A stretch of 64,000 nucleotides of DNA, from NCBI GenBank assembly GCA_024103275.1, contig JAGFIV010000037.1, positions 1-64,000 on the forward strand, given 5' to 3'. The translations under genes were made by a program, and so were the position numbers. Position 1 is the first letter of the stretch. The number at the start of each line of letters is the position of its first letter. Below the pieces are notes generated by a model. The model ran no database searches and was not told the DNA's origin. It was given only the letters and a program-made list of their open reading frames with translations. This DNA is from Flavobacteriales bacterium. GTDB lineage: Bacteria; Bacteroidota; Bacteroidia; Flavobacteriales_F; PHOS-HE28. Below, in pieces: positions 1 to 64,000 of the stretch.

Positions 1-143
1 CCTACGTGGACCATTGCCGGTCGCCGGTGCGCCGAGGCACGGTTTAGCTCGCTTGCTCCCAGGTGGTCTACGGGGTTTTGGTCGGCGATGCGGACACCGC
101 CAAGATCTGCACCTGCGCGGGCGGCAACGCGCGTCCGATCTCC
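1..143 (+). repeat. Degraded copies of the surface-protein repeat at the window edge
   Basis: The first ~140 bases read like corrupted versions of the 90-bp repeat that follows. The frame starting at base 3 begins YVDHC, matching YVDNC of the good units, hits a stop at 45-47, then resumes as ACSQV and ends CTCAGGN against CGTCVGGN. Mismatches are dense here and absent after about base 144. Either the repeat array really decays here, or sequence quality falls at a contig end. The true 5' end of the following gene is therefore not in view. Confidence 0.5.
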
Positions 144-1490
144 TGCGTGCAGGACTGCAACGGGGTGTGGGGCGGCACGGCCTACGTGGACAACTGCGGC
201 ACCTGCGTGGGCGGGAAGACGGGATTGACCTCCTGCACCCAGGACTGCAAAGGCGTGTGGGGCGGCACGGCTTACGAGGACAACTGCGGCACCTGCGTGG
301 GCGGCAATACCGGGTTGGACGCTTGCGTGAAAGACTGCAATGGGGTGTGGGGCGGCACGGCGTACCTGGATAATTGCGGTACCTGCGTTGGCGGCAACAC
401 CGGGTTGAACGCTTGCGTGCAGGACTGCAACGGTGCGTGGGGCGGCACGGCTTACGTGGACAACTGCGGCACCTGCGTTGGTGGCAACACCGGGTTGGAT
501 GCTTGCGTGAAAGACTGCAACGGGGTGTGGGGCGGCACGGCCTACTTGGACAACTGCGGCACGTGTGTGGGTGGTACCACCGGGGAGCAAGCTTGCGCCC
601 AGGATTGTAACGGGGTATGGGGTGGACAAGCACTTCCCGGCTCGTCATGCGATGATGGCAATGCAAATACGACGAATGACTCCTGGACCGCCGATTGTAC
701 GTGCGAGGGAATTTCGGTCGTACAGGATTGCAATGGCGTTCCAAACGGACCGGCCATGCCCGGTGCGGCGTGTGACGACGGGAACCCCAACACCGGGGAT
801 GACCGGTGGACGGCCGATTGCGAATGTGCCGGCCAGTTGATCGATTGCCTGGGCAATGCCGGTGGTCCTGCGCTGCCCGGAACTCCGTGTGATGATGGAG
901 ATCCCGCGACAAACGGCGATCAATGGTCCATGACCTGCGAATGCGTGGGCCAGGATGTCGATTGCAATGGCGTACCGGGCGGCACGGCCTTTCTGGATGA
1001 TTGCGGGATCTGTGCAGGCGGTTCCACGGGGATCATTCCCAATGCGGATTCGGACGGTGATGGCATCTTGGATTGCATGGACAACTGTCCCGGTGTACAC
1101 AATCCGGATCAAGCCGACTTTGACGGGGATGGCGTTGGGGACGTATGCGACAATTGCATCTGGCTGGCCAACCCGGACCAGGCCGATCTGGACAACGACG
1201 GTATCGGGGATGCCTGCCAGTCCAATTCAAGCGTGGGCATCGGCACGGTGGAAGATGCGGCACAGGGGATGATGGTGCAGCCCAATCCCGCCATGGATGT
1301 GATCACCGTGACATGCAGGGAAGGCCTTGCACACACGCTTCAGGTCCGTGAACCATCAGGCCGTTTGGTCGTGGAGCAGCGCTATCAATCGGAAGTCCGG
1401 TTGGGCAAGCTGGCGGCAGGTACCTACATTATCCAGGCATTGGATGCGGAAGGCAGGCCGATCGCCCATGCGCGTGTGGTGAAGCTCTGA
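63..1490 (+). CDS. Repeat-rich T9SS-secreted surface protein, 5' end missing
   Basis: This is probably an extracellular or surface-attached protein exported by the type IX system. Visible in order: a degraded repeat; five near-identical 30-residue Cys-rich units (each with DCNGVWGGTAY, DNCGTCVGG); three looser units with CDDGNPNT-type cores; a thrombospondin type 3 calcium-binding stretch with alternating DSDGDGI, NPDQADFDGDGVGD and DNDGIGD motifs (about 1050-1225); and a C-terminal sorting domain (PNPAMDVITV ... GTYIIQALD ... RVVKL). No signal peptide is seen because the start lies outside the window or in the corrupted region; the GTG at 63 is only the first in-frame start after a stop. No catalytic domain is recognised. 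A structural or adhesive role is inferred. Confidence 0.8.
   Translation: MVYGVLVGDADTAKICTCAGGNARPISCVQDCNGVWGGTAYVDNCGTCVGGKTGLTSCTQDCKGVWGGTAYEDNCGTCVGGNTGLDACVKDCNGVWGGTAYLDNCGTCVGGNTGLNACVQDCNGAWGGTAYVDNCGTCVGGNTGLDACVKDCNGVWGGTAYLDNCGTCVGGTTGEQACAQDCNGVWGGQALPGSSCDDGNANTTNDSWTADCTCEGISVVQDCNGVPNGPAMPGAACDDGNPNTGDDRWTADCECAGQLIDCLGNAGGPALPGTPCDDGDPATNGDQWSMTCECVGQDVDCNGVPGGTAFLDDCGICAGGSTGIIPNADSDGDGILDCMDNCPGVHNPDQADFDGDGVGDVCDNCIWLANPDQADLDNDGIGDACQSNSSVGIGTVEDAAQGMMVQPNPAMDVITVTCREGLAHTLQVREPSGRLVVEQRYQSEVRLGKLAAGTYIIQALDAEGRPIAHARVVKL
144..593 (+). repeat. Five 90-bp tandem repeats inside the surface-protein gene
   Basis: Units start at 144, 234, 324, 414 and 504, each exactly 90 bp (30 codons), with a sixth partial unit from 594. 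Long stretches are identical at the DNA level, not just in protein, so recent unit gain or loss by recombination is likely. Each unit carries four cysteines, probably forming disulfides outside the cell. Confidence 0.9.
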
Positions 1491-1499
1491 CATCAACCG

Positions 1500-1552
1500 G
1501 CCCACCAATTCCATCGCGTCCAGCCCTGTGGGGCCGGATGGAATTGGTGGGC
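1500..1552. terminator. Bidirectional terminator between convergent genes
   Basis: A perfect 16-bp inverted repeat (1500-1515 with 1537-1552) with a 21-nt loop sits 10 bp after the surface-protein stop and before the convergent pfkA stop. There is no T-tract, but the position and perfect stem favour a shared terminator. Confidence 0.7.
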
Positions 1553-1635
1553 ACATGGGGAACACCTGCGCCGGACCTTGCCGATCAGCTTGCGGCATCC
1601 ATGGGGAGCCTTTGCATGGTGCGGGAACCACGGGC

Positions 1636-2634
1636 TCAAATGCTGAGTATGCCCAGGATCCGAAGCAGTTCATCATCCATCGTTGGCGGTCCGGCCACCA
1701 CTTCCTCGAAAGGGGTGAAGGCCATGCGCCCGTTCACCTCGCCCACCATTGCCCCGGACCGGCCTTCCAGCAAGCCTTCCACGGCCGTTACCCCGGATCT
1801 GCTCGCCAGGAGACGGTCGGCCACGGTGGGGTTGCCGCCGCGTTGCACATGGCCCAAAACGCTTACACGGGTGTCATAGTGGGCAAAACGGCCCTTCACC
1901 TTGCGGGCCACTTCATACGCCCCGCCTTCCTCATCCCCTTCGGCCACGATCACGATGACCGATGATTTGCTTCGAGCCGCCCGCTGAAGCACCTGGATCA
2001 GCTCATCGATCCCCTGCCGGTATTCCGGCACCATGACGAACTCCGCCCCGGCGGCAATGCCGCAATGCAGGGCGATGGCACCGGAGGTCCGCCCCATTAC
2101 TTCCACGAAGAACAGGCGATCGTGGGAGGAGGCCGTGTCGCGGATCCGGTCGATCATTTCCATCGCGGTATTGGTAGCCGTGTCAAACCCGATGGACCGG
2201 TCCGTGCCCCGCAGGTCATTGTCGATGGTCCCCGAAATGCCGATCACGGGCATGCCATGCTCCTTTGCGAATAGGGAGGCGCCCCGGAAGGTTCCGTCGC
2301 CGCCGATGGCGATCAAAGCGTCGATCCCCCATTGGTCGAGGTGGGCCTTGGCCCGGGCCCTTCCTTCCTCGGTCATGAATGCCTTGCTGCGTGCCGAGCG
2401 CAGGATGGTGCCTCCGCGTTGGATGATGTTGCTCACATCACGGATGCCAAGACGTTTGACGTTGTTCTGGACCATGCCCTCGAAACCCTCGTAGATGCCG
2501 CTGACCGCCAGGCCATGGTAATGCGCGGTGCGCACTACGGCGCGGATGGCGGCATTCATGCCCGGCGCATCGCCGCCCGAGGTGAAAACCCCGATGTGTG
2601 CCGGGTGGCCGCCATGTGCAGCTTCCGGGCTCAT
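1636..2634 (-). CDS. pfkA: ATP-dependent 6-phosphofructokinase
   Basis: It phosphorylates fructose-6-phosphate to fructose-1,6-bisphosphate in glycolysis (cytoplasm). The 332-residue product has the group A PFK landmarks in order: GGDAPGMNAAIR near the N terminus, GGDGTFRGA, GTIDNDLRGTD, the MGRTSG substrate loop and HVQRGGNPT. Glycine in GGDG and in SGTIDND, rather than the aspartate and lysine of pyrophosphate enzymes, points to ATP as the donor. The start at 2634 gives the usual N terminus and overlaps the stop of the upstream gene as ATGA, implying translational coupling; a longer in-frame extension runs through that gene and was rejected. Confidence 0.95.
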   Translation of the reverse strand: MSPEAAHGGHPAHIGVFTSGGDAPGMNAAIRAVVRTAHYHGLAVSGIYEGFEGMVQNNVKRLGIRDVSNIIQRGGTILRSARSKAFMTEEGRARAKAHLDQWGIDALIAIGGDGTFRGASLFAKEHGMPVIGISGTIDNDLRGTDRSIGFDTATNTAMEMIDRIRDTASSHDRLFFVEVMGRTSGAIALHCGIAAGAEFVMVPEYRQGIDELIQVLQRAARSKSSVIVIVAEGDEEGGAYEVARKVKGRFAHYDTRVSVLGHVQRGGNPTVADRLLASRSGVTAVEGLLEGRSGAMVGEVNGRMAFTPFEEVVAGPPTMDDELLRILGILSI

Positions 2635-3002
2635 GTGCTGGGCAGGGTGGGCGGTTGATCCGTGACCAGAAGATGCAATCTGTCCTTGATCACCAAGTAC
2701 TGCGGGCACGTGCGATCAAGTGTGCTGCCGAGCAACTGGCCCAAAAGGAAAAACGCCCTGTCTTGCCCGGGATACCGTTGCAGTAAGCCCACCACTTCAC
2801 GGGAGTGCTTGGCCATCACCAGGTTCAGGCAATGCCGCACGGCCAGGTCCAGTTCGCGGTCGCTCCCCGACAAGTCGATGGCCCCGATGCATTCGCACAG
2901 CTCCACCGGCATGGTTGAGGGGGGCTGTGCATGTTGGGCGTGGCCCGCCGGGACCAACGCCAGCAACGTGATCAAGGTCAAGATGGACCGCAGGTGGTTC
3001 AT
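2631..3002 (-). CDS. Small secreted protein of unknown function
   Basis: The 123-residue product starts with a clear signal peptide (MNHLRSILTLITLLALVPAGHAQ). The mature part has three cysteines, including a CECIG motif, and no domain that I recognise. It is translationally coupled to pfkA by an ATGA overlap, so the two are co-transcribed, but the pairing suggests no obvious shared role. A TACCTTTA sequence about 15 bp upstream of the start could be its -7 element. Confidence 0.6.
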   Translation of the reverse strand: MNHLRSILTLITLLALVPAGHAQHAQPPSTMPVELCECIGAIDLSGSDRELDLAVRHCLNLVMAKHSREVVGLLQRYPGQDRAFFLLGQLLGSTLDRTCPQYLVIKDRLHLLVTDQPPTLPST

Positions 3003-3109
3003 CGTGCAGGGAGGTAAAGGTAGGCGGGTTGCGTGGAATTGCGGGCACTGGACCTCCGGGGCAGGTATCCGGCGTGGATGGGTCCGGTCCCCCGGGGCGG
3101 GCGTACCGT

Positions 3110-3613
3110 TCAGTGGTCGAACGTGTTGGGGAGGTGTGCACGCATAGCGGAAACCCCGGCCTCCACCTTTCTTTTTTGTTCCTCCTTGAAGGCATTCAGC
3201 TTGGCCGCCAGTTGATCATTTCCCAAGGCCATGATCTGGATGGCCAACAATCCCGCGTTGCGCGAGCCGTTCACCGCCATGGTGGCCACCGGCACGCCCG
3301 CCGGCATTTGCGCAATGCTCAACAGGGAATCCCAACCGTCCAAGCTGTTGCGGCTTTTGATGGGAACACCGATCACCGGCAGGGTGGTCAGCGAGGCCAC
3401 CATGCCCGGCAGGTGTGCGGCACCTCCCGCACCGGCGATGATCACACGGACCCCGCGTGCGGCGGCCCCCTTGGCATAGGCCACCATCCGCTCCGGCGTG
3501 CGATGGGCGCTCACCACGGTTACTTCGAACGGGGCACCGAACTCCTTGACGGTGTCCACCGCTTCCCGCATGACCTCCAGGTCGCTGCTGCTTCCCATGA
3601 TAATGCCGATCAT
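3110..3613 (-). CDS. purE: N5-carboxyaminoimidazole ribonucleotide mutase
   Basis: It converts N5-CAIR to CAIR in de novo purine synthesis. The 167-residue length is normal for class I PurE. Motifs seen: [12 protein letters not shown] at the N terminus, [23 protein letters not shown] and GVPIKS. Its ATG overlaps the purK stop as ATGA, so PurK and PurE, which act consecutively, are translationally coupled. Confidence 0.95.
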
Positions 3614-4773
3614 TCCACGGATGTTTTTTCAGGTCCTGGTATGGCCGATGGCACCACTTTGCCGTGCCGCTTGATCCGGGCAATGGCCCGGTCCACTTCT
3701 TCCTCACCCTGTTCCACCACGGTCACGTGGCCCATCTTTCGGCCGGTCCTGGTCTGTGCCTTGCCGTAAAGATGGATGGAAGCTCCCTTCAAGGCCAACA
3801 TTTCGGCACAGCCCAGAAGCATCGGCTTGCCGCTGCCTCCTTCGCCCACCAGGTTCACCATGGCCGCATGCCCTTGCATGTGCACATCACCCACGGGCCA
3901 GCCCATATACACGCGCAGGAGCTGGTCGTATTGGGAACTGGCGCAGGCCTCAATGGTGAAATGGCCGCTATTGTGCGCCCGGGGTGCGGTCTCGTTCACC
4001 CACAGTTTGCCCTCGGTGTCCAGGAACATTTCAACGGCATAGATCCCGGGGCCGCCAAATGCATGGGCCACGGCCATCGCCAGTTCCTTGGCGCGCTGGC
4101 ACACGTCGGCGGGACAGCGTGCCGGGGCACGCAGCACATCGACCAGGTTCAGCCCGGGGTCGAACACCATCTCCACCGGATCGTACGCCATTACGCCACC
4201 GTCGCTGCCTCGGACGGCGATCACGGCGAGTTCCTTGTCGATGGACATGCGTTTCTCCAGCACATACGGTCCATGGAAGTCGGGTGGGACGTCGGCCGCA
4301 GCTGTCACAGGTATCACACCCTTGCCATCGTAGCCGCCGGTCCTGGTCTTGAGGAAAGCCGGCAGAAGATGGGGAAACGCATCCACTTGGGCAGCGTTTT
4401 CAATGAGGGCGAAAGGTGGCGTGGGGATGCCTTGACCTTGGTAGAATTCCTTTTGGAGGCCCTTGTCCTGGATGGTGCGCAGGATGCCGGGTGCCGGGAT
4501 CACGGTCTTCCCCCGTTCCGCCAGTTCCTGCAAGGCATCCACGTTCACATGTTCGATCTCGATGCCCACCACGTCCGCGTCTTCCGCAAATCGCAGCACG
4601 GTATCCCTGTCGGTGAAAGCGCCCTGCACGAAGCGGTTTGCCAGCCGTGCACAAGGACAGGCGGGATCAGGGTCGAGTATGTGCACCTCCACATCGTAGC
4701 GCAGGGCATTCTCGATGAACATGCGGCCCAACTGGCCCCCGCCCAGCACGGCGATACGCTGCGGATGGTCCAT
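3610..4773 (-). CDS. purK: 5-(carboxyamino)imidazole ribonucleotide synthase
   Basis: This ATP-grasp enzyme makes N5-CAIR from AIR and bicarbonate, the step before PurE. The 387-residue product begins [18 protein letters not shown], the typical PurK nucleotide-binding start, and contains [11 protein letters not shown], an ATP-grasp VLEKR motif and [14 protein letters not shown]. The start at 4773 was chosen over a 65-residue upstream extension because homology begins there and a TATCTTCG -7 element lies 5 bp upstream. First gene of a purK-purE operon. Confidence 0.95.
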
Positions 4774-4777
4774 GGGG

Positions 4778-4785
4778 CGAAGATA
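4778..4785 (-). promoter_or_regulatory. -7 element TATCTTCG of purK
   Basis: It matches the Bacteroidota -7 consensus TAnnTTTG except for one C. Its last G is 5 bp from the purK ATG, which implies a leaderless or nearly leaderless transcript. Confidence 0.5.
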
Positions 4786-4817
4786 CCGGAAGGTCCCATC
4801 CGCCCGCTGTGGCGCAG

Positions 4818-5417
4818 CTATCGCCGCAACCGCCGGTGCGAAAATTGCATGAACCGCTTGCCAACGGTCAGCTGGAGCGACCGATTGGCCGGAAACAGCT
4901 TGTTGTCGTCCACGAGCATATTGGCGAACCCATTGTAGTAGCGCAAGGTGATGTCGATACCGGACCAAGTGCTTGCCCCGAGCCCCACATGGGCACCCAT
5001 GTCCAACCGGTTCACCATCGCGCTGGCATCCTGATCACCGACATAGGCGAATACCAGGTAGCTGCCTTGGCCGCCCACTTGGAGATTGACGGTGCGGTTG
5101 ACGAAGAATTTCAGGCTGATGGGTACGACCCCATGCAGGGTGCGCAGGCTGGACCGCCCGCCGTCCGGCAGGTCCATGGCGGTGCCGCCCCAGGAACACA
5201 ACAATTCCGGTTGCACCTCCCAGCGGTTGCCTGCAACGATGGGTGCATAGAACCCGGCGACAAAGCCCACCACGGGCCTGTACACCGCCATGCCGGATTG
5301 CCACGTTGTTCCCTGCGGGCCACCCATGTATCCGAGGCCTGATCGTGCAGCACGTTGCGCCAAGCTTGTGGGCGGAGCGGCAAGGAATGCCAGCAGGACA
5401 AACGCCAACGACCTCAT
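4818..5417 (-). CDS. Outer-membrane beta-barrel protein, PorT-like
   Basis: The 199-residue product has a signal peptide (hydrophobic core LAFVLLAFLAAP, cleavage near SLAQ). The mature part is built of alternating amphipathic strands such as LNVGGQGSYLVFAYV-like segments and IDITLRYYNGF, ending with a strand close to the C terminus, which suits an 8-stranded barrel of the outer-membrane protein beta-barrel family common in Bacteroidota. Function unknown. It stands alone between purK and the metalloprotease gene. Confidence 0.65.
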   Translation of the reverse strand: MRSLAFVLLAFLAAPPTSLAQRAARSGLGYMGGPQGTTWQSGMAVYRPVVGFVAGFYAPIVAGNRWEVQPELLCSWGGTAMDLPDGGRSSLRTLHGVVPISLKFFVNRTVNLQVGGQGSYLVFAYVGDQDASAMVNRLDMGAHVGLGASTWSGIDITLRYYNGFANMLVDDNKLFPANRSLQLTVGKRFMQFSHRRLRR

Positions 5418-5540
5418 GTCCGGATTGTAATACCGGGGTCTTTACGACCAGTGCGTCGGACAAGTTGCATGGCCCATCATCTGTTGGACGAAGGGGCCGG
5501 GACCATCGGCGAAAGCAGGCCCGTGGAGGGTGTTCCGGCA

Positions 5541-7193
5541 CTAGCGCAACCCGGCCGTGAAACGGCCGGTCAGGCGGGTTTCCCCTGCCAGCAGCACGAA
5601 CTGGTAGATGCCCGCATCCAGGCTGGACGTGTTGATCACCAGTCGCGATGCGGGGACCTCCAGATTCAGCACCGTGCGGCCTGCGGCATCCAGCACCACG
5701 GCCCGTTGCCCTTCCTTGGCTTGGGGCCATGTGATCTCCACCAGGTCCAACCCATGCCTGATGGTCAATTCCTCCGTCCTTGTTTCGGCCAATGAAGCAG
5801 GACCGGTTATGCTGATGCCGTAATCCTCCGTTTCGCCCCAATTGAAATCGTGGCAGGGGTCTGCAAATTCCGGATCATTATCACTCGGGAAGACCAGGCG
5901 GACCCGCATGATGGTGTTTCCCAGGACCGCGTCGGCCGGTACCGTGAACGGGAAGGAAATGTTCTCGAATTCCCCGCTGGACATGGCTTCGCCGATCTTC
6001 TCGCCACTCGTGAACGAGTTGTCCTGGTTGAAATCGATCCATGCGGCAACGATGTCCTCGAAATATTCCCCCGTGGTGACCTCCAGCGTGTATGCACCGC
6101 CACGGGCCAAAGGGGTGGTCATGTTCAGGTAGTTGTTGTAGGAGGCACCGTCCATGGACCCTGTGCCGGTGTTGTTGATCTGGCCCAGGATCACGCCATC
6201 GATGAAATCCCCATCGGCGGTCCCTACGGCGGACGTGGGGATGCACGCCTCAACAGGGTTGCCTCCCGCACATCCGTTGGAGGTCAACAGCGACGCCCGC
6301 ACCCCGTTCAGGATGTTGTTCATGACGTTGACCTGGCCATTGGTGAACATGACGGGACAGTTGCTATAGTCCATGAAGTTCTCGTACTGGGTGAGGGTAT
6401 TGCACTTCATCAGGTTGGGGTTGCTGCAGCTGAAGGTCGGGCTGTCCGTGGCAGGGGTATCGCTGATGCCGTCGCCCGGGCTGCAGTTGCCATTGCCCCA
6501 CGGATGGGGCAGTCCGAAATAGTGGCCGATCTCGTGCGTGGCGGTGCGGTCGGGGGTGCCGTACAAGTAATCCAGCACAAGGCCGTCATATACGGTTCCG
6601 GCCATGCCTCCCTGGGGCAGGTAGGCATACCCGGCGGTGACCATGCCCCCAGAGGCCCCGCTGCTGATATCGCAGATCCAGATGTTGAGGTACTTGGTGG
6701 TGTTCCATGCCGGCGAGCCCAACGGGGCGAATTTCATGTCGTCGGTCTCCGTGTCGGGATTGAACCAGGTCTTGGTGGTCTGTGTGCGGATGATGCCGGT
6801 CGTAGGCTGTCCGGCGGGATCGATGTTGGCCAGGCAAAACCCGATCTGCGCGTTGCCGCGTGAGGCGGCGAAGACCTGGCGCACCTGGCTGTAATCATAG
6901 TTCAATGCTTGATAATCCTGGTTGATCCTGGTGATGATGCCGTTGATCACGTTGTCCGATACATTTTCCGAAGCGGTGTTCCAAACCACATGGACCACCA
7001 CCGGGATCACGTGGTCGGCATCCCGTTGTGCTGCTTCATGCTCCAGTGCGGCGGTGGCTTGGGCCAGGTCCACGTCCACGCCGTGCGCCTGCATCCAACG
7101 CTCCGTGATCACATGGGAAAGACAGGGCTCCTGGCCCCAAAGGAGGAAAGTGGCCAAGGCACCGGCCACGGCTGAAAGCGTCCGTTTGATCAT
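5541..7193 (-). CDS. Secreted M43-family zinc metalloprotease with T9SS sorting domain
   Basis: The 550-residue secreted protease has a signal peptide (MIKRTLSAVAGALATFLLWGQ), a pro-region, and a catalytic domain with HEIGHYFGLPH around residues 219-229. This extended HExxHxxGxxH zinc motif belongs to M43 (pappalysin/cytophagalysin) enzymes; the NFMDYSNC segment supplies the Met-turn. A GEVED-type domain follows (ending NWGETEDYGISI), then a T9SS C-terminal sorting domain with GIYQFVLL near the end. It probably degrades extracellular protein. The start at 7193 follows a TATTTTCG -7 element by 5 bp. Confidence 0.9.
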   Translation of the reverse strand: MIKRTLSAVAGALATFLLWGQEPCLSHVITERWMQAHGVDVDLAQATAALEHEAAQRDADHVIPVVVHVVWNTASENVSDNVINGIITRINQDYQALNYDYSQVRQVFAASRGNAQIGFCLANIDPAGQPTTGIIRTQTTKTWFNPDTETDDMKFAPLGSPAWNTTKYLNIWICDISSGASGGMVTAGYAYLPQGGMAGTVYDGLVLDYLYGTPDRTATHEIGHYFGLPHPWGNGNCSPGDGISDTPATDSPTFSCSNPNLMKCNTLTQYENFMDYSNCPVMFTNGQVNVMNNILNGVRASLLTSNGCAGGNPVEACIPTSAVGTADGDFIDGVILGQINNTGTGSMDGASYNNYLNMTTPLARGGAYTLEVTTGEYFEDIVAAWIDFNQDNSFTSGEKIGEAMSSGEFENISFPFTVPADAVLGNTIMRVRLVFPSDNDPEFADPCHDFNWGETEDYGISITGPASLAETRTEELTIRHGLDLVEITWPQAKEGQRAVVLDAAGRTVLNLEVPASRLVINTSSLDAGIYQFVLLAGETRLTGRFTAGLR

Positions 7194-7197
7194 CGGA

Positions 7198-7205
7198 CGA
7201 AAATA
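7198..7205 (-). promoter_or_regulatory. -7 element TATTTTCG of the metalloprotease gene
   Basis: TAnnTTCG variant of the Bacteroidota -7 element. Its last G is 5 bp before the ATG at 7193, consistent with leaderless transcription. Confidence 0.5.
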
Positions 7206-7218
7206 GGGGATGGCACAC

Positions 7219-7866
7219 CTATTTCGCCAGCCTTCTGATGGCCTCGGCCGGGTCGGAGGTGCCGAATACGCTGTTCCCGGCCACCAGGGCATCGGCCCCG
7301 TGCCTGGACAGTTCCGCCGCATTGTCCGTATTGATGCCCCCGTCCACCTCGATCAGGAACGACAGTCCATGGATCCGGCGCAGTTCGTTCAAGGCGTTCA
7401 GCTTCCGGTAAGTGCCTGGTATGAAGCCTTGGCCGCCAAAGCCGGGATTCACGCTCATGAGGATCACCTGGTCCAGGTCCCACAGGATATCCGTGAGCAG
7501 GTGCACCGGCGTGTGCGGATTGATCGCCACCCCGGCCTTCATGCCTGCGGCCTTGATGGCCTGCACGGTGCGGTGCAGGTGCGTGCAGGCCTCGTAATGC
7601 ACCGTCAGATGGTCGGCACCGGCATCGCGGAAGGCCGTGATGTAGCGGTCCGGGTCCACGATCATCAGGTGGACGTCGAAGATCTTCTTCGACAGGGGTC
7701 GGATGGCCTTAATGACGGGGAACCCGAAGCTGATGTTGGGGACGAACACGCCGTCCATCACATCCAGGTGCAGCCACGGGGCGGGGCTGGCCTCCACGAT
7801 CTCCACGGCCTGGGCCAAGCGGGCGAAATCGGCGGAAAGGAGGGAAGGGGCGATGATGGTGGCCAT
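7219..7866 (-). CDS. rpe: Ribulose-phosphate 3-epimerase
   Basis: It interconverts ribulose-5-phosphate and xylulose-5-phosphate in the pentose phosphate pathway. The 215-residue TIM barrel shows IIAPSLLSADF at the start, HLDVMDGVFVPN (metal-binding His/Asp), DVHLMI, VNPGFGGQ and EVDGGIN, all classic Rpe motifs. The start at 7866 follows a perfect TACATTTG -7 element by 7 bp; a longer upstream reading frame lacks homology. Confidence 0.95.
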   Translation of the reverse strand: MATIIAPSLLSADFARLAQAVEIVEASPAPWLHLDVMDGVFVPNISFGFPVIKAIRPLSKKIFDVHLMIVDPDRYITAFRDAGADHLTVHYEACTHLHRTVQAIKAAGMKAGVAINPHTPVHLLTDILWDLDQVILMSVNPGFGGQGFIPGTYRKLNALNELRRIHGLSFLIEVDGGINTDNAAELSRHGADALVAGNSVFGTSDPAEAIRRLAK

Positions 7867-7872
7867 GGCCGG

Positions 7873-7880
7873 CAAATGTA
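7873..7880 (-). promoter_or_regulatory. -7 element TACATTTG of rpe
   Basis: Perfect match to TAnnTTTG. Its last G is 7 bp from the rpe ATG, implying a leaderless mRNA. Confidence 0.6.
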
Positions 7881-7890
7881 GCGGAACGGA

Positions 7891-7917
7891 CAAGGCCGCC
7901 CGGAACAGGCGGCCTTG
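7891..7917 (-). terminator. Stem-loop after rpoD
   Basis: A 10-bp GC-rich inverted repeat (7891-7900 with 7908-7917) with a 7-nt loop lies about 25 bp past the rpoD stop on the minus strand. There is no T-tract, so the call is moderate. Confidence 0.5.
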
Positions 7918-7941
7918 CATGCGATCCCGCGGCCATTTCCC

Positions 7942-8811
7942 TTAATCGTTCAGGTAGGTGCGCAGGTCGCGGCCATGTCCCACGTGCTTGAGGCGGCGGA
8001 TGGCCTTTTCCTTGATCTGCCGGACGCGCTCCCGGGTCAGGTCGAATTTGCGCCCGATCTCTTCCAGGGTATGGGGCTGGTTGCCGCCAAGCCCGAAGTA
8101 CAGCCTGATCACGTCGCCTTCGCGCCCCGACAGGGTTTCCAGGGAGCGTTCGATCTCGGCCTTCAGGCTGTCGGTGAGCAGGCTTTCCATGGGGTCGGGC
8201 TGGTCGCGGTTGGCCATGGTATCGTGCATGGTCCCGCTGTCCCCGTCATCGCGCAGCGGCGCATCCATGCTCAGGTGGCGGCCCGTGTTGCCCATGCTGG
8301 CCTTCACCTCGTCCAGGGTCATCTCCAGCGTTTCGGCCAGCTCGGCCGCGGTGGGTGCCCGCTCGTGTTCCTGCTCGAGCCGGGCGAAGGCCTTGTTGAT
8401 CTTGTTGATGGAGCCGATCTTGTTCAGCGGCAGGCGCACAATGCGGGCTTGTTCGGCCAGGCTTTGCAGGATCTGCTGGCGGATCCACCACACGGCATAG
8501 CTGATGAACTTGAAACCGCGCGTCTCGTCGAAACGCGTGGCGGCCTTGATCAGGCCCAGGTTGCCCTCGCTGATCAGATCGGGGAGGGTAAGGCCCTGCC
8601 CTTGGTATTGCTTGGCCACGGAGACCACGAAGCGCAGGTTGGCCTTGCACAGGGTTTCCAGGGCCTCGGTGTCGCCTTGCTTGATCTTGCGGGCCAGTTC
8701 CACTTCCTCCTGGGCGGTGATCAGTTTCACCTTGCCGATCTCGGTGAGGTATTTGTCCAGCGACGGCGTGTCGCGGTTGGTGACCTGCTTGGAGATCTTC
8801 AGTTGACGCAT
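7942..8811 (-). CDS. rpoD: Primary RNA polymerase sigma factor (RpoD/SigA)
   Basis: This is the housekeeping sigma-70 factor. At 289 residues it is the short form typical of Bacteroidota, lacking most of region 1.1. Seen in order: region 1.2 ([12 protein letters not shown]), region 2 with [13 protein letters not shown] and [15 protein letters not shown] (-10 recognition and melting), region 3, and region 4 with the HTH stretch [21 protein letters not shown]. The start at 8811 (MRQLKISKQ) matches the family; an ATG 9 bp upstream is also possible. This factor is presumably the reader of the TAnnTTYG elements described here. Confidence 0.95.
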
Positions 8812-8926
8812 TCTAGCCATGATGCCCGGAGGGTTTCTTTCATTGGATCGGTGCTGTTCAACGCCGATGGGCGGCCTGCGGTTACGGGGGCATGGCGCGT
8901 GGATAGGCGCGCGGACCTGAAAGCGA

Positions 8927-8954
8927 AAGGGGCCGCCCCGGCGGGCGGCCCCTT
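8927..8954 (-). terminator. Terminator after pnp
   Basis: An 11-bp perfect GC-rich stem (8927-8937 with 8944-8954) with a 6-nt loop begins ~20 bp past the pnp stop. On the minus strand it ends in CCTT then TCGC, so the T-tract is weak. Confidence 0.6.
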
Positions 8955-8975
8955 CCATGCCGACGGGTGCGCGGC

Positions 8976-11207
8976 TTACCGGTCCTGGCGCGGCCCGTGT
9001 TCACGGCGCTCGCGGCGTTCGCGGTGCGGCCGGTCACCGTGGTTGCGTCGCTCGCCCCCGTTGTTCTCACGCTCCACGTAGCCCTCGGGCTTGGGCAGCA
9101 GCACCCGGCGGCTGAGCTTGAGCTTGCCGGTGCGCGGGTCCTTGTCCACCACCTGGAATTCGATCACGTCCCCTTCCTTGAGGACATCCTCCACCCGCTC
9201 CACGCGTTTCCAGTCCAGTTCGCTCACGTGCAGCAGGCCGTCGGTGCCGGGGAAGATCTCCACGAAGGCCCCGTAGGGCATGATGGTCTTCACCTTGCCC
9301 TTGTACGTGACGCCGATCTCCGCCGTCGGCGGGAAGGCGATGGCCTTCACCCGGGCGAGCGCGGCCTCCAGGCCATCCTTGTCCTCGCTGGTGATCTGCA
9401 CATGGCCGGACCCGTTCACCTCCTCGAGCACGATGGTGGTGTTGGTCTCGGCCTGGATCTCCTGGATCACGCGGCCGCCGGGGCCGATCACGGGCCCGAT
9501 GGCCTCCTTGGGGATCTCCAGGAAGACGATGCGCGGTGCGTTGGGCTTGTAGTCCGGGTTGGGCTTGTCCATGGTCTTCATCATCTCGCCCAGGATGTGC
9601 AGGCGGCCTGCACGCGCCTGCTCCAGCGCTTGGGCAAGCACCTCATAGCTCAGGCCGTCCACCTTCAGGTCCATCTGCGTGGCGGTGATGCCCTTGGAGG
9701 TGCCGGTCACCTTGAAGTCCATGTCGCCCAAGTGGTCCTCGTCACCGAGGATGTCGCTCAGGATGGCATACTTGCCGTCGGGATCGCTGATCATGCCCAT
9801 GGCGATGCCGCTGACCGGTGCCTTGATCTGCACGCCCCCGTCCATCAGGGCCAGGGTGCCGGAGCACACGGTGGCCATGGAGCTGGAGCCGTTGCTTTCC
9901 AGGATGTCGCAGTTCAGGCGGATGGCATAGGGACATTCGGCCTCGCTGGGCAGCACGGGCTTCAGGGCGCGCAGGGCCAGGTTGCCATGGCCGATCTCCC
10001 GCCTTCCCGGTCCGCGGATGGGGCGCACCTCACCGGTGCTGAAGGGCGGGAAGTTGTAGTGCAGCATGAACTTGTCATTGCGCTTCACCAGCGGCGTGTC
10101 CACGGTCTGCTCGTCCATCTTGGAGCCCAGGGTGAGCAGGTTGATCGCCTGGGTTTCGCCCCGGGTGAAGATGGCGCTGCCATGGGTGCCGGGGAGCACG
10201 CCCACCTCGCTCCAGATCGGGCGGATCTCATCGGTCTTGCGTCCGTCCAGGCGGATGCCCTTCTCCAGCACCACGCGCCGCACGGCTGCTTTCTGGGCCT
10301 TCTTGAAGTAGCGGTCCAGCATGGCCTTCTTGGCCACCTGCTCCTCGGCCAGGGTGGCGATGAACGCCTCCTTCACCTTGCCGAAGGCCTCGCTGCGCTC
10401 CTCCTTGCTGCTGGGATGCACGGCGATGTCGTAGTATTTCTGGAAGGTGGCGTCGTAGATGGCCTTTTGCAGCCCGGGATCGTTCTCCTCGTGGCTGTAC
10501 GTGCGCTTCACCAGGCTCTTGGGCACCTCGGCGGCCAGTTCACCGATCACCCGGCATTGGTCCTTGATGCTTTCATGGGCCAGCTTGATGGCCTCGATCA
10601 TTTCAGCCTCGGGCACCTCGTGCATTTCGCCCTCCACCATCAGGATGTCCTTGGCGGTGCCGGCCACGATCAGGTCCAGTTCGGCCCCGTCGAGCTGCTC
10701 GAAGGTGGGGTTGATCACCCAGGCATTGTCCTTGCGCACTACGCGCACCTCGCTCACCGGGCCGTGGAAGGGGATGTCGCTCACGGCGATGGCGGCGGCG
10801 CCGGCCAGGCAGGCCAGCGAATCGGCGGGGTTTTTCCGGTCGGAGCTGATCATGGACACCTGTACCTGGATGTCCCCGTGGAAATCATCGGGGAAGAGCG
10901 GGCGCAGGGCGCGGTCCACCAGGCGGCTCACCAGGATCTCCCCGTCGTGGGGCCTGTTTTCACGCTTGAAGAAACCGCCCGGGAAGCGGCCGGCGGCGCT
11001 GAATTTCTCACGGTATTCCACCTGCAAGGGGAGGAAGTCGATCCCCTCGCGGGCCTCCTTGGCGGCCACCACGGTGCCCAGCAGGATGGTGTCGCCGCAG
11101 CGCACGGTCACGGCGCCGTCGGCCTGTTTGGCCAGGATACCGGTCTCCAGGGTGATGGTCCTGCCATCGCCCAGGGTGATGGTCTTTTGTATTCCTTTTG
11201 GTTTCAT
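8976..11207 (-). CDS. pnp: Polyribonucleotide nucleotidyltransferase (PNPase)
   Basis: This phosphorolytic 3'-5' exoribonuclease works in RNA turnover. The 743-residue protein has two RNase PH domains (the first with [14 protein letters not shown], the second with [17 protein letters not shown]), a KH domain ([14 protein letters not shown]) and an S1 domain ([15 protein letters not shown]). The C terminus adds a basic, low-complexity RERRERRE-type tail, common in PNPases of this phylum. It lies just after rpsO, the conserved rpsO-pnp order, but an intrinsic terminator sits between them, so read-through or a separate promoter controls it. Confidence 0.97.
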
Positions 11208-11286
11208 CTTCTTCGGGCACGCCTTTCGTGCCTATTGTTTTGTTGGTTGTTCGTCCCTTTTTGGCCGGTGCCAGCCGCGATGAAAA

Positions 11287-11315
11287 AAGGGCGATCGTTC
11301 CTTACGATCGCCCTT
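11287..11315 (-). terminator. Intrinsic terminator between rpsO and pnp
   Basis: A perfect 12-bp stem (11287-11298 with 11304-11315), a 5-nt loop, and on the minus strand a run of six T immediately after the stem (bases 11283-11288 are A on the plus strand). It is well placed to end the rpsO transcript or limit read-through into pnp. Confidence 0.85.
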
Positions 11316-11367
11316 ATCGTCGGTCAATGATCGGTCCGTGTTTCGGCCATGGCGGCCACCACGGGGA

Positions 11368-11637
11368 TCACTTGCGGAGGCCCAGCTTGGCGATGATCGC
11401 GCGATACCGCTCGATCTCGTAGTGCTTCAAATAGGCGAGCAGCTGCTTGCGCTTGCCCACCAGGTCCAGCAGGGCGGTCTCCGTGCGGTGGTCCTTCTTG
11501 TTGTTCTTCAGGTGCCCGGTCAGGTGCTCGATCCGCTGGGTGAACAGCGCGATCTGTGCCTCAGCGCTTCCCGTGTTGGTCTCCGACCCGCCGTAGGTCT
11601 TGAAGATCTCCTTCTTGGCCTCTTTCGTTGCGATCAT
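11368..11637 (-). CDS. rpsO: 30S ribosomal protein S15
   Basis: S15 binds 16S rRNA and helps assemble the 30S platform. The 89-residue length and the motifs [44 protein letters not shown] and the [12 protein letters not shown] tail are typical. A TACATTCG -7 element lies at 11682-11689, leaving a leader of about 38 nt that could host autoregulation as in other bacteria, though no specific structure was identified. Confidence 0.97.
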
Positions 11638-11681
11638 GTTTTTCTGCCTCTATCCAACCACCCCTTTGGCGGTTGAGGGCG

Positions 11682-11689
11682 CGAATGTA
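11682..11689 (-). promoter_or_regulatory. -7 element TACATTCG of rpsO
   Basis: Matches TAnnTTYG. The inferred transcript start, about 6 bp downstream, gives an rpsO leader near 38 nt. Confidence 0.5.
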
Positions 11690-11774
11690 CGGTTTTTTGG
11701 CGGTCCAAGCCCCCAACCGGTCCCGCGACCTGGAAAAACGGTACCCGCCGCGCCTGGCAGCCCGCGCCCGGCCT

Positions 11775-13655
11775 TCACCGCACCAGGGTGACGTGGCCGG
11801 CATGGCTGGGCCCATCGGCCACCCGGAACACATAGTAGTAGGTCCCGTCCGGCAGGCCGGTGCCGTCCCATTGGTTCCGATAGTTGGTGGCGTGGAAGAC
11901 CACTTGGCCCCACCGGTTGTAAATGGACAGCTCGTTGTCCAGGTATTGCGCGTTCTCGATGTGGAAGCGGTCGTTCCGGCCGTCGCCGTTCGGGCTGAAG
12001 ACATTGGGGATCTCCACGTCCTCGGGTATGATCCAGTAGTGCAGGACGTAGCTGGCGGTACAGCCCTCCGCCGTGGTGAATGACAAGGACACCGCATGCA
12101 TGCCCGGCTGCGCATGCTCCCATTCCCAGGTCCCTCCGCCCGTTTGCACAACAAGGCCGTCCAGGGACCAGAAGGAGGGGTCCGGGGCCGTGGGGGAGCC
12201 CGGGGAAAGGTCGGTGAACAGGATGTCCGCGCCCATCGGTTGCGGGGATGGCGGATCGCCGACGATAAGCACGGTGGGCAGCGGATGGGTGATCACCGTG
12301 CCGGCGAAAGAGGCCGGGCATCCGTATTCCTCCACCGTCAAGGTCACCGTGTGCGGCCCGTTTTCGCTGAAGACCACCTCCACGACCGGCCCGGTGGCCG
12401 AGGAAGGGGTGGCCTGCGGCCCCAGGTCCCAGCTGTAGGAGGCGTCCGGCCCGGCCTGGCCCAAGGCGGTCAAGGTGGTTGCAAGGCTTCCGCAGGCCGG
12501 CCCGGGCACATCGAAGTAGGGCACGGGGGCCTCGCCCAGTGAGAAAATGGCCTGCGTCGTATCGGCGCATACCGCGCCCGGGTTGGCGATCAGGGTGACG
12601 GTGTAAGTGCCGAACCCGGGATAGGTCCAGGTGGGATTCTGCCCGGAGGACACGTCTTCATCGGTGGTGGGGTCGCCAAAGTCCCAGTACCAGGTTTGCC
12701 CGCCGCTGCTGGCATTGGTGAAGTTCACGGTAAGGTTCCCGTCGCATCCGCCGGTTTGGGTTGCGATGCCCGCATTGACGACCGCGTTGCAGGCCACCAC
12801 GGAGAACAGGAAGTCACGGATCGTTTCGGAGAGCAGCACGCCATTGCGGTATTCCTTGACGCTCAAGGCGATTACGTAGTTCCCCACGGAGGTGGGGTGT
12901 ACGGTGAGCACGCCGGAGGCCTGGTCGATGGCCAACGGCGGCGAGGAGTTGATCTGGAAATCGCCGTTGTAGCCAGGTGCCCAGGTCACGGGGGTGTAGG
13001 GCGGCGGGGTGGACATGTTGGGGTAGGGCACGGCGCTGCTGCCACCGGTATAGGGGGTGGCCAAGGCGTACACGAGCTGGTCGCCATCGGGGTCGGTGGC
13101 CGAATGGTCGAACACCAGCGGCTCATCCAGGCACAAGGCCACCGGCGGCAGCTGGTTGAAGCGTGGCGAACTGTTCACCTGGTCCGGTGCCGGGGGGATC
13201 CGTGTGGTGCAGGTGAGCCCGGTGGACCCGGGGTTAAACAGGTTCATCACGCTCGACTGGCGGCAGCAGCGCTGGTAGCTGATGTGGTACCCGGTGGCAT
13301 TGGGAGGCAGGGTGACGGTGCCGATGTAGGAGGTGGTCTCGATGCACAGGTTCGGGGGCAGGTTCAGGCAAGGGCTGTCGAGCACCACGGGGACGAATGT
13401 GCTTCCGGGGTAGTTGATGTACAGCACATTGATCAAGTTGTTGGCCCCGTCGTAAATGGTGACGTTGCCCAAGGGATCGAATGCGGCCCCGGTACCGTGG
13501 CAATCGCGGTAGAGGGTGAGGGTGATCTGGTATTGGTTGCTGCCCAGGTAGTCGTAGTAGATCTCCCCGCCGATGATGTGCTCCGCATGCACCTGCACGG
13601 TCATGCCCAAAAGGATGCCCAGCACCGTGAGCCCCCATTTCCGAAAGGTCGCCAT
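11775..13655 (-). CDS. Gliding-motility-associated (T9SS type B) PKD-repeat protein
   Basis: The 626-residue protein is probably exported by T9SS and attached to or released from the cell surface. It has a signal peptide (GLTVLGILLGMTVQVHA), a conserved N-terminal domain starting EHIIGGEIYYDYLG, then PKD-type beta-sandwich modules (WYWDFGDPTTDE, YSWDLGPQATP) and the type B C-terminal domain (IPNVFSPNGDGRND ... LSIYNRWGQVVF ... DGTYYYVF). No enzyme domain is seen. Role unknown; adhesins of this architecture are frequent in the phylum. TATTTTTA sits just before the ATG. Confidence 0.85.
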   Translation of the reverse strand: MATFRKWGLTVLGILLGMTVQVHAEHIIGGEIYYDYLGSNQYQITLTLYRDCHGTGAAFDPLGNVTIYDGANNLINVLYINYPGSTFVPVVLDSPCLNLPPNLCIETTSYIGTVTLPPNATGYHISYQRCCRQSSVMNLFNPGSTGLTCTTRIPPAPDQVNSSPRFNQLPPVALCLDEPLVFDHSATDPDGDQLVYALATPYTGGSSAVPYPNMSTPPPYTPVTWAPGYNGDFQINSSPPLAIDQASGVLTVHPTSVGNYVIALSVKEYRNGVLLSETIRDFLFSVVACNAVVNAGIATQTGGCDGNLTVNFTNASSGGQTWYWDFGDPTTDEDVSSGQNPTWTYPGFGTYTVTLIANPGAVCADTTQAIFSLGEAPVPYFDVPGPACGSLATTLTALGQAGPDASYSWDLGPQATPSSATGPVVEVVFSENGPHTVTLTVEEYGCPASFAGTVITHPLPTVLIVGDPPSPQPMGADILFTDLSPGSPTAPDPSFWSLDGLVVQTGGGTWEWEHAQPGMHAVSLSFTTAEGCTASYVLHYWIIPEDVEIPNVFSPNGDGRNDRFHIENAQYLDNELSIYNRWGQVVFHATNYRNQWDGTGLPDGTYYYVFRVADGPSHAGHVTLVR

Positions 13656-13830
13656 GGGCTAAAAATAGCAGGTGCGGCCCCATCCTGGCCACCGCTCGGT
13701 CAGGTTCGCCGCTTTTTCACGCCATTCCCGACCCCCTGAATATCTCCCTTTCCGGGTTTGCGCCGCGGAAGGCGTGGCCGGAATCGTGGCGCCGGGACAA
13801 GGATACGGGCCCCCGCAAGGGCGGACCGGC

Positions 13831-14676
13831 TCAACTCCTGAACATCAGGAAGGTCTTCGCAAGGAAATCCTTCAGGTCTTTGCGCTCCACGATCTTGTCC
13901 AGGAAGCCGTGTTCCAGCACGAATTCGCTGCGCTGGAAGCCTTCGGGCAGGTCGTGTCCGATGGTTTCGCGCACCACGCGGGGCCCGGCAAAGGCCACCA
14001 GGGCCTTTGGCTCGGCGATGTTGAGGTCGCCCAGCATGGCGAAGCTGGCGGTGACGCCCCCGGTGGTGGGGTCGGTGAGCAGGCTGATGAAGGGGATCCC
14101 TTTCTTGCCCAGCAGGCTGAGCTTGGCGCTGGTCTTGGCCATTTGCATCAGGCTGAAGCCGGCCTCCATCATGCGGGCGCCGCCGCTTTTGCTGATCACC
14201 AGCAAGGGGCACTTGCGCCGCATGGCCGTATCCGCCGCCATGGCCACCTTCTCGCCCACCACGCTGCCCATGCTGCCGCCGATGAAGTTGAAATCCATGC
14301 ACGCGATCACCACGTCCTCCTTGGCCAATTTTCCGTAGGCCGTGCGGATGGCATCGTTCAGGCCCGTTTTCTTCCGGGTTTCCGTCAGGCGGTCGGTGTA
14401 CTTCTTCGTGTCCTCGAAGCCCAAGGGGTCACCGGCCACCAGGTCGGCACCGATCTCCTTGAACTTGCCGTCGTCGAACAGGATCTGGAAGTACTCCGCG
14501 CTCCCCACGCGCTCGTGGTGGCCGCACTTGGCGCATACCCAAAGATTTTTTGCGTGGTCATCGGAGGTCATGATCTCCGAGCACTCCGGGCATTTGTACC
14601 AAAGCCCTTCGGGCGTTTCCTTTTTCTCCTCGGTGGAGGTGGTGATGCCCTGCTTGACGCGTGTGAACCAACCCAT
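13831..14676 (-). CDS. accD: Acetyl-CoA carboxylase carboxyltransferase subunit beta
   Basis: It transfers the carboxyl group from biotin to acetyl-CoA, giving malonyl-CoA for fatty acid synthesis. The 281-residue protein has the N-terminal zinc ribbon (CPEC ... CAKC), the crotonase-fold segment GSMGSVVGEKVA, and SGGARMMEAGFSLMQM, followed by TDPTTGGVTASFAMLGD. The start at 14676 (MGWFTRVKQGI) is the usual AccD start. GATCTTTG lies 9 bp upstream. It stands alone; accA is not in the window. Confidence 0.95.
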   Translation of the reverse strand: MGWFTRVKQGITTSTEEKKETPEGLWYKCPECSEIMTSDDHAKNLWVCAKCGHHERVGSAEYFQILFDDGKFKEIGADLVAGDPLGFEDTKKYTDRLTETRKKTGLNDAIRTAYGKLAKEDVVIACMDFNFIGGSMGSVVGEKVAMAADTAMRRKCPLLVISKSGGARMMEAGFSLMQMAKTSAKLSLLGKKGIPFISLLTDPTTGGVTASFAMLGDLNIAEPKALVAFAGPRVVRETIGHDLPEGFQRSEFVLEHGFLDKIVERKDLKDFLAKTFLMFRS

Positions 14677-14788
14677 GGTGAACACAAAGATCAAACGCGG
14701 AAGTGAAAACCGGAAACCCGGGCCGGCAAATGCCGGTGCATTTCAGCCGTGGGCCCTCGCTTTTTTCCGGTCCCCGGTTTCCGGTTTC

Positions 14789-15859
14789 TTACGCAATCGT
14801 CACTCCCTTGTCCAAGTATACGTCCTGGATGGCATGGAGCAGTTCCACGCCTTCCTTCATCGGGCGCTGGAAGGCCTTTCGGCCGCTGATCAGGCCCTGC
14901 CCGCCGGCGCGCTTGTTGATCACCGCCGTCCGCACGGCCTCGGCCAGGTCGCCGGCCCCGCTGCTGGCCCCGCCGCTGTTGATCAGCCCGATGCGGCCCA
15001 TGTAGCAGTTGGCCACCTGGTAGCGGCACAGGTCGATGGGGTGGTCGGTGGTCAGGTCGGAATACACCTTTTTGTGGGTCTTGCCGTAGCCCTTGATGGC
15101 GTTGTAGCCGCCGTTGGTCTCGGGCAGTTTTTGCTTGATCACGTCGGCCTGGATGGTGACCCCGATGTGGTTGGCCTGGCCGGTGAGGTCGGCGGCGGTG
15201 TGGTAGTCATGGCCGTCCACCTTGAAGCCCGGGTTGCGCAGGTAGCACCACAGGATGGTGGCCATGCCCAGCTCATGGGCATGTTGGAAGGCCTCGGCGA
15301 TCTCGGTGATCTGGCGCGAGCTTTCCTCGCTGCCGAAGTAAATGGTGGCACCCACGGCCACGGCACCCATGTCCCATGCGCTTTCCACGGTGCCGAAGAG
15401 CACCTGGTCGAACTTGTTGGGCAGGGTCATCAGCTCGTTGTGGTTGATCTTCACGATGAAGGGGATCTTGTGGGCGTACTTGCGCGCCACGCTGCCCAGC
15501 ACCCCGAAGGTGGAGGCCACGGCGTTGCACCCGCCTTCCACGGCCAGCTCCACGATCTTGTCCCCGTCGAAATAGACGGGGTTGGGTGCGAAGCTGGCGC
15601 CGCCGCTGTGCTCGATCCCCTGGTCCACGGGCAGGATGCTCATGTATCCGGTATTGGCCAGGCGGCCGTTGCCATACAGGGCTTGGATGCTGCGCATCAC
15701 TTGCGGGGAGCGGTTGCTGTGCGCGAAGCAGCGGTCCGTGAAATCGGGGCCCGGCAGGTTGAGCTGTTCCTTGGCAATGGTCTTGCAGGTGTGTCCCAGC
15801 AGGCTTTCCGCATCGGTGCCCAGCAGTTCCTTGATCTTGGCGGTGTTCAGGGTGCTCAT
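14789..15859 (-). CDS. fbaB: Class I fructose-bisphosphate aldolase (FbaB/DhnA type)
   Basis: It cleaves fructose-1,6-bisphosphate by Schiff-base chemistry. The 356-residue product shows [12 protein letters not shown] near residue 77, [10 protein letters not shown] (candidate Schiff-base region), [13 protein letters not shown] and a phosphate-binding [14 protein letters not shown]. This fits the archaeal-type class I aldolase rather than the zinc-dependent class II enzyme. The start at 15859 ([14 protein letters not shown]) fits the family. A perfect TACATTTG at 15886-15893 is the likely promoter. Confidence 0.9.
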
Positions 15860-15885
15860 GAGATCGCTCTCCGTAGGATTTGCGG

Positions 15886-15893
15886 CAAATGTA
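15886..15893 (-). promoter_or_regulatory. -7 element TACATTTG of fbaB
   Basis: Perfect TAnnTTTG, the same octamer as at rpe, here with an inferred leader of about 21 nt. Confidence 0.55.
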
Positions 15894-15944
15894 GCCAAGG
15901 CCCCGGGGCGGATCACCGATGGAAAGGCATTCTCGCCCGGACGG

Positions 15945-18545
15945 TCAGAACGGATACCCGATCCCCAGGTTGAGGTTCAGTTTCCTGGCCAGGGCGGTAG
16001 GGGTGCCAGGAGCCTTGTGCTGGAAGATCCATCGCTCGCCCATGGGCAGGGAGGGGTCCTTGGTCTGCAGGCCGAGGTCGAACCGGATCAGGAAGAAGTC
16101 GAAGTTCAACCGGGCCCCGATGCCGGTGCCGAAGGCCAGCTCGCCGGGCACGTTGCCTGGCTTGAAGCCGCTGCCGGGCTGTGCGGGGTTTTCCTGCATG
16201 TCCCAAATGTTGCCGATGTCCACGAACAGGGCCCCTTCCAGGTAGCCGATCAGCTTGAAGCGGTATTCAGCGTTTCCTTCCAGGCGGATCTCGCCCACGC
16301 GGTCGTAGGCATTCAGCGGCGCGGCATAGGAACCGGGCCCCAGTGAGCGGGCGCGCCATGCGCGGATGCCGTTGGCGCCCCCGGCGAAGAAGCTGCTCTC
16401 GAAGGGCAGCACGGAGAGGTTGCCGAAGGGGACGCCGATGCCGGCATCGATCCGGAAGGCCAGGCTGCTTTTGGAGTGGATGCGGTAGTAGTACCGCAGG
16501 TCGTTCTCGAACTTCACGAATTGGGCGAACCGCACCCTGGCCAGGGTGTAGAAGCTGTTGCCGGCCGTATCGGTCAGCTGGTCCATGCCGAGTGCCTTGT
16601 TGGCGAGTTGGAACAGGTTGCCCGAGCTCTGCAGGGAGGGGCGCCACAGGAAGGTGCCGCGTTTGGTGGTGCCTCTCCCTTGGGTGTTCAAGGTGAATAC
16701 GGCCCGTGCCCCGGCGATCACGTGGTCGGTGTAGCTGTCGCGCAGCACGGCATCGTTGGAGGCCACGATGAAATCCTGGAACCTGGTACTGATCAAGGGG
16801 ATGCGGATGAGGTTGACCTCGGCGGGGTAGATGGCCATGGTCTGGGTGCTGCTCTTGTTCCATTCGTACCCGAAGCCCAGCCGGGCCAGGGTGCGCGTGT
16901 AGTCGGGCCGCCGCTGGAAGTTGTACAGCATGTTGATCGCGGTACGCCGCCCCCAAGTGCGGGGCCAACGCTCCTCGGCATTGATGAAGGGCAGCATGAA
17001 CCGGGGAAAGCGGATGGTGACCTCGGGGCCCAGCTCCAGGGTGTTGAACAGCACGTCCTGGCCAACCTGGGTGCTGGCCTCGTTGGCGCCGCCCCCGCCG
17101 CCGAGTGTTTGCTGCGCCTCCAGGCCCAGCGTCATCTGCGCATCGATGGAGCCCATGCTGCGGAAGAGGTTCTTGTGCCGGTAATTCAGGCTGATGGAGG
17201 TGCCCAGGAATCCGCCCCGGTTGGTGCCCAGGCCTTCCACGGAGATGCCTTGCCGCTTGCTGGGCAGCAGGGTGATCCGGCTGTCGGCCAGGTTGGGGCC
17301 CTGTGCCTTGGTGGTGTCGTACGTGATGTCCACGCGGTCGAACACGCGCAGGTTGGTCAACCGCCGGAAGGTGCGGTCGGCGGTGGTCTCATTGTACACC
17401 GCACCACTTTTCAGCAGGATGCTGCTGTTCAGCGCCTTGGGCCGGTAGGCGGGCCGCTTCCCGGTAAAGATGAAGGCGCGCCCCTTGTACACGGCGGTGT
17501 CCACCGGCAGGTTTTCCCGGCCCAAGGCCCCGCGCCCGCTCATGTCCACGGTGATGTTGCCCAGGCGGTACACCGTGGCCTCCGGTGATCCGGCCAAGCC
17601 GCGGCGCCCCTTGGCCAAGGGCCTCTCGAACCGCAGTTGCACGTCCACCTGGTGGTTGCCGGCGGTGGTGTCGGCCACGTAATGGATCAGGTCGCGTGAG
17701 AAGTAGAGGTAACCCCGTTGGCGCAGCATGTCGGCGATGCGGGTGCGCTCCTTGTCCAACACGTCCGCATCGAAGCGGTTGCCGAAGTGGAGCAGGGTGG
17801 CCGGCCAAGTGGCCGCCACCAGGCTGTCGATCGCCGGGTCGTCCACGAACCAGTTCACCGTACACAGGGTATAGGGGGGGCCTGCCCGGATGGTGTACTC
17901 CACCTCGGCCATGGGCCGCGGGAAAGGTTTGCCGCGCGCGGAGGAGAACGGCTTGGTGCGGTTGTGGAAGACCGTGTCCTCCACGAGCGCGTTGAAGTAG
18001 CCCTCCTTGACCATGTACAGCTTCAGTTGGGTCACGCTGCGCGCGGTGAGCGAGCTGTCCAATACCGTGGGGGGTTCGCCCACGTCCTCGCGCAGCCACA
18101 CACGTATCGTGCGTGGGCATTCCTTCGCGCCGGCGGTTTTCGGTTCCTTTCCCTTGGCCACGCGCCGGGCGTTCCTGGCCGCCAGCTTTTGCGCCTGCTG
18201 CTCCCGCCTGATCGCGCAGAGCGAATCCGAGCGCGCCTTCAAGCGGGCCGTTTTTTCCGGGTCGCTCAGGTTGTACAGGTGCAGGTACAGCCTTTGGCCC
18301 AGCACCTTGTTGTTGGGCTTTTGTTTCAGGATGGACTTCAGTTCATCGTTGGTCAGGTCCTTGGCGTCCGAATGCACGATGTTCTTCACCAGCAGGTATT
18401 CGCCCTGCGGCACCCGCTTGGTGGGGTTGCATGCCGCCAGCACGGCGGCCATGGCCATCACCGGAAGGATATGGGGCTTGCGGACGCGCACGGTAGGCTG
18501 GCGGAAGGCTATTTTGCGCGGCGATGCCTGAAAGGACCATGCCAC
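15945..18545 (-). CDS. tamL: TamL-like outer-membrane assembly lipoprotein (BamA/TamA superfamily)
   Basis: The 866-residue protein is probably the Bacteroidota TamA variant that inserts barrel proteins or moves lipoproteins. After a signal sequence with lipobox AAVLAAC (Cys39) come POTRA-like segments ([26 protein letters not shown]) and a C-terminal 16-strand barrel with [15 protein letters not shown], the family's conserved loop motif, ending in LNLGIGYPF. The start at 18545 is supported by a TATCTTCG -7 element 7 bp upstream; GTG at 18491 would give a more usual signal peptide. Divergent from the methyltransferase gene with 22 bp between them. Confidence 0.85.
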
Positions 18546-18551
18546 GGCGGG

Positions 18552-18563
18552 CGAAGATATTTG
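18552..18563. promoter_or_regulatory. Overlapping divergent -7 elements (tamL and rRNA methyltransferase)
   Basis: TATCTTCG on the minus strand (18559 to 18552) and GATATTTG on the plus strand (18556 to 18563) overlap by 4 bp. They lie 7 and 5 bp before the two ATGs, so the two promoters cannot be occupied at the same time. Confidence 0.45.
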
Positions 18564-18567
18564 GCAA

Positions 18568-19329
18568 ATGAGCGGCCCCGCCCACGTGAAGCGCGTCCGT
18601 GCGCTGCATCAGCGCAAGTTCCGCGAGGCGGAAGGTCTATTCCTGGCACAAGGCCGCAAATTGGTGTCCGAGGCGCTGGCCTGCGGCTGGCAAGTGAAGG
18701 AGCTTTTCGCCACGGGGGAGGCGGCCCGGACGCTGAGGCTGCGGCAGGCCACGGTGGTCCCGGCCAAGGACCTGGGGCGCATGGGCACCTTTGAACAAGG
18801 CAACGAGGTGCTGGCCGTGGTGCGGAAACCGGCCCCGCCGGCCTTGGCGATCCCCGGAGGGCAGGCCTTCGTGCTGGCTTTGGACCACGTTTCCGATCCC
18901 GGCAACCTGGGCACCCTGTTGCGCATCGCGGACTGGTTCGGCGCAAGGCAGGTATGGTGCACCCCCGGAAGCGTGGAAGTGTGGAATCCCAAGTGCGTGC
19001 AGGCCAGCATGGGTTCGTTGTTCCGCGTGCCCGTGGTGTACACGGACCTGCCCTCCGCGCTGGCCAAGGCCGCCGATGCAGGGGTGCAGGCGTACAAGGC
19101 GGAGGCCTCGGGCACCGACGTGTTCCAAGTGGCCCTGCAACGGCCCTGTGTGCTGGTGATGGGCAGTGAGTCGCATGGGCTTTCCGATGCGGTGAAGGCG
19201 GGGCCCGGCACCTCCATTGCCATTCCACCCTTCGGCGGTGCGGAATCGCTCAACGTTGCCGCAGCCGCCGCAGCCTTGTGCATGGAGCTGGCACGTCAGG
19301 GGCGGAATGATGCCCTGCCGGCCCCATGA
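18568..19329 (+). CDS. TrmH/SpoU-family RNA 2'-O-methyltransferase
   Basis: It is probably a ribose methyltransferase of rRNA or tRNA. The 253-residue protein has an N-terminal substrate-binding domain (LHQRKFREAEGLFLAQGRKLV, like RlmB/TsnR types) and a SPOUT catalytic domain with the three motifs: DPGNLGTLLRIADWFG, VMGSESHGLSD and IPPFGGAESLNVAAA. The exact target cannot be told from sequence. It overlaps the next gene by 4 bp (ATGA). Confidence 0.88.
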   Translation: MSGPAHVKRVRALHQRKFREAEGLFLAQGRKLVSEALACGWQVKELFATGEAARTLRLRQATVVPAKDLGRMGTFEQGNEVLAVVRKPAPPALAIPGGQAFVLALDHVSDPGNLGTLLRIADWFGARQVWCTPGSVEVWNPKCVQASMGSLFRVPVVYTDLPSALAKAADAGVQAYKAEASGTDVFQVALQRPCVLVMGSESHGLSDAVKAGPGTSIAIPPFGGAESLNVAAAAAALCMELARQGRNDALPAP

Positions 19330-19832
19330 CCGCTACATTTGGCCATCAGCCGACCATGGAACCGGACAGGAGCCAACCCACCATCGGGCAGTTGCGCGGC
19401 AGCCAGCTGGTGCAGCAGGCCTTCGCCTATTGGTTCACGGACCATGGGCACGTGCGCTCGCCGTTCCCGGCCTACGTGCAGGACGAGCTGAAGGAGCTGT
19501 CCGTGCTGGCCTTCGCCGATTGGATCCGCCGCTTGGGCCCCCAGGCGCAAAAGGAGCTGAACGACGAGGCCGCCTTGCAGAAGTTCGAGGAGTTGCTGTT
19601 CCGCGAGGCCACCCGGCTGGTGCGCACGCCCGATGAGCTGATCACCCTGCGGCTGCCTTTCCTGCCGCGCATCGGCGACGGCATCGACGGCGGAGGGATC
19701 GAGGGGCGCAGCGGAGGGAACGTGGTCCGCAAGCGTACGCTCGTCACCGAGGGGAAGGACGAGTTCATGGAGGTGGAGGCGGAAAACCTGGCCACGGGCC
19801 GGATGTGGCGGACGCGCTTCGGGCTTCCTTGA
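19326..19832 (+). CDS. Conserved-looking protein of unknown function
   Basis: The 168-residue cytoplasmic protein has no signal peptide or membrane segment. It contains a helical N-terminal half (QLVQQAFAYWFTDHGHV, ADWIRRLGPQAQKEL) and a Gly-rich loop (IGDGIDGGGIEGRSGGN). I do not recognise it. The start overlaps the methyltransferase stop as ATGA, so the two are translationally coupled; MEPDRSQ ten codons later is an alternative start. It ends 2 bp from the convergent transporter gene. Confidence 0.55.
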   Translation: MTATFGHQPTMEPDRSQPTIGQLRGSQLVQQAFAYWFTDHGHVRSPFPAYVQDELKELSVLAFADWIRRLGPQAQKELNDEAALQKFEELLFREATRLVRTPDELITLRLPFLPRIGDGIDGGGIEGRSGGNVVRKRTLVTEGKDEFMEVEAENLATGRMWRTRFGLP

Positions 19833-19833
19833 G

Positions 19834-20868
19834 CTAAGCGGCGAAAAGCTTTCGTGCCGTGGAGCGCAGGAAGCCGATGAAGGTGGTGCCCCAGGCCAGC
19901 AGTGCCACGTGGATGAAGTAGCGCGGGATGGGCAACAGGAACCCGAGGTCCATGGCGCGGGCCATCTCGTAGGTGCCGGCCGTATACATGCCCAGGGGGA
20001 ACACGGCACCCCAGTACAGCGGGTCGTAGGTGAGCGGGAAGCGCTTGTAGCCGTGGCGCCAGGCGGCTAGGATGGCGAGCATCGGGATCCACCAGGTGCC
20101 GGTCACCCAATAGAAAATGGTGAACCCCTTGAGGAAAGGCAGGGTGGAAAGCAGGAAAGGCGCGTGCGGGGTGTTGATGATCAGCAGCGATCCCGCGAGG
20201 GTGGAGATGGCCATGGCCCCCATGTTGATCCAATAGGGCGGGGTGAGGTCGCCGGGGGAGAAGGAAAAGAAATTGTAGCGGTAGAAGATCAGGGAGATCA
20301 TCCAGATGTAGAGCATGCCGCCCCACAACCACATGGCGAACGCGAAGAAGTTGAGCATGAGCCGATGCTCGCCGGCATGCGCGGCCAGCATGGTGCTGAG
20401 CACGGCGAGGCTTTGGGTGGACACCACCGACAGCAGCCAGGCGCCGTTGATGCCTTCGGCAAAAGCGGGCTTTTCCCCCTTGATCGTCAGGTTGGTGAAG
20501 ACCGTGTAGGTGATCACCACCCAAAGGAACAGGGCGATGCCCCATAGCGCCTTGGCCACGGCGTAGTTGCCTTGCAACAGGATGAACTGCGCCCCCAGCA
20601 GGGCGGTGGCGGTCACCGCGGTGAAGAAGCCCATGCCGTTCAGGTGGTCGAACAGGTCGTGCAACAATTCCCTGCGGAACAGCACCAGGCGCAGCAGCGC
20701 AAGCACCGAGAGGGTGGCATGGAAGAAGATGTTGAGCCAGAAAAGGGGATAGGCCAAGGCATCCAGGCCCAGGAAGTGCGAGGCGCTGGAGACCACGCCG
20801 GTGGCCATCACCATGGCGAAGTAGGCCGGCGAAAGCTCCTTGATCGCGTTCAACAGGCGTTCCTTCAT
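19834..20868 (-). CDS. TDT/SLAC1-family anion channel or C4-dicarboxylate transporter
   Basis: The 344-residue, roughly ten-helix membrane protein starts ELSPAYFAMVMATGVVS, the conserved first helix of the TDT family (TehA, Mae1, plant SLAC1). Family members move malate, tellurite-related anions, chloride or nitrate. Its ATG overlaps the narK stop as ATGA, so the two membrane proteins are made together. A nitrate/nitrite or counter-anion role is inferred from that coupling and from SLAC1 biology, not from residues. The start at 20868 (MKERLLNAIKEL) removes a 36-residue extension lying inside narK. Confidence 0.8.
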   Translation of the reverse strand: MKERLLNAIKELSPAYFAMVMATGVVSSASHFLGLDALAYPLFWLNIFFHATLSVLALLRLVLFRRELLHDLFDHLNGMGFFTAVTATALLGAQFILLQGNYAVAKALWGIALFLWVVITYTVFTNLTIKGEKPAFAEGINGAWLLSVVSTQSLAVLSTMLAAHAGEHRLMLNFFAFAMWLWGGMLYIWMISLIFYRYNFFSFSPGDLTPPYWINMGAMAISTLAGSLLIINTPHAPFLLSTLPFLKGFTIFYWVTGTWWIPMLAILAAWRHGYKRFPLTYDPLYWGAVFPLGMYTAGTYEMARAMDLGFLLPIPRYFIHVALLAWGTTFIGFLRSTARKLFAA

Positions 20869-22370
20869 GGCATTCGGCGGCTGGGCGTGTGCCGGGCCAT
20901 CCGGCGCAGGACCGATCGCATCCACAGGGCGCAGGCCACGGCCACCACCAGCAGCAGCAGCCAGCAGGTGGTCCACACGCCGGTGGCGGCCAGCAGCATG
21001 CCGAAGAGGATGGGCCCCGCGAAGCCGCCCAGCCCGCCGAGCACGCCCACGATGCCGCCCACGGTGCCCACGTCATCGGGGTAGTAGTCGGGAATGAGCT
21101 TGAAGACCGCGGCCCCGCCGATGCCCATGGCCGCCCCGATGATGAACACCAGGAAGGTGAAGATCCACTTGTTGGCCTGGAAGTAGATGTGCGTGGTGCC
21201 CTTGGCCAGCAGCTGCCCCTTGCCCACGGTCTCGCCCACTTGCACCTGGGGGTCTTGCCACACGGAGGTGAAGGGCATGGGCAGGAAGCCTTCCTCGTCA
21301 TGGTGGATGCCGAAGCGGATGCCCATCGGGTCGGCGGTGCGCAGTGGATACACCGTCTTGTCGGCGGGGTTGGCCGGGTCGGCCACCGTGATCTGGTCCG
21401 CGGTGATGGCCTCCACCACGCCCGGCCGGGCGGCCATGATGCCCTGGCCCGGGGTGTGCATTTCCACGCGCGGCGGGATGAGGAAGACCAGGCAGACGAT
21501 GGCCACGGTGAAGACGCGGATCAGCACGATGCGGGCGCCATACTTGTCCGAGAGCAGGCCGCCCACCATGCGCACCAGGCCGGAGGGCAGGCTGAAGGCC
21601 GTGGTCATCATGCCGGCAGCCACGATGGAGAGGGCGTACACGTTCACGTAGTAGGGGATCAGCCATTGCGACAGGGCCACGAAGCTGCCGAACACGAAGA
21701 AGTAGTACAGGCCGAAGCGCCAAACACGGGTTTGCTTCAAGGGTGCCAGCCGGGCGGCCATGGATTTCACCGCGCCCGAGCGCTTGTTCACCGTGAAGAG
21801 GAAGAAGATCACGGCGGTGGCCGCCAGCACGGCGGCATACAGCTGGGGCAGCATGCGCCAGCCGTCGGGCACCGTGTTGCCTTGGGTGAAGGTATCCAGC
21901 AGCCGGGGGGCGAAAAAGGTGGTGGCGGCCGCCCCCACGTTGCCCATGGCGAAGATGCCGAGCGCCGTGCCCTGCCGCTCCTTGGGAAACCACTGCGTGG
22001 TGTAGGCCACACCCGCGGCGAAGGAGCTGCCCGCGATCCCGAAGGCAAAGCTCAGCAGCAGGAAGCTCCCGTAGCTGTTTGCCATGGAAAGCAGGTACAT
22101 CGGCAGGGCGCCCAGCAGCAGCAGGATGGTCATCATCCATTTGCCGCCGTACTTGTCGGTGAGCACGCCCACCGGCAGGCGCAGGATGGATCCCATCAGC
22201 ACCGGTGCGCCCAACAGCCAACCCGTTTGCGTGGCGCTCCACTTGAAGATGCCGTTGTTGGTGAGGAAGGTCACCAGCACGCCGTTGATCATCCAGGCCG
22301 CGAAACACACCGTGAAAGCCAAGGTGCTCAACAGGAGCATGCGGTTGGGGTTCGCGGTGGATGAGGGCAT
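20865..22370 (-). CDS. narK: NarK-type nitrate/nitrite transporter with a periplasmic insertion
   Basis: This 501-residue major facilitator superfamily protein resembles NarK: FAAWMINGVLVTFL in helix 1, RLPVGVLTDKYGGKWMM loop, SFAFGIAGSSFAAGVAYTTQWFP and a glycine-rich VGGIVGVLGGLGGFAGPILFG nitrate signature late in the protein. It probably imports nitrate and/or exports nitrite for NarGHI. About 85 extra residues (roughly 305-390) interrupt a loop between two C-terminal helices. The start at 22370 lies downstream of a Crp/Fnr-like site at 22422-22433. First gene of a narK-TDT operon. Confidence 0.88.
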   Translation of the reverse strand: MPSSTANPNRMLLLSTLAFTVCFAAWMINGVLVTFLTNNGIFKWSATQTGWLLGAPVLMGSILRLPVGVLTDKYGGKWMMTILLLLGALPMYLLSMANSYGSFLLLSFAFGIAGSSFAAGVAYTTQWFPKERQGTALGIFAMGNVGAAATTFFAPRLLDTFTQGNTVPDGWRMLPQLYAAVLAATAVIFFLFTVNKRSGAVKSMAARLAPLKQTRVWRFGLYYFFVFGSFVALSQWLIPYYVNVYALSIVAAGMMTTAFSLPSGLVRMVGGLLSDKYGARIVLIRVFTVAIVCLVFLIPPRVEMHTPGQGIMAARPGVVEAITADQITVADPANPADKTVYPLRTADPMGIRFGIHHDEEGFLPMPFTSVWQDPQVQVGETVGKGQLLAKGTTHIYFQANKWIFTFLVFIIGAAMGIGGAAVFKLIPDYYPDDVGTVGGIVGVLGGLGGFAGPILFGMLLAATGVWTTCWLLLLVVAVACALWMRSVLRRMARHTPSRRMP

Positions 22371-22391
22371 GGCGTGGTGCTTGGGCCGGGG

Positions 22392-22433
22392 CAAGGAATT
22401 ACGGCAAGGCACCTTGTGAGGTGACTAAAATCA
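22392..22433 (-). promoter_or_regulatory. Crp/Fnr-type operator and promoter of narK
   Basis: On the minus strand TGAT-TTTA-GTCA (22433 to 22422) resembles the FNR consensus TTGAT-N4-ATCAA. From its centre (22427.5) the G of a TTG at 22392 is 35.5 bp downstream, the same spacing as at the narC and nos-cytochrome promoters. The rest of the -7 octamer is poor (ATTCCTTG), as expected for an activator-dependent promoter. Inferred transcript start near 22386. Confidence 0.55.
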
Positions 22434-22498
22434 TAATTAGAAATGATGAAGTGCAATTTATATCGATTCCAAATTGGCGCTTGGAATAGGCCGGCCGA

Positions 22499-22897
22499 TC
22501 AGCGGCTGGTCTGCGCTTTGTCCACCGGTTGGTCGTCCTTGTAGAAGGTTGCGGTGCCGCGGTGCCCATCGGGGCCGAACACGGTATAGGGGCCGTTTAG
22601 TTTATCCTCGCTGTAGAAGGCTTCCGTGAGCGTGTCGCCCGTGGCCGAGAAGGTGTGCCACGTGCCGGTCCGTTTGCCATGGTCGAACGTGCCTTCGATC
22701 TTCTTTTTCCCCGATGGGTAATACCAGGTCCAGCGGCCGTGGTTGCGGCCATCCACCACGCTGCCCGTCCGTTTCGACTGGCCGTTGTCGAAGGTGGAGG
22801 GCCCGCGCCGTTCCAGGTAGAAACTGGCCCCGGCCACGGTGATCACCAGCAGCGCGGTGATCGCCTTGTGGTTGCTGTTGTAGCGGAACAGGGACAT
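22499..22897 (-). CDS. MORN-like repeat protein with an N-terminal membrane anchor
   Basis: The 132-residue protein has one N-terminal hydrophobic segment (KAITALLVITVAGASFYL) and then repeats of the type YYPSGKKKIEGTFDHGKRTGTWHTF, the toxin/antitoxin MORN-like pattern. Role unknown. It lies between the divergent narK and narC promoters but reads away from the nar operon. The start at 22897 is the first ATG before the membrane segment; the open frame continues far upstream only as antisense of narGH. Confidence 0.6.
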   Translation of the reverse strand: MSLFRYNSNHKAITALLVITVAGASFYLERRGPSTFDNGQSKRTGSVVDGRNHGRWTWYYPSGKKKIEGTFDHGKRTGTWHTFSATGDTLTEAFYSEDKLNGPYTVFGPDGHRGTATFYKDDQPVDKAQTSR

Positions 22898-22967
22898 GGG
22901 GCGTTGCGGGTTTAGGGGGTTCGGCGAGCCGGGGGAGGCAAATTCCTTGTTTAGTCTGAATATAAAC

Positions 22968-23010
22968 TGATGTATATCATGAAACAATACAAATCTAATC
23001 ATACTATTGC
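22968..23010 (+). promoter_or_regulatory. Crp/Fnr operator and class II promoter of narCGHJI
   Basis: TGAT-GTAT-ATCA at 22968-22979 is a perfect palindromic core of the FNR/DNR type. TACTATTG at 23002-23009 is a near-consensus -7 element whose G is 35.5 bp from the operator centre. A start site about 6 bp further (23015) puts the operator at -41.5, the classic class II activator position. This also rules out the earlier start codon at 22970. Confidence 0.7.
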
Positions 23011-23038
23011 CACACCAAGGAACACCTTCCACAACGCC

Positions 23039-23935
23039 ATGAGCCATCCAGCAATCCTTAGCACACGCCTCACGGTCGCACCCGTGACCCACGGCCTGAT
23101 GAACGGTCTGAAGGCCCTCGGCCTCGCCGGTGTCCTGGGCCTTGCGGCCACTCCGGCCCGGGCACAGGATGGCGCGGCCATCTTCAAACAGAACTGCACG
23201 GCTTGCCACAAACTGGGAGCCCGCATGGTGGGCCCGGACCTCACGGGAGTTACCGAAAGGCAGTCGGGCGAATGGTTGCGCAAGTACATCCGCGGCTCGC
23301 AGGCGATGATCAAGTCGGGGGACAAGGATGCCGTGGCCATTTACGAGGAGTACAACAAGACCTTGATGCCGGATTTCCCCTTCGCAGATGCGGAGATGGA
23401 TGCCCTGCTGGAATTCCTGGCCGGCACGGCGAAGCCTGCCGCAGCCGCAGCAACCGAGGCGCCAGCGGAAGAGGAGAAGCCCATCGTGTTCACCGCGGCC
23501 GACGTGGAGCGCGGCAGGTTCATGTTCCAGCACCGGCTTTCCGGTGGCGGGGCATCGTGCATCACCTGCCACAACGTGGATGCCCCGGGGGTGGTCCCCG
23601 GCGGTTTGCTGGCCAAGGACCTCACCAATGTGTACGGCCGCATGGGCCAGGCGGGCGTGGCCGGCATCCTGGGGGCACCACCCTTCCCCGCGATGGCCGC
23701 GGCCTACGGCGGAGGCATGGCGCTCACGGACGACGAGGTCCACGCCCTGACCGCCTTCCTGCAAAGCGCCAACAACGGCACCACGCCCGCCACGCCCCGT
23801 GGCCAAAAGGCCATGCTCGGGTGGGGGCTGGGCGGCATGGCCGCCATCCTGCTCCTGGTGGCCATCCTCTGGCACAACCGGCTGCGCCGGTCGGTGCGGC
23901 ACGACATCGATGCGCGGCAACTGCGCACCATCTGA
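23039..23935 (+). CDS. narC: Membrane-anchored dihaem cytochrome c of the nitrate reductase operon
   Basis: The 298-residue protein has a signal peptide ending PARAQ, a first c-type haem motif CTACH (Cys53), a Pro/Ala/Glu-rich linker, a second motif CITCH (Cys174) and a C-terminal helix (GLGGMAAILLLVAILW) followed by basic residues, so the haems face the periplasm. It precedes narG like narC in Thermus narCGHJI. There the cytochrome links the reductase to other electron carriers and helps anchor it; the same role is inferred here. The start at 23039 lies 24 bp after the predicted transcript start. Confidence 0.8.
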   Translation: MSHPAILSTRLTVAPVTHGLMNGLKALGLAGVLGLAATPARAQDGAAIFKQNCTACHKLGARMVGPDLTGVTERQSGEWLRKYIRGSQAMIKSGDKDAVAIYEEYNKTLMPDFPFADAEMDALLEFLAGTAKPAAAAATEAPAEEEKPIVFTAADVERGRFMFQHRLSGGGASCITCHNVDAPGVVPGGLLAKDLTNVYGRMGQAGVAGILGAPPFPAMAAAYGGGMALTDDEVHALTAFLQSANNGTTPATPRGQKAMLGWGLGGMAAILLLVAILWHNRLRRSVRHDIDARQLRTI

Positions 23936-23974
23936 CCTGAAGAAACCGGCAAGGACCCCATCAAACCAAAGGCA

Positions 23975-26900
23975 ATGAGTTGGATCGAGGACATCATTTC
24001 TCCGAAGACCCGCAAGTGGGAGGAATTCTACCGCAACCGTTGGCAGTACGACAAGGTGGTGCGCAGCACCCACGGGGTGAACTGCACGGGCGGCTGTTCG
24101 TGGAACATCCACGTGAAGGACGGCATCGTGGTGTGGGAGATGCAGGCGCTGGACTATCCGCTGCTGGAGGAGGGCCTGCCGCCCTATGAGCCGCGCGGCT
24201 GCCAGCGGGGGATCTCCTACTCGTGGTACCTCTACAGCCCCATCCGCGTGAAATATCCGCTGATGCGCGGCGCGCTGCTGGACCTCTTCCGCGAGGAGAA
24301 GAAGAAGGCCGGCGGTGACCCGGTGAAGGCGTGGGCCAACCTGCAGGCCGACCCGCGGAAGCGCAGCCGCTACCAGTGGGCGCGGGGCAAGGGCGGTTTC
24401 CGCCGCGTGCACTGGGATGAGGTGGTGGAGCTCATTGCCGCCGCCAACCTCTACACCGTGCAGAAATACGGGCCCGACCGCATCATCGGTTTCTCGCCCA
24501 TCCCCGCCATGAGCATGCTCAGCTACGCCTCCGGCGCGCGCTACCTCCAGCTGATGGGCGGTGTCAACCTCAGTTTCTACGACTGGTACTGCGACCTGCC
24601 CTGCGCCTTCCCGGAGGTGTGGGGCGAGCAGACCGATGTGTGCGAGAGTGCCGACTGGTACAACTCCAAGTTCATCGTCAGCATGGGCGCCAACCTGGGC
24701 ATGACGCGCACGCCGGACATCCACTTCTTCAGCGAGGCCCGGCACAACGGCAGCAAGACGGTGGTCATGTCGCCTGACTTCAGCATGGTGGCCAAGCACG
24801 CCGACCAGTGGATCCCCGCCCACGCCGGCAGCGACGGCGCGTTCTGGATGGCCGTCACGCATGTGATCCTCAAGGAATGGCATGCCGACAAGACCACGCC
24901 CTACTTCAACGAATACGTGAAGCGGTACACCGACTCGCCCTTCCTGGTGCGGCTGGACAGGAAGGGCGGCCACTACGCCCCCGGCAAGCTCATGCGCGCC
25001 AAGGAGGTGGGCCAGTACAAGGACATCAGCAACGGCGATTGGAAGTTTTTGGTGGTGGACAGTGCCTCGGGCGACCTGATCACCCCCAAGGGCACGGTGG
25101 GCTACCGCTGGGATGAAAAGCCCGGCAACTGGAACCTGAAGTACGAGAACGGTACCGACGGCCGCCCGTACGACCCCGAGCTCACTTTCCTCCACAAGCG
25201 CGATGACGTGCTGCAGGTGGAGTTCGTCGACTATGGGCACCAGCGCGTGGCCAAGCGGGGCGTGCCGGTGCGCTTCCTCACCACGGTGGACGGCGAAAAG
25301 GTGCCGGTGGCCACCATCTTCGACATCACCATGGGGCAGTACGGCGTGGGCCGGGGCCTGGAGGGCGACTACCCCAAGGACTACGACGACAAGGACGCGG
25401 CCTACACGCCGGCCTGGCAGGAGATCTTCACCGGCATCGGGCGGAAGACGGCGATCAAGTTCGCCCGCGAATGGGCCGGCACCGCCGAGGCCACCGAAGG
25501 CCGCTGCATGGTGATCGTGGGCGCGGCCATCAACCACTGGTTCCACGGCAACCTCATGTACCGCGCGGCCATCATGGCCCAGATGTTCACCGGCTGCAAC
25601 GGCCGCAACGGCGGCGGCATGAACCACTACGTGGGGCAGGAGAAACTGGCGCCGGTGGACAGCTGGGGCACCATCATGAGCGGCAAGGACCACGGCACCG
25701 TGCCGCGCCTGCAACAAGCGCCCATCTGGCACTACATCAACAGCAGCCAGTGGCGCTACGACAACAACCAGGCGGACTACAACAGCCTGCCCAACGACGC
25801 CGCGCCGCTGGCCCGCAAGCACTCCGCCGACTGGACGCTGATGGCCGTGCGCAACGGGTGGCTGCCCTTCTTCCCGCAGTACAACAAGAGCAACCTGGAC
25901 ATCGTGAAGGACGCCGAGCAGGCCGGCGCCCAAAGCGACAGCGACATCCGCAACTACGTGGTGGACCAGCTGAAGAGCCGGCAGCTCCTGCACTCGGTGG
26001 CTGATCCGGATGACCCCATCAACTTCCCGCGCAACTGGTTCATCTGGCGCGGCAACGCCCTGATGAGCTCGGCCAAGGGCCACGAATACATGCTGAACCA
26101 TTACCTCGGCACCCACCACAACGACATCGCCGAGGAGGTGGCCGGAAGCATGGTCACCGACATCAAGTACCGCGACAGATCGCCCAGCGGCAAGATGGAC
26201 CTGGTGGTGGACATCAACTTCCGCATGGATACCTCGGCGCTCTACTCCGACATCGTGCTGCCCACCGCCTCGTGGTACGAGAAGGCCGACCTCAACAGCA
26301 CCGACATGCACTCGTTCATCCATCCGCTGAGCGAGGCCGTGCCCCCGGTGTGGGAGGCCAAGACCGACTGGCAGATCTTCCAGCTGCTGGCCAAGAAGGT
26401 GAGCGAACTGGCGCCGCGCCATTTCCCCAAGCCGGTGAAGGACATCGTGAACGTGGCCTTGGCGCACGACACCGCCGACGAGATCACCCAGCCCAGGATG
26501 CAGGACTGGTGGAAAGGCGAGTGTGAGCCCATCCCCGGCAAGACCATGCACAAGATCGAGGTGGTGGAGCGCGACTACACGCAGATCTACAACAAGTACA
26601 TCACCTTGGGCGAAGGCATCCCCAGGAACGGCCTGGGGGCGCACGGCGTGAAGTACGACTGTGCGGACGTGTACGAGGAGATGCTGGCCAAGAAGAACCA
26701 CGTGCGGGTGGTGAACGGCAAGGAGTACCCCAGCATCCGGGAGGACGTGGAAGCCTGTGATGCCGTACTGAAACTGAGCACGCTCACCAACGGCAAGCTC
26801 AACATGCGCGGCTACCAGTACCTGGAGAAGAAGACCGGGCTGGTGCTCACCGACCTGGCCGAGGGCCTGCAGGCTGTGCGCATCGACTACAAGGACCTGC

Positions 26901-27601
26901 AGACGCGGCCCAACCGTTACAACACCTCGGCCGTGTGGTCCGGTCTGATGAACGACGGTCGCGCCTACGCGGCCTACACGCTGCAGGTGGACCGCCTGGT
27001 GCCGTGGCGCACGCTCACCGGCCGCCAGCACATCTACATGGACCACGAAGGCTACATCCTGTTCGGCGAACACCTGCCCACCTACAAGCCGTCGCCCTTG
27101 CCACAGGTGTACGGCGACATCCGCGAAACGGTAAACGACGGCAAGGCCAAGATGCTCAACTGCCTGACGCCGCACGGCAAGTGGCACATCCACAGCACCT
27201 ACGGCGATACCCTGCGCATGCTCACCCTCAGCCGCGGCATGGAGCCGTGCTGGATGAGCGAGAAGGACGCGGCGGAGCTCGGCATCAAGGACAACGACTG
27301 GGTGGAGGTGTACAACGACCACGGCGTGTATGCCACCCGGGCCTGCGTCAGCGCCCGCATCCCGAGCGGGGTGTGCATCGTGTACCACTCGCCTGAGCGC
27401 ACCTACACCGTACCCAAGAGCCAGGTGCGCGGCAACCGCCGCGCCGGCGGCCACAACAGCTTCACCCGCGTGCACCTCAAGCCCAGCCTGATGGTGGGCG
27501 GCTACGGGCAGTTCACCTTCTCCTTCAACTACTGGGGGCCGGTGGGCAGCAACCGTGACACCCACGTGCTGGTGCGCAAGATGGAAAAAGTGGTGTTCTG
27601 A
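23975..27601 (+). CDS. narG: Respiratory nitrate reductase alpha subunit
   Basis: This catalytic Mo-bisMGD subunit reduces nitrate to nitrite. The 1,208-residue protein matches NarG along its length. It has the FS0 ligands His33, Cys37, Cys41 and Cys76 (HGVNCTGGC ... EPRGCQRG), the molybdenum ligand Asp203 in [11 protein letters not shown], and HSTYGD and [13 protein letters not shown] near the C terminus. There is no twin-arginine signal, so it is the cytoplasm-facing type, not the outward-facing archaeal type. It lies 40 bp after the cytochrome gene in the same operon. Confidence 0.97.
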
Positions 27602-27658
27602 TCCACCGGACGAAAACAAGAGCAACGACAGGCCAACCAAGCAGAAACCAAGGAAACG

Positions 27659-29151
<1,493 letters not shown>

Positions 29152-29152
<1 letters not shown>

Positions 29153-29868
29153 TGATGAAGAACGGAAAGCCATACCAGCAATACGCGTTGATGGCGGAAC
29201 TCTTCCGCTATCCCGGCGAAGGGCTGCGCGACCACGTGGTGGAGGCCTATGCCATGCTTTGCCGGCACTATCCGCGGGCAGCCGCCACGGTTCGCCCCTT
29301 CGTGGATTGGGTGAACGCCACCGACGTCCACAGGGTGGAGGAGATCTTCTCGCGCACCTTCCACGTGCAGGCCATCTGCTACCTCGACCTGGGCTTCGTG
29401 CTCTTCGGCGAGGATTACAAGCGTGGTGAGTTCCTGGTGAACATGAAGCGCGAGCAGGCCGCGGCCGGCAACCCCTGCGGGGAGGAGCTGGCGGACAACC
29501 TGGCCAACGTGCTCACCCTGCTGCCGCTGCTGAAGGATGACGCCTTCCGCGCCGAGCTGGCCGGCCGGGTGCTGATGCCTGCGCTGCGCCGCATGCTGGC
29601 CGAGTTCAGCCCGCGCAAGACGGAATTGCGCACCAAGATGCTGCGCCGCAAGCACAAGGCGCTGATCATGGACGGGCAGGCCGACATCAACGTGTACCAC
29701 GCCGCCCTGTCCGCCCTCTTCCACATGCTCGAGGAAGACTTCACCGAAGTGGGCCTTGGCGACTACCGTCCCCAAGGCATCGACCCGCTGTACGCCGCCG
29801 CGCCCGCCTCCGATTGCAACACCTGTTCCATTCCCCATTCACCGCTGATCAAAACCGCCAAGCCATGA
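29152..29868 (+). CDS. narJ: Nitrate reductase assembly chaperone
   Basis: NarJ is a TorD-family chaperone needed for cofactor insertion into NarG and membrane attachment. The 238-residue helical protein contains RVEEIFSRTFHVQAICYLDLGFVLFGEDYKRGEFL, recognisable from NarJ (ERYVEVFDF-type region), and a basic middle (RRKHKAL). The start overlaps the narH stop and there is a second ATG one codon later. It overlaps narI by 4 bp (ATGA). Confidence 0.9.
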
Positions 29869-30833
29869 CCCTGCTCGAGGCCAACCCGCTGTTTTCGCCC
29901 ACATCCGTCGTCACCTGGCTGCTCGTCGCCGTCGTGGTGGTCGGCCTGGTCGCCCTGTATGTGGGCCTCAAGGCCAAGGCCATGGTGCGCGAGCTGGGCA
30001 CCGTGCAACGGCCCCTGCCGGCAAATCACACACGGGTGCTGCTGATCATGCTCGTGGCGGCATTCGCCGTGGTGTACGGCCTGAAATACGGGCTGCAGGA
30101 ACAGTGGGGCATGCTCAACGTGCTCATGTTCGCCGCGCTGCCGTACGTGGCCATCGCCATCTTCCTCATCGGGTCCATCTACCGCTACCGCTACCGCGGG
30201 TTCCAGGTCAGCTCGCTCTCCTCGGAATTCCTCGAGCGCAAGAAGCTGTTCTGGGGCAGCCAGCCTTTCCACTGGGGGCTGCTCATCCTCTTCTTCGGCC
30301 ACCTGGTCGCCTTCCTGTTCCCGCGGGCGGTGCTGGCCTGGAACGGCCGCCCCGTGCGGTTGTTGATCCTGGAATACAGCTCCTTCGCCTTCGCGCTGGG
30401 TACCCTGCTGGGCCTCATCCTCCTGATCCGCCGCCGCCTCGGCAATGCCCGCGTGCTGGTGGTGAGCAACAAGATGGACATGCTCGTCTACACCGTGCTG
30501 CTCACGCAGATCATCACCGGCCTGGGCGTGGCCTTTTACGTGCGCTGGGGCTCATCGTGGTTCGCATCCAGCGTTACGCCCTACCTGCGATCGCTCTTCG
30601 CCGGCGACCCCGACATCGCCGCCGTGAGCGCCATGCCCTGGCTCATCCAGGTACACATCATCTCCGCCTTCACCATCATCGCCATCATCCCATTCACCCG
30701 CTTCATGCACTTCCTAGTGGCACCCATAGACTACCTCTGGCGCGGCTACCAGCTGGTGATCTGGAACTGGGGACGGCGCGGCATCCGCAACTCCAGGAGC
30801 TATTACCCCGGCGTGCGTTCGCGCAACAACTGA
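29865..30833 (+). CDS. narI: Nitrate reductase gamma subunit with an extra N-terminal membrane domain
   Basis: This dihaem b membrane subunit oxidises quinol. The core (from about residue 84, MLNVLMFAALPYVAIAIFLIGS) matches NarI, with haem ligands His136, His146, His264 and His282; their spacing (10, 118, 18) is close to E. coli (10, 121, 18). About 80 residues precede the core and contain two predicted helices (about 15-35 and 57-75) not found in E. coli NarI. The total of 322 residues compares with about 225. The frame is continuous and the start overlaps narJ as ATGA, so the extension is real if translation starts there. Confidence 0.93.
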   Translation: MTLLEANPLFSPTSVVTWLLVAVVVVGLVALYVGLKAKAMVRELGTVQRPLPANHTRVLLIMLVAAFAVVYGLKYGLQEQWGMLNVLMFAALPYVAIAIFLIGSIYRYRYRGFQVSSLSSEFLERKKLFWGSQPFHWGLLILFFGHLVAFLFPRAVLAWNGRPVRLLILEYSSFAFALGTLLGLILLIRRRLGNARVLVVSNKMDMLVYTVLLTQIITGLGVAFYVRWGSSWFASSVTPYLRSLFAGDPDIAAVSAMPWLIQVHIISAFTIIAIIPFTRFMHFLVAPIDYLWRGYQLVIWNWGRRGIRNSRSYYPGVRSRNN

Positions 30834-30863
30834 CCGAAACCTGACGCAACAAGAACCCCGACC

Positions 30864-31574
30864 ATGCAGATCATCGATACCAGGACAGGCAAGCGCGTCG
30901 GACAGGAGGAACGCGCCTTCAAGCGCAAGCTGAAGGAGGAGGACCCGATCGTGCGCAACGTGGAAAAGAACACCGGGGAGGCCGAGCTATCGCCCATGGA
31001 CCCGCCGGGCGCCTATGAGGCCAACGTGCCCGAGGCGGAAGAGGTGGTGGTGAGCCATCCCTTGCTGAAGCGCTACATGGCGGAGCATGGGAACGTGAAG
31101 CGCGTGCTCGACAACTTCGAGAAGGCCATGGTGGACTACCGCGAGGCCAACTTCTCGCTGAACGACGAGATCAACGACGGCCTGCGCACGTTCTTCCGGT
31201 TCTTCGAGGACGAGCTCCTGGACCACAACTGGCGCGAGGAGCACCAACTCTTCCCCTTGCTGCAAAAGCGGCTGGTGGAAAGCGGTGAGCGCAGCAACAG
31301 CACCGACGGTCATCCCACCACGGCCATCGACCTGATGGAGGATGACCATGTGAAGTTCATCCAGCTTGGCGCGCTGGCCTTCAACTTGCTCGGCCTTGCG
31401 GCCCACCTGCCCGACGAACGCTCGCGCAACTTTACCTTCCAAGTGGCCTTCAACAATGCGCGGGAGCTCATCGAACTGATCCGCCTGCACATCTACCGGG
31501 AGGACCATGTGCTCTTCCCCATGGCGCAAAAGCTGATCACCACGGAAGAGATGGATGCGATGCTGAAAACCTGA
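30864..31574 (+). CDS. Hemerythrin-like (HHE) di-iron protein
   Basis: The 236-residue cytoplasmic protein has hemerythrin HHE histidine motifs: H in YMAEHGNVKRVLDNFE, DHNWREEHQLFPLL, MEDDHVKF and YREDHVLFPMA. Such proteins bind O2 or NO, or repair nitrosatively damaged iron-sulfur centres (RIC/YtfE group). Placement right after narI and before moaA suggests NO or oxygen handling during nitrate respiration; that is inference. The first 60 residues are charged and unlike the domain. 30 bp after narI, so the same operon. Confidence 0.75.
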   Translation: MQIIDTRTGKRVGQEERAFKRKLKEEDPIVRNVEKNTGEAELSPMDPPGAYEANVPEAEEVVVSHPLLKRYMAEHGNVKRVLDNFEKAMVDYREANFSLNDEINDGLRTFFRFFEDELLDHNWREEHQLFPLLQKRLVESGERSNSTDGHPTTAIDLMEDDHVKFIQLGALAFNLLGLAAHLPDERSRNFTFQVAFNNARELIELIRLHIYREDHVLFPMAQKLITTEEMDAMLKT

Positions 31575-31582
31575 CAACAACC

Positions 31583-32593
31583 ATGGCGAGGGCGGCGCAC
31601 ACGGAGCTCATCGACCGGTTCGGCCGCAGGCATGACTACCTGCGGATCTCGCTCACCGAGCGCTGCAACCTGCGCTGCACATACTGCATGCCGGGGGAAG
31701 GCATCGTGCTGCGCCCGCGCTCGCACTTCATGCGCACGCACGAGGTGCAGGCCTTGGCGGCAACCTTCGTGGAACTGGGCGTGCGGAAGATCCGCCTCAC
31801 CGGCGGCGAGCCCTTGGTGCGCCGGGATGCGGCGGAGGTCATCCGGGGCCTGGGCCGGCTACCTGTGGAACTGGCCATCACCACCAACGGGGTGCTGCTG
31901 GACCGCTTCCTCGACACCTTCGAGGAGGCCGGGTTGCGGGCGGTGAACATCAGCCTCGATTCCCTGCGCGCCGACCGCATGGCGGCGATCTCCCGCCGCA
32001 ACCACTTCCAGCGCACCATGGACAACATCGGGTTGGCGCGGCGGCGGGGATTCCAGGTGAAGGTGAACATGGTGGTGATGCGCGGGGTGAACGATGATGA
32101 GGTGACCGACTTCATCGAGTGGACAAGGGAGGAGCCGCTGCACGTGCGCTTCATCGAGTTCATGCCCTTCAACGGCAACCGGTGGGAGTGGGGCAGGGGC
32201 GTTTCCGCCGGGGAGATCCTGGCACGGGCCACGGAACACTTCGGCGCGGAGGGCTTCCGGCGTGCCGATGACCGGCCCCACGACACCGCACGCCATTACC
32301 GGTTGGCGGGAGGGGCGGGCACCTTTGCCGTGATCAGCTCGGTGACCGAACCCTTCTGCGGCACATGCAACCGCATCCGGCTCACGGCGGACGGCAAGCT
32401 GAAGAATTGCCTCTTCGGCCGGCACGAGACGGACCTGCTCACGCCGCTTCGGGCGGGGGAGGACATCCGCCCGCTGATCACCGGGGCCGTGTTGCGGAAA
32501 GAGGCCATGCGCGGCGGCATGGACACCCCCGGCAAGCTGGCCGATGGCACCCTGCACGCCGCCAACCGCAGCATGGTCGCCATTGGCGGCTAA
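31583..32593 (+). CDS. moaA: GTP 3',8-cyclase (molybdenum cofactor synthesis)
   Basis: This radical SAM enzyme starts molybdopterin synthesis, which NarG needs. The 336-residue protein has the radical SAM triad Cys28-x3-Cys32-x2-Cys35 (CNLRCTYC), GGEPLVRRD, and the second cluster ligands Cys259, Cys262 and Cys276 (FCGTCNRIRLT ... NCLFG). It ends in GG, the C-terminal tail essential for MoaA function. Only 8 bp separate it from the hemerythrin gene. No other moa or moe gene is in the window. Confidence 0.95.
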   Translation: MARAAHTELIDRFGRRHDYLRISLTERCNLRCTYCMPGEGIVLRPRSHFMRTHEVQALAATFVELGVRKIRLTGGEPLVRRDAAEVIRGLGRLPVELAITTNGVLLDRFLDTFEEAGLRAVNISLDSLRADRMAAISRRNHFQRTMDNIGLARRRGFQVKVNMVVMRGVNDDEVTDFIEWTREEPLHVRFIEFMPFNGNRWEWGRGVSAGEILARATEHFGAEGFRRADDRPHDTARHYRLAGGAGTFAVISSVTEPFCGTCNRIRLTADGKLKNCLFGRHETDLLTPLRAGEDIRPLITGAVLRKEAMRGGMDTPGKLADGTLHAANRSMVAIGG

Positions 32594-32597
32594 GACC

Positions 32598-32605
32598 CAC
32601 CTTTG
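32598..32605 (+). promoter_or_regulatory. -7-like element CACCTTTG before the Crp/Fnr gene
   Basis: It differs from TAnnTTTG at one base and lies just after the moaA stop, so the regulator could have its own promoter in addition to read-through from the nar operon. Confidence 0.35.
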
Positions 32606-32626
32606 CACCCTTAAAACCCGACCGTC

Positions 32627-33313
32627 GTGGCATCGCTGGGCAACCTCCTTGACCTCTTCACAAAGTACTGCACCCCGGAGTGGCAGGCGCTGGCGCGCAC
32701 CCATACCACCACCTTGGCATTCAAGGCGGGCGAGACGATCTTCAAGGAAGGCCAGCGGTGCGAGAACATGTACATGATCGACAAGGGCCGCGTGAAGGTG
32801 TTCACCAACTACACGGCTGACGTGGAGGTGATCTTGCGCCTGGCGCAGGACGGGTTCGCCCTGGGCCATCGCGGCCTGCGCCGGGAGCGTACCTACCCGG
32901 TGACGGCCGTGGCACTCGTGCCCACCACCGTCAACATCCTGCCCATCGGCGTGTTCGAGGACATGCTGCGGGCCAATGCCCTGTTCTGCTACCACTTCAT
33001 GCTCTTCCTGGCGGATGAAATGGGCCGTTCGGAACAGTTGCGGAAGAACCTGCTGAACATGCCGGTGAAAAGCCGGGTGGCGCTGGCACTGCGCATCAAC
33101 GCCGAGGTCTTCGGCTTCGACCGCGACGACGGTACGCTGCTCGCCCACACCATCACCCGCCGCGAGATGTCGGCCTTGGCCAACAGCACCTACGAATCCG
33201 TGATCCGCACCCTGGGTGAATTCCAGCACGCAGGCATCATCGCCCTGGAAGGCAAGAAGGTGCGCATCCTGGACATGGACGGGTTGTGCAAGTTGGCCGA
33301 TTGCCAGCTTTGA
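32627..33313 (+). CDS. Crp/Fnr-family transcriptional regulator
   Basis: The 228-residue protein has an N-terminal cyclic-nucleotide-binding-type barrel (KAGETIFKEGQRCENMYMIDKGRVKVF), a long dimer helix and a C-terminal winged HTH (ITRREMSALANSTYESVIRTLGEFQHAGII). It lacks the N-terminal cysteine cluster of true FNR, so it is not an obvious [4Fe-4S] sensor; haem/NO sensing as in DNR is possible. It is the natural candidate to bind the TGAT-N4-RTCA sites at narK, narC and the nos cytochrome. GTG is the start used. Confidence 0.85.
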   Translation: MASLGNLLDLFTKYCTPEWQALARTHTTTLAFKAGETIFKEGQRCENMYMIDKGRVKVFTNYTADVEVILRLAQDGFALGHRGLRRERTYPVTAVALVPTTVNILPIGVFEDMLRANALFCYHFMLFLADEMGRSEQLRKNLLNMPVKSRVALALRINAEVFGFDRDDGTLLAHTITRREMSALANSTYESVIRTLGEFQHAGIIALEGKKVRILDMDGLCKLADCQL

Positions 33314-33411
33314 TCCCGGAGGGGCGGCGGCCATTCGTGTTCATGGCCTCCTTCTTGGCCGCGGGATAAACCGCCCTACCTTGTGCGCCGCAGATCCCTT
33401 CCCCACCGCCC

Positions 33412-34206
33412 ATGATCCAGCAGGAAATCCTTTGCGCCACGGACCTAACCCCGGCCAGCGACGTGGCCTTGCGCTATGCCGTGCTGATCGGCAAGGGCCT
33501 GGGCGCCCCGGTCACGCACCTGCATATCCTGCCAAAGAAGGAGCGGTCGGAAGAGGCACGATCGGCCGTGGAGGCGGCGATGCGGCAGCAACGTGACCGA
33601 TGCGGGGCCGGCGGGATCGAAGGCTCACGGCTGGTGGAAGGCGAGGTGATCCAGGGAATCGGGGAGGAGACCGCCAAGTACAGCGGTTTCCTGGTGGCAG
33701 GCACGCACGGGCCCAAGGGCCTGCGCCAATCCCTGCTGGGGGCGGACATGCTGAAACTGGTGCGCCGCTCGGCCCTCCCGGCCATTGTGGTCCAGGAAGG
33801 ATATGAGGTTGCGCCTCCGGCATCCATCGTCCTGCCCGTGGCGGCGCATCCGGACATCCATCGTTTGATGGATGCTGTTTGCGCGTTGGCCAAGACCTTC
33901 GGCGCGGAGGTGCATCTCTATCAGCTGGCACGGCCCAACGAAGAGCCGTCGGCGGAGTTGAAGGCCAACAAGGAACGGGTGATCGACCGCCTTCAAAAGG
34001 AAGGGATCAAATGGGTGCATCCGGTGGAATCCAGCGGTGTCTTCAGCATGGGCTTTGCTGAACCGACCATCCGGTATTCGCAGAAGGTGGGCGCGGGCCT
34101 CATCGCCGTCATGTCCCAGGCATCCGATGAATACCGCTACATGGCCGATGCCGAGAAGGAGCGGCTGCTCACCAACTTCGCCAGGATCCCGGTCCTGTAT
34201 GCCTAA
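33412..34206 (+). CDS. Universal stress protein (UspA family)
   Basis: The 264-residue cytoplasmic protein begins ILCATDLTPASDVALRYAVLIGK, the UspA beta-alpha-beta start, and has GTHGPKGLRQSLLGADMLKLVRRSALPAIVV, close to the ATP-binding G-x2-G-x9-G-S/T pattern. A second, more divergent Usp half (IVLPVAAHPDIHRLMDAVCALAKTFG ... IPVLYA) follows, so it is a tandem two-domain form. Exact role unknown; such genes often follow anaerobic respiration loci. Confidence 0.8.
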   Translation: MIQQEILCATDLTPASDVALRYAVLIGKGLGAPVTHLHILPKKERSEEARSAVEAAMRQQRDRCGAGGIEGSRLVEGEVIQGIGEETAKYSGFLVAGTHGPKGLRQSLLGADMLKLVRRSALPAIVVQEGYEVAPPASIVLPVAAHPDIHRLMDAVCALAKTFGAEVHLYQLARPNEEPSAELKANKERVIDRLQKEGIKWVHPVESSGVFSMGFAEPTIRYSQKVGAGLIAVMSQASDEYRYMADAEKERLLTNFARIPVLYA

Positions 34207-34245
34207 GGGACCCGGCTGTAGGAAGGATGCCAGAAGGGGGCCTTG

Positions 34246-34310
34246 CCCGCCACCGCCCTAGCCACGCGCCCGCCGTCCATGGCCGCGCTGACAATGCCGC
34301 CCGCGTAGCC
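34246..34310 (-). pseudogene. Copied 3' tail of the FAD-oxidoreductase gene
   Basis: These 65 bases match 36782-36846, the last ~21 codons of the intact oxidoreductase gene, in the same orientation with 2 mismatches. In translation it reads AGYAGGIVSAAMDGG then RVARAVAG, but continues past the normal stop. Upstream similarity fades (ENAGY against EGAGY). It is a remnant, not a gene, and forms a direct repeat around the 34443-36632 gene. Confidence 0.8.
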
Positions 34311-34442
34311 GGCATTTTCCCGCAAGTGTGCCGCATGGGCAGCACGAGCCAGGGAGTGACTTGTGGCCTGAAGGCTCCCAATCCTTGCAGGCAATGAAGG
34401 CTGATCGCCAACCTGCGATTGATGAACTCCTCCTTCTCGCCG

Positions 34443-36632
34443 CTACTCCTTGATCCACCGCAGTACCACGGGGGAGGTTTCTCCGGTAAGGCGGATGATA
34501 TATGCGCCGGGTTTCAATTCGGACGTAACCACCGGGGTGGATGTGGATGTGATGGGAAAACGCTTTACCACTCGACCGGTCATGTCCATGAACCAGGCTT
34601 CCATGGATTTCCCGCCTATGCCGGGGCCGGTCAGCACCAACGCATCGTGCCCGGGGTTCGGATGGATACCCCACGTTCCTGTGATCGGAGGCCCGTCGAT
34701 CCCATCTAAGATCACGCTCGAACAACCCACCGCGATGTGGTACATGTTGTTCGCGGGGTCTAAAGGATTGGCAAGAAGTGGCAGGTAATACGTTCCTTGG
34801 AGAAGCCAGTATTCATCGTTCGCATTACCGTTGGAACAAGGGAAATAGAGGGACGGCATGCCAAACAGGAGCGAGTCCGCGCCGCACTCCGTGGCAAGGA
34901 ATCCCATGGATCCAGGCCAGGCCGTATCCTGACCGCAATAGGAGACCGTGAACGTGTAACAGTATTCCGGAATTTCCACGGCATACCAGGCCACCGCGCT
35001 GTCCTGCCATGCGGTACCGGCAAGGTGGTCGCCGTTGGGGGTAATGCCGGCCAAGCTTCCTTGAAGTTCCACATAACCGTCGATGGGAACCGGGACCATC
35101 GGGGCATCCAGGCATGCATCCGTTGCCGCTCCCACATTCTTGTATGAAAGCGTGTATGCCTCACCCTGCCATCCATCCCCATGGATCCGCAGGTAAACAG
35201 CCCCGGTGTATACCGCCATGAACGTCCAGGTCCTTGCCCCGGAGTTGAGGCTGTAGGTGGGGATGTCCATGATGTTGCATGCCGAATCATAGGCCTCCAT
35301 CATCGGCGCAAGGTCATCCCACCAGTTGCAATCGGTGCATTCCAGTTGGAAGGCGTAGGTCATCCCTGCGGCCACATTGACCTTGTACACCCGGCAGCCA
35401 TATTCGAGGAAGCTGGAATCCGACGATTGCCATTGAAGCGTTGGGGTGATCTCCAGGTCGTGGTCCGGGCAGGTGGGACAAGTGCCATGCCGCCGACGGG
35501 CCAACGTGTAGTTGCCCCCGGCGCCGTCAATGCCGGATACCCGCAGGAACAAGGGCCATTCACCGGCTGAGGTGAATTCCAGCGTGGACGAGCCGTCGCC
35601 GCACTGGTCGGTGCCAGTGAGCAGCACGTTGCACGAATCATTGAGCAGTTCCAGTTGTGCATTGTGGTCACAGGATGCCCCATCGCCGCAGCCGATCTTG
35701 TAGGAGTATACATAGCCTTCCTCCTGGACAAGTCGGTACACTTGGCATCCGCCAGGTAGATAACTGCCGGCAACCGTGGCCCAGTACCAGCCCGCGCTGA
35801 GGTTGGCATCGTGGTTCGTGCAACTGCCGCATGCGCTTCCATTGCCCCCTGAGCGGCGGTAGGCCATGGAGAAGTTTCCCGCTTCACCGGAGGCTCCCGC
35901 CACCCGCACGAAGATGGTGCCGGCCTCCGTGGCGGTCCAGGTGATGGAGGATCGCCCGGCTTCGCAAGCATTGTCGTTTGATGCCAACTCGTTGCAATAG
36001 ACATTCGAGATGCTGATCCGGGTATCGTGGTCGGCGGTGGCCCCGTCTCCGCATCCCGTCTTGAAATCATAGGTCAGGCCGTTGGCCACGGAAACCTTGT
36101 ACACCTTGCATCCGTCGATCCCGTAGCTCCCATCAACAGTTTGCCAATAGCTGCCGGGGGCCAGGGCTTCATCGAAGGATGGACATTCGTTGCAGTTGCC
36201 GGCCATGCCCCCGATAGAACGATAGGCGAGGGTGAAACTGCCTCCTTCCCCGTTCGCACCGCGAACACGGATCCGCGAGGGACCTTCCCACACCACGAAG
36301 TTGATGTCCAATTCGGTGCCACCTGGAGCGCAACTGCCACTGTCGGCCATCACAAGCAGGCAGGGGGGTGGTGTGCGGTATTCCAGCACGGTGTTATGGT
36401 CCGCCCATGCGCCGTCGCCGCAGCCGGTCTTGAACACATAGGTGATGGAATTGCTTTGCAGCAGGGGGAGTTCATAGGTTACGGAACCACCGGGCGGATA
36501 GCTGCCCGAGATCCATTGCCACGAATCCAAGGCATCCGGAATGGTAATGGCGTCAACAGTGCACGTATCCTGGGCCAGCGTGGCGAAGGAGGTTGCAAAA
36601 AGCACGAAGGCCAAGGCGGACAATTTTTCCAT
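34443..36632 (-). CDS. T9SS-secreted protein with four ~120-residue Cys/Gly repeats
   Basis: The 729-residue secreted protein has a signal peptide (LSALAFVLFATSFATLAQ), four related modules spaced by about 120 residues, and a T9SS sorting domain (NPGHDALVLTG ... PGAYIIRLTG ... LRWIKE). Each module has a Gly-Cys-Gly-Asp-Gly core (KTGCGDGATADHDT in the second), an aromatic W-x-S start and an IRVRGANGEGG / FVRVAGASGEAG strand, resembling pre-peptidase C-terminal type beta sandwiches. No enzymatic motif is seen. The gene looks less GC-rich than its surroundings and is flanked by direct repeats of the adjacent gene's 3' end. Confidence 0.8.
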   Translation of the reverse strand: MEKLSALAFVLFATSFATLAQDTCTVDAITIPDALDSWQWISGSYPPGGSVTYELPLLQSNSITYVFKTGCGDGAWADHNTVLEYRTPPPCLLVMADSGSCAPGGTELDINFVVWEGPSRIRVRGANGEGGSFTLAYRSIGGMAGNCNECPSFDEALAPGSYWQTVDGSYGIDGCKVYKVSVANGLTYDFKTGCGDGATADHDTRISISNVYCNELASNDNACEAGRSSITWTATEAGTIFVRVAGASGEAGNFSMAYRRSGGNGSACGSCTNHDANLSAGWYWATVAGSYLPGGCQVYRLVQEEGYVYSYKIGCGDGASCDHNAQLELLNDSCNVLLTGTDQCGDGSSTLEFTSAGEWPLFLRVSGIDGAGGNYTLARRRHGTCPTCPDHDLEITPTLQWQSSDSSFLEYGCRVYKVNVAAGMTYAFQLECTDCNWWDDLAPMMEAYDSACNIMDIPTYSLNSGARTWTFMAVYTGAVYLRIHGDGWQGEAYTLSYKNVGAATDACLDAPMVPVPIDGYVELQGSLAGITPNGDHLAGTAWQDSAVAWYAVEIPEYCYTFTVSYCGQDTAWPGSMGFLATECGADSLLFGMPSLYFPCSNGNANDEYWLLQGTYYLPLLANPLDPANNMYHIAVGCSSVILDGIDGPPITGTWGIHPNPGHDALVLTGPGIGGKSMEAWFMDMTGRVVKRFPITSTSTPVVTSELKPGAYIIRLTGETSPVVLRWIKE

Positions 36633-36777
36633 GGAACTCGTGCTTTTCGATTTCTTCCAGGAAATCCGTTACAAGGTAATCGATCCGGCAATCCTTAAGA
36701 CCGGGTTGGAATGAGGTGCCGGATGGAAGACAGGGACAGCGGGCAATATGCTGCCTGGCAGGGGCGATGTGTGCTCA

Positions 36778-38310
36778 TCAACCCGCCACCGCCCTTGCCA
36801 CGCGCCCGCCGTCCATGGCCGCGCTGACGATGCCGCCCGCGTAGCCCGCGCCCTCGGCGCAGGGGTAGAGGCCGCGCACCTGCGGGTGTTGCAACGTGTG
36901 CGGGTCGCGCGGGATGCGCACGGGCGAGCTGGTGCGGCTTTCCACGGCCACCAGCACGGCCTCGTTGGTGCGGTAGCCGCGCATCTTCTCGCCGAAGGCC
37001 TTCAGGCCGCCGCGCAGGCGCCCGGCTACTTCCGGCGGCAGCACCTCGTCCAGTAGGGCAGGCACGATGCCCGGCGGATAGCTGCATGCGGGCAGGTCGG
37101 CGCTGGCCTTGCGGCGGATGAAATCCTCCAGGCGTTGCGCGGGTGCCGATTGGCGTTCTCCACCAGCGCGCCAGGCGGTTCGCTCCGCACGTTGCTGCCA
37201 GCGCAGTGCGCTCAGCGGGTCGTCCGCTTGGCGCGGGTCCACCGCCACCACGATGCCGCTGTTGGCGAACGGGTTGTTGCGTTTGCTCGGGCTCCAGCCG
37301 TTGGTCACCACCTCGCCGGGCGCGGTGGCGCACGGGGCGATGATGCCGCCGGGGCACATGCAGAAGCTGTACACGCCGCAGCCGTCCACCTGCTGCACCA
37401 CGCTGTAGCTGGCGGGCGGCAAGGCCGGGTGGCGCACCGCGCTGTGGTAGCGGATGCGGTCGATCACCGCCTGCGGATGCTCGATGCGCACGCCCAGCGC
37501 GAAGGGTTTGGCCTCGATCAGGATGCCCCGGCGGTGCAGCAGCTCGAAGATGTCGCGTGCCGAGTGGCCGGTGGCCAGGATCACGCGGTCGGCCAGCACC
37601 TCCTCGCCTTGCGCGGTGCGCACCCCGTGGATGGCGCCGTCGGCGATGATGAGGTCGGTGACGCGCGTGCTGAAGCGCACCTCGCCGCCCGCCGCGATGA
37701 TGGCCTCGCGCATGGCGGTGATGATGTGCGGCAGCTTGTTGGTGCCGATGTGCGGGTGCGCCTCGATCAGGATGTCCGGCGAGGCCCCGAAGGCCACGAA
37801 GGTCTCCAGGATGCCCTCCACGTCGCCGCGCTTGTGGCTGCGGGTGTAGAGCTTGCCGTCGCTGTAGGTGCCCGCGCCGCCCTCGCCGAAGCCGTAGTTG
37901 CTGTCGGGATCCACGATGTGCAGGCGGTTCACGGCGGCCAGGTCGCGGCGGCGGGCGCGCACGTCCTTGCCGCGCTCCAAGATGATGGGCCGCAGCCCGT
38001 GGCGGATGCACTCCAGCGCGGCGAACAGCCCGGCCGGCCCGCAGCCCACGATGATCACGGCTTTGCCCTTGCGCACGTCGGGCAGTTCGGGCGGCGTTTG
38101 GCGGGGCTCCGGGAATGCCTGCTCCGTGGAAAGTTCCACGCGCAGTCGCACCAAGGGCTGCTTGCTCCGCGCATCGATGCTGCGCTTCACCACGCGGCAG
38201 CCCTGCACGTGCGCCGGGTCCATGCCGGCCGCTTCCGCCGCGGCCTCACGGACCAGCACGGGGTCCGCCGCCTCGGTCGGACGTAGGGCGATGTCGATGG
38301 TGAGATGCAT
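36778..38310 (-). CDS. FAD-dependent NAD(P)/FAD oxidoreductase
   Basis: The 510-residue flavoprotein has a small N-terminal domain (residues 1-80), a dinucleotide-binding motif IIVGCGPAGLFAALE, a second nucleotide region (DRVILATGHSARDIFELL) and a C-terminal FAD loop (GAGYAGGIVSAAMDGGRVA). It belongs to the widespread uncharacterised FAD-dependent dehydrogenase group that resembles HI0933/GG-reductase proteins; substrate unknown. The last 65 coding bases, excluding the stop, are repeated at 34246-34310. Confidence 0.8.
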   Translation of the reverse strand: MHLTIDIALRPTEAADPVLVREAAAEAAGMDPAHVQGCRVVKRSIDARSKQPLVRLRVELSTEQAFPEPRQTPPELPDVRKGKAVIIVGCGPAGLFAALECIRHGLRPIILERGKDVRARRRDLAAVNRLHIVDPDSNYGFGEGGAGTYSDGKLYTRSHKRGDVEGILETFVAFGASPDILIEAHPHIGTNKLPHIITAMREAIIAAGGEVRFSTRVTDLIIADGAIHGVRTAQGEEVLADRVILATGHSARDIFELLHRRGILIEAKPFALGVRIEHPQAVIDRIRYHSAVRHPALPPASYSVVQQVDGCGVYSFCMCPGGIIAPCATAPGEVVTNGWSPSKRNNPFANSGIVVAVDPRQADDPLSALRWQQRAERTAWRAGGERQSAPAQRLEDFIRRKASADLPACSYPPGIVPALLDEVLPPEVAGRLRGGLKAFGEKMRGYRTNEAVLVAVESRTSSPVRIPRDPHTLQHPQVRGLYPCAEGAGYAGGIVSAAMDGGRVARAVAG

Positions 38311-38319
38311 GGGGAGGCA

Positions 38320-38395
38320 AGAGGTAGTTGCAGTAGGCAGTGGCAGTGGTCAGTTGCAGTTGGCAGTTCTCGGTTCTCGGTAATCAGTTATCAGT
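38320..38395. repeat. Degenerate CAGT-rich short repeats
   Basis: A string of imperfect 6-7 bp units (GCAGTAG, GCAGTGG, GTCAGTT, GGCAGTT, then TCTCGGT twice and ATCAGTT / ATCAGTC) fills the space upstream of the oxidoreductase gene. The rest of the gap to 38546 shows only a small CCGAC/GTCGG hairpin at 38508-38521 and no gene. Confidence 0.6.
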
Positions 38396-38546
38396 CACAG
38401 CATTCAGCTTGTGGCCTAAGGATTATGGTGCCTCACAACCCACAACCAATCAGCCTGAAACACAGTTAGTCGTTAGAAGTGCTGGTCCGAAGTCCTTCGA
38501 TCACCCACCGACATTCGTCGGGGCATCAATCACTCTTTACCGTTCA

Positions 38547-38720
38547 TCAACCTGCGTTCATTCGTAAGGGCCAAAGAACAAAAAGTACACAGGTGAAACG
38601 GACAAAACCGTTGACCCGGCCATCACCAACCGCCTCCATCACCATCGCGCTTTCCGAGCTCATGGGCCGGTCGGCCAGCCAAACGTTCAAGGGAACGTTT
38701 GCATCGATCAGGATGCGCAT
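38547..38720 (-). pseudogene. Truncated PIN-domain toxin (VapC-like)
   Basis: The reading frame starts MRILIDANVPLNVWL and continues ESAMVMEAVGDGRVNGF, a typical PIN toxin N terminus with the first catalytic Asp (residue 6) and the helix-2 Glu region, then turns into unrelated sequence and stops after 57 codons; normal length is about 130-140. The catalytic Asp residues of the C-terminal half are missing. Its ATG overlaps the antitoxin stop (TGATG), the usual toxin-antitoxin coupling. Inactive toxin inferred. Confidence 0.7.
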
Positions 38721-39016
38721 CAGCTGGCGTGCTTGCGAAGGAGGTAGCCCAGCAGGTCGTCCCGATCAAAATCCGCTTTGCTGAACTTCCCTTTCAGTAC
38801 CCCGCGATTGGCCTTCACCCATGCCTTGCCCTTGCCGGGCCCCACATCCAGCATGGGCTCTTCGGGCATCGCGGCGATCAGGTCATCAAGCACCGCACCC
38901 ATGCTTCGTTGTTGCAACTCGCTGGCACGGCGCAGCCGCTTTTTGCTTGCCACGCTGATCGAGGTGCTGAGCCGGCTCTGTCGGACAGGCTTTCGCTTGG
39001 TGACCTTTGCCTTCAT
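38720..39016 (-). CDS. Antitoxin-like protein paired with the truncated PIN toxin
   Basis: The 98-residue basic protein has a helix-rich N-terminal half (TSISVASKKRLRRASELQQRSMGAVLDDLIAAM) suggestive of a ribbon-helix-helix DNA-binding antitoxin and a C-terminal toxin-binding tail (LKGKFSKADFDRDDLLGYLLRKH), much like DUF6364-type antitoxins. The start at 39016 was preferred over GTG at 39022 because a TATCTTCG -7 element ends 6 bp upstream of it. It is intact although its toxin is not. Confidence 0.65.
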   Translation of the reverse strand: MKAKVTKRKPVRQSRLSTSISVASKKRLRRASELQQRSMGAVLDDLIAAMPEEPMLDVGPGKGKAWVKANRGVLKGKFSKADFDRDDLLGYLLRKHAS

Positions 39017-39021
39017 GATCA

Positions 39022-39029
39022 CGAAGATA
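39022..39029 (-). promoter_or_regulatory. -7 element TATCTTCG of the antitoxin gene
   Basis: Its last G is 6 bp from the ATG at 39016, implying a leaderless toxin-antitoxin transcript. Confidence 0.5.
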
Positions 39030-39055
39030 CTTGGGTGGAGGCAACCCCGTGGCAG

Positions 39056-39102
39056 CCGCTACCCCTCAAACGTGAAGGTGAGCACCCAGGTCTTGGTGCG
39101 CA
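39056..39102 (-). repeat. Copied 3' tail of the PorT-like gene (direct repeat with 41790-41836)
   Basis: 47 bases identical to 41790-41836 except one, in the same orientation. They cover the last ~14 codons, the stop and 3 bp beyond of the PorT-like gene (tail TKTWVLTFTFEG then stop). No gene uses this copy. Together the two copies bracket the 39127-41758 gene pair. Confidence 0.85.
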
Positions 39103-39126
39103 GACTTCAGGCAGGAACGATAGTCT

Positions 39127-40635
39127 CTATTGCTTTACCCACTTACCTGAAGCACGCAACGTGCCATTGTGACCTGTGACCCGGTAGTAGTACAAGCCGG
39201 GTGCAAGGGAGGTACAAACTAAATGGCCCGTAGCTCCATTCATTACTGCATTGGCTGTCACATGGCCTTGCATGTCGTATAGTGTAATCCGAGTGCCGGG
39301 TTCGCTTGAACCATTCAGGACCACAGTGAAACCCGCATTTCCTGGATTAGGGAAAATCAAGGTTTGTCCAGGATTGGAGGATTCGGGGATACCTACGTTG
39401 CAATCGGCTGCGCTGAATGTTTGCGCCCAGCCCACAAACCGGCTGTTTGGATCACTCATGTCCTTCTTGGTGCCTACAATGGCGAATCCACCGTTGGGGG
39501 TGGTCTTGATCCGGATCGGCACGTAATAGGTATTGGAGGCAAACCCATCCAGCACGAAGTCACACAGGATGTTCAGTTGGTTGTCCAGCTTGTACACATG
39601 CAGCACGTCGGGTTCGGTCGGTTCAAAAGGGATGTTTTCGGCAGACAAGGGGAAGTTTTCCCAGAATAGGAAGTAGAACGATGAAGAGTCAATGGGACTG
39701 ATGCACCCATCCAGCGCTGCGTAGTCGTTGTTGAACTGACTGTATGGAATGAATGCCGCAGAGGTCACGCCCGTGGTGTCCACTACATATACGGCACCAT
39801 TATAGCGCGGGCTCCCTACCTTGAATACACCTCCAACAACGAAACTGCTGTTATCAATCGGCCGTAGTGTCATCGGCCCTTTCACAATGCTGTCCAAAGG
39901 GTTCAGTGGGTCGTAATGCGGTGCTTGCCCGGACCAGTAAGTTGTGAGGTTCAAGTCCAGGGTTATCTTGCCATAGTACGCTGGTGTCTGCGGCCAGCTC
40001 TCGAAGGAAGCAAGCAGCCCATTATTGAAAGGAACAATGTCGCGCGTAACTTGAAGGATACTACCAGGTAAACTGAATCCATTATTGGAAACAACCTGCC
40101 CATCGGCGTTTATCCTGAATAGCTGGGAGTAGTTCAATAGATTGGCGCTCCCAAAGGCAGCTGATCCGGCAGCAACTACGGATCCATCTTCGAGCAAGGC
40201 TGCATTTTTCAGGCTCGTGAACCTTGCTCCATTAATCGGAATGAATGTGGAGTCCGGCAAAGGGTTATCCGGGGTGAACTTATAATGGAAGAAACCGGGA
40301 AGGGAATCACCATATTCTGCATAGCTCCCCAACACCCGTACACCCTGGGTGGACCCGGCAAGAACAACTGTTGGAACAGCGTGGTGTAGGGATGGGGCCA
40401 ATTGGCGCTCATGCAGCAGGTTCCCTGAAGTGTTTAGAACCAGGATTGATGCACCAAAGGGGAATGATACCAACGGGGTGGCCCTATAGCAGCCGACCAC
40501 GACACTATCATCAGACCAAGCTATGTCGGTAAAGAGAACATCTTTGTCGACCTGGCCTTGGCCATAAGTCCAAGGTTGCTGCCCCATGGCCACAACAGTA
40601 GCCATGGGGAGCAATATTGTCCATATGCGCTGCAT
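39127..40635 (-). CDS. T9SS-secreted protein, probable beta-propeller
   Basis: The 502-residue secreted protein has a signal peptide (MQRIWTILLPMATVVAMGQQ) and repeated short strands of the type LLEDGSVVAAGSAAFG and TPNGGFAIVGTKKD, as in quinoprotein/FG-GAP-like propellers. It ends in a T9SS sorting domain (FPNPGNAGFTVVLNG ... PGLYYYRVTG ... GKWVKQ). The start at 40635 is 1 bp after the stop of the upstream lipoprotein gene, so the two form an operon. Composition looks more AT-rich than flanking genes. Function unknown. Confidence 0.75.
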   Translation of the reverse strand: MQRIWTILLPMATVVAMGQQPWTYGQGQVDKDVLFTDIAWSDDSVVVGCYRATPLVSFPFGASILVLNTSGNLLHERQLAPSLHHAVPTVVLAGSTQGVRVLGSYAEYGDSLPGFFHYKFTPDNPLPDSTFIPINGARFTSLKNAALLEDGSVVAAGSAAFGSANLLNYSQLFRINADGQVVSNNGFSLPGSILQVTRDIVPFNNGLLASFESWPQTPAYYGKITLDLNLTTYWSGQAPHYDPLNPLDSIVKGPMTLRPIDNSSFVVGGVFKVGSPRYNGAVYVVDTTGVTSAAFIPYSQFNNDYAALDGCISPIDSSSFYFLFWENFPLSAENIPFEPTEPDVLHVYKLDNQLNILCDFVLDGFASNTYYVPIRIKTTPNGGFAIVGTKKDMSDPNSRFVGWAQTFSAADCNVGIPESSNPGQTLIFPNPGNAGFTVVLNGSSEPGTRITLYDMQGHVTANAVMNGATGHLVCTSLAPGLYYYRVTGHNGTLRASGKWVKQ

Positions 40636-40636
40636 T

Positions 40637-41758
40637 CTAATGTGCTTTGGCCAACTTGCCATAGCGGTATGTAACCCAATGCAATCTGACTTGATGACCG
40701 CCGAGAGACATGTCTCCTTGCACCTTGCACGAAGCGGCTACCTTGTTCGGCAAATAGTTTGCAGGGACGTATTGCATCAAGTTCCACACGCCTTGGGTGT
40801 AAAAACTCATATCTACTGGCCCGAGGCAGCTATTGCTAGGGTCACCGATATAGACTGGGAAGTCCCTAATACCATCCCCGTTGATTGGGTTGTCAGGTCC
40901 AACTGGCGATGGATGACTTAATAGTCCAAGCACACGATTAGACGGATCATCATAGCCCCAGTGATCTACTTCCCACGTTTCCACATCGGTGTAGTATTGG
41001 TAGTAGCCCCCATTGATGGCATAGTTAACTCTGTTCCGGATTTGCCTGTCAGCACAAGCCCCCCAGATAGTATTGTCTTGGCAATTGCAATACTGCGGGT
41101 CTGACTCTATATTCATCCACCACCAATGGTCGTTGGGGCCGTAGTTTGTGTTGGGTGTACCCCTGTCGTACCCGCTGCAAATCAAGTAAACCGTGGAAAG
41201 CCGTAGGCTATTCCCCTCCACGCTTGGTACTACGTCCACTATGGAAACATGACTGGTGCCTTCCACATTTGCGACATTGATTTGTTGGCCCAATGTGAGG
41301 AACATGTCACCCGCTTCTCCGACCAATACATGGCCGTCAACCACAGGAATCGTCACGATGATGCTGTCTTCAGTTTGGTCAGTGTACTTTTGGGCAATAT
41401 TGGTATAGCTTAAATTCAGCGCGGCCTCAATATACCAGACCGCACTGTCCACGGTCAACGATTCCCCCTCGCGGCTCCCTGAGCCGCGTTCAGCCAGGTT
41501 GATAAACGAAATCACCCGGGGTGTTACATTCACCTCGGGTGCAGGTGAAGCTTGGCTATTGGCTATTTCCTCCTTTTGGCAACTCGATAGGCCGAATATC
41601 ATCATTAGGCTCAATGCACCGGTCAGTGAAACCAGCAGACCGGGCCTACGCCGTGCCGTCCGTTGCGTTGCGTTGCGTTGCGTTGCGTTGCGTTGCGTTG
41701 CATGTAAATATGGTTTTGGGTTGGATACAAGTATATCACGTTTGTACGAGAAATCCAT
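40637..41758 (-). CDS. Putative lipoprotein with a pentanucleotide repeat in its signal region
   Basis: The 373-residue reading frame has a hydrophobic stretch and lipobox (LMMIFGLSSC) about 60 residues from the ATG at 41758, preceded by an unusual ATQRN-repeat encoded by eight CGTTG (plus-strand) units. The mature part has Trp/Tyr-rich segments (DHWWWMNIES, GGYYQYYTDVETW) and several cysteines, no known domain. A second ATG at 41703, immediately before the repeat, is out of frame with eight units but in frame with seven or ten. Which start is used is uncertain. Confidence 0.6.
   Translation of the reverse strand: MDFSYKRDILVSNPKPYLHATQRNATQRNATQRTARRRPGLLVSLTGALSLMMIFGLSSCQKEEIANSQASPAPEVNVTPRVISFINLAERGSGSREGESLTVDSAVWYIEAALNLSYTNIAQKYTDQTEDSIIVTIPVVDGHVLVGEAGDMFLTLGQQINVANVEGTSHVSIVDVVPSVEGNSLRLSTVYLICSGYDRGTPNTNYGPNDHWWWMNIESDPQYCNCQDNTIWGACADRQIRNRVNYAINGGYYQYYTDVETWEVDHWGYDDPSNRVLGLLSHPSPVGPDNPINGDGIRDFPVYIGDPSNSCLGPVDMSFYTQGVWNLMQYVPANYLPNKVAASCKVQGDMSLGGHQVRLHWVTYRYGKLAKAH
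41661..41700. repeat. Pentanucleotide microsatellite, 8 x CGTTG
   Basis: Eight perfect units, 40 bp, inside the lipoprotein's 5' coding region. The unit length is not a multiple of three, so slippage shifts the reading frame. This is the classic layout of a phase-variable gene. Confidence 0.9.
41728..41735 (-). promoter_or_regulatory. -7-like element TATACTTG before the repeat
   Basis: One mismatch to TAnnTTTG. A transcript from here would start near 41722, so only the ATG at 41703 would be available and expression would depend on the repeat number. Confidence 0.35.
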
Positions 41759-41767
41759 GTAGTGCCG

Positions 41768-41786
41768 AGTGGAAAAGTTTTCCACT
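41768..41786. repeat. Perfect 19-bp palindrome at the edge of the second duplicated segment
   Basis: Arms AGTGGAAAA and TTTTCCACT with a single G between them, ending 3 bp before the gene-tail repeat at 41790. The loop is too short for a good terminator; a protein-binding or recombination site is possible. No second copy was noticed at the other end of the segment. Confidence 0.6.
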
Positions 41787-41789
41787 ATC

Positions 41790-41836
41790 CCGCTACCCCT
41801 CAAACGTGAAGGTGAGCACCCACGTCTTGGTGCGCA
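41790..41836 (-). repeat. Original gene-tail copy of the direct repeat (partner of 39056-39102)
   Basis: The 3' end, stop codon and 3 bp beyond of the PorT-like gene, repeated 2,734 bp away with one mismatch. Confidence 0.85.
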
Positions 41837-42521
41837 AGCTTTGGATGGGCCTGCTGAAGCGGGTGCCGTCATCGACGTGCACGTTGGGGATGCCGATGCC
41901 TGTTTTGAGCTCGATGCCGAACTTGAAGTAGGGGAGGAACATGTCCACGCCGCCGCCCACTTCTGCGCCGTAGTCGTATTTGCTCAGCTTCACCACCACA
42001 TCCTCGTCCAAGGCGTTGTCCACATCCTTCTGGCTGGCCATGTCGATGCCGAACTTCCCGCCGCCGATCAGGTAGACCGCGAAGTTGTTGATGCGGTCGC
42101 TGCGGAATTTCAGCAGCAGCGGGAACTCCAGGTAGGTGCTTTCGATCGGCTTCTGGAAGTTGGCCGTCTTGCCGTCGGGTTTGCGGAAGGAATACTTCAG
42201 GATGCGGTCCTGGAAAGCGAGCGTGGGCAGGAAGCGCAGGCTGAGGTTGTTGGTCATGTTCAGCGAGGCCACGATGCCGAGGTTGAAGCCGGGCTGCTTC
42301 ACGTGGTCCATCACCAGCAGCGAATCCTGGAACGGGGCCGTGGGCCTCAGCCGCGTATAGAAATCCGCGGTGTTGTAGCTGAGGAGGAACCCGAAATGGA
42401 AGGTGCGCAGATCGAAGTTGGGCAGGTTTTCCACCTTCACGCCGCGCGCCCGCTGGGCCTGTGCGGGCCGGGCCTGCAGCGCCATCAGGACGGGAACGAG
42501 GAGGAGGGCGGCCTTGCGCAT
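41793..42521 (-). CDS. PorT-family outer-membrane beta-barrel protein
   Basis: The 242-residue protein has a signal peptide (AALLLVPVLMALQARPAQAQ) and the PorT layout: an N-terminal FDLRTFHFGFLLSYNTADF segment, YLEFPLLLKFRSDRINNFAVYLIGGGKFGID and a C-terminal strand TWVLTFTFEG. PorT is an outer-membrane protein needed for T9SS function in Porphyromonas, so this may be a secretion component, though paralogs of unknown role are common. The start at 42521 follows TACATTCG by 13 bp. Confidence 0.8.
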   Translation of the reverse strand: MRKAALLLVPVLMALQARPAQAQRARGVKVENLPNFDLRTFHFGFLLSYNTADFYTRLRPTAPFQDSLLVMDHVKQPGFNLGIVASLNMTNNLSLRFLPTLAFQDRILKYSFRKPDGKTANFQKPIESTYLEFPLLLKFRSDRINNFAVYLIGGGKFGIDMASQKDVDNALDEDVVVKLSKYDYGAEVGGGVDMFLPYFKFGIELKTGIGIPNVHVDDGTRFSRPIQSLRTKTWVLTFTFEG

Positions 42522-42533
42522 CAGGTCAGGGAA

Positions 42534-42541
42534 CGAATGTA
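42534..42541 (-). promoter_or_regulatory. -7 element TACATTCG of the PorT-like gene
   Basis: Matches TAnnTTYG, with an inferred leader of only about 7 nt. Confidence 0.5.
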
Positions 42542-42657
42542 AGCGGCATTTCGTGCGTGTACCGGGGCGATGGGCCTGTGGCTGAAGTTGTGCGCATCCA
42601 TGGCAACCTCGGTGGAATTGGCCCAGCTTATCATCAACATGCTCCACGGGTCCACCC

Positions 42658-43380
42658 TCATTTCCTCCCCACATACAAGGTGGCCACCCCGAAGGTGAGG
42701 GGCCGAGAGTGCACATCCCGCAGGCCGCAATCCAGGAGGATCCGCTCGAACTGTTTTCCCTGCGGGAAGGCATCCACGCTTTCGGGCAGGTAGGTGTAAG
42801 CCGCCTCATCCTTGCTCACCATCCGCCCGATGAAGGGCATCACGCGGTGGAAGTAGAACCGGAAGACCTGCCTGAAGGGCGTGGCACGCGGCTGGCTGAA
42901 TTCGAGGACGAAGAGGCGCCCGCCGGGTCGCAGTACGCGCACCATGCCGCGGATGCCTTGGGGCAGGTCCTCGAAATTGCGCACGCCGAAGGCCACCGTG
43001 ACGGCATCGAAGGTGTTGTCCGGGAAGGGAAGGTTGGCAGCATCGGCCTGTACCAGGGTGATGCTGCCGGAGAGGCCCGCCTTCGCCACCTTGGAGCGTC
43101 CATGTTCCAGCATGCCCGCCGAGATATCCGCCCCGGTGACGCGGTGGGCCACCTTGGCGGCCATGATGGCCAGGTCGGCGGTGCCGGTGGCCATGTCCAG
43201 CAATTGGTCCACGGGCTCCTGGCCCAACAGGCGGATCACCTTGCGCCGCCAGCCCTGGTCGGTGCCCATGGAGAGCATGCGGTTCAGCAGGTCGTATTTG
43301 GGCGAGATCCGGTCGAACATCCGTTCCACCTGCTCGCGTTTGGACCCTTCCCCGGCGTAGGGCTTCACGGAGGCGCTCAT
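42658..43380 (-). CDS. menG: Demethylmenaquinone methyltransferase (MenG/UbiE)
   Basis: It methylates demethylmenaquinone, the last step to menaquinone, the likely quinone for NarI. The 240-residue SAM-dependent enzyme has VERMFDRISPKYDLLNRMLSMG at the start, LLDMATGTADLAI (SAM motif I), DAVTVAFGVRNFEDL and LRPGGRLFVLEFSQP, all UbiE/MenG signatures. Its ATG overlaps the stop of the kinase gene by 4 bp. Confidence 0.93.
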   Translation of the reverse strand: MSASVKPYAGEGSKREQVERMFDRISPKYDLLNRMLSMGTDQGWRRKVIRLLGQEPVDQLLDMATGTADLAIMAAKVAHRVTGADISAGMLEHGRSKVAKAGLSGSITLVQADAANLPFPDNTFDAVTVAFGVRNFEDLPQGIRGMVRVLRPGGRLFVLEFSQPRATPFRQVFRFYFHRVMPFIGRMVSKDEAAYTYLPESVDAFPQGKQFERILLDCGLRDVHSRPLTFGVATLYVGRK

Positions 43381-44375
43381 GCGGAGGTCCCCAGCTTCAG
43401 TCGTTCGGCTTCGGCCTGCAGGGCCACGGGATCCACGGGCACCACGCCGACGTGCTCGCACACCAGGCCGCCGGCGAGGTTGGCCCATGCGGCGATGGCG
43501 GCCAGCGGCAGGTTCAGCGCCAGGCAGAGCGAGGCCACGGCGATCACGGTGTCGCCGGCGCCGCTCACGTCGGCGATCTTGCGGCGGTGTGCAGGCAGCG
43601 CGGTCTCCTCATCGCCGCGATGCGCGTAAATGCCATGCTCGCTGAGGGTGATCAGCGAGGCGTGGTTGGCCAGCCGCGCCTCCAGCATGTGCACGGCGCC
43701 GCGTAGCAATTCCATGTCGCCGGCAGGCAGGTCCACCTTCAGCCCCTCGCGCAGCTCCTTCAGGTTGGGCTTGAAGAGGTCGACCTCGCGGTAATCGAAG
43801 AAGTGGCGGCGCTTAGGGTCCACGGTGGTGGGGATGCCCAGCCGACGGGCCTCCGCGATCAGCCCGCCGATCACGGCCGGGGTGAGTGCGCCCTTGTCAT
43901 AGTCCTCGAAGATGAGCACTGCGGGCCTCGCCTTGCGCAGGAGGGCGATGCAGTGGTGCAGGAACCGCGTTTCCTCCCCGGTGCCCAGGTCATGCTCCAC
44001 TTCCTCATCCACGCGCACCACATGCTGGCTGCCGCTGATCACGCGTGTCTTCACCGTGGTGGGGCGGGTGTCCAGGCGCAGCAGGCCATCGGGGGGCAAG
44101 CCCTCCTCGGCGAAGAGCCGTTGCAGCTCGTCGGCGTTCTTGTCGTTGCCGGTCACGCTGGCCACGATGGCCTTGGCGCCCAATGCACGCAGGTTGAGCG
44201 CCACGTTGGCAGCCCCGCCCAGGCGCGCGCTGCGGCGCGTCACCTGCACGATGGGCACCGGGGCCTCGGGGCTGATGCGGTCCACGCGGCCCCAGAGGTA
44301 GGCGTCCAGCATCACGTCGCCCACCACCATGGCGTTGACGTTGCGGAAGCCTTGGATGATCTCGCGGGGCATCAT
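43377..44375 (-). CDS. rfaE1: PfkB-family sugar kinase, probable heptose-7-phosphate kinase (RfaE1)
   Basis: It probably phosphorylates D-glycero-D-manno-heptose-7-phosphate at C1 for lipopolysaccharide core synthesis. The 332-residue protein shows VGDVMLDAYLWGRVDRISPEAPVPIV and GGAANVALNLRALGA, hallmarks of the HldE/RfaE kinase domain, and the ATP/catalytic motif DVSGAGDTVIAV. The nucleotidyltransferase half of E. coli HldE is absent, so a separate RfaE2 would be needed. Two ATGs in a row at the start; the first is used. Confidence 0.88.
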   Translation of the reverse strand: MMPREIIQGFRNVNAMVVGDVMLDAYLWGRVDRISPEAPVPIVQVTRRSARLGGAANVALNLRALGAKAIVASVTGNDKNADELQRLFAEEGLPPDGLLRLDTRPTTVKTRVISGSQHVVRVDEEVEHDLGTGEETRFLHHCIALLRKARPAVLIFEDYDKGALTPAVIGGLIAEARRLGIPTTVDPKRRHFFDYREVDLFKPNLKELREGLKVDLPAGDMELLRGAVHMLEARLANHASLITLSEHGIYAHRGDEETALPAHRRKIADVSGAGDTVIAVASLCLALNLPLAAIAAWANLAGGLVCEHVGVVPVDPVALQAEAERLKLGTSA

Positions 44376-44383
44376 GGCGGCGT

Positions 44384-45568
44384 TCAGTTCTTGGGCAGTC
44401 CGGCAACGGCCTCGGCCAGTCGTTTGGTGGCTTCGGCGATCAGGGCATCGCTGGTGGCATAGCTCAGGCGTACCGTGTTGGGCGCACCGAATGAATCGCC
44501 GTCCACCAGGCTCACCCCGGCGTGCTCCACCAGGTGGAGGGCCAGGTCGGCGCTGGTGCGCAGCTTGCCCGTCAGGCTGGCGGACACGTCGGGCAGGACG
44601 TAGAACGCTCCTTGCGGCTTGTTGCATCGCCATCCGGGCACATGGGCGAGGCCCTCCAGCACCAGGTCGCGCCGGCGCAGGTATACCTCGCGAAGGCCGT
44701 GGAGCAAGGCCGGGTCCGCTTCCACGCAGGCCTTGGCCACGCGCTGGGCGATGCCGTTGGCGCCGCTGGTGAACTGGCCCTGCACCTTGTTGGCGGCCTG
44801 GACCACGGCCTTGGGCGCACCGATGTAGCCGATGCGCCAGCCGGTGAGGGCGAAGGCCTTGCTGAGGCCGTTGACGGTGATGGTGCGCTCCAGCATGCCG
44901 GGGATGGCACCGATGGAACGGTGGGTGCCGTCGAACACTATGTGCTCGTAGATCTCGTCGCTGATCACCATCAGGCCGGGCCATTTCAGCACCACGGCGG
45001 CCAGTTCCTCCAGCTCGGCCTGGGTGAGCACCGAGCCGCTGGGGTTGGTGGGCGAGCTGTAGAGCAGCACGCGGGTGCGCGGCGTGATGGCCTTGGCGAT
45101 GCGGTGGATGGGCGGCTTGTAGTCCTCTTCCAGGGTGCTGGGCACGAACACGGGCGTGGCGCCGGTGAAGCGCACCTGCTCTGCGTAGCTCACCCAGAAT
45201 GGGGCGGGGATCACTACTTCGTCGCCGGGCCCGGCCAGGGCGATGATCACGTTCATGATGGACTGCTTGGCGCCGGTGCTCACCATCACCTCCTCCGGTG
45301 CATAGTGCAGGCCATTGTCGCGCTTGAACTTCTCCGAGATGGCGGCGCGCAGGTCCATGTACCCCATCACGGGCGGGTATTTATTCCACTTGTTCTCGCC
45401 GATGGCCTGTTGGGCGGCCTCGATGGCGAAGGCGGGGGGATCCTGGTCCGGTTCGCCCAGGCTGAGGTCCACGATGTCCTTGCCGGCGGCCCGCATCTCG
45501 CGGCTCTTTTGCGCCATTTTGAGCGTGGCCGACTCGGTCATGGCGCGGACCACAGGAGAAAGTTGCAT
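44384..45568 (-). CDS. Aspartate-type aminotransferase (class I PLP enzyme)
   Basis: It is probably an aspartate:2-oxoglutarate aminotransferase. The 394-residue protein starts SPVVRAMTESATLKM, contains LSLGEPDQDPP, the SSPTNPSGSVLT motif (Asn binding PLP), DEIYEHIVFDG, and the Schiff-base lysine in NGLSKAFALTGWRIGYIG. The close match to the AspC Ib group is clear, but exact substrate (aspartate against prephenate or aromatic) cannot be fixed by eye. It lies 8 bp upstream of the kinase gene in an operon-like run. TAATTTCG at 45617-45624 is the likely promoter. Confidence 0.9.
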   Translation of the reverse strand: MQLSPVVRAMTESATLKMAQKSREMRAAGKDIVDLSLGEPDQDPPAFAIEAAQQAIGENKWNKYPPVMGYMDLRAAISEKFKRDNGLHYAPEEVMVSTGAKQSIMNVIIALAGPGDEVVIPAPFWVSYAEQVRFTGATPVFVPSTLEEDYKPPIHRIAKAITPRTRVLLYSSPTNPSGSVLTQAELEELAAVVLKWPGLMVISDEIYEHIVFDGTHRSIGAIPGMLERTITVNGLSKAFALTGWRIGYIGAPKAVVQAANKVQGQFTSGANGIAQRVAKACVEADPALLHGLREVYLRRRDLVLEGLAHVPGWRCNKPQGAFYVLPDVSASLTGKLRTSADLALHLVEHAGVSLVDGDSFGAPNTVRLSYATSDALIAEATKRLAEAVAGLPKN

Positions 45569-45616
45569 GATGGATTGGATGGATTGATGCGGTCGGTCTG
45601 TCCGCGACACAGGCCG

Positions 45617-45624
45617 CGAAATTA
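45617..45624 (-). promoter_or_regulatory. -7 element TAATTTCG of the aminotransferase gene
   Basis: TAnnTTCG type, leaving a leader of about 43 nt before the ATG at 45568. Confidence 0.45.
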
Positions 45625-45689
45625 GCCCCCAGGCAATGACCGGCATTGGTTGGCCGTTCCTCCCGAACTTAGCGGCCAAACCTGCATCC

Positions 45690-46229
45690 ATGACCGGCGA
45701 CCAGCTTTTCCAAGTGCTTCTGGCCTTGTTGCCCTCCGTGGTGGTCTTCCTCACGGCCTTCTACCTGTTGCGGCAGATGCTCACCAACCACTCGCGTGAG
45801 ATGAACACCAAGCTGATGGCCGAGGCGAAGAAGGAGGACCGCAAGCAAGTGATGCCCCTGCGGTTGCAGGCGTACGAGCGGTTGATGCTCTTACTGGAAC
45901 GGATCTCGCCGGGCACCTTGGTCTTCCGCGTGCATAAGGCGCACATGACGGCCCGCCTGCTGCATACGGAGTTGCTGGCCACCGTCCGGGAGGAGTTCGA
46001 GCACAATGTCACCCAACAGATCTATGTGAGCGACCGGGCCTGGCAGCAGGTGAAGATGGCCAAGGAGGAGACCTTGCGGATCATCAACATCGCGGCGGAG
46101 CAGACCGCGCCGGATGCGAATGGCACGGCGCTGAGCCAGCACGTGTTCGAGGTGGCCTCCAAGCTCACGCACCTGCCTACGCAACAGGCCGCGGTGGCGC
46201 TGAAGGAAGAAGTGAGGAAGTTGTTCTAG
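45690..46229 (+). CDS. Membrane-anchored protein of unknown function
   Basis: The 179-residue protein has one N-terminal membrane helix (VLLALLPSVVVFLTAFYLL) followed by a cytoplasmic helical domain with KQVMPLRLQAYERLMLLLERISPGTLVFRVH and VREEFEHNVTQQIYVSDRAW. The pattern is familiar from uncharacterised Bacteroidota proteins, but I cannot assign a function. The start at 45690 removes an 18-residue extension without the helix. The 186 bp after it hold nothing recognisable. Confidence 0.7.
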   Translation: MTGDQLFQVLLALLPSVVVFLTAFYLLRQMLTNHSREMNTKLMAEAKKEDRKQVMPLRLQAYERLMLLLERISPGTLVFRVHKAHMTARLLHTELLATVREEFEHNVTQQIYVSDRAWQQVKMAKEETLRIINIAAEQTAPDANGTALSQHVFEVASKLTHLPTQQAAVALKEEVRKLF

Positions 46230-46415
46230 GTCCCCCTTCAATGGGACCCGCCACGGGCAACGGACAATGCAGCCCCGTACCCAAGGCTGATCCAATACGG
46301 GCAAGGCTTCGGCGTAGCGGGAAGCTGAAACCGCCTGGTGCAAGGGGTGCAAGGGGACTTCCGGCCAAGCACCACGGACTTCGCACTGCGAACGGGGCCT
46401 CAGCGCCGCTGGCAA

Positions 46416-47405
46416 CTACCCTCGAAACACCCGCAGCAGCTCTTCCGCGGCATCAAATGGACTGATCTCCCCACGGGCAACCTGTTCCTCCATGGCAGGC
46501 AACGCCATGCGGATACGCGCGTCGTTGTTGAATTCGCCGGCCAATGCCTCTTGGATGGCCGCGTGCAGCCACCAATGCGTTTGTGCCTGCCGGCGACGCG
46601 CCTGGTAACCGTTGGCCAGGTTGGTGGCGGCGATGGTCTCCAAGGCGTCGGCCAGTTGGGGGATCCCCTTCCCGGTGGTGGCGGAGCATAGCTTCACGGG
46701 TGGCCGCTCACCGTTTTCGCGTGGGGGCAGCAAGGCGATGGCCTGCTTCAGGTCCATGGCCGCGCGCTGGTTGCGCGGTTCGTTGTCGCCATCGGTCTTG
46801 GTCAGGGCGATCAGGTCGGCGGATTCCATGATGCCGCGCTTGATGCCTTGCAGGCTGTCCCCGGTGCCTCCGATGGCGAGGAGCAGGTTCAGGTCGGTGA
46901 GCTGGTCCACGGCGGTCTCGCTTTGGCCCACGCCCACGGTCTCGATCAGGATACGGTCGTAGCCGGCGGCCTCGCACAGGATCATGGCCTCGCGGGTGCG
47001 GCGTGCCACGCCGCCCAGCGTGCCGCCGCTGGGTGAGGGCCGGATGAAGGCGCGGTCCTCGCCGGCGAGGCGTTCCATGCGGGTCTTGTCGCCCAGGATG
47101 CTGCCGCCGGTGCGGGTGCTGCTGGGGTCGATGGCCAGCACGGCCACGCGGTGGCCCCGGCCGATCAGCTCCATGCCCAAGGCATCGATCAGCGTGCTCT
47201 TGCCCACGCCCGGGATGCCGGTAACGCCGATGCGCACCGAAGCGGTATCCGCCTTCAGGGCGTCCCGTACCAGGGCGGTGGCCGCGGCCTTGTCGGCCGG
47301 CCGGGTGCTTTCCACCAGGGTGATGGCCCGGCCCAGGGCCATGCGGTCGCCGCTGCGCAGGGCCTGCAGCAGTGCGTTGCCTTCCGTGCGATCGCCTTGT
47401 GCCAT
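46416..47405 (-). CDS. meaB: Methylmalonyl-CoA mutase-associated GTPase (MeaB/ArgK)
   Basis: This G3E-type P-loop GTPase protects and loads the B12-dependent methylmalonyl-CoA mutase. The 329-residue protein has the P-loop GVTGIPGVGKSTL, DPSSTRTGGSILGDKTRM, ETVGVGQSE and TKTDGDNE (base recognition). The presence of MeaB and of a class II reductase at the window end suggests a B12-using cell. Its ATG overlaps the upstream stop as TGATG. Confidence 0.92.
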   Translation of the reverse strand: MAQGDRTEGNALLQALRSGDRMALGRAITLVESTRPADKAAATALVRDALKADTASVRIGVTGIPGVGKSTLIDALGMELIGRGHRVAVLAIDPSSTRTGGSILGDKTRMERLAGEDRAFIRPSPSGGTLGGVARRTREAMILCEAAGYDRILIETVGVGQSETAVDQLTDLNLLLAIGGTGDSLQGIKRGIMESADLIALTKTDGDNEPRNQRAAMDLKQAIALLPPRENGERPPVKLCSATTGKGIPQLADALETIAATNLANGYQARRRQAQTHWWLHAAIQEALAGEFNNDARIRMALPAMEEQVARGEISPFDAAEELLRVFRG

Positions 47406-47959
47406 CAGTTTCCGCGGTAGTTGTTCACCCATTCCTTTTCCCCCATGTCGCGAAGCAGCCTGAACATCTCGGGCCCCACGATCAGCCCGTTGGTGTATTT
47501 CAGGCCATATTGCCCCAAGATCCCCATTTGCCGCGCACTGGGCGCCAGCGGCTTCTCGCTCCAGCCTTTCATGGCCCGCTGCCCGTCCGCCGTTTTCAAT
47601 GGATATTCCCAATAGCGCAGCTTCCAAAGGTTGTCCAGCGTGGGGCAATCGGTGAGGAAGCCCATGGCCGCGCTATCCGGCGGCAGGGTGCAGGCCTTCA
47701 CGCCGTACTTGCGGAACAGGTCCTCGGCATCCGGATTGGCGGGGCTGAAGGTGCGGCCTTGGGCCTGCTTGATGAAGCTTTCCCGGCTGATGGGACGGCT
47801 TTCCGCCACTTGGCCGTCCTTCATCTTCACCAGGAACAGGCAGAAGAGCTGGCCATCCATGGAAGGGGACAGGTTGAGCGCGAATTCCTGGACGGGCAAC
47901 GCCTGCGCCGGAGCGGGCATGCCCAGGCTCAACGCAATAAGGAACAGCAGCAGGCGCAT
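47405..47959 (-). CDS. Secreted protein of unknown function upstream of meaB
   Basis: The 184-residue protein has a signal peptide (MRLLLFLIALSLGMPAPAQA). The mature part includes EFALNLSPSMDGQLFCLFL, RKYGVKACTLPPD and a C-terminal ARQMGILGQYGLKYTNGLIVG, with a few cysteines. No family recognised. Coupled to meaB by TGATG. A TATTTTCG -7 element ends 7 bp before the ATG. Confidence 0.6.
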   Translation of the reverse strand: MRLLLFLIALSLGMPAPAQALPVQEFALNLSPSMDGQLFCLFLVKMKDGQVAESRPISRESFIKQAQGRTFSPANPDAEDLFRKYGVKACTLPPDSAAMGFLTDCPTLDNLWKLRYWEYPLKTADGQRAMKGWSEKPLAPSARQMGILGQYGLKYTNGLIVGPEMFRLLRDMGEKEWVNNYRGN

Positions 47960-47965
47960 GACCGG

Positions 47966-47973
47966 CGAAAATA
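47966..47973 (-). promoter_or_regulatory. -7 element TATTTTCG of the secreted protein-meaB operon
   Basis: The last G is 7 bp before the ATG at 47959, a leaderless layout like that of rpe. Confidence 0.5.
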
Positions 47974-48010
47974 CCGACGATGGGCCACGGCCGTGCTCCG
48001 CGGTCCCGCT

Positions 48011-48568
48011 TCAGCGGCCGCGTGGGGCCAGGCGGGAATAGACCAATGAATCCACATATTCACCGTTCACGCGGTAGTTCTCCCTGAAATAGCCTTCGCG
48101 GACAAACTGGTTGCGCTGCAGGACCTGGATGGAGGCCGTGTTGCCCGGGGCCACGGTGGCCTCCACGCTGTTCAGGCCGATCACCCGGAAGCCATGCTCC
48201 AGCACGGCCGCCAACGCCTCGCTGGCCAATCCCTGCCCCCACAGGTCGGGATGCAGGGCGTAGCCGACCTCGGCGCGGTGATGCTCCTTCAGGATGCGCC
48301 AGTAACCGATATAGCCCACCAGGCGGTCGGACCCCTTCACGGTGATGGCCCACATGATGGCATCGCCCGCGACGGCCGCCTGGCGGAATTCCCGCACCAT
48401 GCGCAGGCTGTCCGCGCTTCGGGTGTCGAGCGGCTTGGGGATGTAGCGCATCACGTCGGGCGAGGACCGCAGCCGGAAGATGGCCGGTGCGTCATCCTCG
48501 CGCAATTCCCGCAACACCAGGCGGCGCGTATGCAGCACGGGGATCTCCGAAAAATCCGGCCATATCAT
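48011..48568 (-). CDS. GNAT-family N-acetyltransferase (RimJ/RimL-like)
   Basis: The 185-residue protein starts with PVLHTRRLVLRELREDDAPAIFRL and has the acetyl-CoA loop HPDLWGQGLASEAL and SVEATVAPGNTASIQVLQRNQF, typical of ribosomal-protein-alanine acetyltransferase-like GNATs. The real substrate is unknown. The start at 48568 was chosen where homology begins; a longer frame exists. Confidence 0.82.
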   Translation of the reverse strand: MIWPDFSEIPVLHTRRLVLRELREDDAPAIFRLRSSPDVMRYIPKPLDTRSADSLRMVREFRQAAVAGDAIMWAITVKGSDRLVGYIGYWRILKEHHRAEVGYALHPDLWGQGLASEALAAVLEHGFRVIGLNSVEATVAPGNTASIQVLQRNQFVREGYFRENYRVNGEYVDSLVYSRLAPRGR

Positions 48569-48751
48569 GAGGCCAAGGTATTGTGCCGCCGGGATCGCCG
48601 GGCTGTCCATGGCCTGGTGGAGGGATCCAGGACGGCCCATGCCCCATGGCCCCTTGTCCATTTGCATGCTACAGGACGATATGGAACAAGGCGATCGACC
48701 GCATTGAACGGGAAGGACCGCAGGCGGCACAATGATCAGTAGTTTGGCCCT

Positions 48752-49876
48752 ATGATGAAGCACGGGATCAAATGCGATGTGGGACCTGCCTTGGCCATTC
48801 TGTTGCTGGGGTTGGCGGTGCCGGTATCGGCCAAGGAATACACGGTGCCTGCGGGCATCGATGTGGGGAAATGGTTCGCAGGGCTGCCGAAGGATGCCAC
48901 GGCGGTGGTGTTCTCCGAGGCCGCGCAATACCAGAGCGAGGGCGACATCGTGCTGCCCGAACGGGAGTTGCTGGTAATCGACGGCAAAGGCAGCCGCCTG
49001 ATCCTGGGCAAGAACTCCAATGGGTTCACCTCGCCAGTGACCGGCCAGAAGCAGGCGATGGTCCATGCAAACTACCGTTACCTGATCAAGGACTTCGCAT
49101 CGATCAAGGGCGGCCGGAAGGCCATCGACCTGCAGGCCTCGTTGGGCAGCATCGTGCAGAATTGCCACTTGGACGCACAGACGGAGGCGGCGGTGGACCT
49201 GCGCTTTTGCCTGCTGGCGCGGCTGAGCAACCTGCGCATCACCAATCCAAGGGACAAAGGCGTGGTGGTGCGGCACGGTGACTGGAAGGGGGCCAACGGA
49301 TTCAACAGCCAGAGCAACAACACGGTGCTGGAGCAGGTGCGGGTGTATTGCATGACCAGCACCACCGCCGCCTTCACCATCCTGAACACCAACGGGGTGC
49401 GCATGACGGATTGCGTATCCGAAGGGACGGGCTGCGATTACGACATCTTCCTGAGCGCCCGGCTGGACGGCACCGAGGACTGGCTGGCGAACAACACGGT
49501 GGTGAAGTCCTTCACCCTTTCCAACTTCCACGTGGAGCACGAGGTGCGCAAAGCCTCGATCTATGTGAACATGCCCATCAAGGCGACGGTGAACCTGGAG
49601 AATGTATACTGGAACAGCCCGCAGAAGGCACCGGTGATCCTGTACACCATGGGACAGCTCAATCTGTACAACATCGGTTGGTGGAACAGCTCCTTTTGGA
49701 TCGGCACGCGGGTAAATGCGCCGCGCATCAACATCTTCAATGCGCCGAGCGAGCTGGAGCTCAAGGACAAGGTGGTGCGGGACAACCGGGCCGGATTCCT
49801 GCGGATGGTGGACCCGTTGCCCAGGAACGGCACGCTGCAGCTGAATTATGTGTTCGTGCGCTGGAAGGCGATTTAG
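48752..49876 (+). CDS. Secreted right-handed beta-helix protein
   Basis: The 374-residue protein has a signal peptide (LAILLLGLAVPVSAK) and pectate-lyase-like beta-helix coils with NCHLDAQTEAAVDLRF, LSNLRITNPRDKGVVV, NNTVLEQVRVYCMTS and LNLYNIGWWNSSFWIG. No lyase catalytic residues are evident, and there is no T9SS sorting domain. It may bind or act on polysaccharide. TAG-TTTG lies 6 bp upstream of the ATG. Confidence 0.7.
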   Translation: MMKHGIKCDVGPALAILLLGLAVPVSAKEYTVPAGIDVGKWFAGLPKDATAVVFSEAAQYQSEGDIVLPERELLVIDGKGSRLILGKNSNGFTSPVTGQKQAMVHANYRYLIKDFASIKGGRKAIDLQASLGSIVQNCHLDAQTEAAVDLRFCLLARLSNLRITNPRDKGVVVRHGDWKGANGFNSQSNNTVLEQVRVYCMTSTTAAFTILNTNGVRMTDCVSEGTGCDYDIFLSARLDGTEDWLANNTVVKSFTLSNFHVEHEVRKASIYVNMPIKATVNLENVYWNSPQKAPVILYTMGQLNLYNIGWWNSSFWIGTRVNAPRINIFNAPSELELKDKVVRDNRAGFLRMVDPLPRNGTLQLNYVFVRWKAI

Positions 49877-49888
49877 CCTCTTCCCTGG

Positions 49889-50251
49889 TCATCCGTGATA
49901 GACCCGCGAGGCCGCTATCGTGCCGTCGATTACCTCCAGCACCTCGCCCACGCGCAGGGCGGGCTCGCCCTCCACGTGCCGCACGTACTCCATGAAGACG
50001 CTGCGTTCATCAGCGATTAGGTTCGTCGGTTCGTAGCGCAGCGAAGGCAGGCGGTCAAAGGCATCGCGCCACCAGGCGCGCAGGGCCGCCTTGCCCTGGA
50101 CCCAACCGTTCGTTTCCGGGCGACGGGCCAGGAGCTTTGGGCTGAAGTGCCGGGCATCATCGCTGTACAAGGCCAACAAGGCTTCCAGGTCGTGCCGGTT
50201 GAAGGCATCGAACCAGGCATGTGCAATGTCCATCGTCCGTATGCGGCCCAT
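49889..50251 (-). CDS. NTF2-like/SnoaL-type small protein
   Basis: The ~120-residue protein starts MDIAHAWFDAFNRHDLEALLALYSDDARHFSP and continues FDRLPSLRYEPTNLIADERSVFMEYVR, the cone-shaped NTF2 fold of SnoaL or DUF4440 proteins. These include isomerases, hydrolases and binding proteins, so function is open. The start could be 50251 (used) or 50233. It lies 27 bp after the upstream GNAT gene. Confidence 0.7.
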   Translation of the reverse strand: MGRIRTMDIAHAWFDAFNRHDLEALLALYSDDARHFSPKLLARRPETNGWVQGKAALRAWWRDAFDRLPSLRYEPTNLIADERSVFMEYVRHVEGEPALRVGEVLEVIDGTIAASRVYHG

Positions 50252-50278
50252 GGGCTCAAGGATTGATCCCCGCAAAGA

Positions 50279-50812
50279 TCAAGGTTGCAGCATCACGCGG
50301 AACACCATCGCCGGGGTACCGCGATGCACGGTATCCTTTTCGTGGGTCATCCCATTGCGCTTGGCCACGGCCTGGCTCTTGAAGTTGCCAGGATCGATGA
50401 GCGAGATCACCGAAGGGGCCAAGCGCTGCTGCCGGGCACATTCCTTGCAGGCCATGGCGGCTTCCGTGGCGTAGCCTTTTCCCCAAGCCGTGGGCAGCAG
50501 ATGGTAGCCCACTTCCAGTTCGGCGATGCCGTCCATTTCCTGCGTCAACAGGCCGACCATGCCGACGGGCTTCCGCGTCGCGCGCTCGCTTACCACGTTC
50601 AGGCAGGAACCGTCTTTGGCCATGCGGTCCAACGAACGTTGGATGAACCCGCGGCAATCCGCCTCGCTGCCCAAGGTGAACGGCATGAAGCGGATGGCCT
50701 CGGCGTTGTTCATGTATTCCATCCACCACAGCTGGTCGTCCATCACCGGGCGGCGGAAAACGAGGCGTTCGGTGGTGAGGCCTTCGAGGGAGGGAATGGG
50801 AAGTTGAAGCAT
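50279..50812 (-). CDS. GNAT-family N-acetyltransferase
   Basis: The 177-residue protein has LTTERLVFRRPVMDDQLWWMEYM at the start, ELEVGYHLLPTAWGKGYATEAAMACKE (acetyl-CoA loop) and ISLIDPGNFKSQAVAKRNGM, the RimJ/RimL-like pattern. Substrate unknown; it is a different subfamily from the GNAT at 48011. Confidence 0.82.
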   Translation of the reverse strand: MLQLPIPSLEGLTTERLVFRRPVMDDQLWWMEYMNNAEAIRFMPFTLGSEADCRGFIQRSLDRMAKDGSCLNVVSERATRKPVGMVGLLTQEMDGIAELEVGYHLLPTAWGKGYATEAAMACKECARQQRLAPSVISLIDPGNFKSQAVAKRNGMTHEKDTVHRGTPAMVFRVMLQP

Positions 50813-50880
50813 GCCTCGTGGTCTCCGTGAACCGGGTGAAAGCCATTGCCCTTTTCAACTTTCAGCCTGCAACTTTCAAG

Positions 50881-53265
50881 TCACTCCCTCACCATCCCCA
50901 CCGCCATCTCCACCACATCCTCCACGCTGGGTTTGCTGAAGTAGTCGCCATCGGTGCCGTAGGCGGGGCGGTGGGCCTTGGCGGTGAGCGTGGCGGGCGC
51001 GGCATCGAGGTGGCGGTAGCCCCCTTGCACCTGCAGCACCTGCTGCAGGATGTAGGCGCTGGCGCCGCCGGGCACATCCTCGTCCACCACCAGCAGGCGG
51101 TTGGTCTTCTTCAGGCTTTCCACAATGCGGTGTTCCCGGTCGAAGGGGAGGAGGGTGCGCGCATCCACCAGCTCCACGGACATGCCGAGGGCTTCCAGCC
51201 GGACCGCGGCCTCTTCGCAGATGCGGAACGTGCTGCCGTAGCTCACCAGCGTGAGGTCATTGCCTTCGCGCACCACCTCGGGGATGCCGATGGGCACGGT
51301 GAACTCGCCCAGGTTGGACGGCATGCGCTCCTTGAGCCGGTAGCCGTTGAGGCATTCGATCACCAGTGCCGGGTCGTCGCTATGGAGGAGCGTGTTGTAC
51401 ATGCCCGCTGCCTGCTGCATGTTGCGCGGCACGCAGACCACCACGCCGCGCATGCTGTTGATGATGGTGCCCATGGGGCTGCCGCTGTGCCACACGCCCT
51501 CGAGCCGGTGGCCCCGGGTACGCACGATCAGCGGGGCCTTCTGGCCGCCCTTGGTGCGCCACTGGATGGTGGCCAGGTCGTCGCTCATGCCCTGCAGGCA
51601 GAACATCAGGTAGTCCAGGTACTGGATCTCGGCCACCGGGCGCAGGCCGCGCAGCGCCAGGCCGATGCCTTGGCCCAGGATGGTGGCCTCGCGGATGCCG
51701 GCATCGCTCACGCGCAGTTCGCCGAAGCGCGCCTGCATGCCTTCCATGCCCTGGTTCACGTCGCCGATCTTGCCGGTGTCCTCGCCGAAGGTGAGCAGCA
51801 ACGGCTCCTTTTCGAAGAGCGCGGCGAAGTTGTCGCGGATGATGATGCGGCCGTCCACTTCCTCTTCCGAGGCGTATTCCACCGGCACCTCGGGCACGTT
51901 CAGGCAGCTCTTGGCACTTTGGCTGTACAGGTGGCTCCCGTACCGTTCGGCATTGTCGGCCATGGCCTTTTCCACCCATTGGCGCAATTCGTCGGCCGGG
52001 ACTTCCCGGGCACCGGCCAGGGCGAGCGCCCGCCGGGCGATGCCCAGCACTTCCCGGCGGCCGGGGTCCAGGCTCTTGCGCAGCTCGTCCGCCAAGGCCG
52101 CCGCTTCCCCCATGTCCAAGGCCTCCACCATGGCGATCACTTCGCGGCGCTCCGCCTCGATGGGGGCGGTGAATGCGGCCCAGGCCGCCTTCTGGGCCGC
52201 CCGGGCATCGGCTTTGGCTTTGGCCTGGATGGCATCGAGGTCCTCTGCCGTGGCGATGATGTTGCCCCCCGGCCTGAAGGCCAGGATGAACTCCCTGAAC
52301 CGCACGATGCAGTCCACGCTCTTGTACCACTCCAGTTCCTCCTTGCTCTTGTACCGCTCGTGGCTGCCGCTGGTGCTGTGCCCCTGGGGTTGGGTCACCT
52401 CCTCCACATGGATCACGCAGGGAACGTGTTCCTCGCGGCATTGGGCGATGGCCTGTTCGTAGGTCTTGTTCAGGGCGGCATAGTCCCAGCCCTTCACCTT
52501 GTACACCCGGATGCCGTTGGTGCCCTCCTGCTTCTCGAATCCCTTGAGCAGGGTGCTGATGCTGCCCTTGGTGGTCTGGTGGGCCTTGCTCACGCTGATG
52601 CCCCAGCCGTCATCCCACACGCTCACGGCCATGGGCACCTGCAGCACGCCCGCCGCGTTGATGGTCTCCCAGAAAAGGCCCTCGCTGGTGCTGGCATCGC
52701 CGATGGTGCCGAAGGCCACCTCGTTGCCGTGGTCGCTCAGGTGGGTGTGGTTGTGCAGCGCCTTGCCTTGGCGGAAGACCTTGCTGGCCTGTGCCAGGCC
52801 CAGCAGCCGCGGCATCTGGCCGCCGGTGGGGGAGATGTCCGGGCTGGAGTTGTACTGTTCGGCCAGGTTCCTCCAGTTCCCGTCGGCATCCAGGCTGCGG
52901 GTGGCGTAGTGGCCGTTCATTTGGCGCCCCGCGCTGGAAGGCTCGGCCACCAGGTCGGCATGGGCGTAGAGCTGGGCGAACCATTGCTGCACCGTGAGCT
53001 CGCCGATGGCGAACATGAACGTTTGGTCGCGGTAGTAGCCGCTGCGCCAGTCGCCGGGCCTGAACTGCTTGGCCATGCACACCTGCGCCAATTCCTTGCC
53101 GTCGCCGAAGATGCCGAACTTGGCCTTTCCCGTCAGCACTTCCTTGCGCCCCAGCAGGCTGGCCTCCCGGCTGAGGCAAACCAGGGCAAAGTCCTTCAGG
53201 AGCTCCTCCTTGAGCTCGGACAGGGTGATGGGGTCTTGGGAAGGGATGGATCGTGTGGTCGGCAT
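50881..53265 (-). CDS. Fused alpha-beta 2-oxoacid dehydrogenase E1 (branched-chain type)
   Basis: This thiamine diphosphate-dependent E1 decarboxylates 2-oxoacids, probably of branched-chain amino acids. The 794-residue protein joins an alpha part (GTIGDASTSEGLFWETINA ... DDGWGISV, the TPP motif GD-x-N-type) and a beta part (LTFGEDTGKIGDVNQGM, VSDAGIREATILGQGIGLAL, VPRNMQQAAGM). Such fusions occur in Bacteroidota. E2 and E3 are not in the window. The start at 53265 lies 21 bp after TACCTTCG; a 120-codon upstream extension has no homology. Confidence 0.9.
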   Translation of the reverse strand: MPTTRSIPSQDPITLSELKEELLKDFALVCLSREASLLGRKEVLTGKAKFGIFGDGKELAQVCMAKQFRPGDWRSGYYRDQTFMFAIGELTVQQWFAQLYAHADLVAEPSSAGRQMNGHYATRSLDADGNWRNLAEQYNSSPDISPTGGQMPRLLGLAQASKVFRQGKALHNHTHLSDHGNEVAFGTIGDASTSEGLFWETINAAGVLQVPMAVSVWDDGWGISVSKAHQTTKGSISTLLKGFEKQEGTNGIRVYKVKGWDYAALNKTYEQAIAQCREEHVPCVIHVEEVTQPQGHSTSGSHERYKSKEELEWYKSVDCIVRFREFILAFRPGGNIIATAEDLDAIQAKAKADARAAQKAAWAAFTAPIEAERREVIAMVEALDMGEAAALADELRKSLDPGRREVLGIARRALALAGAREVPADELRQWVEKAMADNAERYGSHLYSQSAKSCLNVPEVPVEYASEEEVDGRIIIRDNFAALFEKEPLLLTFGEDTGKIGDVNQGMEGMQARFGELRVSDAGIREATILGQGIGLALRGLRPVAEIQYLDYLMFCLQGMSDDLATIQWRTKGGQKAPLIVRTRGHRLEGVWHSGSPMGTIINSMRGVVVCVPRNMQQAAGMYNTLLHSDDPALVIECLNGYRLKERMPSNLGEFTVPIGIPEVVREGNDLTLVSYGSTFRICEEAAVRLEALGMSVELVDARTLLPFDREHRIVESLKKTNRLLVVDEDVPGGASAYILQQVLQVQGGYRHLDAAPATLTAKAHRPAYGTDGDYFSKPSVEDVVEMAVGMVRE

Positions 53266-53285
53266 GCTCGGCGGATCGTTCGTTG

Positions 53286-53293
53286 CGAAGGTA
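53286..53293 (-). promoter_or_regulatory. -7 element TACCTTCG of the E1 gene
   Basis: TAnnTTCG type, inferred leader about 14 nt. Confidence 0.45.
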
Positions 53294-53513
53294 GGGTGCG
53301 ACCGGGATCGGGGCCTGCAAAACCAGGCCCGCCGCCCGGCAAGGCTTGTTGACCGGCGCGTCGCCGCGAAGGGGGGTGGCCTCCATGCAGGCCGGCCCGG
53401 CGGGGGCAAAAGCGGACAATCAGGTCCTCTTTTTTGCGCAAGCCGAAATCTTGGCTCAACTTCGCGGCGGGAAAAGTTCCCCACGAGATCAACCGATACA
53501 CCTAACAAAAACA

Positions 53514-54014
53514 ATGAGCCCCATGAAACTTGGTTCCACGTTGATGCCCTTGGGCGTAGTAGCCCTGCTGATGGTCGCCTGCGGCGGCGGCGATGCCCAA
53601 AAGGCGGCCCCGGCCGAGCCGGCAAAGCCTGCCGAGACCACCCAGGCCGCCAAGCCTGCCACCACCGGGGAAATCACCTATCCGCCTGATTTCATCACGG
53701 CCGACAAGATCACCCCGCCGTTGACGGACGCCATCGACCAGACCATGGTGGACAACGCCATGAAGATCTTCAACGCCAAGTGCAAGGCCTGCCACGGCCT
53801 CACCGAGGAGAAGGTGGTCGGCCCGGGATGGAAGGGCGTGATCAAGGAGCGCAAGCCCGAGTGGATCATGAACATGATGCTGCACACGCAGTGGATGCTT
53901 GAGAATGATCCCGAGGCGCAGAAGCTGGTGGAGGAGACCGGTGCACAGATGACGGACCAGGAGCTCACCGAGAAGCAGGCGCGCGAGATGCTGGAGCTGA
54001 TCCGCTCGCTCTGA
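53514..54014 (+). CDS. Cytochrome c lipoprotein, paralog of the nos-cluster cytochrome
   Basis: The 166-residue lipoprotein (lipobox LLMVAC), has an Ala/Pro linker and one c-type haem domain with CKACH, VVGPGWKGV and a likely Met axial ligand in the C-terminal helical part. It is clearly related to the cytochrome at 55415-55909 (shared PEWIMNM, LHT, NDPEAQ). Periplasmic electron carrier role inferred, possibly for N2O reductase. The 248 bp before it contain no gene; no Crp/Fnr site was seen there. Confidence 0.8.
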   Translation: MSPMKLGSTLMPLGVVALLMVACGGGDAQKAAPAEPAKPAETTQAAKPATTGEITYPPDFITADKITPPLTDAIDQTMVDNAMKIFNAKCKACHGLTEEKVVGPGWKGVIKERKPEWIMNMMLHTQWMLENDPEAQKLVEETGAQMTDQELTEKQAREMLELIRSL

Positions 54015-54036
54015 GCCGATCGCGACAGGCGCATTG

Positions 54037-54069
54037 AAAAGGCCGGTTCCCGTGCGGGGCCGGCCTTTT
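54037..54069. terminator. Bidirectional terminator between convergent genes
   Basis: A 10-bp stem AAAAGGCCGG with CCGGCCTTTT (54037-54046, 54060-54069), a 13-nt loop, and T or A runs on both sides so it works in both directions. It touches the stop of the convergent membrane-protein gene. Confidence 0.85.
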
Positions 54070-55344
54070 TCATGGGACGGCGGGCAGCGGTGTGCGTTTC
54101 CGCCAGCCATGGGCCAGCAGGACGAAGATGCCTGCAGGGAGCAGCATCGACAGGGCGAGGATCAGGCCGTAGTAGCCAGGCATCATGCCCATGCCCAGCC
54201 AGAACATGCCCCCTTGCAGGAAGAGGAGGCCTTCGCTCAGCACCATTCCACCGGTGAAAACGGACAGGCCGATGCGCACGGTGGTGGAGGTGCTGATGAA
54301 CCAGCGGTTCACCAGGGCCATGGCGAAGAGCATCATGCTGATGCAGGCCAAGGTGTTCAGGTGGATGAAGCCGACCACGAAATTGCGCACGGTAAAGGCC
54401 ATCACGGCGAGCTGGGGTACGGCCACGGCGGCCTGCATCACCACCTTGAGGGCCATGCCCACCAATGCATACGTGACGCAGCGCCAGGCCCAAAGCGGGG
54501 CCTTGTCCTGCAGGCGCCGCTGTGCGCCGAACACGGCCTTTGCGGTGCGCCAACCCGCCCATAGCTGCAGGAACACCCCCACGGAGTTGACGGCATAGAC
54601 CATCCAGTGGCGTTCGCTCCAGGCGATGGCCAAGGCGAAGGTGAGCAGCACCGAGATCACCCACAGGCGTATGGTGGTGCGGTCCAGCAGGTAGCCCACG
54701 CCGTGGGTTTCGGCCCATCGGCTCCACAGGGCGAGGCCGCCGAACCAGAACCAGCCGTTGAGCTGGAAATGCAGGTAGAACTGGATGGACCAGTAATACA
54801 GCTCGGTGCCGAAGCCGCCGCCCTCGATGATGGGCCACATGGCCCACACGCCGAGCGTGGAGATGTACATCATCAACACGGCCAGGCGCGCCAGCATGCC
54901 GCTGCCGTTGACGCGCCAGGTCTGCGATACCTTCAGCACACGGGCCCCCAGCAGGTAGCTGGCCAGCATGTGCGTGATGGTCACCGACGTGGTGAAGGCA
55001 CCATAGCTCTGCACCGGGAAGCCCAGGAGCATGCCCACGACGGCCAATTGGGAAATGGCCAGCAGGGCCAAGGTGGTGCGTGAAGGGCCCTTGGGCGTCT
55101 CGTCCTTGAGCATGAAGGCCACCATGGCGATGAAGGCCCATCCCAGCATGGCCACGTGGGAATGGGCGTTCAGCAGGGCCCTGAACCGGAAGACGGGGAT
55201 GTCCCAGATGTAATAGGCCCTGAGGAAAGCCCCGATCAGGCCGGCAATTCCGAAGTTCAGCAGGGCGATGTTGAACCAGCGACGCATCCGGGCGCTAAGG
55301 TCCGCAAAATACGGGCTCCGACCCCCCTGATCAAACTCATCCAT
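54070..55344 (-). CDS. Polytopic membrane protein with haem-copper-oxidase/NnrS-like histidines
   Basis: The 424-residue protein has about 12 membrane helices. Conserved-looking histidines sit in helix contexts: LLNAHSHVAMLGW (His61, His63), TITHMLASYLLG, FYLHFQLNGWFWFGG and VVGFIHLNTLACISM. This recalls haem-copper oxidase subunit I or NnrS, but the full haem/CuB set is not evident. It lies between two paralogous cytochrome c genes next to nosZ, so a role in electron flow or NO handling is plausible. It starts 6 bp from the Crp/Fnr-like site of the divergent cytochrome gene. Confidence 0.6.
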   Translation of the reverse strand: MDEFDQGGRSPYFADLSARMRRWFNIALLNFGIAGLIGAFLRAYYIWDIPVFRFRALLNAHSHVAMLGWAFIAMVAFMLKDETPKGPSRTTLALLAISQLAVVGMLLGFPVQSYGAFTTSVTITHMLASYLLGARVLKVSQTWRVNGSGMLARLAVLMMYISTLGVWAMWPIIEGGGFGTELYYWSIQFYLHFQLNGWFWFGGLALWSRWAETHGVGYLLDRTTIRLWVISVLLTFALAIAWSERHWMVYAVNSVGVFLQLWAGWRTAKAVFGAQRRLQDKAPLWAWRCVTYALVGMALKVVMQAAVAVPQLAVMAFTVRNFVVGFIHLNTLACISMMLFAMALVNRWFISTSTTVRIGLSVFTGGMVLSEGLLFLQGGMFWLGMGMMPGYYGLILALSMLLPAGIFVLLAHGWRKRTPLPAVP

Positions 55345-55349
55345 GGGCC

Positions 55350-55391
55350 TGATATGTGTCAGCCCTACCTTAGCGGCGGTCCCGAATTTTG
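55350..55391 (+). promoter_or_regulatory. Crp/Fnr-type operator and promoter of the nos cytochrome-nosZ unit
   Basis: TGAT-ATGT-GTCA at 55350-55361 and a near-consensus -7 element GAATTTTG at 55384-55391. The G of the -7 element is 35.5 bp from the operator centre, identical to the narC and narK promoters. Inferred start near 55397 with a short leader to the ATG at 55415. Confidence 0.6.
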
Positions 55392-55414
55392 AACCCGAAA
55401 ACAAGGAAAAACAA

Positions 55415-55909
55415 ATGTTAACGAAGAAGGCTACGGTGTACAGGAACATGGCCGCAGGTATCGGCCTGGCCTCGATGATGGCTTTGGTGGCGGCATGCGG
55501 CGGAAGCGGGTCGGCCCCGGCGGAAAAGCCGGCGACGGCGAATGAGGCAGCCAAGACGGAGGCGGCAACCCCGCTGCCGGGAATGATCACTGCCGACCAG
55601 ATCGTCCCGCCCCTGGAGGAAGGCAAGATCGACCAGGCCATGGTGTCCAAGGGCAAGGAGATCTACGAGGTAAAATGCCTGTCCTGCCATAGCTTGGGCA
55701 CCAACCGCGTGGTGGGTCCGGGCTGGGAGGGCATCATGAAGCAACGTACGCCGGAGTGGATCATGAACATGATCCTGCACACGGACGCGATGCTGGAAAC
55801 CGACCCCGAAGCCCAGGCCATGTTGGAGGAGTGCCTGGTGCGCATGCCCAACCAAAACCTGACCAACGAGGAAGCGCGCGACGTGCTGGAGTTCATGCGC
55901 ACGCTTTGA
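55415..55909 (+). CDS. Cytochrome c lipoprotein directly upstream of nosZ
   Basis: The 164-residue protein has a signal sequence with lipobox LVAAC, an Ala/Glu-rich linker and a single haem domain with CLSCH, VVGPGWEGIMKQRTPEWIMNM and a C-terminal helix with Met (VRMPNQNLTNEEARDVLEFMR). It probably hands electrons to NosZ; clade II nos clusters often include small c-type cytochromes. The start at 55415 lies inside the inferred transcript, unlike the longer frame from 55343. 68 bp before nosZ with no terminator. Confidence 0.82.
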   Translation: MLTKKATVYRNMAAGIGLASMMALVAACGGSGSAPAEKPATANEAAKTEAATPLPGMITADQIVPPLEEGKIDQAMVSKGKEIYEVKCLSCHSLGTNRVVGPGWEGIMKQRTPEWIMNMILHTDAMLETDPEAQAMLEECLVRMPNQNLTNEEARDVLEFMRTL

Positions 55910-55977
55910 TCAACCACATCCCGGTGGAACATGGCCGGTGAAAAAGGACCAAAACAAAACAACCAACCACCTTTTCA

Positions 55978-57966
55978 ATGAGAAGAACCCCAATGACCAC
56001 CGTGTTGCCGTTGCTTCTTGCGGCCGGCATCACCATGCCGTTGGTCCAAGGCTGCAAGCCGACCAACACCAAGACCGCCGTCACCGGCGACGCGGCATCG
56101 AAGGTCTTCGTCCCGCCGGGCCAATATGACGAGTTCTACAACTTCGTCAGCGGCGGCTTCAGCGGGCAGATGTCCGTCTATGGCCTGCCCTCCGGCCGCA
56201 TGTTCCGCAACATACCGGTGTTCGCGGTGGACCCCGAGAGCGGATATGGCTACAGCGAGGAGACCAAGCCCATGCTGATGACCACGCACGGCTTCATGCC
56301 ATGGGACGACTCGCACCACGTGGAGTCTTCCATGACGGACGGGGTTCCCGACGGGCGTTGGATGTTCATCAACGGCAACAACACCCCACGGATCGCGCTG
56401 ATCGACCTGACCACCTTCCGCACCAAGACGATCATTGAGATCCCCAACAGTGCGGGCAACCACAGCTCGCCGTTCATCACCCCGAACAGCGAATACGTGG
56501 TGGCCGGAACGCGTTTCAGCATACCTATGGGAACGGATGCGCAGCGCGACGTGCCGATCAACACCTACAAGGAGAATTTCAAGGGCACGGTGTCGTTCAT
56601 CCACCCGGACCCTGCCACGGGCAAGATGAACATCGCGTTCCAGATCACGGCCCCGGGGATCGACTTCGACCTCAGCCACGCCGGCAAGGGCCCCAGCGAC
56701 GGCTGGTTCTTCTTCAGCACCTACAACACCGAACAGGCCTACAAGCTCCTGGAGGTGAATGCCAGCCAGAACGACAAGGACTTCATCATGGCGGTGAACT
56801 GGAAGAAGGCCGAGCAGTACGCCAAGGAAGGCAAGGGCAAGATGGTGCCTGGCAGGCACTACATGAACCACTATGATGAAGGCACGCATACGGCCACCAG
56901 CGAGGTGATCGAGCAGGTGATGCAACTGGACCACAAGGAGCTCAAGGACCTGCTCTACTTCATGCCCTGTCCCAAGAGCCCGCACGGCTGTGACGTGGAC
57001 CCCACGGGCCAGTACATCGTGGGCAGCGGCAAGCTGGCCGCGCTGATCCCGGTGTTCTCCTTCGACAAGATGATCAAGGCCATCGAGAACAAGGACTATG
57101 AAGGCGAGTTTGACGGCATCCCCGTGCTGAAGTATGAGAGCGTGCTGCACGGCGAGGTGAAAAAGCCCGGCTTGGGACCCTTGCACACCGAGTTCGACAA
57201 CAACGGCAACGCGTACAGCTCCATGTTCGTCAGCAGCGAGATCGTGAAGTGGAACGTGCAGAGCCTGGAAGTGCTGGATCGCGTGCCGACCTACTACTCC
57301 ATCGGCCACCTGTGCGTGCCCGGCGGTGATAGCAGGCAGCCGTGGGGCAAGTACGTGATCGCCTACAACAAGATCACCAAGGACCGCTACCTGCCCACCG
57401 GCCCCGAGCTCTGCCAGAGCGCCCAACTCTTCAGCATCGACGGGCCCAAGATGGAACTGTTGGCGGACTATCCGTCCATCGGCGAACCGCACTATGCGCA
57501 GGCCGTGCCCGCCAGCCTGATCAAGGACAAGTCGGTGAAGTTCTTCAAGATCGAGGAGAACAACCACCCGTACGTGACCAAGAGCGAGAAGGACGCCCGC
57601 GTGGTGCGCGAAGGCAACAAGGTGCATGTGTACATGACCTGCATCCGCTCGCACTTCGCCCCGGACAACATCGAGGGCATCAAGATGGGCGACGAGGTCT
57701 ACTTCCACGTCACCAACCTGGAGCAGGACTGGGATGTACCCCATGGCTTCGCGGTCAAGGGTGCGGCCACGGCCGAGCTCCTGATCATGCCCGGCGAGAC
57801 CCAGACCCTCAAATGGGTGCCCACCAGCGTGGGCGTAAAGCCCTTCTACTGCACCGACTTCTGCTCGGCCCTCCACCAGGAGATGCAGGGCTATGCCCGC
57901 GTATCGCCCGCCAACAGCAACGTGCCCCTGAGCGCCAACACCAAAGCCGCTGACGCCGGTCTCTGA
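55978..57966 (+). CDS. nosZ: Nitrous-oxide reductase, clade II (Sec-exported)
   Basis: It reduces N2O to N2 in the periplasm using CuA and CuZ copper centres. The 662-residue protein has a Sec-type lipoprotein-like signal (lipobox LVQGC) instead of a twin-arginine signal, the mark of clade II. The N-terminal propeller carries CuZ histidine motifs (DDSHHVE, GPLHTEFD, GEPHYAQ), and the C-terminal cupredoxin has the CuA set Cys625, Cys629, His633 and Met636 (CTDFCSALHQEM). An ATG five codons downstream is an alternative start. Confidence 0.96.
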   Translation: MRRTPMTTVLPLLLAAGITMPLVQGCKPTNTKTAVTGDAASKVFVPPGQYDEFYNFVSGGFSGQMSVYGLPSGRMFRNIPVFAVDPESGYGYSEETKPMLMTTHGFMPWDDSHHVESSMTDGVPDGRWMFINGNNTPRIALIDLTTFRTKTIIEIPNSAGNHSSPFITPNSEYVVAGTRFSIPMGTDAQRDVPINTYKENFKGTVSFIHPDPATGKMNIAFQITAPGIDFDLSHAGKGPSDGWFFFSTYNTEQAYKLLEVNASQNDKDFIMAVNWKKAEQYAKEGKGKMVPGRHYMNHYDEGTHTATSEVIEQVMQLDHKELKDLLYFMPCPKSPHGCDVDPTGQYIVGSGKLAALIPVFSFDKMIKAIENKDYEGEFDGIPVLKYESVLHGEVKKPGLGPLHTEFDNNGNAYSSMFVSSEIVKWNVQSLEVLDRVPTYYSIGHLCVPGGDSRQPWGKYVIAYNKITKDRYLPTGPELCQSAQLFSIDGPKMELLADYPSIGEPHYAQAVPASLIKDKSVKFFKIEENNHPYVTKSEKDARVVREGNKVHVYMTCIRSHFAPDNIEGIKMGDEVYFHVTNLEQDWDVPHGFAVKGAATAELLIMPGETQTLKWVPTSVGVKPFYCTDFCSALHQEMQGYARVSPANSNVPLSANTKAADAGL

Positions 57967-57989
57967 CCACGGGTAAAATGAACGGAATG

Positions 57990-58032
57990 CACCCGGCCCC
58001 CAGCATCGGTTTGCGGTGTACGGGGCCGGGTG
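57990..58032 (+). terminator. Stem-loop after nosZ
   Basis: An 11-bp perfect GC-rich stem (57990-58000 with 58022-58032) with a 21-nt loop, followed by GCCGTTTTCC. It may partly uncouple nosZ from the accessory genes. Confidence 0.6.
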
Positions 58033-58091
58033 TGCCGTTTTCCTTCAATGGGGCCATGCGGCCCGGAAACCGAATAACTTAACCTGTCATC

Positions 58092-58778
58092 ATGGGAACC
58101 ATTGCCATCCCGGTGCGCCCGGAAAAGATCGAGGGCGCAGCGGGCCGGAGATCGAACAGCCTTTTCAGCACCCTCAAACGCATCCTAAAACAACCGATCA
58201 TGCGCCCCAGCTCCCGGATCTTTGTTGCCATTGCCGCTCTCGCCATGGGCATCCTGCTGTGGCAGCCCATCTGGCGAATCGACCTCTGGGCGCCCCAGTA
58301 CCCCGAAGGCCTGACCCTGCAGATCTTCCATGACCACTTTACCGGCAACGTGGAACAGATCAACGGCCTGAACCACTACATCGGCATGGCCGTCATCCAT
58401 GATGACATGTTCCCCGAGTTTGAGATCATGCGCTACGCCATCGGCCTACTGATCCTGTGGGGCCTGGGCGCGGCCATCATCGGCCGGCGTTGGGCCTTGG
58501 GCACCTGGCTGATCACCCTGTTCGCCTTCGTGCTCTGGGCCATGTGGGACATGTATTCCTGGGGATACAAGTATGGCCACGAGCTGGATCCGCACGCAGC
58601 CATCAAGGTCGAGGGCATGGCCTACCAGCCGCCCCTGTTCGGCCATAAAACCCTCCTTAACTTTGAGGCATGGTCCTTCCCGGATATTGGCGGCTATGTC
58701 CTGTTTGGCGCCATCCTGATAGCGGGCCTGGTCTTCCTGCGCGAATGGCTGAAGCCGCGAACAAGCCCTGCCAAGTGA
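58092..58778 (+). CDS. nos-cluster membrane protein of unknown function (NosB-like position)
   Basis: The 228-residue protein has four predicted membrane helices (FVAIAALAMGILLW, YAIGLLILWGLGAAII, LITLFAFVLWAMWDMY, GYVLFGAILIAGLVFL) and His-rich loops (FHDHFTGNVEQINGLNHYIGM, GHELDPHAAIKVEGM). It sits between nosZ and nosL, the position of nosB or other clade II accessory membrane genes, but I cannot assign it firmly. The histidines could bind copper or haem. An internal ATG at 58200 would remove a 36-residue hydrophilic N terminus and may be the real start. Confidence 0.65.
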   Translation: MGTIAIPVRPEKIEGAAGRRSNSLFSTLKRILKQPIMRPSSRIFVAIAALAMGILLWQPIWRIDLWAPQYPEGLTLQIFHDHFTGNVEQINGLNHYIGMAVIHDDMFPEFEIMRYAIGLLILWGLGAAIIGRRWALGTWLITLFAFVLWAMWDMYSWGYKYGHELDPHAAIKVEGMAYQPPLFGHKTLLNFEAWSFPDIGGYVLFGAILIAGLVFLREWLKPRTSPAK

Positions 58779-58785
58779 GAACCCA

Positions 58786-59229
58786 ATGAGGAACCAGTTG
58801 ATGACATTGGCCCTGGTGCTGTTTGCCTCGGGCTGCTCGGTGGGGCAACCGGAGATCAAATACGGCTCCAGTGAATGTGCCCATTGCCGCATGAACGTGG
58901 TGGATGCCAAGTTCGGCGCGGCCATCGTCACCACCAAGGGGCGTACCTACGTGTTCGACGCGCCCGAGTGCATGGTGCCGTTCGTGGGCCCCAACGGCCA
59001 GTTGGTGCAGCAGGAAGTGGGGGGGTGGTACGTGTCTGATTTCGCGCACCCCGGCACCCTGATCGATGCCACCAAGGCCTTGTACCTGCACGCCCCCACG
59101 CTGAAGAGCCCCATGCGGGGCAACGTGGCGGCATTCGCCACCGATGACGAGCGCAAGGAGGCGCAGAAGCATTTCCCGGGCGAGCTGATGGATTGGCCCG
59201 CGGTGCAAAAATTGTTCAGCGACGAATGA
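58786..59229 (+). CDS. nosL: NosL copper chaperone lipoprotein
   Basis: NosL binds Cu(I) in the outer or inner membrane leaflet and supplies NosZ. The 147-residue lipoprotein has lipobox FASGC (Cys17) and the copper motif Cys31-x2-Cys34-x-Met36 (CAHCRM), then VFDAPECMVPFV. 7 bp after the membrane protein gene, overlapping nosD by 4 bp. Confidence 0.92.
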   Translation: MRNQLMTLALVLFASGCSVGQPEIKYGSSECAHCRMNVVDAKFGAAIVTTKGRTYVFDAPECMVPFVGPNGQLVQQEVGGWYVSDFAHPGTLIDATKALYLHAPTLKSPMRGNVAAFATDDERKEAQKHFPGELMDWPAVQKLFSDE

Positions 59230-60494
59230 CGGGACTGCGTCCTTGGTGCCGCGCGGCGGCGATCATTTCGCTGCTGGGGGCAACGGGGCCGCTGGGAGCC
59301 AGGACATGGACGGTGGAGCCGGGGGGCAGGACTTCCGGGATCACCGCCGCCATTGGCGCGGCACAGGCGGGCGATACCGTCCGCGTGCTGGCCGGCACCT
59401 ATGCCGAGGGCATCATCACCATTGACAAGCCCTTGGTGCTGATCGGCGTGGGACGGCCGCTGATCGATGGCGCGGAAAAGGGGGACGTGATCATCATCGA
59501 GGCGCCCAACGTGGTGGTGCAGGGGTTCCGGATAACCGGCACCTTGGTGAGCAACATCAACGACAATGCGGCCATCAAGGTGAAGAAATCGGACCATGTA
59601 CAGCTGATCGACAACATCGTGGAACGCGCCTTCTTCGGCATCCACGTGGCCAGCTCGCGCAACACCGTCATTGCGCGGAACGTGGTCAGCGGCGACCCGG
59701 CGGTGCCCGAGACCCGGCGTGCCAACGCCATCCACTTGTGGCACTGCTCGGGGGCCGAGATCACCGACAACCTTTCCCAGGACCATCGCGACGGCATCTA
59801 CTTCGAGTTCGTCACCGAAAGCCACATCCGCCGCAACCGCAGCCTGCGCAATCTGCGCTACGGCCTGCACTTCATGTTCAGCAACAACGACACCTACTCG
59901 GACAACTTCTTCAAGGACAACGGGGCCGGCGTGGCCGTGATGTACAGCAAGTTCGTGGACATGCGGCGCAACCGCTTCACGAGCAACCGCGGCGCCAGCG
60001 CCTACGGCCTGCTCCTGAAGGAGATCAACGACGTGGTGATCGACAGCAACCAGTTCGTGGACAACACCACGGCCATCCTGGTGGACGGCTGCAACCGTGC
60101 CAAGATCAATGACAACGTCTTCCGGGGCAACGGATGGGCCGTGCGCCTTTTCGCCAATTCCATGGATTGCCATTTCTCGGGCAACACCTTCGTGGGCAAC
60201 ACGTTCGACATGAGCACCAACGGCAACCCGGTATACAACAGCTTCAGCGGCAACTACTGGGACCGGTACAAGGGCTACGACCTGGACCGCGACGGCATTG
60301 GCGACGTGCCCTTCCGGCCGCTGAGCCTCTTCGCCATGGTGAACGAGCGCATGCCGTATGCCGTGGTGCTCTCGCGCAGCCTGCTCACCGGCCTGATGGA
60401 CCAGGCCGAGAGGCTGGTGCCCAGCATGACCCCCGAAGGGCTGGAGGACGACAAACCCCTGATGAAACAACCGCATGGCACGCGTCATCTTTGA
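59226..60494 (+). CDS. nosD: NosD, periplasmic beta-helix maturation protein
   Basis: This carbohydrate-binding-like beta-helix protein works with NosF and NosY to deliver copper or sulfur for CuZ assembly. The 422-residue protein has a signal peptide (AAIISLLGATGPLGA) and repeats such as NVVVQGFRITGTL, NTVIARNVVSGDP, NDVVIDSNQFVDNTTAILVDGC and the family end NYWDRYKGYDLDRDGIGDVPF. The start at 59226 overlaps the nosL stop as ATGA. Confidence 0.93.
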   Translation: MTGLRPWCRAAAIISLLGATGPLGARTWTVEPGGRTSGITAAIGAAQAGDTVRVLAGTYAEGIITIDKPLVLIGVGRPLIDGAEKGDVIIIEAPNVVVQGFRITGTLVSNINDNAAIKVKKSDHVQLIDNIVERAFFGIHVASSRNTVIARNVVSGDPAVPETRRANAIHLWHCSGAEITDNLSQDHRDGIYFEFVTESHIRRNRSLRNLRYGLHFMFSNNDTYSDNFFKDNGAGVAVMYSKFVDMRRNRFTSNRGASAYGLLLKEINDVVIDSNQFVDNTTAILVDGCNRAKINDNVFRGNGWAVRLFANSMDCHFSGNTFVGNTFDMSTNGNPVYNSFSGNYWDRYKGYDLDRDGIGDVPFRPLSLFAMVNERMPYAVVLSRSLLTGLMDQAERLVPSMTPEGLEDDKPLMKQPHGTRHL

Positions 60495-61212
60495 GAAAAC
60501 AGGCAAGCGCTATGGCAAGTTGTGGGCGCTGCGCGACCTCAGCGCCCGGTTCGAGCCGGGCGAGACCGTCTCGGTGATCGGCCCCAACGGATCGGGCAAG
60601 ACCACCTTGATCAAGTGCATGCTGGGCCTGGTCCACGCCACCACGGGCACCATCCGGGTAAACGGGCAGGTGGTGGGCAACGACCCCGCCTACCGGCACC
60701 AGATGGGCCACATGCCGCAGATCTCGCGCTTCCCCAACGAGCTGAAGATCGGCCAACTGATCGACCTGATGGACGACATCCGCGGGAACGACATGCAGCG
60801 CTCGGAGGGTCCCTTGATCCGTGAACTGGGCGTGGACCGCATGCTGGACAAGCGCCTGGGCACGCTCAGCGGCGGCCAGCGCCAGAAGGTGAGCGCGGTG
60901 CTGGCCTTCCGGTACGCCCCCACCGTGCTGGTGCTGGACGAGCCCACCGCCGGGCTGGACCCGCTCAGCTCGGAGATCCTGCTGTCGGCCGTGCGCGAGA
61001 TCAAGCGCACGGGCTGCACCGTGCTCATCACCAGCCACCTGATGGAGGAGGTAGAGGCCATGGCCGACCGCATCGCCTACCTGCAGGATGGCGGCCTGCA
61101 ATTCCTGCTCTCCCCGGAGGAGATCCTGGAAGCCACCGGCCAAACGCGCCTCTCCAGGGCCATTCCGGCCATGCTGGCCAACAATGTGAAGCGCCATGTG
61201 GAAAGTCTATAA
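60475..61212 (+). CDS. nosF: NosF, ABC transporter ATPase of the Nos assembly machinery
   Basis: It powers the NosDFY complex. The 245-residue protein has Walker A GPNGSGKTT (around residue 37), signature LSGGQRQK, Walker B VLVLDEPTAGLDP and the H-loop region LITSHLMEEVE. It overlaps nosD by 20 bp and nosY by 17 bp, so the three are tightly coupled. Confidence 0.95.
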   Translation: MARVIFEKTGKRYGKLWALRDLSARFEPGETVSVIGPNGSGKTTLIKCMLGLVHATTGTIRVNGQVVGNDPAYRHQMGHMPQISRFPNELKIGQLIDLMDDIRGNDMQRSEGPLIRELGVDRMLDKRLGTLSGGQRQKVSAVLAFRYAPTVLVLDEPTAGLDPLSSEILLSAVREIKRTGCTVLITSHLMEEVEAMADRIAYLQDGGLQFLLSPEEILEATGQTRLSRAIPAMLANNVKRHVESL

Positions 61213-61963
61213 GTACACCCTGATCGACCTGGCCCGCAACAAGTTCGTGGGCGGATGGTTACTGCTGTTGCTGGCCATCAGCTTCGGCCTCTTCCAGCTG
61301 GAAGACCAGCCGCTGAAGGCGATGCTGAGCCTGACGCAGGTGCTGCTGGCCCTGGTGCCGCTGGTGGCCTCGATATTCAGCATCGTGTACCTGTATGACG
61401 CCATGGAGTTCACGGAACTGCTGGCGGTGCAACCCCTGCACCGCTCGAAGATCCTGGGCGGGCAGATGCTGGCGCTCGGCACCGCCCTGGTGCTGGGCAC
61501 ATGGATCGGCGCGGGGATCCCGTTGATGATCTTCCAGGCCGGATCCGCTGCGTTCACACTGGTGCTGGCCTGCACCATGCTCACCTTGGTGTTCACCGCC
61601 ATGGGTGCGCTCATCGCTTTCAAGAACCGCGAGAAAGCCCGTGGCGTGGGACTGGGCCTGGTGGTCTGGTTCCTGTTCGTGCTGGTGTACGATGCCATCC
61701 TGCTGTGGATCATGTACGCGTTCAGCGACTATCCCATCGAACCGTGGATCGTGCCCTTGGCCGCGCTGGACCCCATCGACCTGGGCCGCATCATGGTGAT
61801 GCTGAAGGTGGACCTGGCCGCCATGATGGGTTATACCGGTGCCGTGTACGAGAAATTCTTCGGCAGCATGGCGGGCACATTCCTGGCCCTGGGGGCGTTG
61901 GTGGCCTGGGTGGCCGTCCCCTCCGCATGGGCCTTCAAGGCATTCCAACGGAAGGATTTTTGA
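61196..61963 (+). CDS. nosY: NosY, ABC transporter permease of the Nos assembly machinery
   Basis: The 255-residue membrane protein has about six helices (LLLLAISFGLFQL, VLLALVPLVASIFSIVYLYD, and FLALGALVAWVAVPSAWAF at the end), and the ABC-2 type motif EFTELLAVQPLHRSKILGG. With NosF and NosD it forms the accessory transporter for CuZ assembly. Last gene of the visible nos run. Confidence 0.92.
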   Translation: MWKVYKYTLIDLARNKFVGGWLLLLLAISFGLFQLEDQPLKAMLSLTQVLLALVPLVASIFSIVYLYDAMEFTELLAVQPLHRSKILGGQMLALGTALVLGTWIGAGIPLMIFQAGSAAFTLVLACTMLTLVFTAMGALIAFKNREKARGVGLGLVVWFLFVLVYDAILLWIMYAFSDYPIEPWIVPLAALDPIDLGRIMVMLKVDLAAMMGYTGAVYEKFFGSMAGTFLALGALVAWVAVPSAWAFKAFQRKDF

Positions 61964-62130
61964 TCGGGGCCGTTCAGGGGCGGCATGGGGGATGGTGTGC
62001 AAGCGGCGGCCATTCCTGCACGGGATTCGCCAGCCCGGCCCGGTCGCGGTGCCCCGGCGTTTTTACACCCCGCTGACAAGAATCAGGTAAAAGGCTGCCA
62101 AGCGGCAACCCGGGGGAGGTCGCTTCGCAG

Positions 62131-62138
62131 GATTTTTG
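62131..62138 (+). promoter_or_regulatory. -7-like element GATTTTTG of the fasciclin gene
   Basis: One mismatch to TAnnTTTG, with a leader of about 37 nt before the ATG at 62181. Confidence 0.4.
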
Positions 62139-62180
62139 GTCCACGGAAAACGCGATCAAACAGCCAAACGAAAACCCGCC

Positions 62181-62735
62181 ATGAAACTCAAACACCTCAC
62201 ACCCTTCGCCGTGGTCGCCCTTCTCACCTCTTGCGGGGGTGGCACCGCGGAAACGGCCGACCAGGCCGCCGCCTCCGTCACACCGGCCACCACCGTGGGC
62301 CAATCGGGGGTGGTGGACGATGAATCCCAGCGCAACGTGGTCCAGGTGGCGGTGGGCTCGCCGGACCACACCACCTTGGTGACGGCCGTTAAGACCGCCG
62401 GGCTGGTGGATGCCCTTTCCAACGCGGGCCCATTCACCGTGTTCGCGCCCACCAACGCGGCCTTCGACGCCCTGCCGGCGGGTACCGTGGACGGCCTGCT
62501 GAAGCCCGACAAGAAGGATGACCTCACCGACATCCTGCAGTACCACGTGGCCGTGGGGGTGTACAAGCCCGAGAACATGAACGACGGACAGGTGCTGGGC
62601 ATGGTGAACGGCGGCAACGTCACCTTCCATGTCCAGGACGGGCAGGTGATGATCAACGATGCCAAGATCGTGGGCACGGTGCCGGCGGCGAACGGACTGG
62701 TCTGCGTCATAGATAAGGTGTTGACCCCGCAATAG
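62181..62735 (+). CDS. Fasciclin-domain lipoprotein
   Basis: The 184-residue protein has lipobox LLTSC and a single FAS1 domain (FTVFAPTNAAFDALPAGTVDGLLKPDKKDDL, LQYHVAVG, and the closing NGLVCVIDKVLTPQ). FAS1 proteins take part in cell-surface adhesion; a specific role is unknown. Its own promoter-like element suggests it is separate from nosY. Confidence 0.85.
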   Translation: MKLKHLTPFAVVALLTSCGGGTAETADQAAASVTPATTVGQSGVVDDESQRNVVQVAVGSPDHTTLVTAVKTAGLVDALSNAGPFTVFAPTNAAFDALPAGTVDGLLKPDKKDDLTDILQYHVAVGVYKPENMNDGQVLGMVNGGNVTFHVQDGQVMINDAKIVGTVPAANGLVCVIDKVLTPQ

Positions 62736-62839
62736 GGGACCTACCCAGCCATCGCCTTTATCCTTGTAGGCGTTGGTGAAAGTCGGCGAAGGCGTCCATC
62801 CGGGCGCCTTTGCTGCATTTGTAAGGTTGCCGGGCCATT

Positions 62840-62980
62840 CCGGGGTGGTTATCAACGATCGTTTTGCGGATAACTTCCCTGTTCCGTCCATCGATCGGTG
62901 ATCGTTCATAACGCTGTGGATGATCCCCCCGGATGATGATCCCCATCATGGGTTGAAAGAGGGAGCTTTGGCCTTCCCGA
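62840..62980 (+). promoter_or_regulatory. Regulatory region of the class II ribonucleotide reductase gene
   Basis: It contains GTTATC-N15-GATAAC (62848-62874), a TGTGGATGA sequence resembling a DnaA box (62915-62923), a perfect palindrome TGAT-CCCC-ATCA (62937-62948) of the Crp/Fnr type, and GAGCTTTG (62963-62970), a -7-like element 27.5 bp from the palindrome centre. The spacing differs from the nar/nos sites, so the palindrome may act as a repressor site or by another route. No cobalamin riboswitch motif was recognised. Confidence 0.4.
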
Positions 62981-63022
62981 TCAGCTATCCAAATGCCACA
63001 CGATAAACCGTTACCACAAACC

Positions 63023-64000
63023 ATGCTTTTCGAAGCCGAGCCCACCGAGACCGAGAAGATGCCCGCAGCGACCATCAGCCACAAACCCATCCTGCCGACC
63101 CAGACCTTCACCCCGGAGGAGGCCCTGGCGGCAACCCTTCAGTACTTCAACAACGATGAGCTGGCGGCCACCACTTGGTTGAACAAATACGCCCTGCGCA
63201 ACGAGAAGGGCGAACTGCTGGAACTGACCCCCGAGGGCACCCACCGGCGCATGGCCGCCGAGTTCGCCCGCATCGAACGTAACTATAAGGAGGTGCCCGC
63301 CTCAAAGCGCACCCAGCTCTCCGCCTATGGCCGCAAGCGCGAACCGCTGGACGAGGAACGGATCTTCAAGCTCTTCGACGGCTTCCGTGACATCGTGCCG
63401 CAGGGCAGCGTGATGGCCTCCCTGGGCGACCATACCCGCCTAGCATCCCTCTCCAACTGCGTGGTGATCCCCGCGCCGGTGGACAGCTACGGCGGCATTT
63501 TCCGCAACGATCAGCAACTGGCCCAGCTTTTCAAGCGCCGCTGCGGCGTGGGGTTCGACCTCAGCACCCTGCGCCCCGAAGGTGCCGCCGTGAGCAATGC
63601 CGCACGCACCAGCACGGGTGCGGTATCGTTCATGGAGCGCTTCAGCAACACCACCCGCGAGGTGGCCCAGAAGGGCAGGAGGGGGGCCCTGATGCTCACC
63701 ATGGACATCGCCCACCCCGACGTGGAACACTTCATCACCATCAAGCAGGACCTCACCAAGGTGACCGGGGCCAACGTGAGCGTGCGGGTGAGCGATGCCT
63801 TCCTGAAGGCCGTGGAGGAGGATGGCGAATACACCCACCAATGGCCCATTGACAGTCCGAAGCCCTCGGTGACCAAGACCGTGAAGGCCCGGCAACTGTG
63901 GGAAACGTTGATCCGGTGCGCCCACAACAGCGCCGAGCCCGGCATCATCTTCTGGGACCGCCAGCACAAGTATTCCACCTCGTCCATTTATCCCGGGTTC
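63023..64000 (+). CDS. nrdJ: Ribonucleotide reductase alpha subunit, class II-like, cut by the window end
   Basis: It reduces ribonucleotides to deoxyribonucleotides. The visible 326 residues begin MLFEAEPTETEKMPAAT and contain TWLNKYALRN, LASLSNCVVIPAPVDSYGGIF, KRRCGVGFDLSTLRPEGA (a redox-active Cys), and QKGRRGALMLTMDI HPDVEHFI, a layout best matching adenosylcobalamin-dependent enzymes. The active-site C-terminal half lies outside the window. No nrdB-like gene is seen, as expected for class II, but the cut prevents certainty. Confidence 0.82.
   Translation, partial: MLFEAEPTETEKMPAATISHKPILPTQTFTPEEALAATLQYFNNDELAATTWLNKYALRNEKGELLELTPEGTHRRMAAEFARIERNYKEVPASKRTQLSAYGRKREPLDEERIFKLFDGFRDIVPQGSVMASLGDHTRLASLSNCVVIPAPVDSYGGIFRNDQQLAQLFKRRCGVGFDLSTLRPEGAAVSNAARTSTGAVSFMERFSNTTREVAQKGRRGALMLTMDIAHPDVEHFITIKQDLTKVTGANVSVRVSDAFLKAVEEDGEYTHQWPIDSPKPSVTKTVKARQLWETLIRCAHNSAEPGIIFWDRQHKYSTSSIYPGF

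Follow-up and report, generated by a model that had tools for sequence, protein, structure and literature searches.

Insertions bordered by long, variable copies of gene ends carry secreted-protein genes in an uncultured genus of Flavobacteriales

Two segments of a Flavobacteriales genome, one behind the type IX secretion system (T9SS) gene porT and one behind a gene for an FAD-dependent protein, are insertions, each lying between the end of its target gene and a second, orphan copy of that end. Comparable insertions recur elsewhere in this genome and in its relatives, with repeats of variable length and with cargo that ranges from secreted proteins to toxin-antitoxin genes. For the lipoprotein and T9SS gene pair behind porT, we consider it the most likely mechanism, with roughly equal weight for and against, that the horizontally acquired pair was inserted by a circularised molecule of gene end and cargo through one homologous crossover. 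The window, i.e. the whole stretch of 64,000 nucleotides that was analysed, is contig C124 of the source genome G000, an assembly of 3.58 Mb in 137 contigs with 1.7% contamination. The genus of G000 is uncultured and known from MAGs; its relatives are coded in the same manner (G002, G004 etc.), with one genome per species. The features of the two sites are the following:

34246-34313, minus strand: orphan copy of the FAD-gene end, beyond which the native junction to uspA is kept as in G032 (repeat comparison)
34443-36632, minus strand: cargo gene for a T9SS type A sorting-domain protein of 729 aa (profile search)
36782-36849, minus strand: gene-side copy of the FAD-gene end (repeat comparison)
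36778-38310, minus strand: gene for the FAD-dependent protein, right neighbour of the porT site and target gene of the second site (PF21688)
~38600-39022, minus strand: antitoxin-like ORF (38720-39022) and truncated PIN-like toxin remnant (sequence read by eye)
39056-39107, minus strand: orphan copy of the porT end, beyond the cargo as seen from porT, one mismatch in the 47-bp core (repeat comparison)
39127-40635, minus strand: cargo gene, a divergent allele that encodes a secreted protein with T9SS type A sorting domain (TIGR04183, 44 bits)
40637-41703, minus strand: cargo gene, lipoprotein-like, no known family (lipobox LSSC by eye)
41790-41841, minus strand: gene-side repeat copy with the last ~15 porT codons, the stop codon and 3 bp past the stop (repeat comparison; PorT identity by profile)
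41793-42521, minus strand: target gene porT (PorT/SprT, type IX secretion system; NCBIfam NF052311)

At the porT site, 39056-39107 and 41790-41841 form a direct repeat of 52 nt at 94% with copies spaced 2,734 bp apart. The original prediction, made from the window alone, had described its core (39056-39102 and 41790-41836) as a 47-bp repeat with one mismatch that encloses a lipoprotein gene and a T9SS gene, and repeat comparison together with profile searches confirms this reading. NCBIfam NF052311 identifies the target ORF as a true PorT/SprT, with 192 bits where the cut-off is 125. The lipoprotein-like cargo ORF belongs to no Pfam or NCBIfam family in profile searches, and its start region contains a (CAACG)8 repeat. 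The second case that had been proposed about 5 kb away is equally borne out by a repeat of 65-68 bp at 96-97% (34246-34313 and 36782-36849), with 2,536 bp between repeat starts. Coincidence, which had been thought less likely in view of two cases, is ruled out as the origin of the repeats by shuffled sequences: none of 40 Markov-shuffled 20-kb versions of the region contains a direct repeat of at least 40 bp at 90% or more, and BLAST E-values amount to ~1e-17 for the porT repeat and 2e-26 for the FAD repeat. The sole other such repeat within the window (144-211 and 504-571) is internal to a protein gene. A paralogous porT or FAD pseudogene is likewise ruled out, as similarity breaks off abruptly at both borders. 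As predicted, the porT-site cargo is more AT-rich than its neighbours, with a GC content of 0.511 for the lipoprotein gene and 0.515 for the T9SS gene against 0.61 for the porT ORF and 0.715 for the FAD gene. Each of the 55 other T9SS genes measured in G000 (median 0.616) exceeds the value of this T9SS cargo; the T9SS cargo of the FAD site (0.59) falls inside their usual range. Between the orphan porT copy and the FAD gene sits the antitoxin-like and PIN-like remnant, absent from the original prediction, which has no library match in profile searches and may be part of the porT-site insert or of an earlier insert.

The relatives provide the corresponding empty sites. In ~26 congeners the FAD gene lies next to porT, at a distance of 5-220 bp, and because this is the arrangement in most of the genus, both window segments are insertions. 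The gap is filled with homologous lipoprotein and T9SS genes in G000, G002 and G028 only. In G022, porT is followed by a block of more than 10 kb whose genes, named by eye, are GH20-like, DUF1016-like, an M1 peptidase and a T9SS protein, and the FAD gene is located on another contig. Behind the 3' end of the FAD gene, crp follows directly in G028, G019 and G031 and uspA in G032, a 729-aa T9SS gene is present in G000, G002 and G022, and a T9SS array is found in G004. The intervals from porT to the FAD gene and from the FAD gene to uspA or crp thus differ in content among congeners, and this varied content makes both sites insertion hotspots. None of the observations that the original prediction had named as contrary to it (no further examples, no variation, conserved order in distant relatives) holds in this comparison between species. 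Among the loci scanned, gene-end repeats at these sites occur only in G000 (both sites) and in G004 (FAD site, 187 bp, 99.5%), where the cargo is T9SS. In G002 and G028, homologous cargo occupies the porT site without the repeat, which, like the tandem cargo pairs that exist in G024, would agree with an ancestral cargo whose tandem duplication together with the gene end was followed by loss of one cargo copy. Such a local origin is very improbable: the G000 cargo is not sister to the G002 cargo, no cargo remnant lies past the orphan copy and the insertion in G013 relative to G022, described below, is clean.

The history of the cargo differs from that of its surroundings. Homologues of the lipoprotein-like gene are found in 13 of 45 congeneric genomes, at varying sites. 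Among the homologues of the porT-site T9SS protein, those of G002, G028 and G013 are 59-62% alike, and that of G000 reaches 45-49% to each of them; in the flanking FAD gene, identity between G000 and G002 amounts to 90% and that between G000 and the others to ~81%. Similarly, the 729-aa cargo of G000 is 63.5% identical to its G022 counterpart versus 57% to that of G002, the flank instead being nearest to G002. Since these relationships conflict with those of the flanks, the cargo reached G000 separately from the cargo of its relatives. Judged from these comparisons, the cargo is of horizontal origin, and the suggested exchange of cargo genes is upheld. A separate entry also fits the near-identity of the repeat copies, which differ at 1 of 47 and 3 of 68 positions. 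Between G000 and G002, 21.5% of the four-fold sites of the FAD gene are different, so that near-identical copies point to repeats much younger than the split of the two species. Copying from elsewhere in the genome was ruled out, as no second cargo copy was found in G000, and phage or plasmid cargo was rejected, the lipoprotein being without match in plasmids or viral contigs and the T9SS protein without phage match.

The search for gene-end repeats, proposed for this and related genomes, was applied to ~0.8 Mb of G000 (~1/4 of the genome, in a sample biased to T9SS genes) and yielded three more cases. At L163, the end of an alpha/beta-hydrolase gene is repeated (109 bp, 96%) around an AT-rich T9SS gene on the opposite strand. 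At L158, the duplicated end is that of mfd (148 bp, 88%) and the cargo is an AAA_14/DUF4143 ATPase of a PADLOC candidate-defence family. At L150, 61 bp upstream of an acid-phosphatase-like gene (C33) are duplicated and the cargo is a T9SS gene. No new case emerged from a second sample of G000, which comprised 393 kb of T9SS-bearing stretches, and the candidates L148, L156, L159, L296 and L135 were dismissed as tandem repeats or paralogues. Further cases come from G004, G013, G019, G023, G006 and G059, four of them at mfd: G019 has two end copies (293 and 114 bp) with genes for a methylase, HATPase, RhuM and PIN between, G023 has a copy of 164 bp at 98% whose 650-bp insert consists of higB-higA alone, G006 has a 55-bp end copy with PIN and HTH genes, and G059 has a 95-bp end copy. 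In all, twelve repeat pairs of 47-411 bp were obtained. The expectation of secreted-protein cargo holds at the window sites but not in general, mfd carrying higBA, PIN toxin-antitoxin, methyltransferase or ATPase genes. In the same way, a gene tail is usually the duplicated part, but a 5' part is duplicated in G013 and an upstream region at C33 in G000. An assembly artefact or a mixture of strains in the metagenome bin, which the 137 contigs and 1.7% contamination of G000 might suggest, is extremely improbable, given that the copies are inexact and that the pattern also appears in the 4-contig assembly of G004 and in several others.

At the mfd sites of G019 and G023, the working gene carries a foreign end. 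In G019, the working mfd ends in VVGVKESA-stop and that of the distant G066 in VVGVKESV-stop, a likeness that extends 63 bp past the stop codon; both displaced copies in G019 show ALESVVA-stop and the downstream sequence found in the nearer relatives G004 and G006. In G023, mfd ends in EGVVGGPVVTDAIR-stop and its displaced copy in ESVVGVKAEV-stop. The displaced FAD ends of G004 and G000 retain the native junction to crp or uspA. A foreign end on the working gene and a native end displaced imply that the insert arrives with a gene end of its own and shifts the previous end aside. In addition, each of the nine 3'-end cases has its downstream border between -31 and +3 bp relative to the stop codon: +3 at porT, -4 and ~-8 at the FAD gene, ~-2 at the hydrolase gene and 0, -31 (both G019 copies, counted once), -31, -15 and -19 at mfd. 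The upstream borders at mfd are scattered (-323, -194, -146, -144, -113 and -69).

These borders bear on two further explanations. Staggered distant breaks that are filled in and trap a foreign fragment would produce a long target-site duplication without homology; they would suit copies that are mostly near-identical and native-looking, lengths from 47 to 411 bp, and hits in a 5' end and an upstream region as well. This origin is nevertheless quite unlikely, because all nine downstream borders hug the stop codon (by a rough estimate, made without a formal model, a chance below 1e-3), the insert supplies last codons common to another species (G019 and G066), and the G013 copies are of different ancestry. 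Alternatively, a site-specific recombinase acting in trans might use attachment sites at gene 3' ends, comparable to islands at tRNA genes and icd. Target genes reused across many species, mfd above all, and the replacement of the gene end by the element's own version are what such an enzyme would leave. It is decidedly improbable, however: no recombinase or transposase families are present among the cargo proteins scanned, the six different upstream borders at mfd leave no fixed core, and the targets are unrelated and include one 5' end.

The reading that we prefer starts from DNA that would enter the cell from a strain with the lipoprotein and T9SS pair directly behind its own porT. A fragment containing the end of porT and the cargo would be trimmed and then circularised through end joining, and one homologous crossover within the porT end would insert the circle. 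This would leave porT intact with the donor's terminal stretch, followed by the cargo and, behind it, the displaced native porT end. No integrase would be needed. Trimming would set the varying repeat length, the repeats would stop where homology stops, at the stop codon beside the cargo, and the cargo may later loop out through the same repeat. The two porT copies of G000 have in common a TGG codon that is missing from eight relatives, so that the donor of such a circle would have to be a very close strain, which counts against this reading, and neither a free circle nor an excised form was observed. ComEC and DprA are encoded, which is no proof of competence since both are present in most bacteria. 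A laboratory precedent exists in Escherichia coli, where a molecule of gene end and marker gave a duplication of the gene end in 56 of 60 recombinants (109-950 bp where sequenced), an outcome attributed to a partly degraded molecule that had re-circularised and integrated by a single crossover (PMC3240628). In both settings, copies of a gene end, variable in length, border the foreign DNA and no integrase is involved; the E. coli case is a laboratory plasmid transfer (PMC3240628), whereas the cases presented here are known from sequence comparison.

A more exact view of the empty site is offered by G013, in which a lipoprotein and a T9SS gene of the same family as in the window (57% and 49% to the window proteins) lie in an M1-peptidase locus that is uninterrupted in G022. 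Positions 5652-9823 of G013 correspond to 7881-12052 of G022 (97%), and 12687-15469 to 11642-14424 (93%); from the overlap of the G022 matches, ~411 bp that occur once in G022 border the cargo on both sides in G013. The duplicated stretch is the 5' part of the M1-peptidase gene. Its left copy resembles G022 as far as position ~305 and is divergent after it, and its right copy is divergent up to ~310 and then G022-like for ~100 bp. One crossover between circle and chromosome would give exactly such reciprocal products; since the right flank has more alternating patches, the agreement of the two switch points is suggestive and might be due to chance. Mosaic copies, as expected from homologous recombination through the flanks, are clear in G013 only: G019 has no clean mosaic, the copy pairs of the window sites differ by 1-3 bases, too few for the comparison, and those of the hydrolase, FAD, mfd (G000) and G019 cases are uninformative or swamped by decay of the orphan copy. 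Linear one-sided integration (homology-facilitated illegitimate recombination, HFIR), in which homologous recombination at the gene end is combined with an illegitimate join upstream so that the intervening stretch is duplicated, would account for the variable upstream borders, for borders where homology ends, and for the combination, in G019 and G023, of last codons from the donor with upstream stretches that look native in both copies. We regard it as unlikely, as its one homologous and one illegitimate junction usually delete ~1 kb of recipient DNA instead of duplicating it (PMC3240628), and it does not predict the donor-like start of the displaced copy in G013.

The way of exchange had been called undescribed, a claim that does not stand. 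The name insertion with long target duplication dates from 2000 (Nobusato, Uchiyama, Ohashi, Kobayashi), when the comparison of genomes, those of two Helicobacter pylori strains, led to its proposal as a mode of gene mobility. It is, according to papers citing that work, frequently associated with restriction-modification genes (PMC1643837), with 'long and variable target duplications' reported for all types of restriction-modification systems (PMC3031569). As characterised in these citing papers, it comprises transposase-free gene blocks with long, variable direct repeats and a target that is single in a related genome; here, the duplications measure 47-411 bp and the target is single in G022 (for G013) and in ~26 congeners. 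Toxin-antitoxin and DNA methyltransferase cargo at mfd is a further likeness. As far as those accounts describe the cargo, it mostly consists of restriction-modification genes, whereas in this genus secreted T9SS proteins and lipoproteins are carried as well. The pattern is thus a known one to which this genus adds new cargo. Borders at gene ends and the swap of last codons are documented in this genus; the original H. pylori cases are known through citing papers. Part of the arrangement is also anticipated by the minimal mobile element (Saunders and Snyder) of Neisseria, whose definition is differing cassettes between two conserved genes in different strains (PMC3082526). The intervals between porT, the FAD gene and uspA or crp hold different whole-gene cassettes in this manner, compared here between species rather than strains, but the definition does not include gene-end direct repeats.

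Genomic islands integrate at gene 3' ends (tRNA genes, icd) by means of tyrosine recombinases. They resemble the present insertions in that the target regains a complete 3' end from the element while its native end is moved to the far side, and differ from them in that here the scanned cargo has no recombinase, there is no fixed core, the repeats are variable and several unrelated genes are targeted. Unlike transposons and insertion sequences, the insertions have no transposase in their cargo, and the duplications are long and variable, not short and fixed. To our knowledge, the mechanism of insertion with long target duplication has not been settled so far. With numerous cases that differ in age, an empty site known precisely, native ends that were displaced and mosaic copies, this genus is suited to testing it by strain comparison. 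A broader proposal, which is possible but doubtful, is that gene ends serve as reusable landing pads and that circularised molecules of gene end and cargo, shuttling between strains by RecA-type single crossovers for both entry and exit, without a dedicated enzyme, might be a main route by which T9SS surface proteins, lipoproteins and toxin-antitoxin or defence genes are swapped. The cargo is not restricted to selfish restriction genes, and the conserved insertion sites behind porT, the FAD gene and mfd provide for turnover of secreted-protein and defence genes. A link to restriction-modification is absent in the window; at mfd, the cargo includes a C-5 methylase, toxin-antitoxin genes and the candidate-defence ATPase.

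Insertions recur within the genus at the 3' end of mfd, which makes this position a hotspot, as seen at the mfd loci L400, L401, L402, L410 and L158, the last being that of G000, the genome from which the window is taken. The genes inserted at these five loci include toxin-antitoxin, methyltransferase and candidate-defence genes, and the displaced mfd ends differ in age. A minimal, recent case is the 650-bp insert of the congeneric relative G023 (L401:2256-2904), which consists of a higB-higA pair and nothing else, is flanked by an mfd-end duplication of 164 bp at 98% identity and represents a good candidate for strain-level work. Toxin-antitoxin genes or their remnants adjoin several of the duplicated-gene-end repeats. 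In the window, an antitoxin-like ORF and a truncated PIN-like toxin (38600-39022) lie next to the orphan porT end, the far-side copy of the porT 3' end.

A block of more than 10 kb, encoding GH20-like and DUF1016-like proteins, an M1 peptidase and a T9SS protein, is common to the relatives G022 (L068:7881-18400) and G013 (L131). The two copies share up to 99% identity, whereas core genes of these genomes reach merely 77-86% (n=3). Their genomic positions differ, and in G022 the block is located immediately 3' of porT.

The lipoprotein-like cargo gene of the window starts with a perfect pentanucleotide repeat, (CAACG)8, which directly follows an ATG (41661-41703). With eight units this ATG is out of the lipoprotein-like frame; seven or ten units would bring it into that frame. 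The relatives G028 and G002 carry ATG-(CACAG)n at the equivalent position, and the gene probably encodes a surface lipoprotein that is phase-variable through slipped-strand mispairing.

The same lipoprotein and T9SS cargo family is amplified at a different site in G024, where gene pairs are arranged in tandem (L135:8264-13704; 2.7-kb unit, 91% identity). In G004, the insert 3' of the FAD gene, the ancestral neighbour of porT, is an array of T9SS paralogues (L062:7126-16700) with copies duplicated at 1.7-2.2 kb spacing and heptamer repeats, (CCTGTGG)n. Upstream of the window's FAD gene, the 13-mer AGGCAGTTGCAGT is tandemly repeated (38322-38368); in G004 and G031 the stretch between porT and the FAD gene consists of similar GTTGTCAGTT repeats.

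Follow-up and report, generated by a model that had tools for sequence, protein, structure and literature searches.

The M12 locus and its nos cluster

In the 64,000-nucleotide stretch of DNA analysed here (the window), a gene for a histidine-rich membrane protein, here named M12, lies between two small cytochromes c and beside nosZ. Does this set form an electron route from quinol to NosZ, or is it an NO-handling unit, the two options offered by the original prediction? The features of the locus are as follows.

53514-54014, plus strand: cytA, monohaem c-type cytochrome (CKACH; Pfam Cytochrom_C, E 3.3e-7), lipoprotein signal by eye, convergent with M12
54070-55344, minus strand: M12, 424 aa from an ATG start, predicted 12-TM protein of haem-copper oxidase (HCO) fold (open reading frame and AlphaFold model)
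55350-55361, no strand: FNR-like palindrome TGATATGTGTCA in the M12-cytB divergent gap
55415-55909, plus strand: cytB, monohaem c-type cytochrome (CLSCH; Pfam Cytochrom_C, E 6e-10), lipoprotein signal by eye, divergent from M12
55978-57966, plus strand: nosZ, clade II, Sec-dependent (TIGR04246, E 3.7e-278; 923.6 bits against a cut-off of 625)
58092-58778, plus strand: nosB-like membrane protein (LNHYIGM stretch, YGHE), without a Pfam model
58786-59229, plus strand: nosL (Pfam NosL, E 7.6e-9)
59193-60494, plus strand: nosD (TIGR04247, E 5.6e-124), listed from a TTG inside nosL, start uncertain
60475-61212, plus strand: nosF, ABC ATPase (Pfam ABC_tran and gene order)
61196-61963, plus strand: nosY, ABC permease (Pfam ABC2_membrane_2 and gene order)
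62074-62085: FNR-like site upstream of the fasciclin-domain gene
62136-62735, plus strand: fasciclin-domain protein, which recurs in nos loci

The two cytochromes were predicted to be paralogues, one convergent with M12 and the other divergent from it, and this arrangement is borne out: cytA and cytB share 48-50% identity. The likely start of cytB is the ATG at 55415, giving a divergent gap of 70 bp between M12 and cytB. The proposed proximity to nosZ also holds, as a run of clade II nosZ-B-L-D-F-Y genes adjoins, with NosZ well over the TIGR04246 cut-off. In PMC9697520, NosB is given an LNHYIGM stretch and YGHN, the latter corresponding to YGHE in the nosB-like protein here.

An FNR-like site is present in all 13 loci of the window's clade that were examined (nine by script, three by eye, and the window itself). 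In the scripted scan the motif occurs in 24 of 102 cases, against an expectation of about 5%, an enrichment that is post hoc because the motif was picked after inspecting loci. Within the window it occurs seven times against 2.7 expected, a number reached in two of 100 shuffles.

Among the ten cluster proteins tested with Pfam and NCBIfam profiles, none resembles NosR, NosG or NosH. Such a gap could be filled by M12 if its b haem oxidised menaquinol and passed the electrons through the small cytochrome c to NosZ, replacing the NosR or NosGH/C1/C2 of other clusters. The divergent gap that M12 shares with cytB-nosZ agrees with this route, which we nevertheless consider unlikely in view of the distribution of M12 described below.

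Predicted fold and relatives of M12

The AlphaFold model of M12 (pLDDT 93.1, pTM 0.92) contains 12 membrane helices, matching the number first estimated by inspection. Its loops are strongly positive-inside, with a mean K+R count of 15.7 inside and 4.5 outside across 64 aligned sequences, the inside count being the higher in all 64. Structural comparison by VIA returned NorB (4xyd) as the top match (Z 35.7, 396 residues, 3.0 Å), with CcoN (3mk7) tied within 1 Z (Z 35.1). The model thus indicates that M12 adopts a complete 12-helix HCO fold, the fold of the HCO superfamily.

Sequence searches recovered far less. The window protein gave no usable match in Pfam, NCBIfam or PDB sequences and reached no cut-off, and a profile of the family found nothing in the PDB beyond one chance match. 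The COX1 profile PF00115 did not match the window protein and matched one of 36 family members weakly (E 0.0019); it has three matches in the window genome, and M12 is not among these. No match to M12 was found in viral contigs, nor any published description among the titles and abstract openings listed. The wider family search kept the best 80 of at least 566 matches.

Homology between M12 and the HCOs is weak and partial at the sequence level, with a good match for helices 1-3 only, which hhalign aligns to helices 9-11 of NorB (reversed control, E 0.26). Whole-profile comparison with NorB gave E 9e-5 when alignment set A2 was used and 9e-4 for A1, which is more diverse. When four-helix arcs were compared three by three, one strong pair emerged (93%, E 3e-7; 87% with A1), and with A1 the same M12 arc also matched CcoN arcs A (42%) and C (21%). 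A circular permutation of the HCO fold was also considered. With A2, profiles rotated in the way expected of a permutation aligned over their full length (379 columns, 43.5%), but A1 gave 1.2%, and local scores differed little between rotations. The HCO arcs are moreover alike among themselves (NOR C with CcoN A, 87%; CcoN A with C, 91%). The CcoN profile held three of 20 sequences in the rotation test and 15 of 20 in the arc test, and one of the 28 sequences dropped out of the NOR set. Given the disagreement between A1 and A2 and the mutual likeness of the arcs, we make no claim of permutation.

M12 had been predicted to have haem-copper- or NnrS-like histidines; the HCO/NorB-like fold stands, and by profile an NnrS assignment falls. 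NnrS (PF05940) resembles M12 in its length of about 400 aa, its company of NO-responsive genes (ric, nirK, norB and rrf2 in the case of M12), an N-terminal H-x6-G (H61/G68 in M12, H67/G74 in the NnrS set) and a conserved histidine in the last third. However, the M12 consensus contains neither RPFF nor GHTG, both of them motifs of NnrS. PF05940 did not match the window protein or 36 members, although the same model recovered a known case on pSymA, and profile-profile comparison gave E 0.03-0.07 only.

A further relation is to the HCO-homology (HCOH) proteins, reportedly described by Pei et al. in 2014 (Protein Sci) as a kind that includes NnrS and others. Most three-unit HCOH proteins are said to have two conserved histidines. 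The three-unit proteins reportedly share with M12 the 12-helix HCO fold, a denitrification or NO context and a sequence similarity to HCOs that is strongest for helices 9-12. Compared with this description (HCO fold, reduced histidine set, four-helix-unit similarity), M12 is an HCO-homology-type protein, a kind already known, of which it is an unnamed variant with four invariant histidines rather than mostly two. The 2014 study is cited in PMC11218638.

Conserved residues of M12

The histidines that first drew attention to M12 are genuine, conserved and on the periplasmic side. Four are invariant in all 64 aligned sequences, encoded at the following positions.

55162-55164, minus strand: H61
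55156-55158, minus strand: H63
54769-54771, minus strand: H192
54361-54363, minus strand: H328

E371, Q304, N196 and Q260 are also invariant in this alignment, though E371 is absent from five of 36 diverse members. Together with the histidines they lie at a relative depth of 0.09-0.47 from the periplasmic side, and the four histidines share one depth near the periplasmic face, as judged from helix bounds only. Histidine occurs in at least 30% of the 64 sequences at columns 59, 61, 63, 80, 125, 192, 246 and 328; His 125 is present in the window protein and in 88% of aligned sequences. Polar residues so placed are consistent with a quinol-to-NosZ route.

The six-histidine set of the HCOs is incomplete in M12. 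TM7 (222-241) holds none of the columns just listed, the histidine pair being absent, and in place of the TM10 HxH there is His 328 alone, position 326 being F in 53 sequences and Y in 11. M12 is therefore no classical oxidase or NO reductase, the TM7 pair being missing. It resembles CcoN of the cbb3 oxidases in fold, but lacks the full catalytic histidine set, and neither ccoO nor ccoP was found among the ten neighbouring proteins tested. The likeness to the NorB/NorC of cNOR extends to the 12-helix fold, a small monohaem cytochrome c partner (adjacent or fused, by gene position) and the company of N-oxide genes, whereas the TM7 pair, the TM10 HxH and an above-cut-off COX1 match are all wanting.

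M12 could still be a true NO reductase working with its cytochrome c, with a rearranged site of H328, E371 and N196 around a non-haem iron. NorB is its top VIA match, tied with CcoN within 1 Z, and by eye the TM6 motif HxxxNG[WF]F resembles HxxxEGFF of NOR. This alignment puts N196 where NOR has its glutamate, and with the TM7 pair absent the three histidines and glutamate that bind FeB are not all present. With E371 lost from some members, we regard this reading as rather unlikely. Decidedly unlikely is the bolder version in which M12 and cytochrome c form a novel NO-consuming enzyme of HCO fold, its ligands having moved between pseudo-symmetric four-helix arcs (HxH in TM2 instead of TM10, single histidines in TM6 and TM10), which would carry NO to N2 in one membrane module beside NosZ.

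Gene neighbourhoods and fusions

Of 119 M12 copies, 82 have ric, an iron-sulfur repair gene, or a cytochrome c gene no more than 700 bp away, the distance being taken from the end of one match to that of the next. In 38 cases ric lies upstream of M12 and shares its strand, and in 50 listed cases a cytochrome c is within 700 bp. M12 and cytochrome c form one open reading frame at five loci, which probably represent fewer fusion events, and a single locus fuses M12 to a hemerythrin domain (over the Pfam cut-off). The supposed tie between M12 and cytochrome c is thereby strengthened, by adjacency and by in-frame fusion, as both an electron route and a NorC-like partnership would have it.

The fullest arrangement is on a Tunicatimonas plasmid, where rrf2, ric, M12, cytc and nosZ are consecutive and ric and M12 overlap by four bases. 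Regulator genes near M12 in this cassette, taken with its degenerate active site, might suggest a membrane sensor of NO or O2 without catalytic turnover. This is very unlikely: a Pfam search of the window protein and 35 relatives found no output domain, and where M12 is fused, it is to cytochrome c or hemerythrin. It is likewise highly improbable that M12 uses the HCO fold as a NosZ maturation factor or for copper or haem delivery. Its nos gene company agrees with such a role, and so do the SCO genes that in 12 cases lie next to M12, no more than 700 bp away and on the other strand; it is a role which leaves the cytochrome c fusions, the ric link and the occurrence of M12 in genomes without NosZ unexplained.

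Among 117 M12 loci, which include some duplicates from the same genome, 45 have no nos gene in the stretch of DNA covered, and most of these have ric, nirK or norB. Forty of the 45 also lack a cytochrome c of the cytA/cytB kind, which speaks against a route built around NosZ.

Distribution in Bacteroidota

M12 matches (E ≤ 0.001) occur in 38 of 296 Bacteroidota genomes, the window genome included, and such conservation marks the open reading frame as more than chance. The counts that follow are raw, uncorrected for kinship, and come from one-protein searches that miss remote members. The expected co-occurrence with nos genes is present, with NosZ in 29/38 genomes with M12 and 70/258 without. 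Of the three partners tested singly, ric has the highest odds ratio, being found in 35/38 against 79/258 (three M12 genomes lack it). At least one of NosZ and a cNOR/qNOR-like gene occurs in 36/38 against 86/258.

A dedicated link to NosZ is not upheld. In many Flavobacteriaceae loci M12 belongs to a nirK/norB/ric island, with no nos gene in the DNA covered, nine of the 38 M12 genomes lack NosZ, and 70 of 99 NosZ genomes have no detected M12; nor does a quinol-to-NosZ route account for the ric and hemerythrin links. Seven of the 38 have NOR without NosZ and two have neither, so M12 has no universal single enzyme partner. A role as NO reductase is weakened by the cNOR/qNOR-like genes in 15 of the 38. 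The window genome gave a null result for cNOR/qNOR, yet the idea that it lacks an NO reductase was dropped, as its third HCO (motif GHTLANE) is possibly NOR-like.

Proposed function of M12

Of the two options posed at the outset, the loci without nos, together with ric as the strongest partner, favour the handling of NO rather than a dedicated route from quinol to NosZ. We propose, with moderate confidence, that M12 is a b-haem protein of degenerate HCO-homology type, which handles NO, passes electrons to and from the cytochrome c next to it and is not dedicated to NosZ. The FNR-like site in the shared divergent gap agrees with this proposal. Against it count the weak sequence homology to HCOs, the lack of a universal enzyme partner, the three M12 genomes without ric, the 40 loci without such a cytochrome c and the 70 NosZ genomes with no detected M12. 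Having presumably lost the TM7 histidine pair of the HCO catalytic centre, M12 would most likely bind one low-spin b-type haem near the periplasmic face through H61/H63, H192 and H328, and perhaps hold a second, open haem. It may bind NO at the membrane and remove it by slow reduction or otherwise, swapping electrons with a small cytochrome c that would also serve NosZ. Acting within an NO/N2O gene unit, whose fullest form would be the rrf2-ric-M12-cytochrome c-nosZBLDFY set on the plasmid, it could protect enzymes that depend on iron-sulfur clusters or copper while the cell respires N-oxides.

Clade II N2O reducers remove a greenhouse gas, and to our knowledge their electron supply to NosZ and their NO tolerance are poorly known. 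Bacteroidota made up 70.6% of clade II genomes in one wastewater-genome survey, according to PMC11409646. With its predicted HCO fold and its links to ric, cytochrome c and nosZ, M12 is a concrete candidate for this gap, and a natural example of an oxidase fold that lacks the catalytic histidine pair. Probably a haem protein, it would help N2O-consuming bacteria to live with NO.

Gene order around M12

The 424-aa membrane protein under study, M12, lies between two small c-type cytochromes, cytA and cytB, each with one CxxCH motif and each a lipoprotein by eye:

53514-54014, left of M12 and convergent with it: cytA
54070-55344, minus strand: M12
55415-55909, right of M12 and divergent from it across 70 bp: cytB

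The cytochromes match each other at 48-50% identity. Following cytB are nosZ, a NosB-like gene, nosL, nosD, nosF, nosY, and then a fasciclin-domain gene. NosZ belongs to clade II (TIGR04246, 923.6 bits), and the NosB-like protein carries an LNHYIGM stretch, which a passage of PMC9697520 reports for NosB. The locus sits on contig C124 of a 137-contig genome.

The gap between M12 and cytB contains TGATATGTGTCA at 55350, resembling the FNR/DNR box TTGATnnnnATCAA quoted in a passage of PMC1274295. Such a site is present in 13/13 window-clade loci inspected (L073 left out), and in 24/102 upstream regions versus about 5% expected, for a motif chosen post hoc. An FNR-like site is also found at 62074, and the fasciclin-domain gene occupies 62136-62735; homologues of its product are repeatedly present in many nos loci.

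M12 shares the haem-copper oxidase fold

The fold and topology of M12, its conserved residues and its gene neighbourhood are established computationally. Sequence searches with the window protein returned no Pfam family at E<=1, no PDB sequence, and in NCBIfam just two models scoring far below cut-off, SLATT_5 at E 0.02 and one for homoaconitase at E 0.16. Among 36 diverse members, one weakly matched COX1 (E 0.0019) and two matched DUF2871 (best E 0.005); NnrS was absent from the families matched. A one-peptide-pattern scan across genome contigs of bacteria and archaea gave at least 566 candidate relatives, and among the best 80 of these the nearest named ones are Flavobacteriales metagenome genomes (74-75% identity), on which basis the host is placed in the phylum Bacteroidota.

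A structure prediction using the window protein together with 63 relatives shows 12 membrane helices (mean pLDDT 93.1, pTM 0.92). Among 321 Foldseek matches at E<=10, the 50 listed are all haem-copper oxidases (HCOs) or NO reductases (top E 1.6e-7). VIA-align superposes M12 on NorB 4xyd (Z 35.7, 3.0 A, 396 residues), CcoN 3mk7 (Z 35.1, 3.4 A, 403 residues) and mitochondrial oxidases (Z about 30). A fold in common with HCOs is by itself no proof of function.

HCOs are built from three similar four-helix arcs. Using hhalign, NorB helices 9-11 aligned with M12 helices 1-3 (E 9e-5 with sequence set A2, 9e-4 with the more diverse set A1; E 3e-7 when only these arcs were compared), and the two share HxHxAxxG. 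At the level of sequence, this match supports common descent of M12 and HCOs. Circular permutation of the HCO fold in M12 is not established: one arc pair was strong, HCO arcs are also alike across positions, and rotated profiles of A1 and A2 gave conflicting results.

Near another nos locus, L058:4-1200(-) encodes a 399-aa protein in which VHTLALGW falls within an early hydrophobic segment, with LHAHAGIVGW later in the chain. It matched no Pfam family at E<=0.1, while its N-terminal part matched positions 312-399 of CcoN (E 2.9e-5). This protein may represent another HCO-homology family with its HxH on a different arc.

Conserved histidines and topology

H61 and H63 (TM2), H192 (TM6) and H328 (TM10) are invariant in 64/64 aligned M12 sequences, as are E371, Q304, N196, Q260 and S162. 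Histidine occupies position 59 in 89% of the 64 (Asn in the window protein) and position 125 in 88%. In a more diverse set, H61, H63 and H328 are kept in 36/36, H192 in 34/36 and E371 in 31/36. Judged from loop charges, both ends of the chain are inside in 64/64, which places the four invariant histidines at relative depth 0.29-0.38 from the periplasmic side; the conserved residues as a set also lie closer to that side (Mann-Whitney p 0.006). Oxidases and NO reductases have a TM7 histidine pair and a TM10 HxH, whereas M12 has neither, position 326 (TM10) being Phe in 53/64 and Tyr in 11/64. By analogy with HCOs, the simplest reading is that a low-spin haem would be held between the TM2 and TM10 histidines.

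Loci L051 and L059 each have one nos cluster flanked by two M12 copies. E371 is gone from one L051 copy and its kin in L054 and L060.

Gene company and co-occurrence

The 117 stretches surveyed around M12, some from one and the same genome, contain nos genes in 72 cases and the iron-sulfur repair gene ric in 65. Eight contain none of the five markers tested, and at least three of these eight are contigs no longer than about 10 kb. For 82/119 M12 copies, ric or a cytB-kind cytochrome c is no more than 700 bp away, measured from match end to match end, with ric upstream on the same strand in 38 cases. The Flavobacterium chungbukense stretch, which has no nos gene within it, reads cupredoxin, qNOR, ric and M12, then, on the opposite strand, SCO, an FGE-type gene and NirK. 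On a Tunicatimonas pelagia plasmid (L160:7743-17398) the order is rrf2, ric, M12 (annotated 'hypothetical protein' and overlapping ric by 4 bases), cytochrome c, nosZ, two genes in the nosB and nosL positions, nosD, an ABC pair and crp/fnr. This cassette is flanked by Tn3-family transposase genes and is possibly a mobile N2O-reduction unit. In a 99-row M12 tree the nos-linked state is widely scattered, and a single clade of 34 rows, mostly Flavobacteriaceae, accounts for 23 of the 33 whose locus lacks nos.

Among 296 sampled genomes of the phylum, 38 have an M12 match at E<=0.001. As raw genome counts with no kinship correction, genomes with and without M12 compare as follows: NosZ (above the TIGR04246 cut-off) 29/38 vs 70/258; cNOR/qNOR-like NO reductase (NOR; NorB-query match at E<=1e-15) 15/38 vs 26/258; NosZ or NOR 36/38 vs 86/258; and ric (TIGR03652, E<=1e-47) 35/38 vs 79/258. 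NnrS exceeds its cut-off in 4/296 genomes, none with M12; as a control, the same model gives two matches on plasmid pSymA.

In five loci (L031, L035, L081, L098 and L131) M12 continues in frame into a cytB-kind cytochrome c. L031 and L035 belong to one genus, and L035, L098 and L131 to one tree clade, so fusion events probably number fewer than five. Three of four tested fusions pass the Pfam Cytochrom_C cut-off, L098 falling below it. The signal-like segment kept in the fusion would form a thirteenth helix, leaving haem c outside. L095 carries a hemerythrin domain after M12 (32.0 bits vs cut-off 25.3). The L098 fusion, from Belliella aquatica (9935-11752), has the haem motif CTACY, in which the histidine is missing (CxxCY for CxxCH).

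Other N-oxide genes of the window genome

The window genome encodes a copper nitrite reductase (L223:1462-2565(-), contig C16; TIGR02376 E 1e-131, 439 bits vs cut-off 296.3) and gave no cNOR/qNOR match. It has three COX1-type genes. The third HCO subunit I (L226:1477-2922, contig C133) has GHTLANE in place of the oxidase tyrosine motif and, by eye, adjoins a cupredoxin subunit (CxxxCxxxHxxM) and an SCO-like gene. Judged from GHTLANE it is possibly a non-standard NO reductase, perhaps of the eNOR type. One of the genome's three ric matches (contig C39, 38490-39161) lies within an unusually long 561-aa open frame.

Proposed role of M12

The original prediction offered two options, an electron route to NosZ or an NO-handling unit. 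A route serving NosZ alone does not fit, being at odds with the M12 loci and genomes that have no nosZ. NO handling is favoured by the tie to ric, by the loci that have no nos and by the fusion to hemerythrin; the cytochrome c fusions point to a redox role. M12's kind is not new, since HCO-homology proteins such as NnrS were reportedly described by Pei and colleagues in 2014. A passage of PMC11218638, citing Pei et al. 2014, links other haem-copper oxidases to electron transfer in denitrification as well as to the detoxification and export of nitrogen compounds. M12 would bind haem, exchange electrons with cytochrome c and act on NO; the NO-handling and redox evidence together make an NO-handling b-haem protein the best reading of M12.
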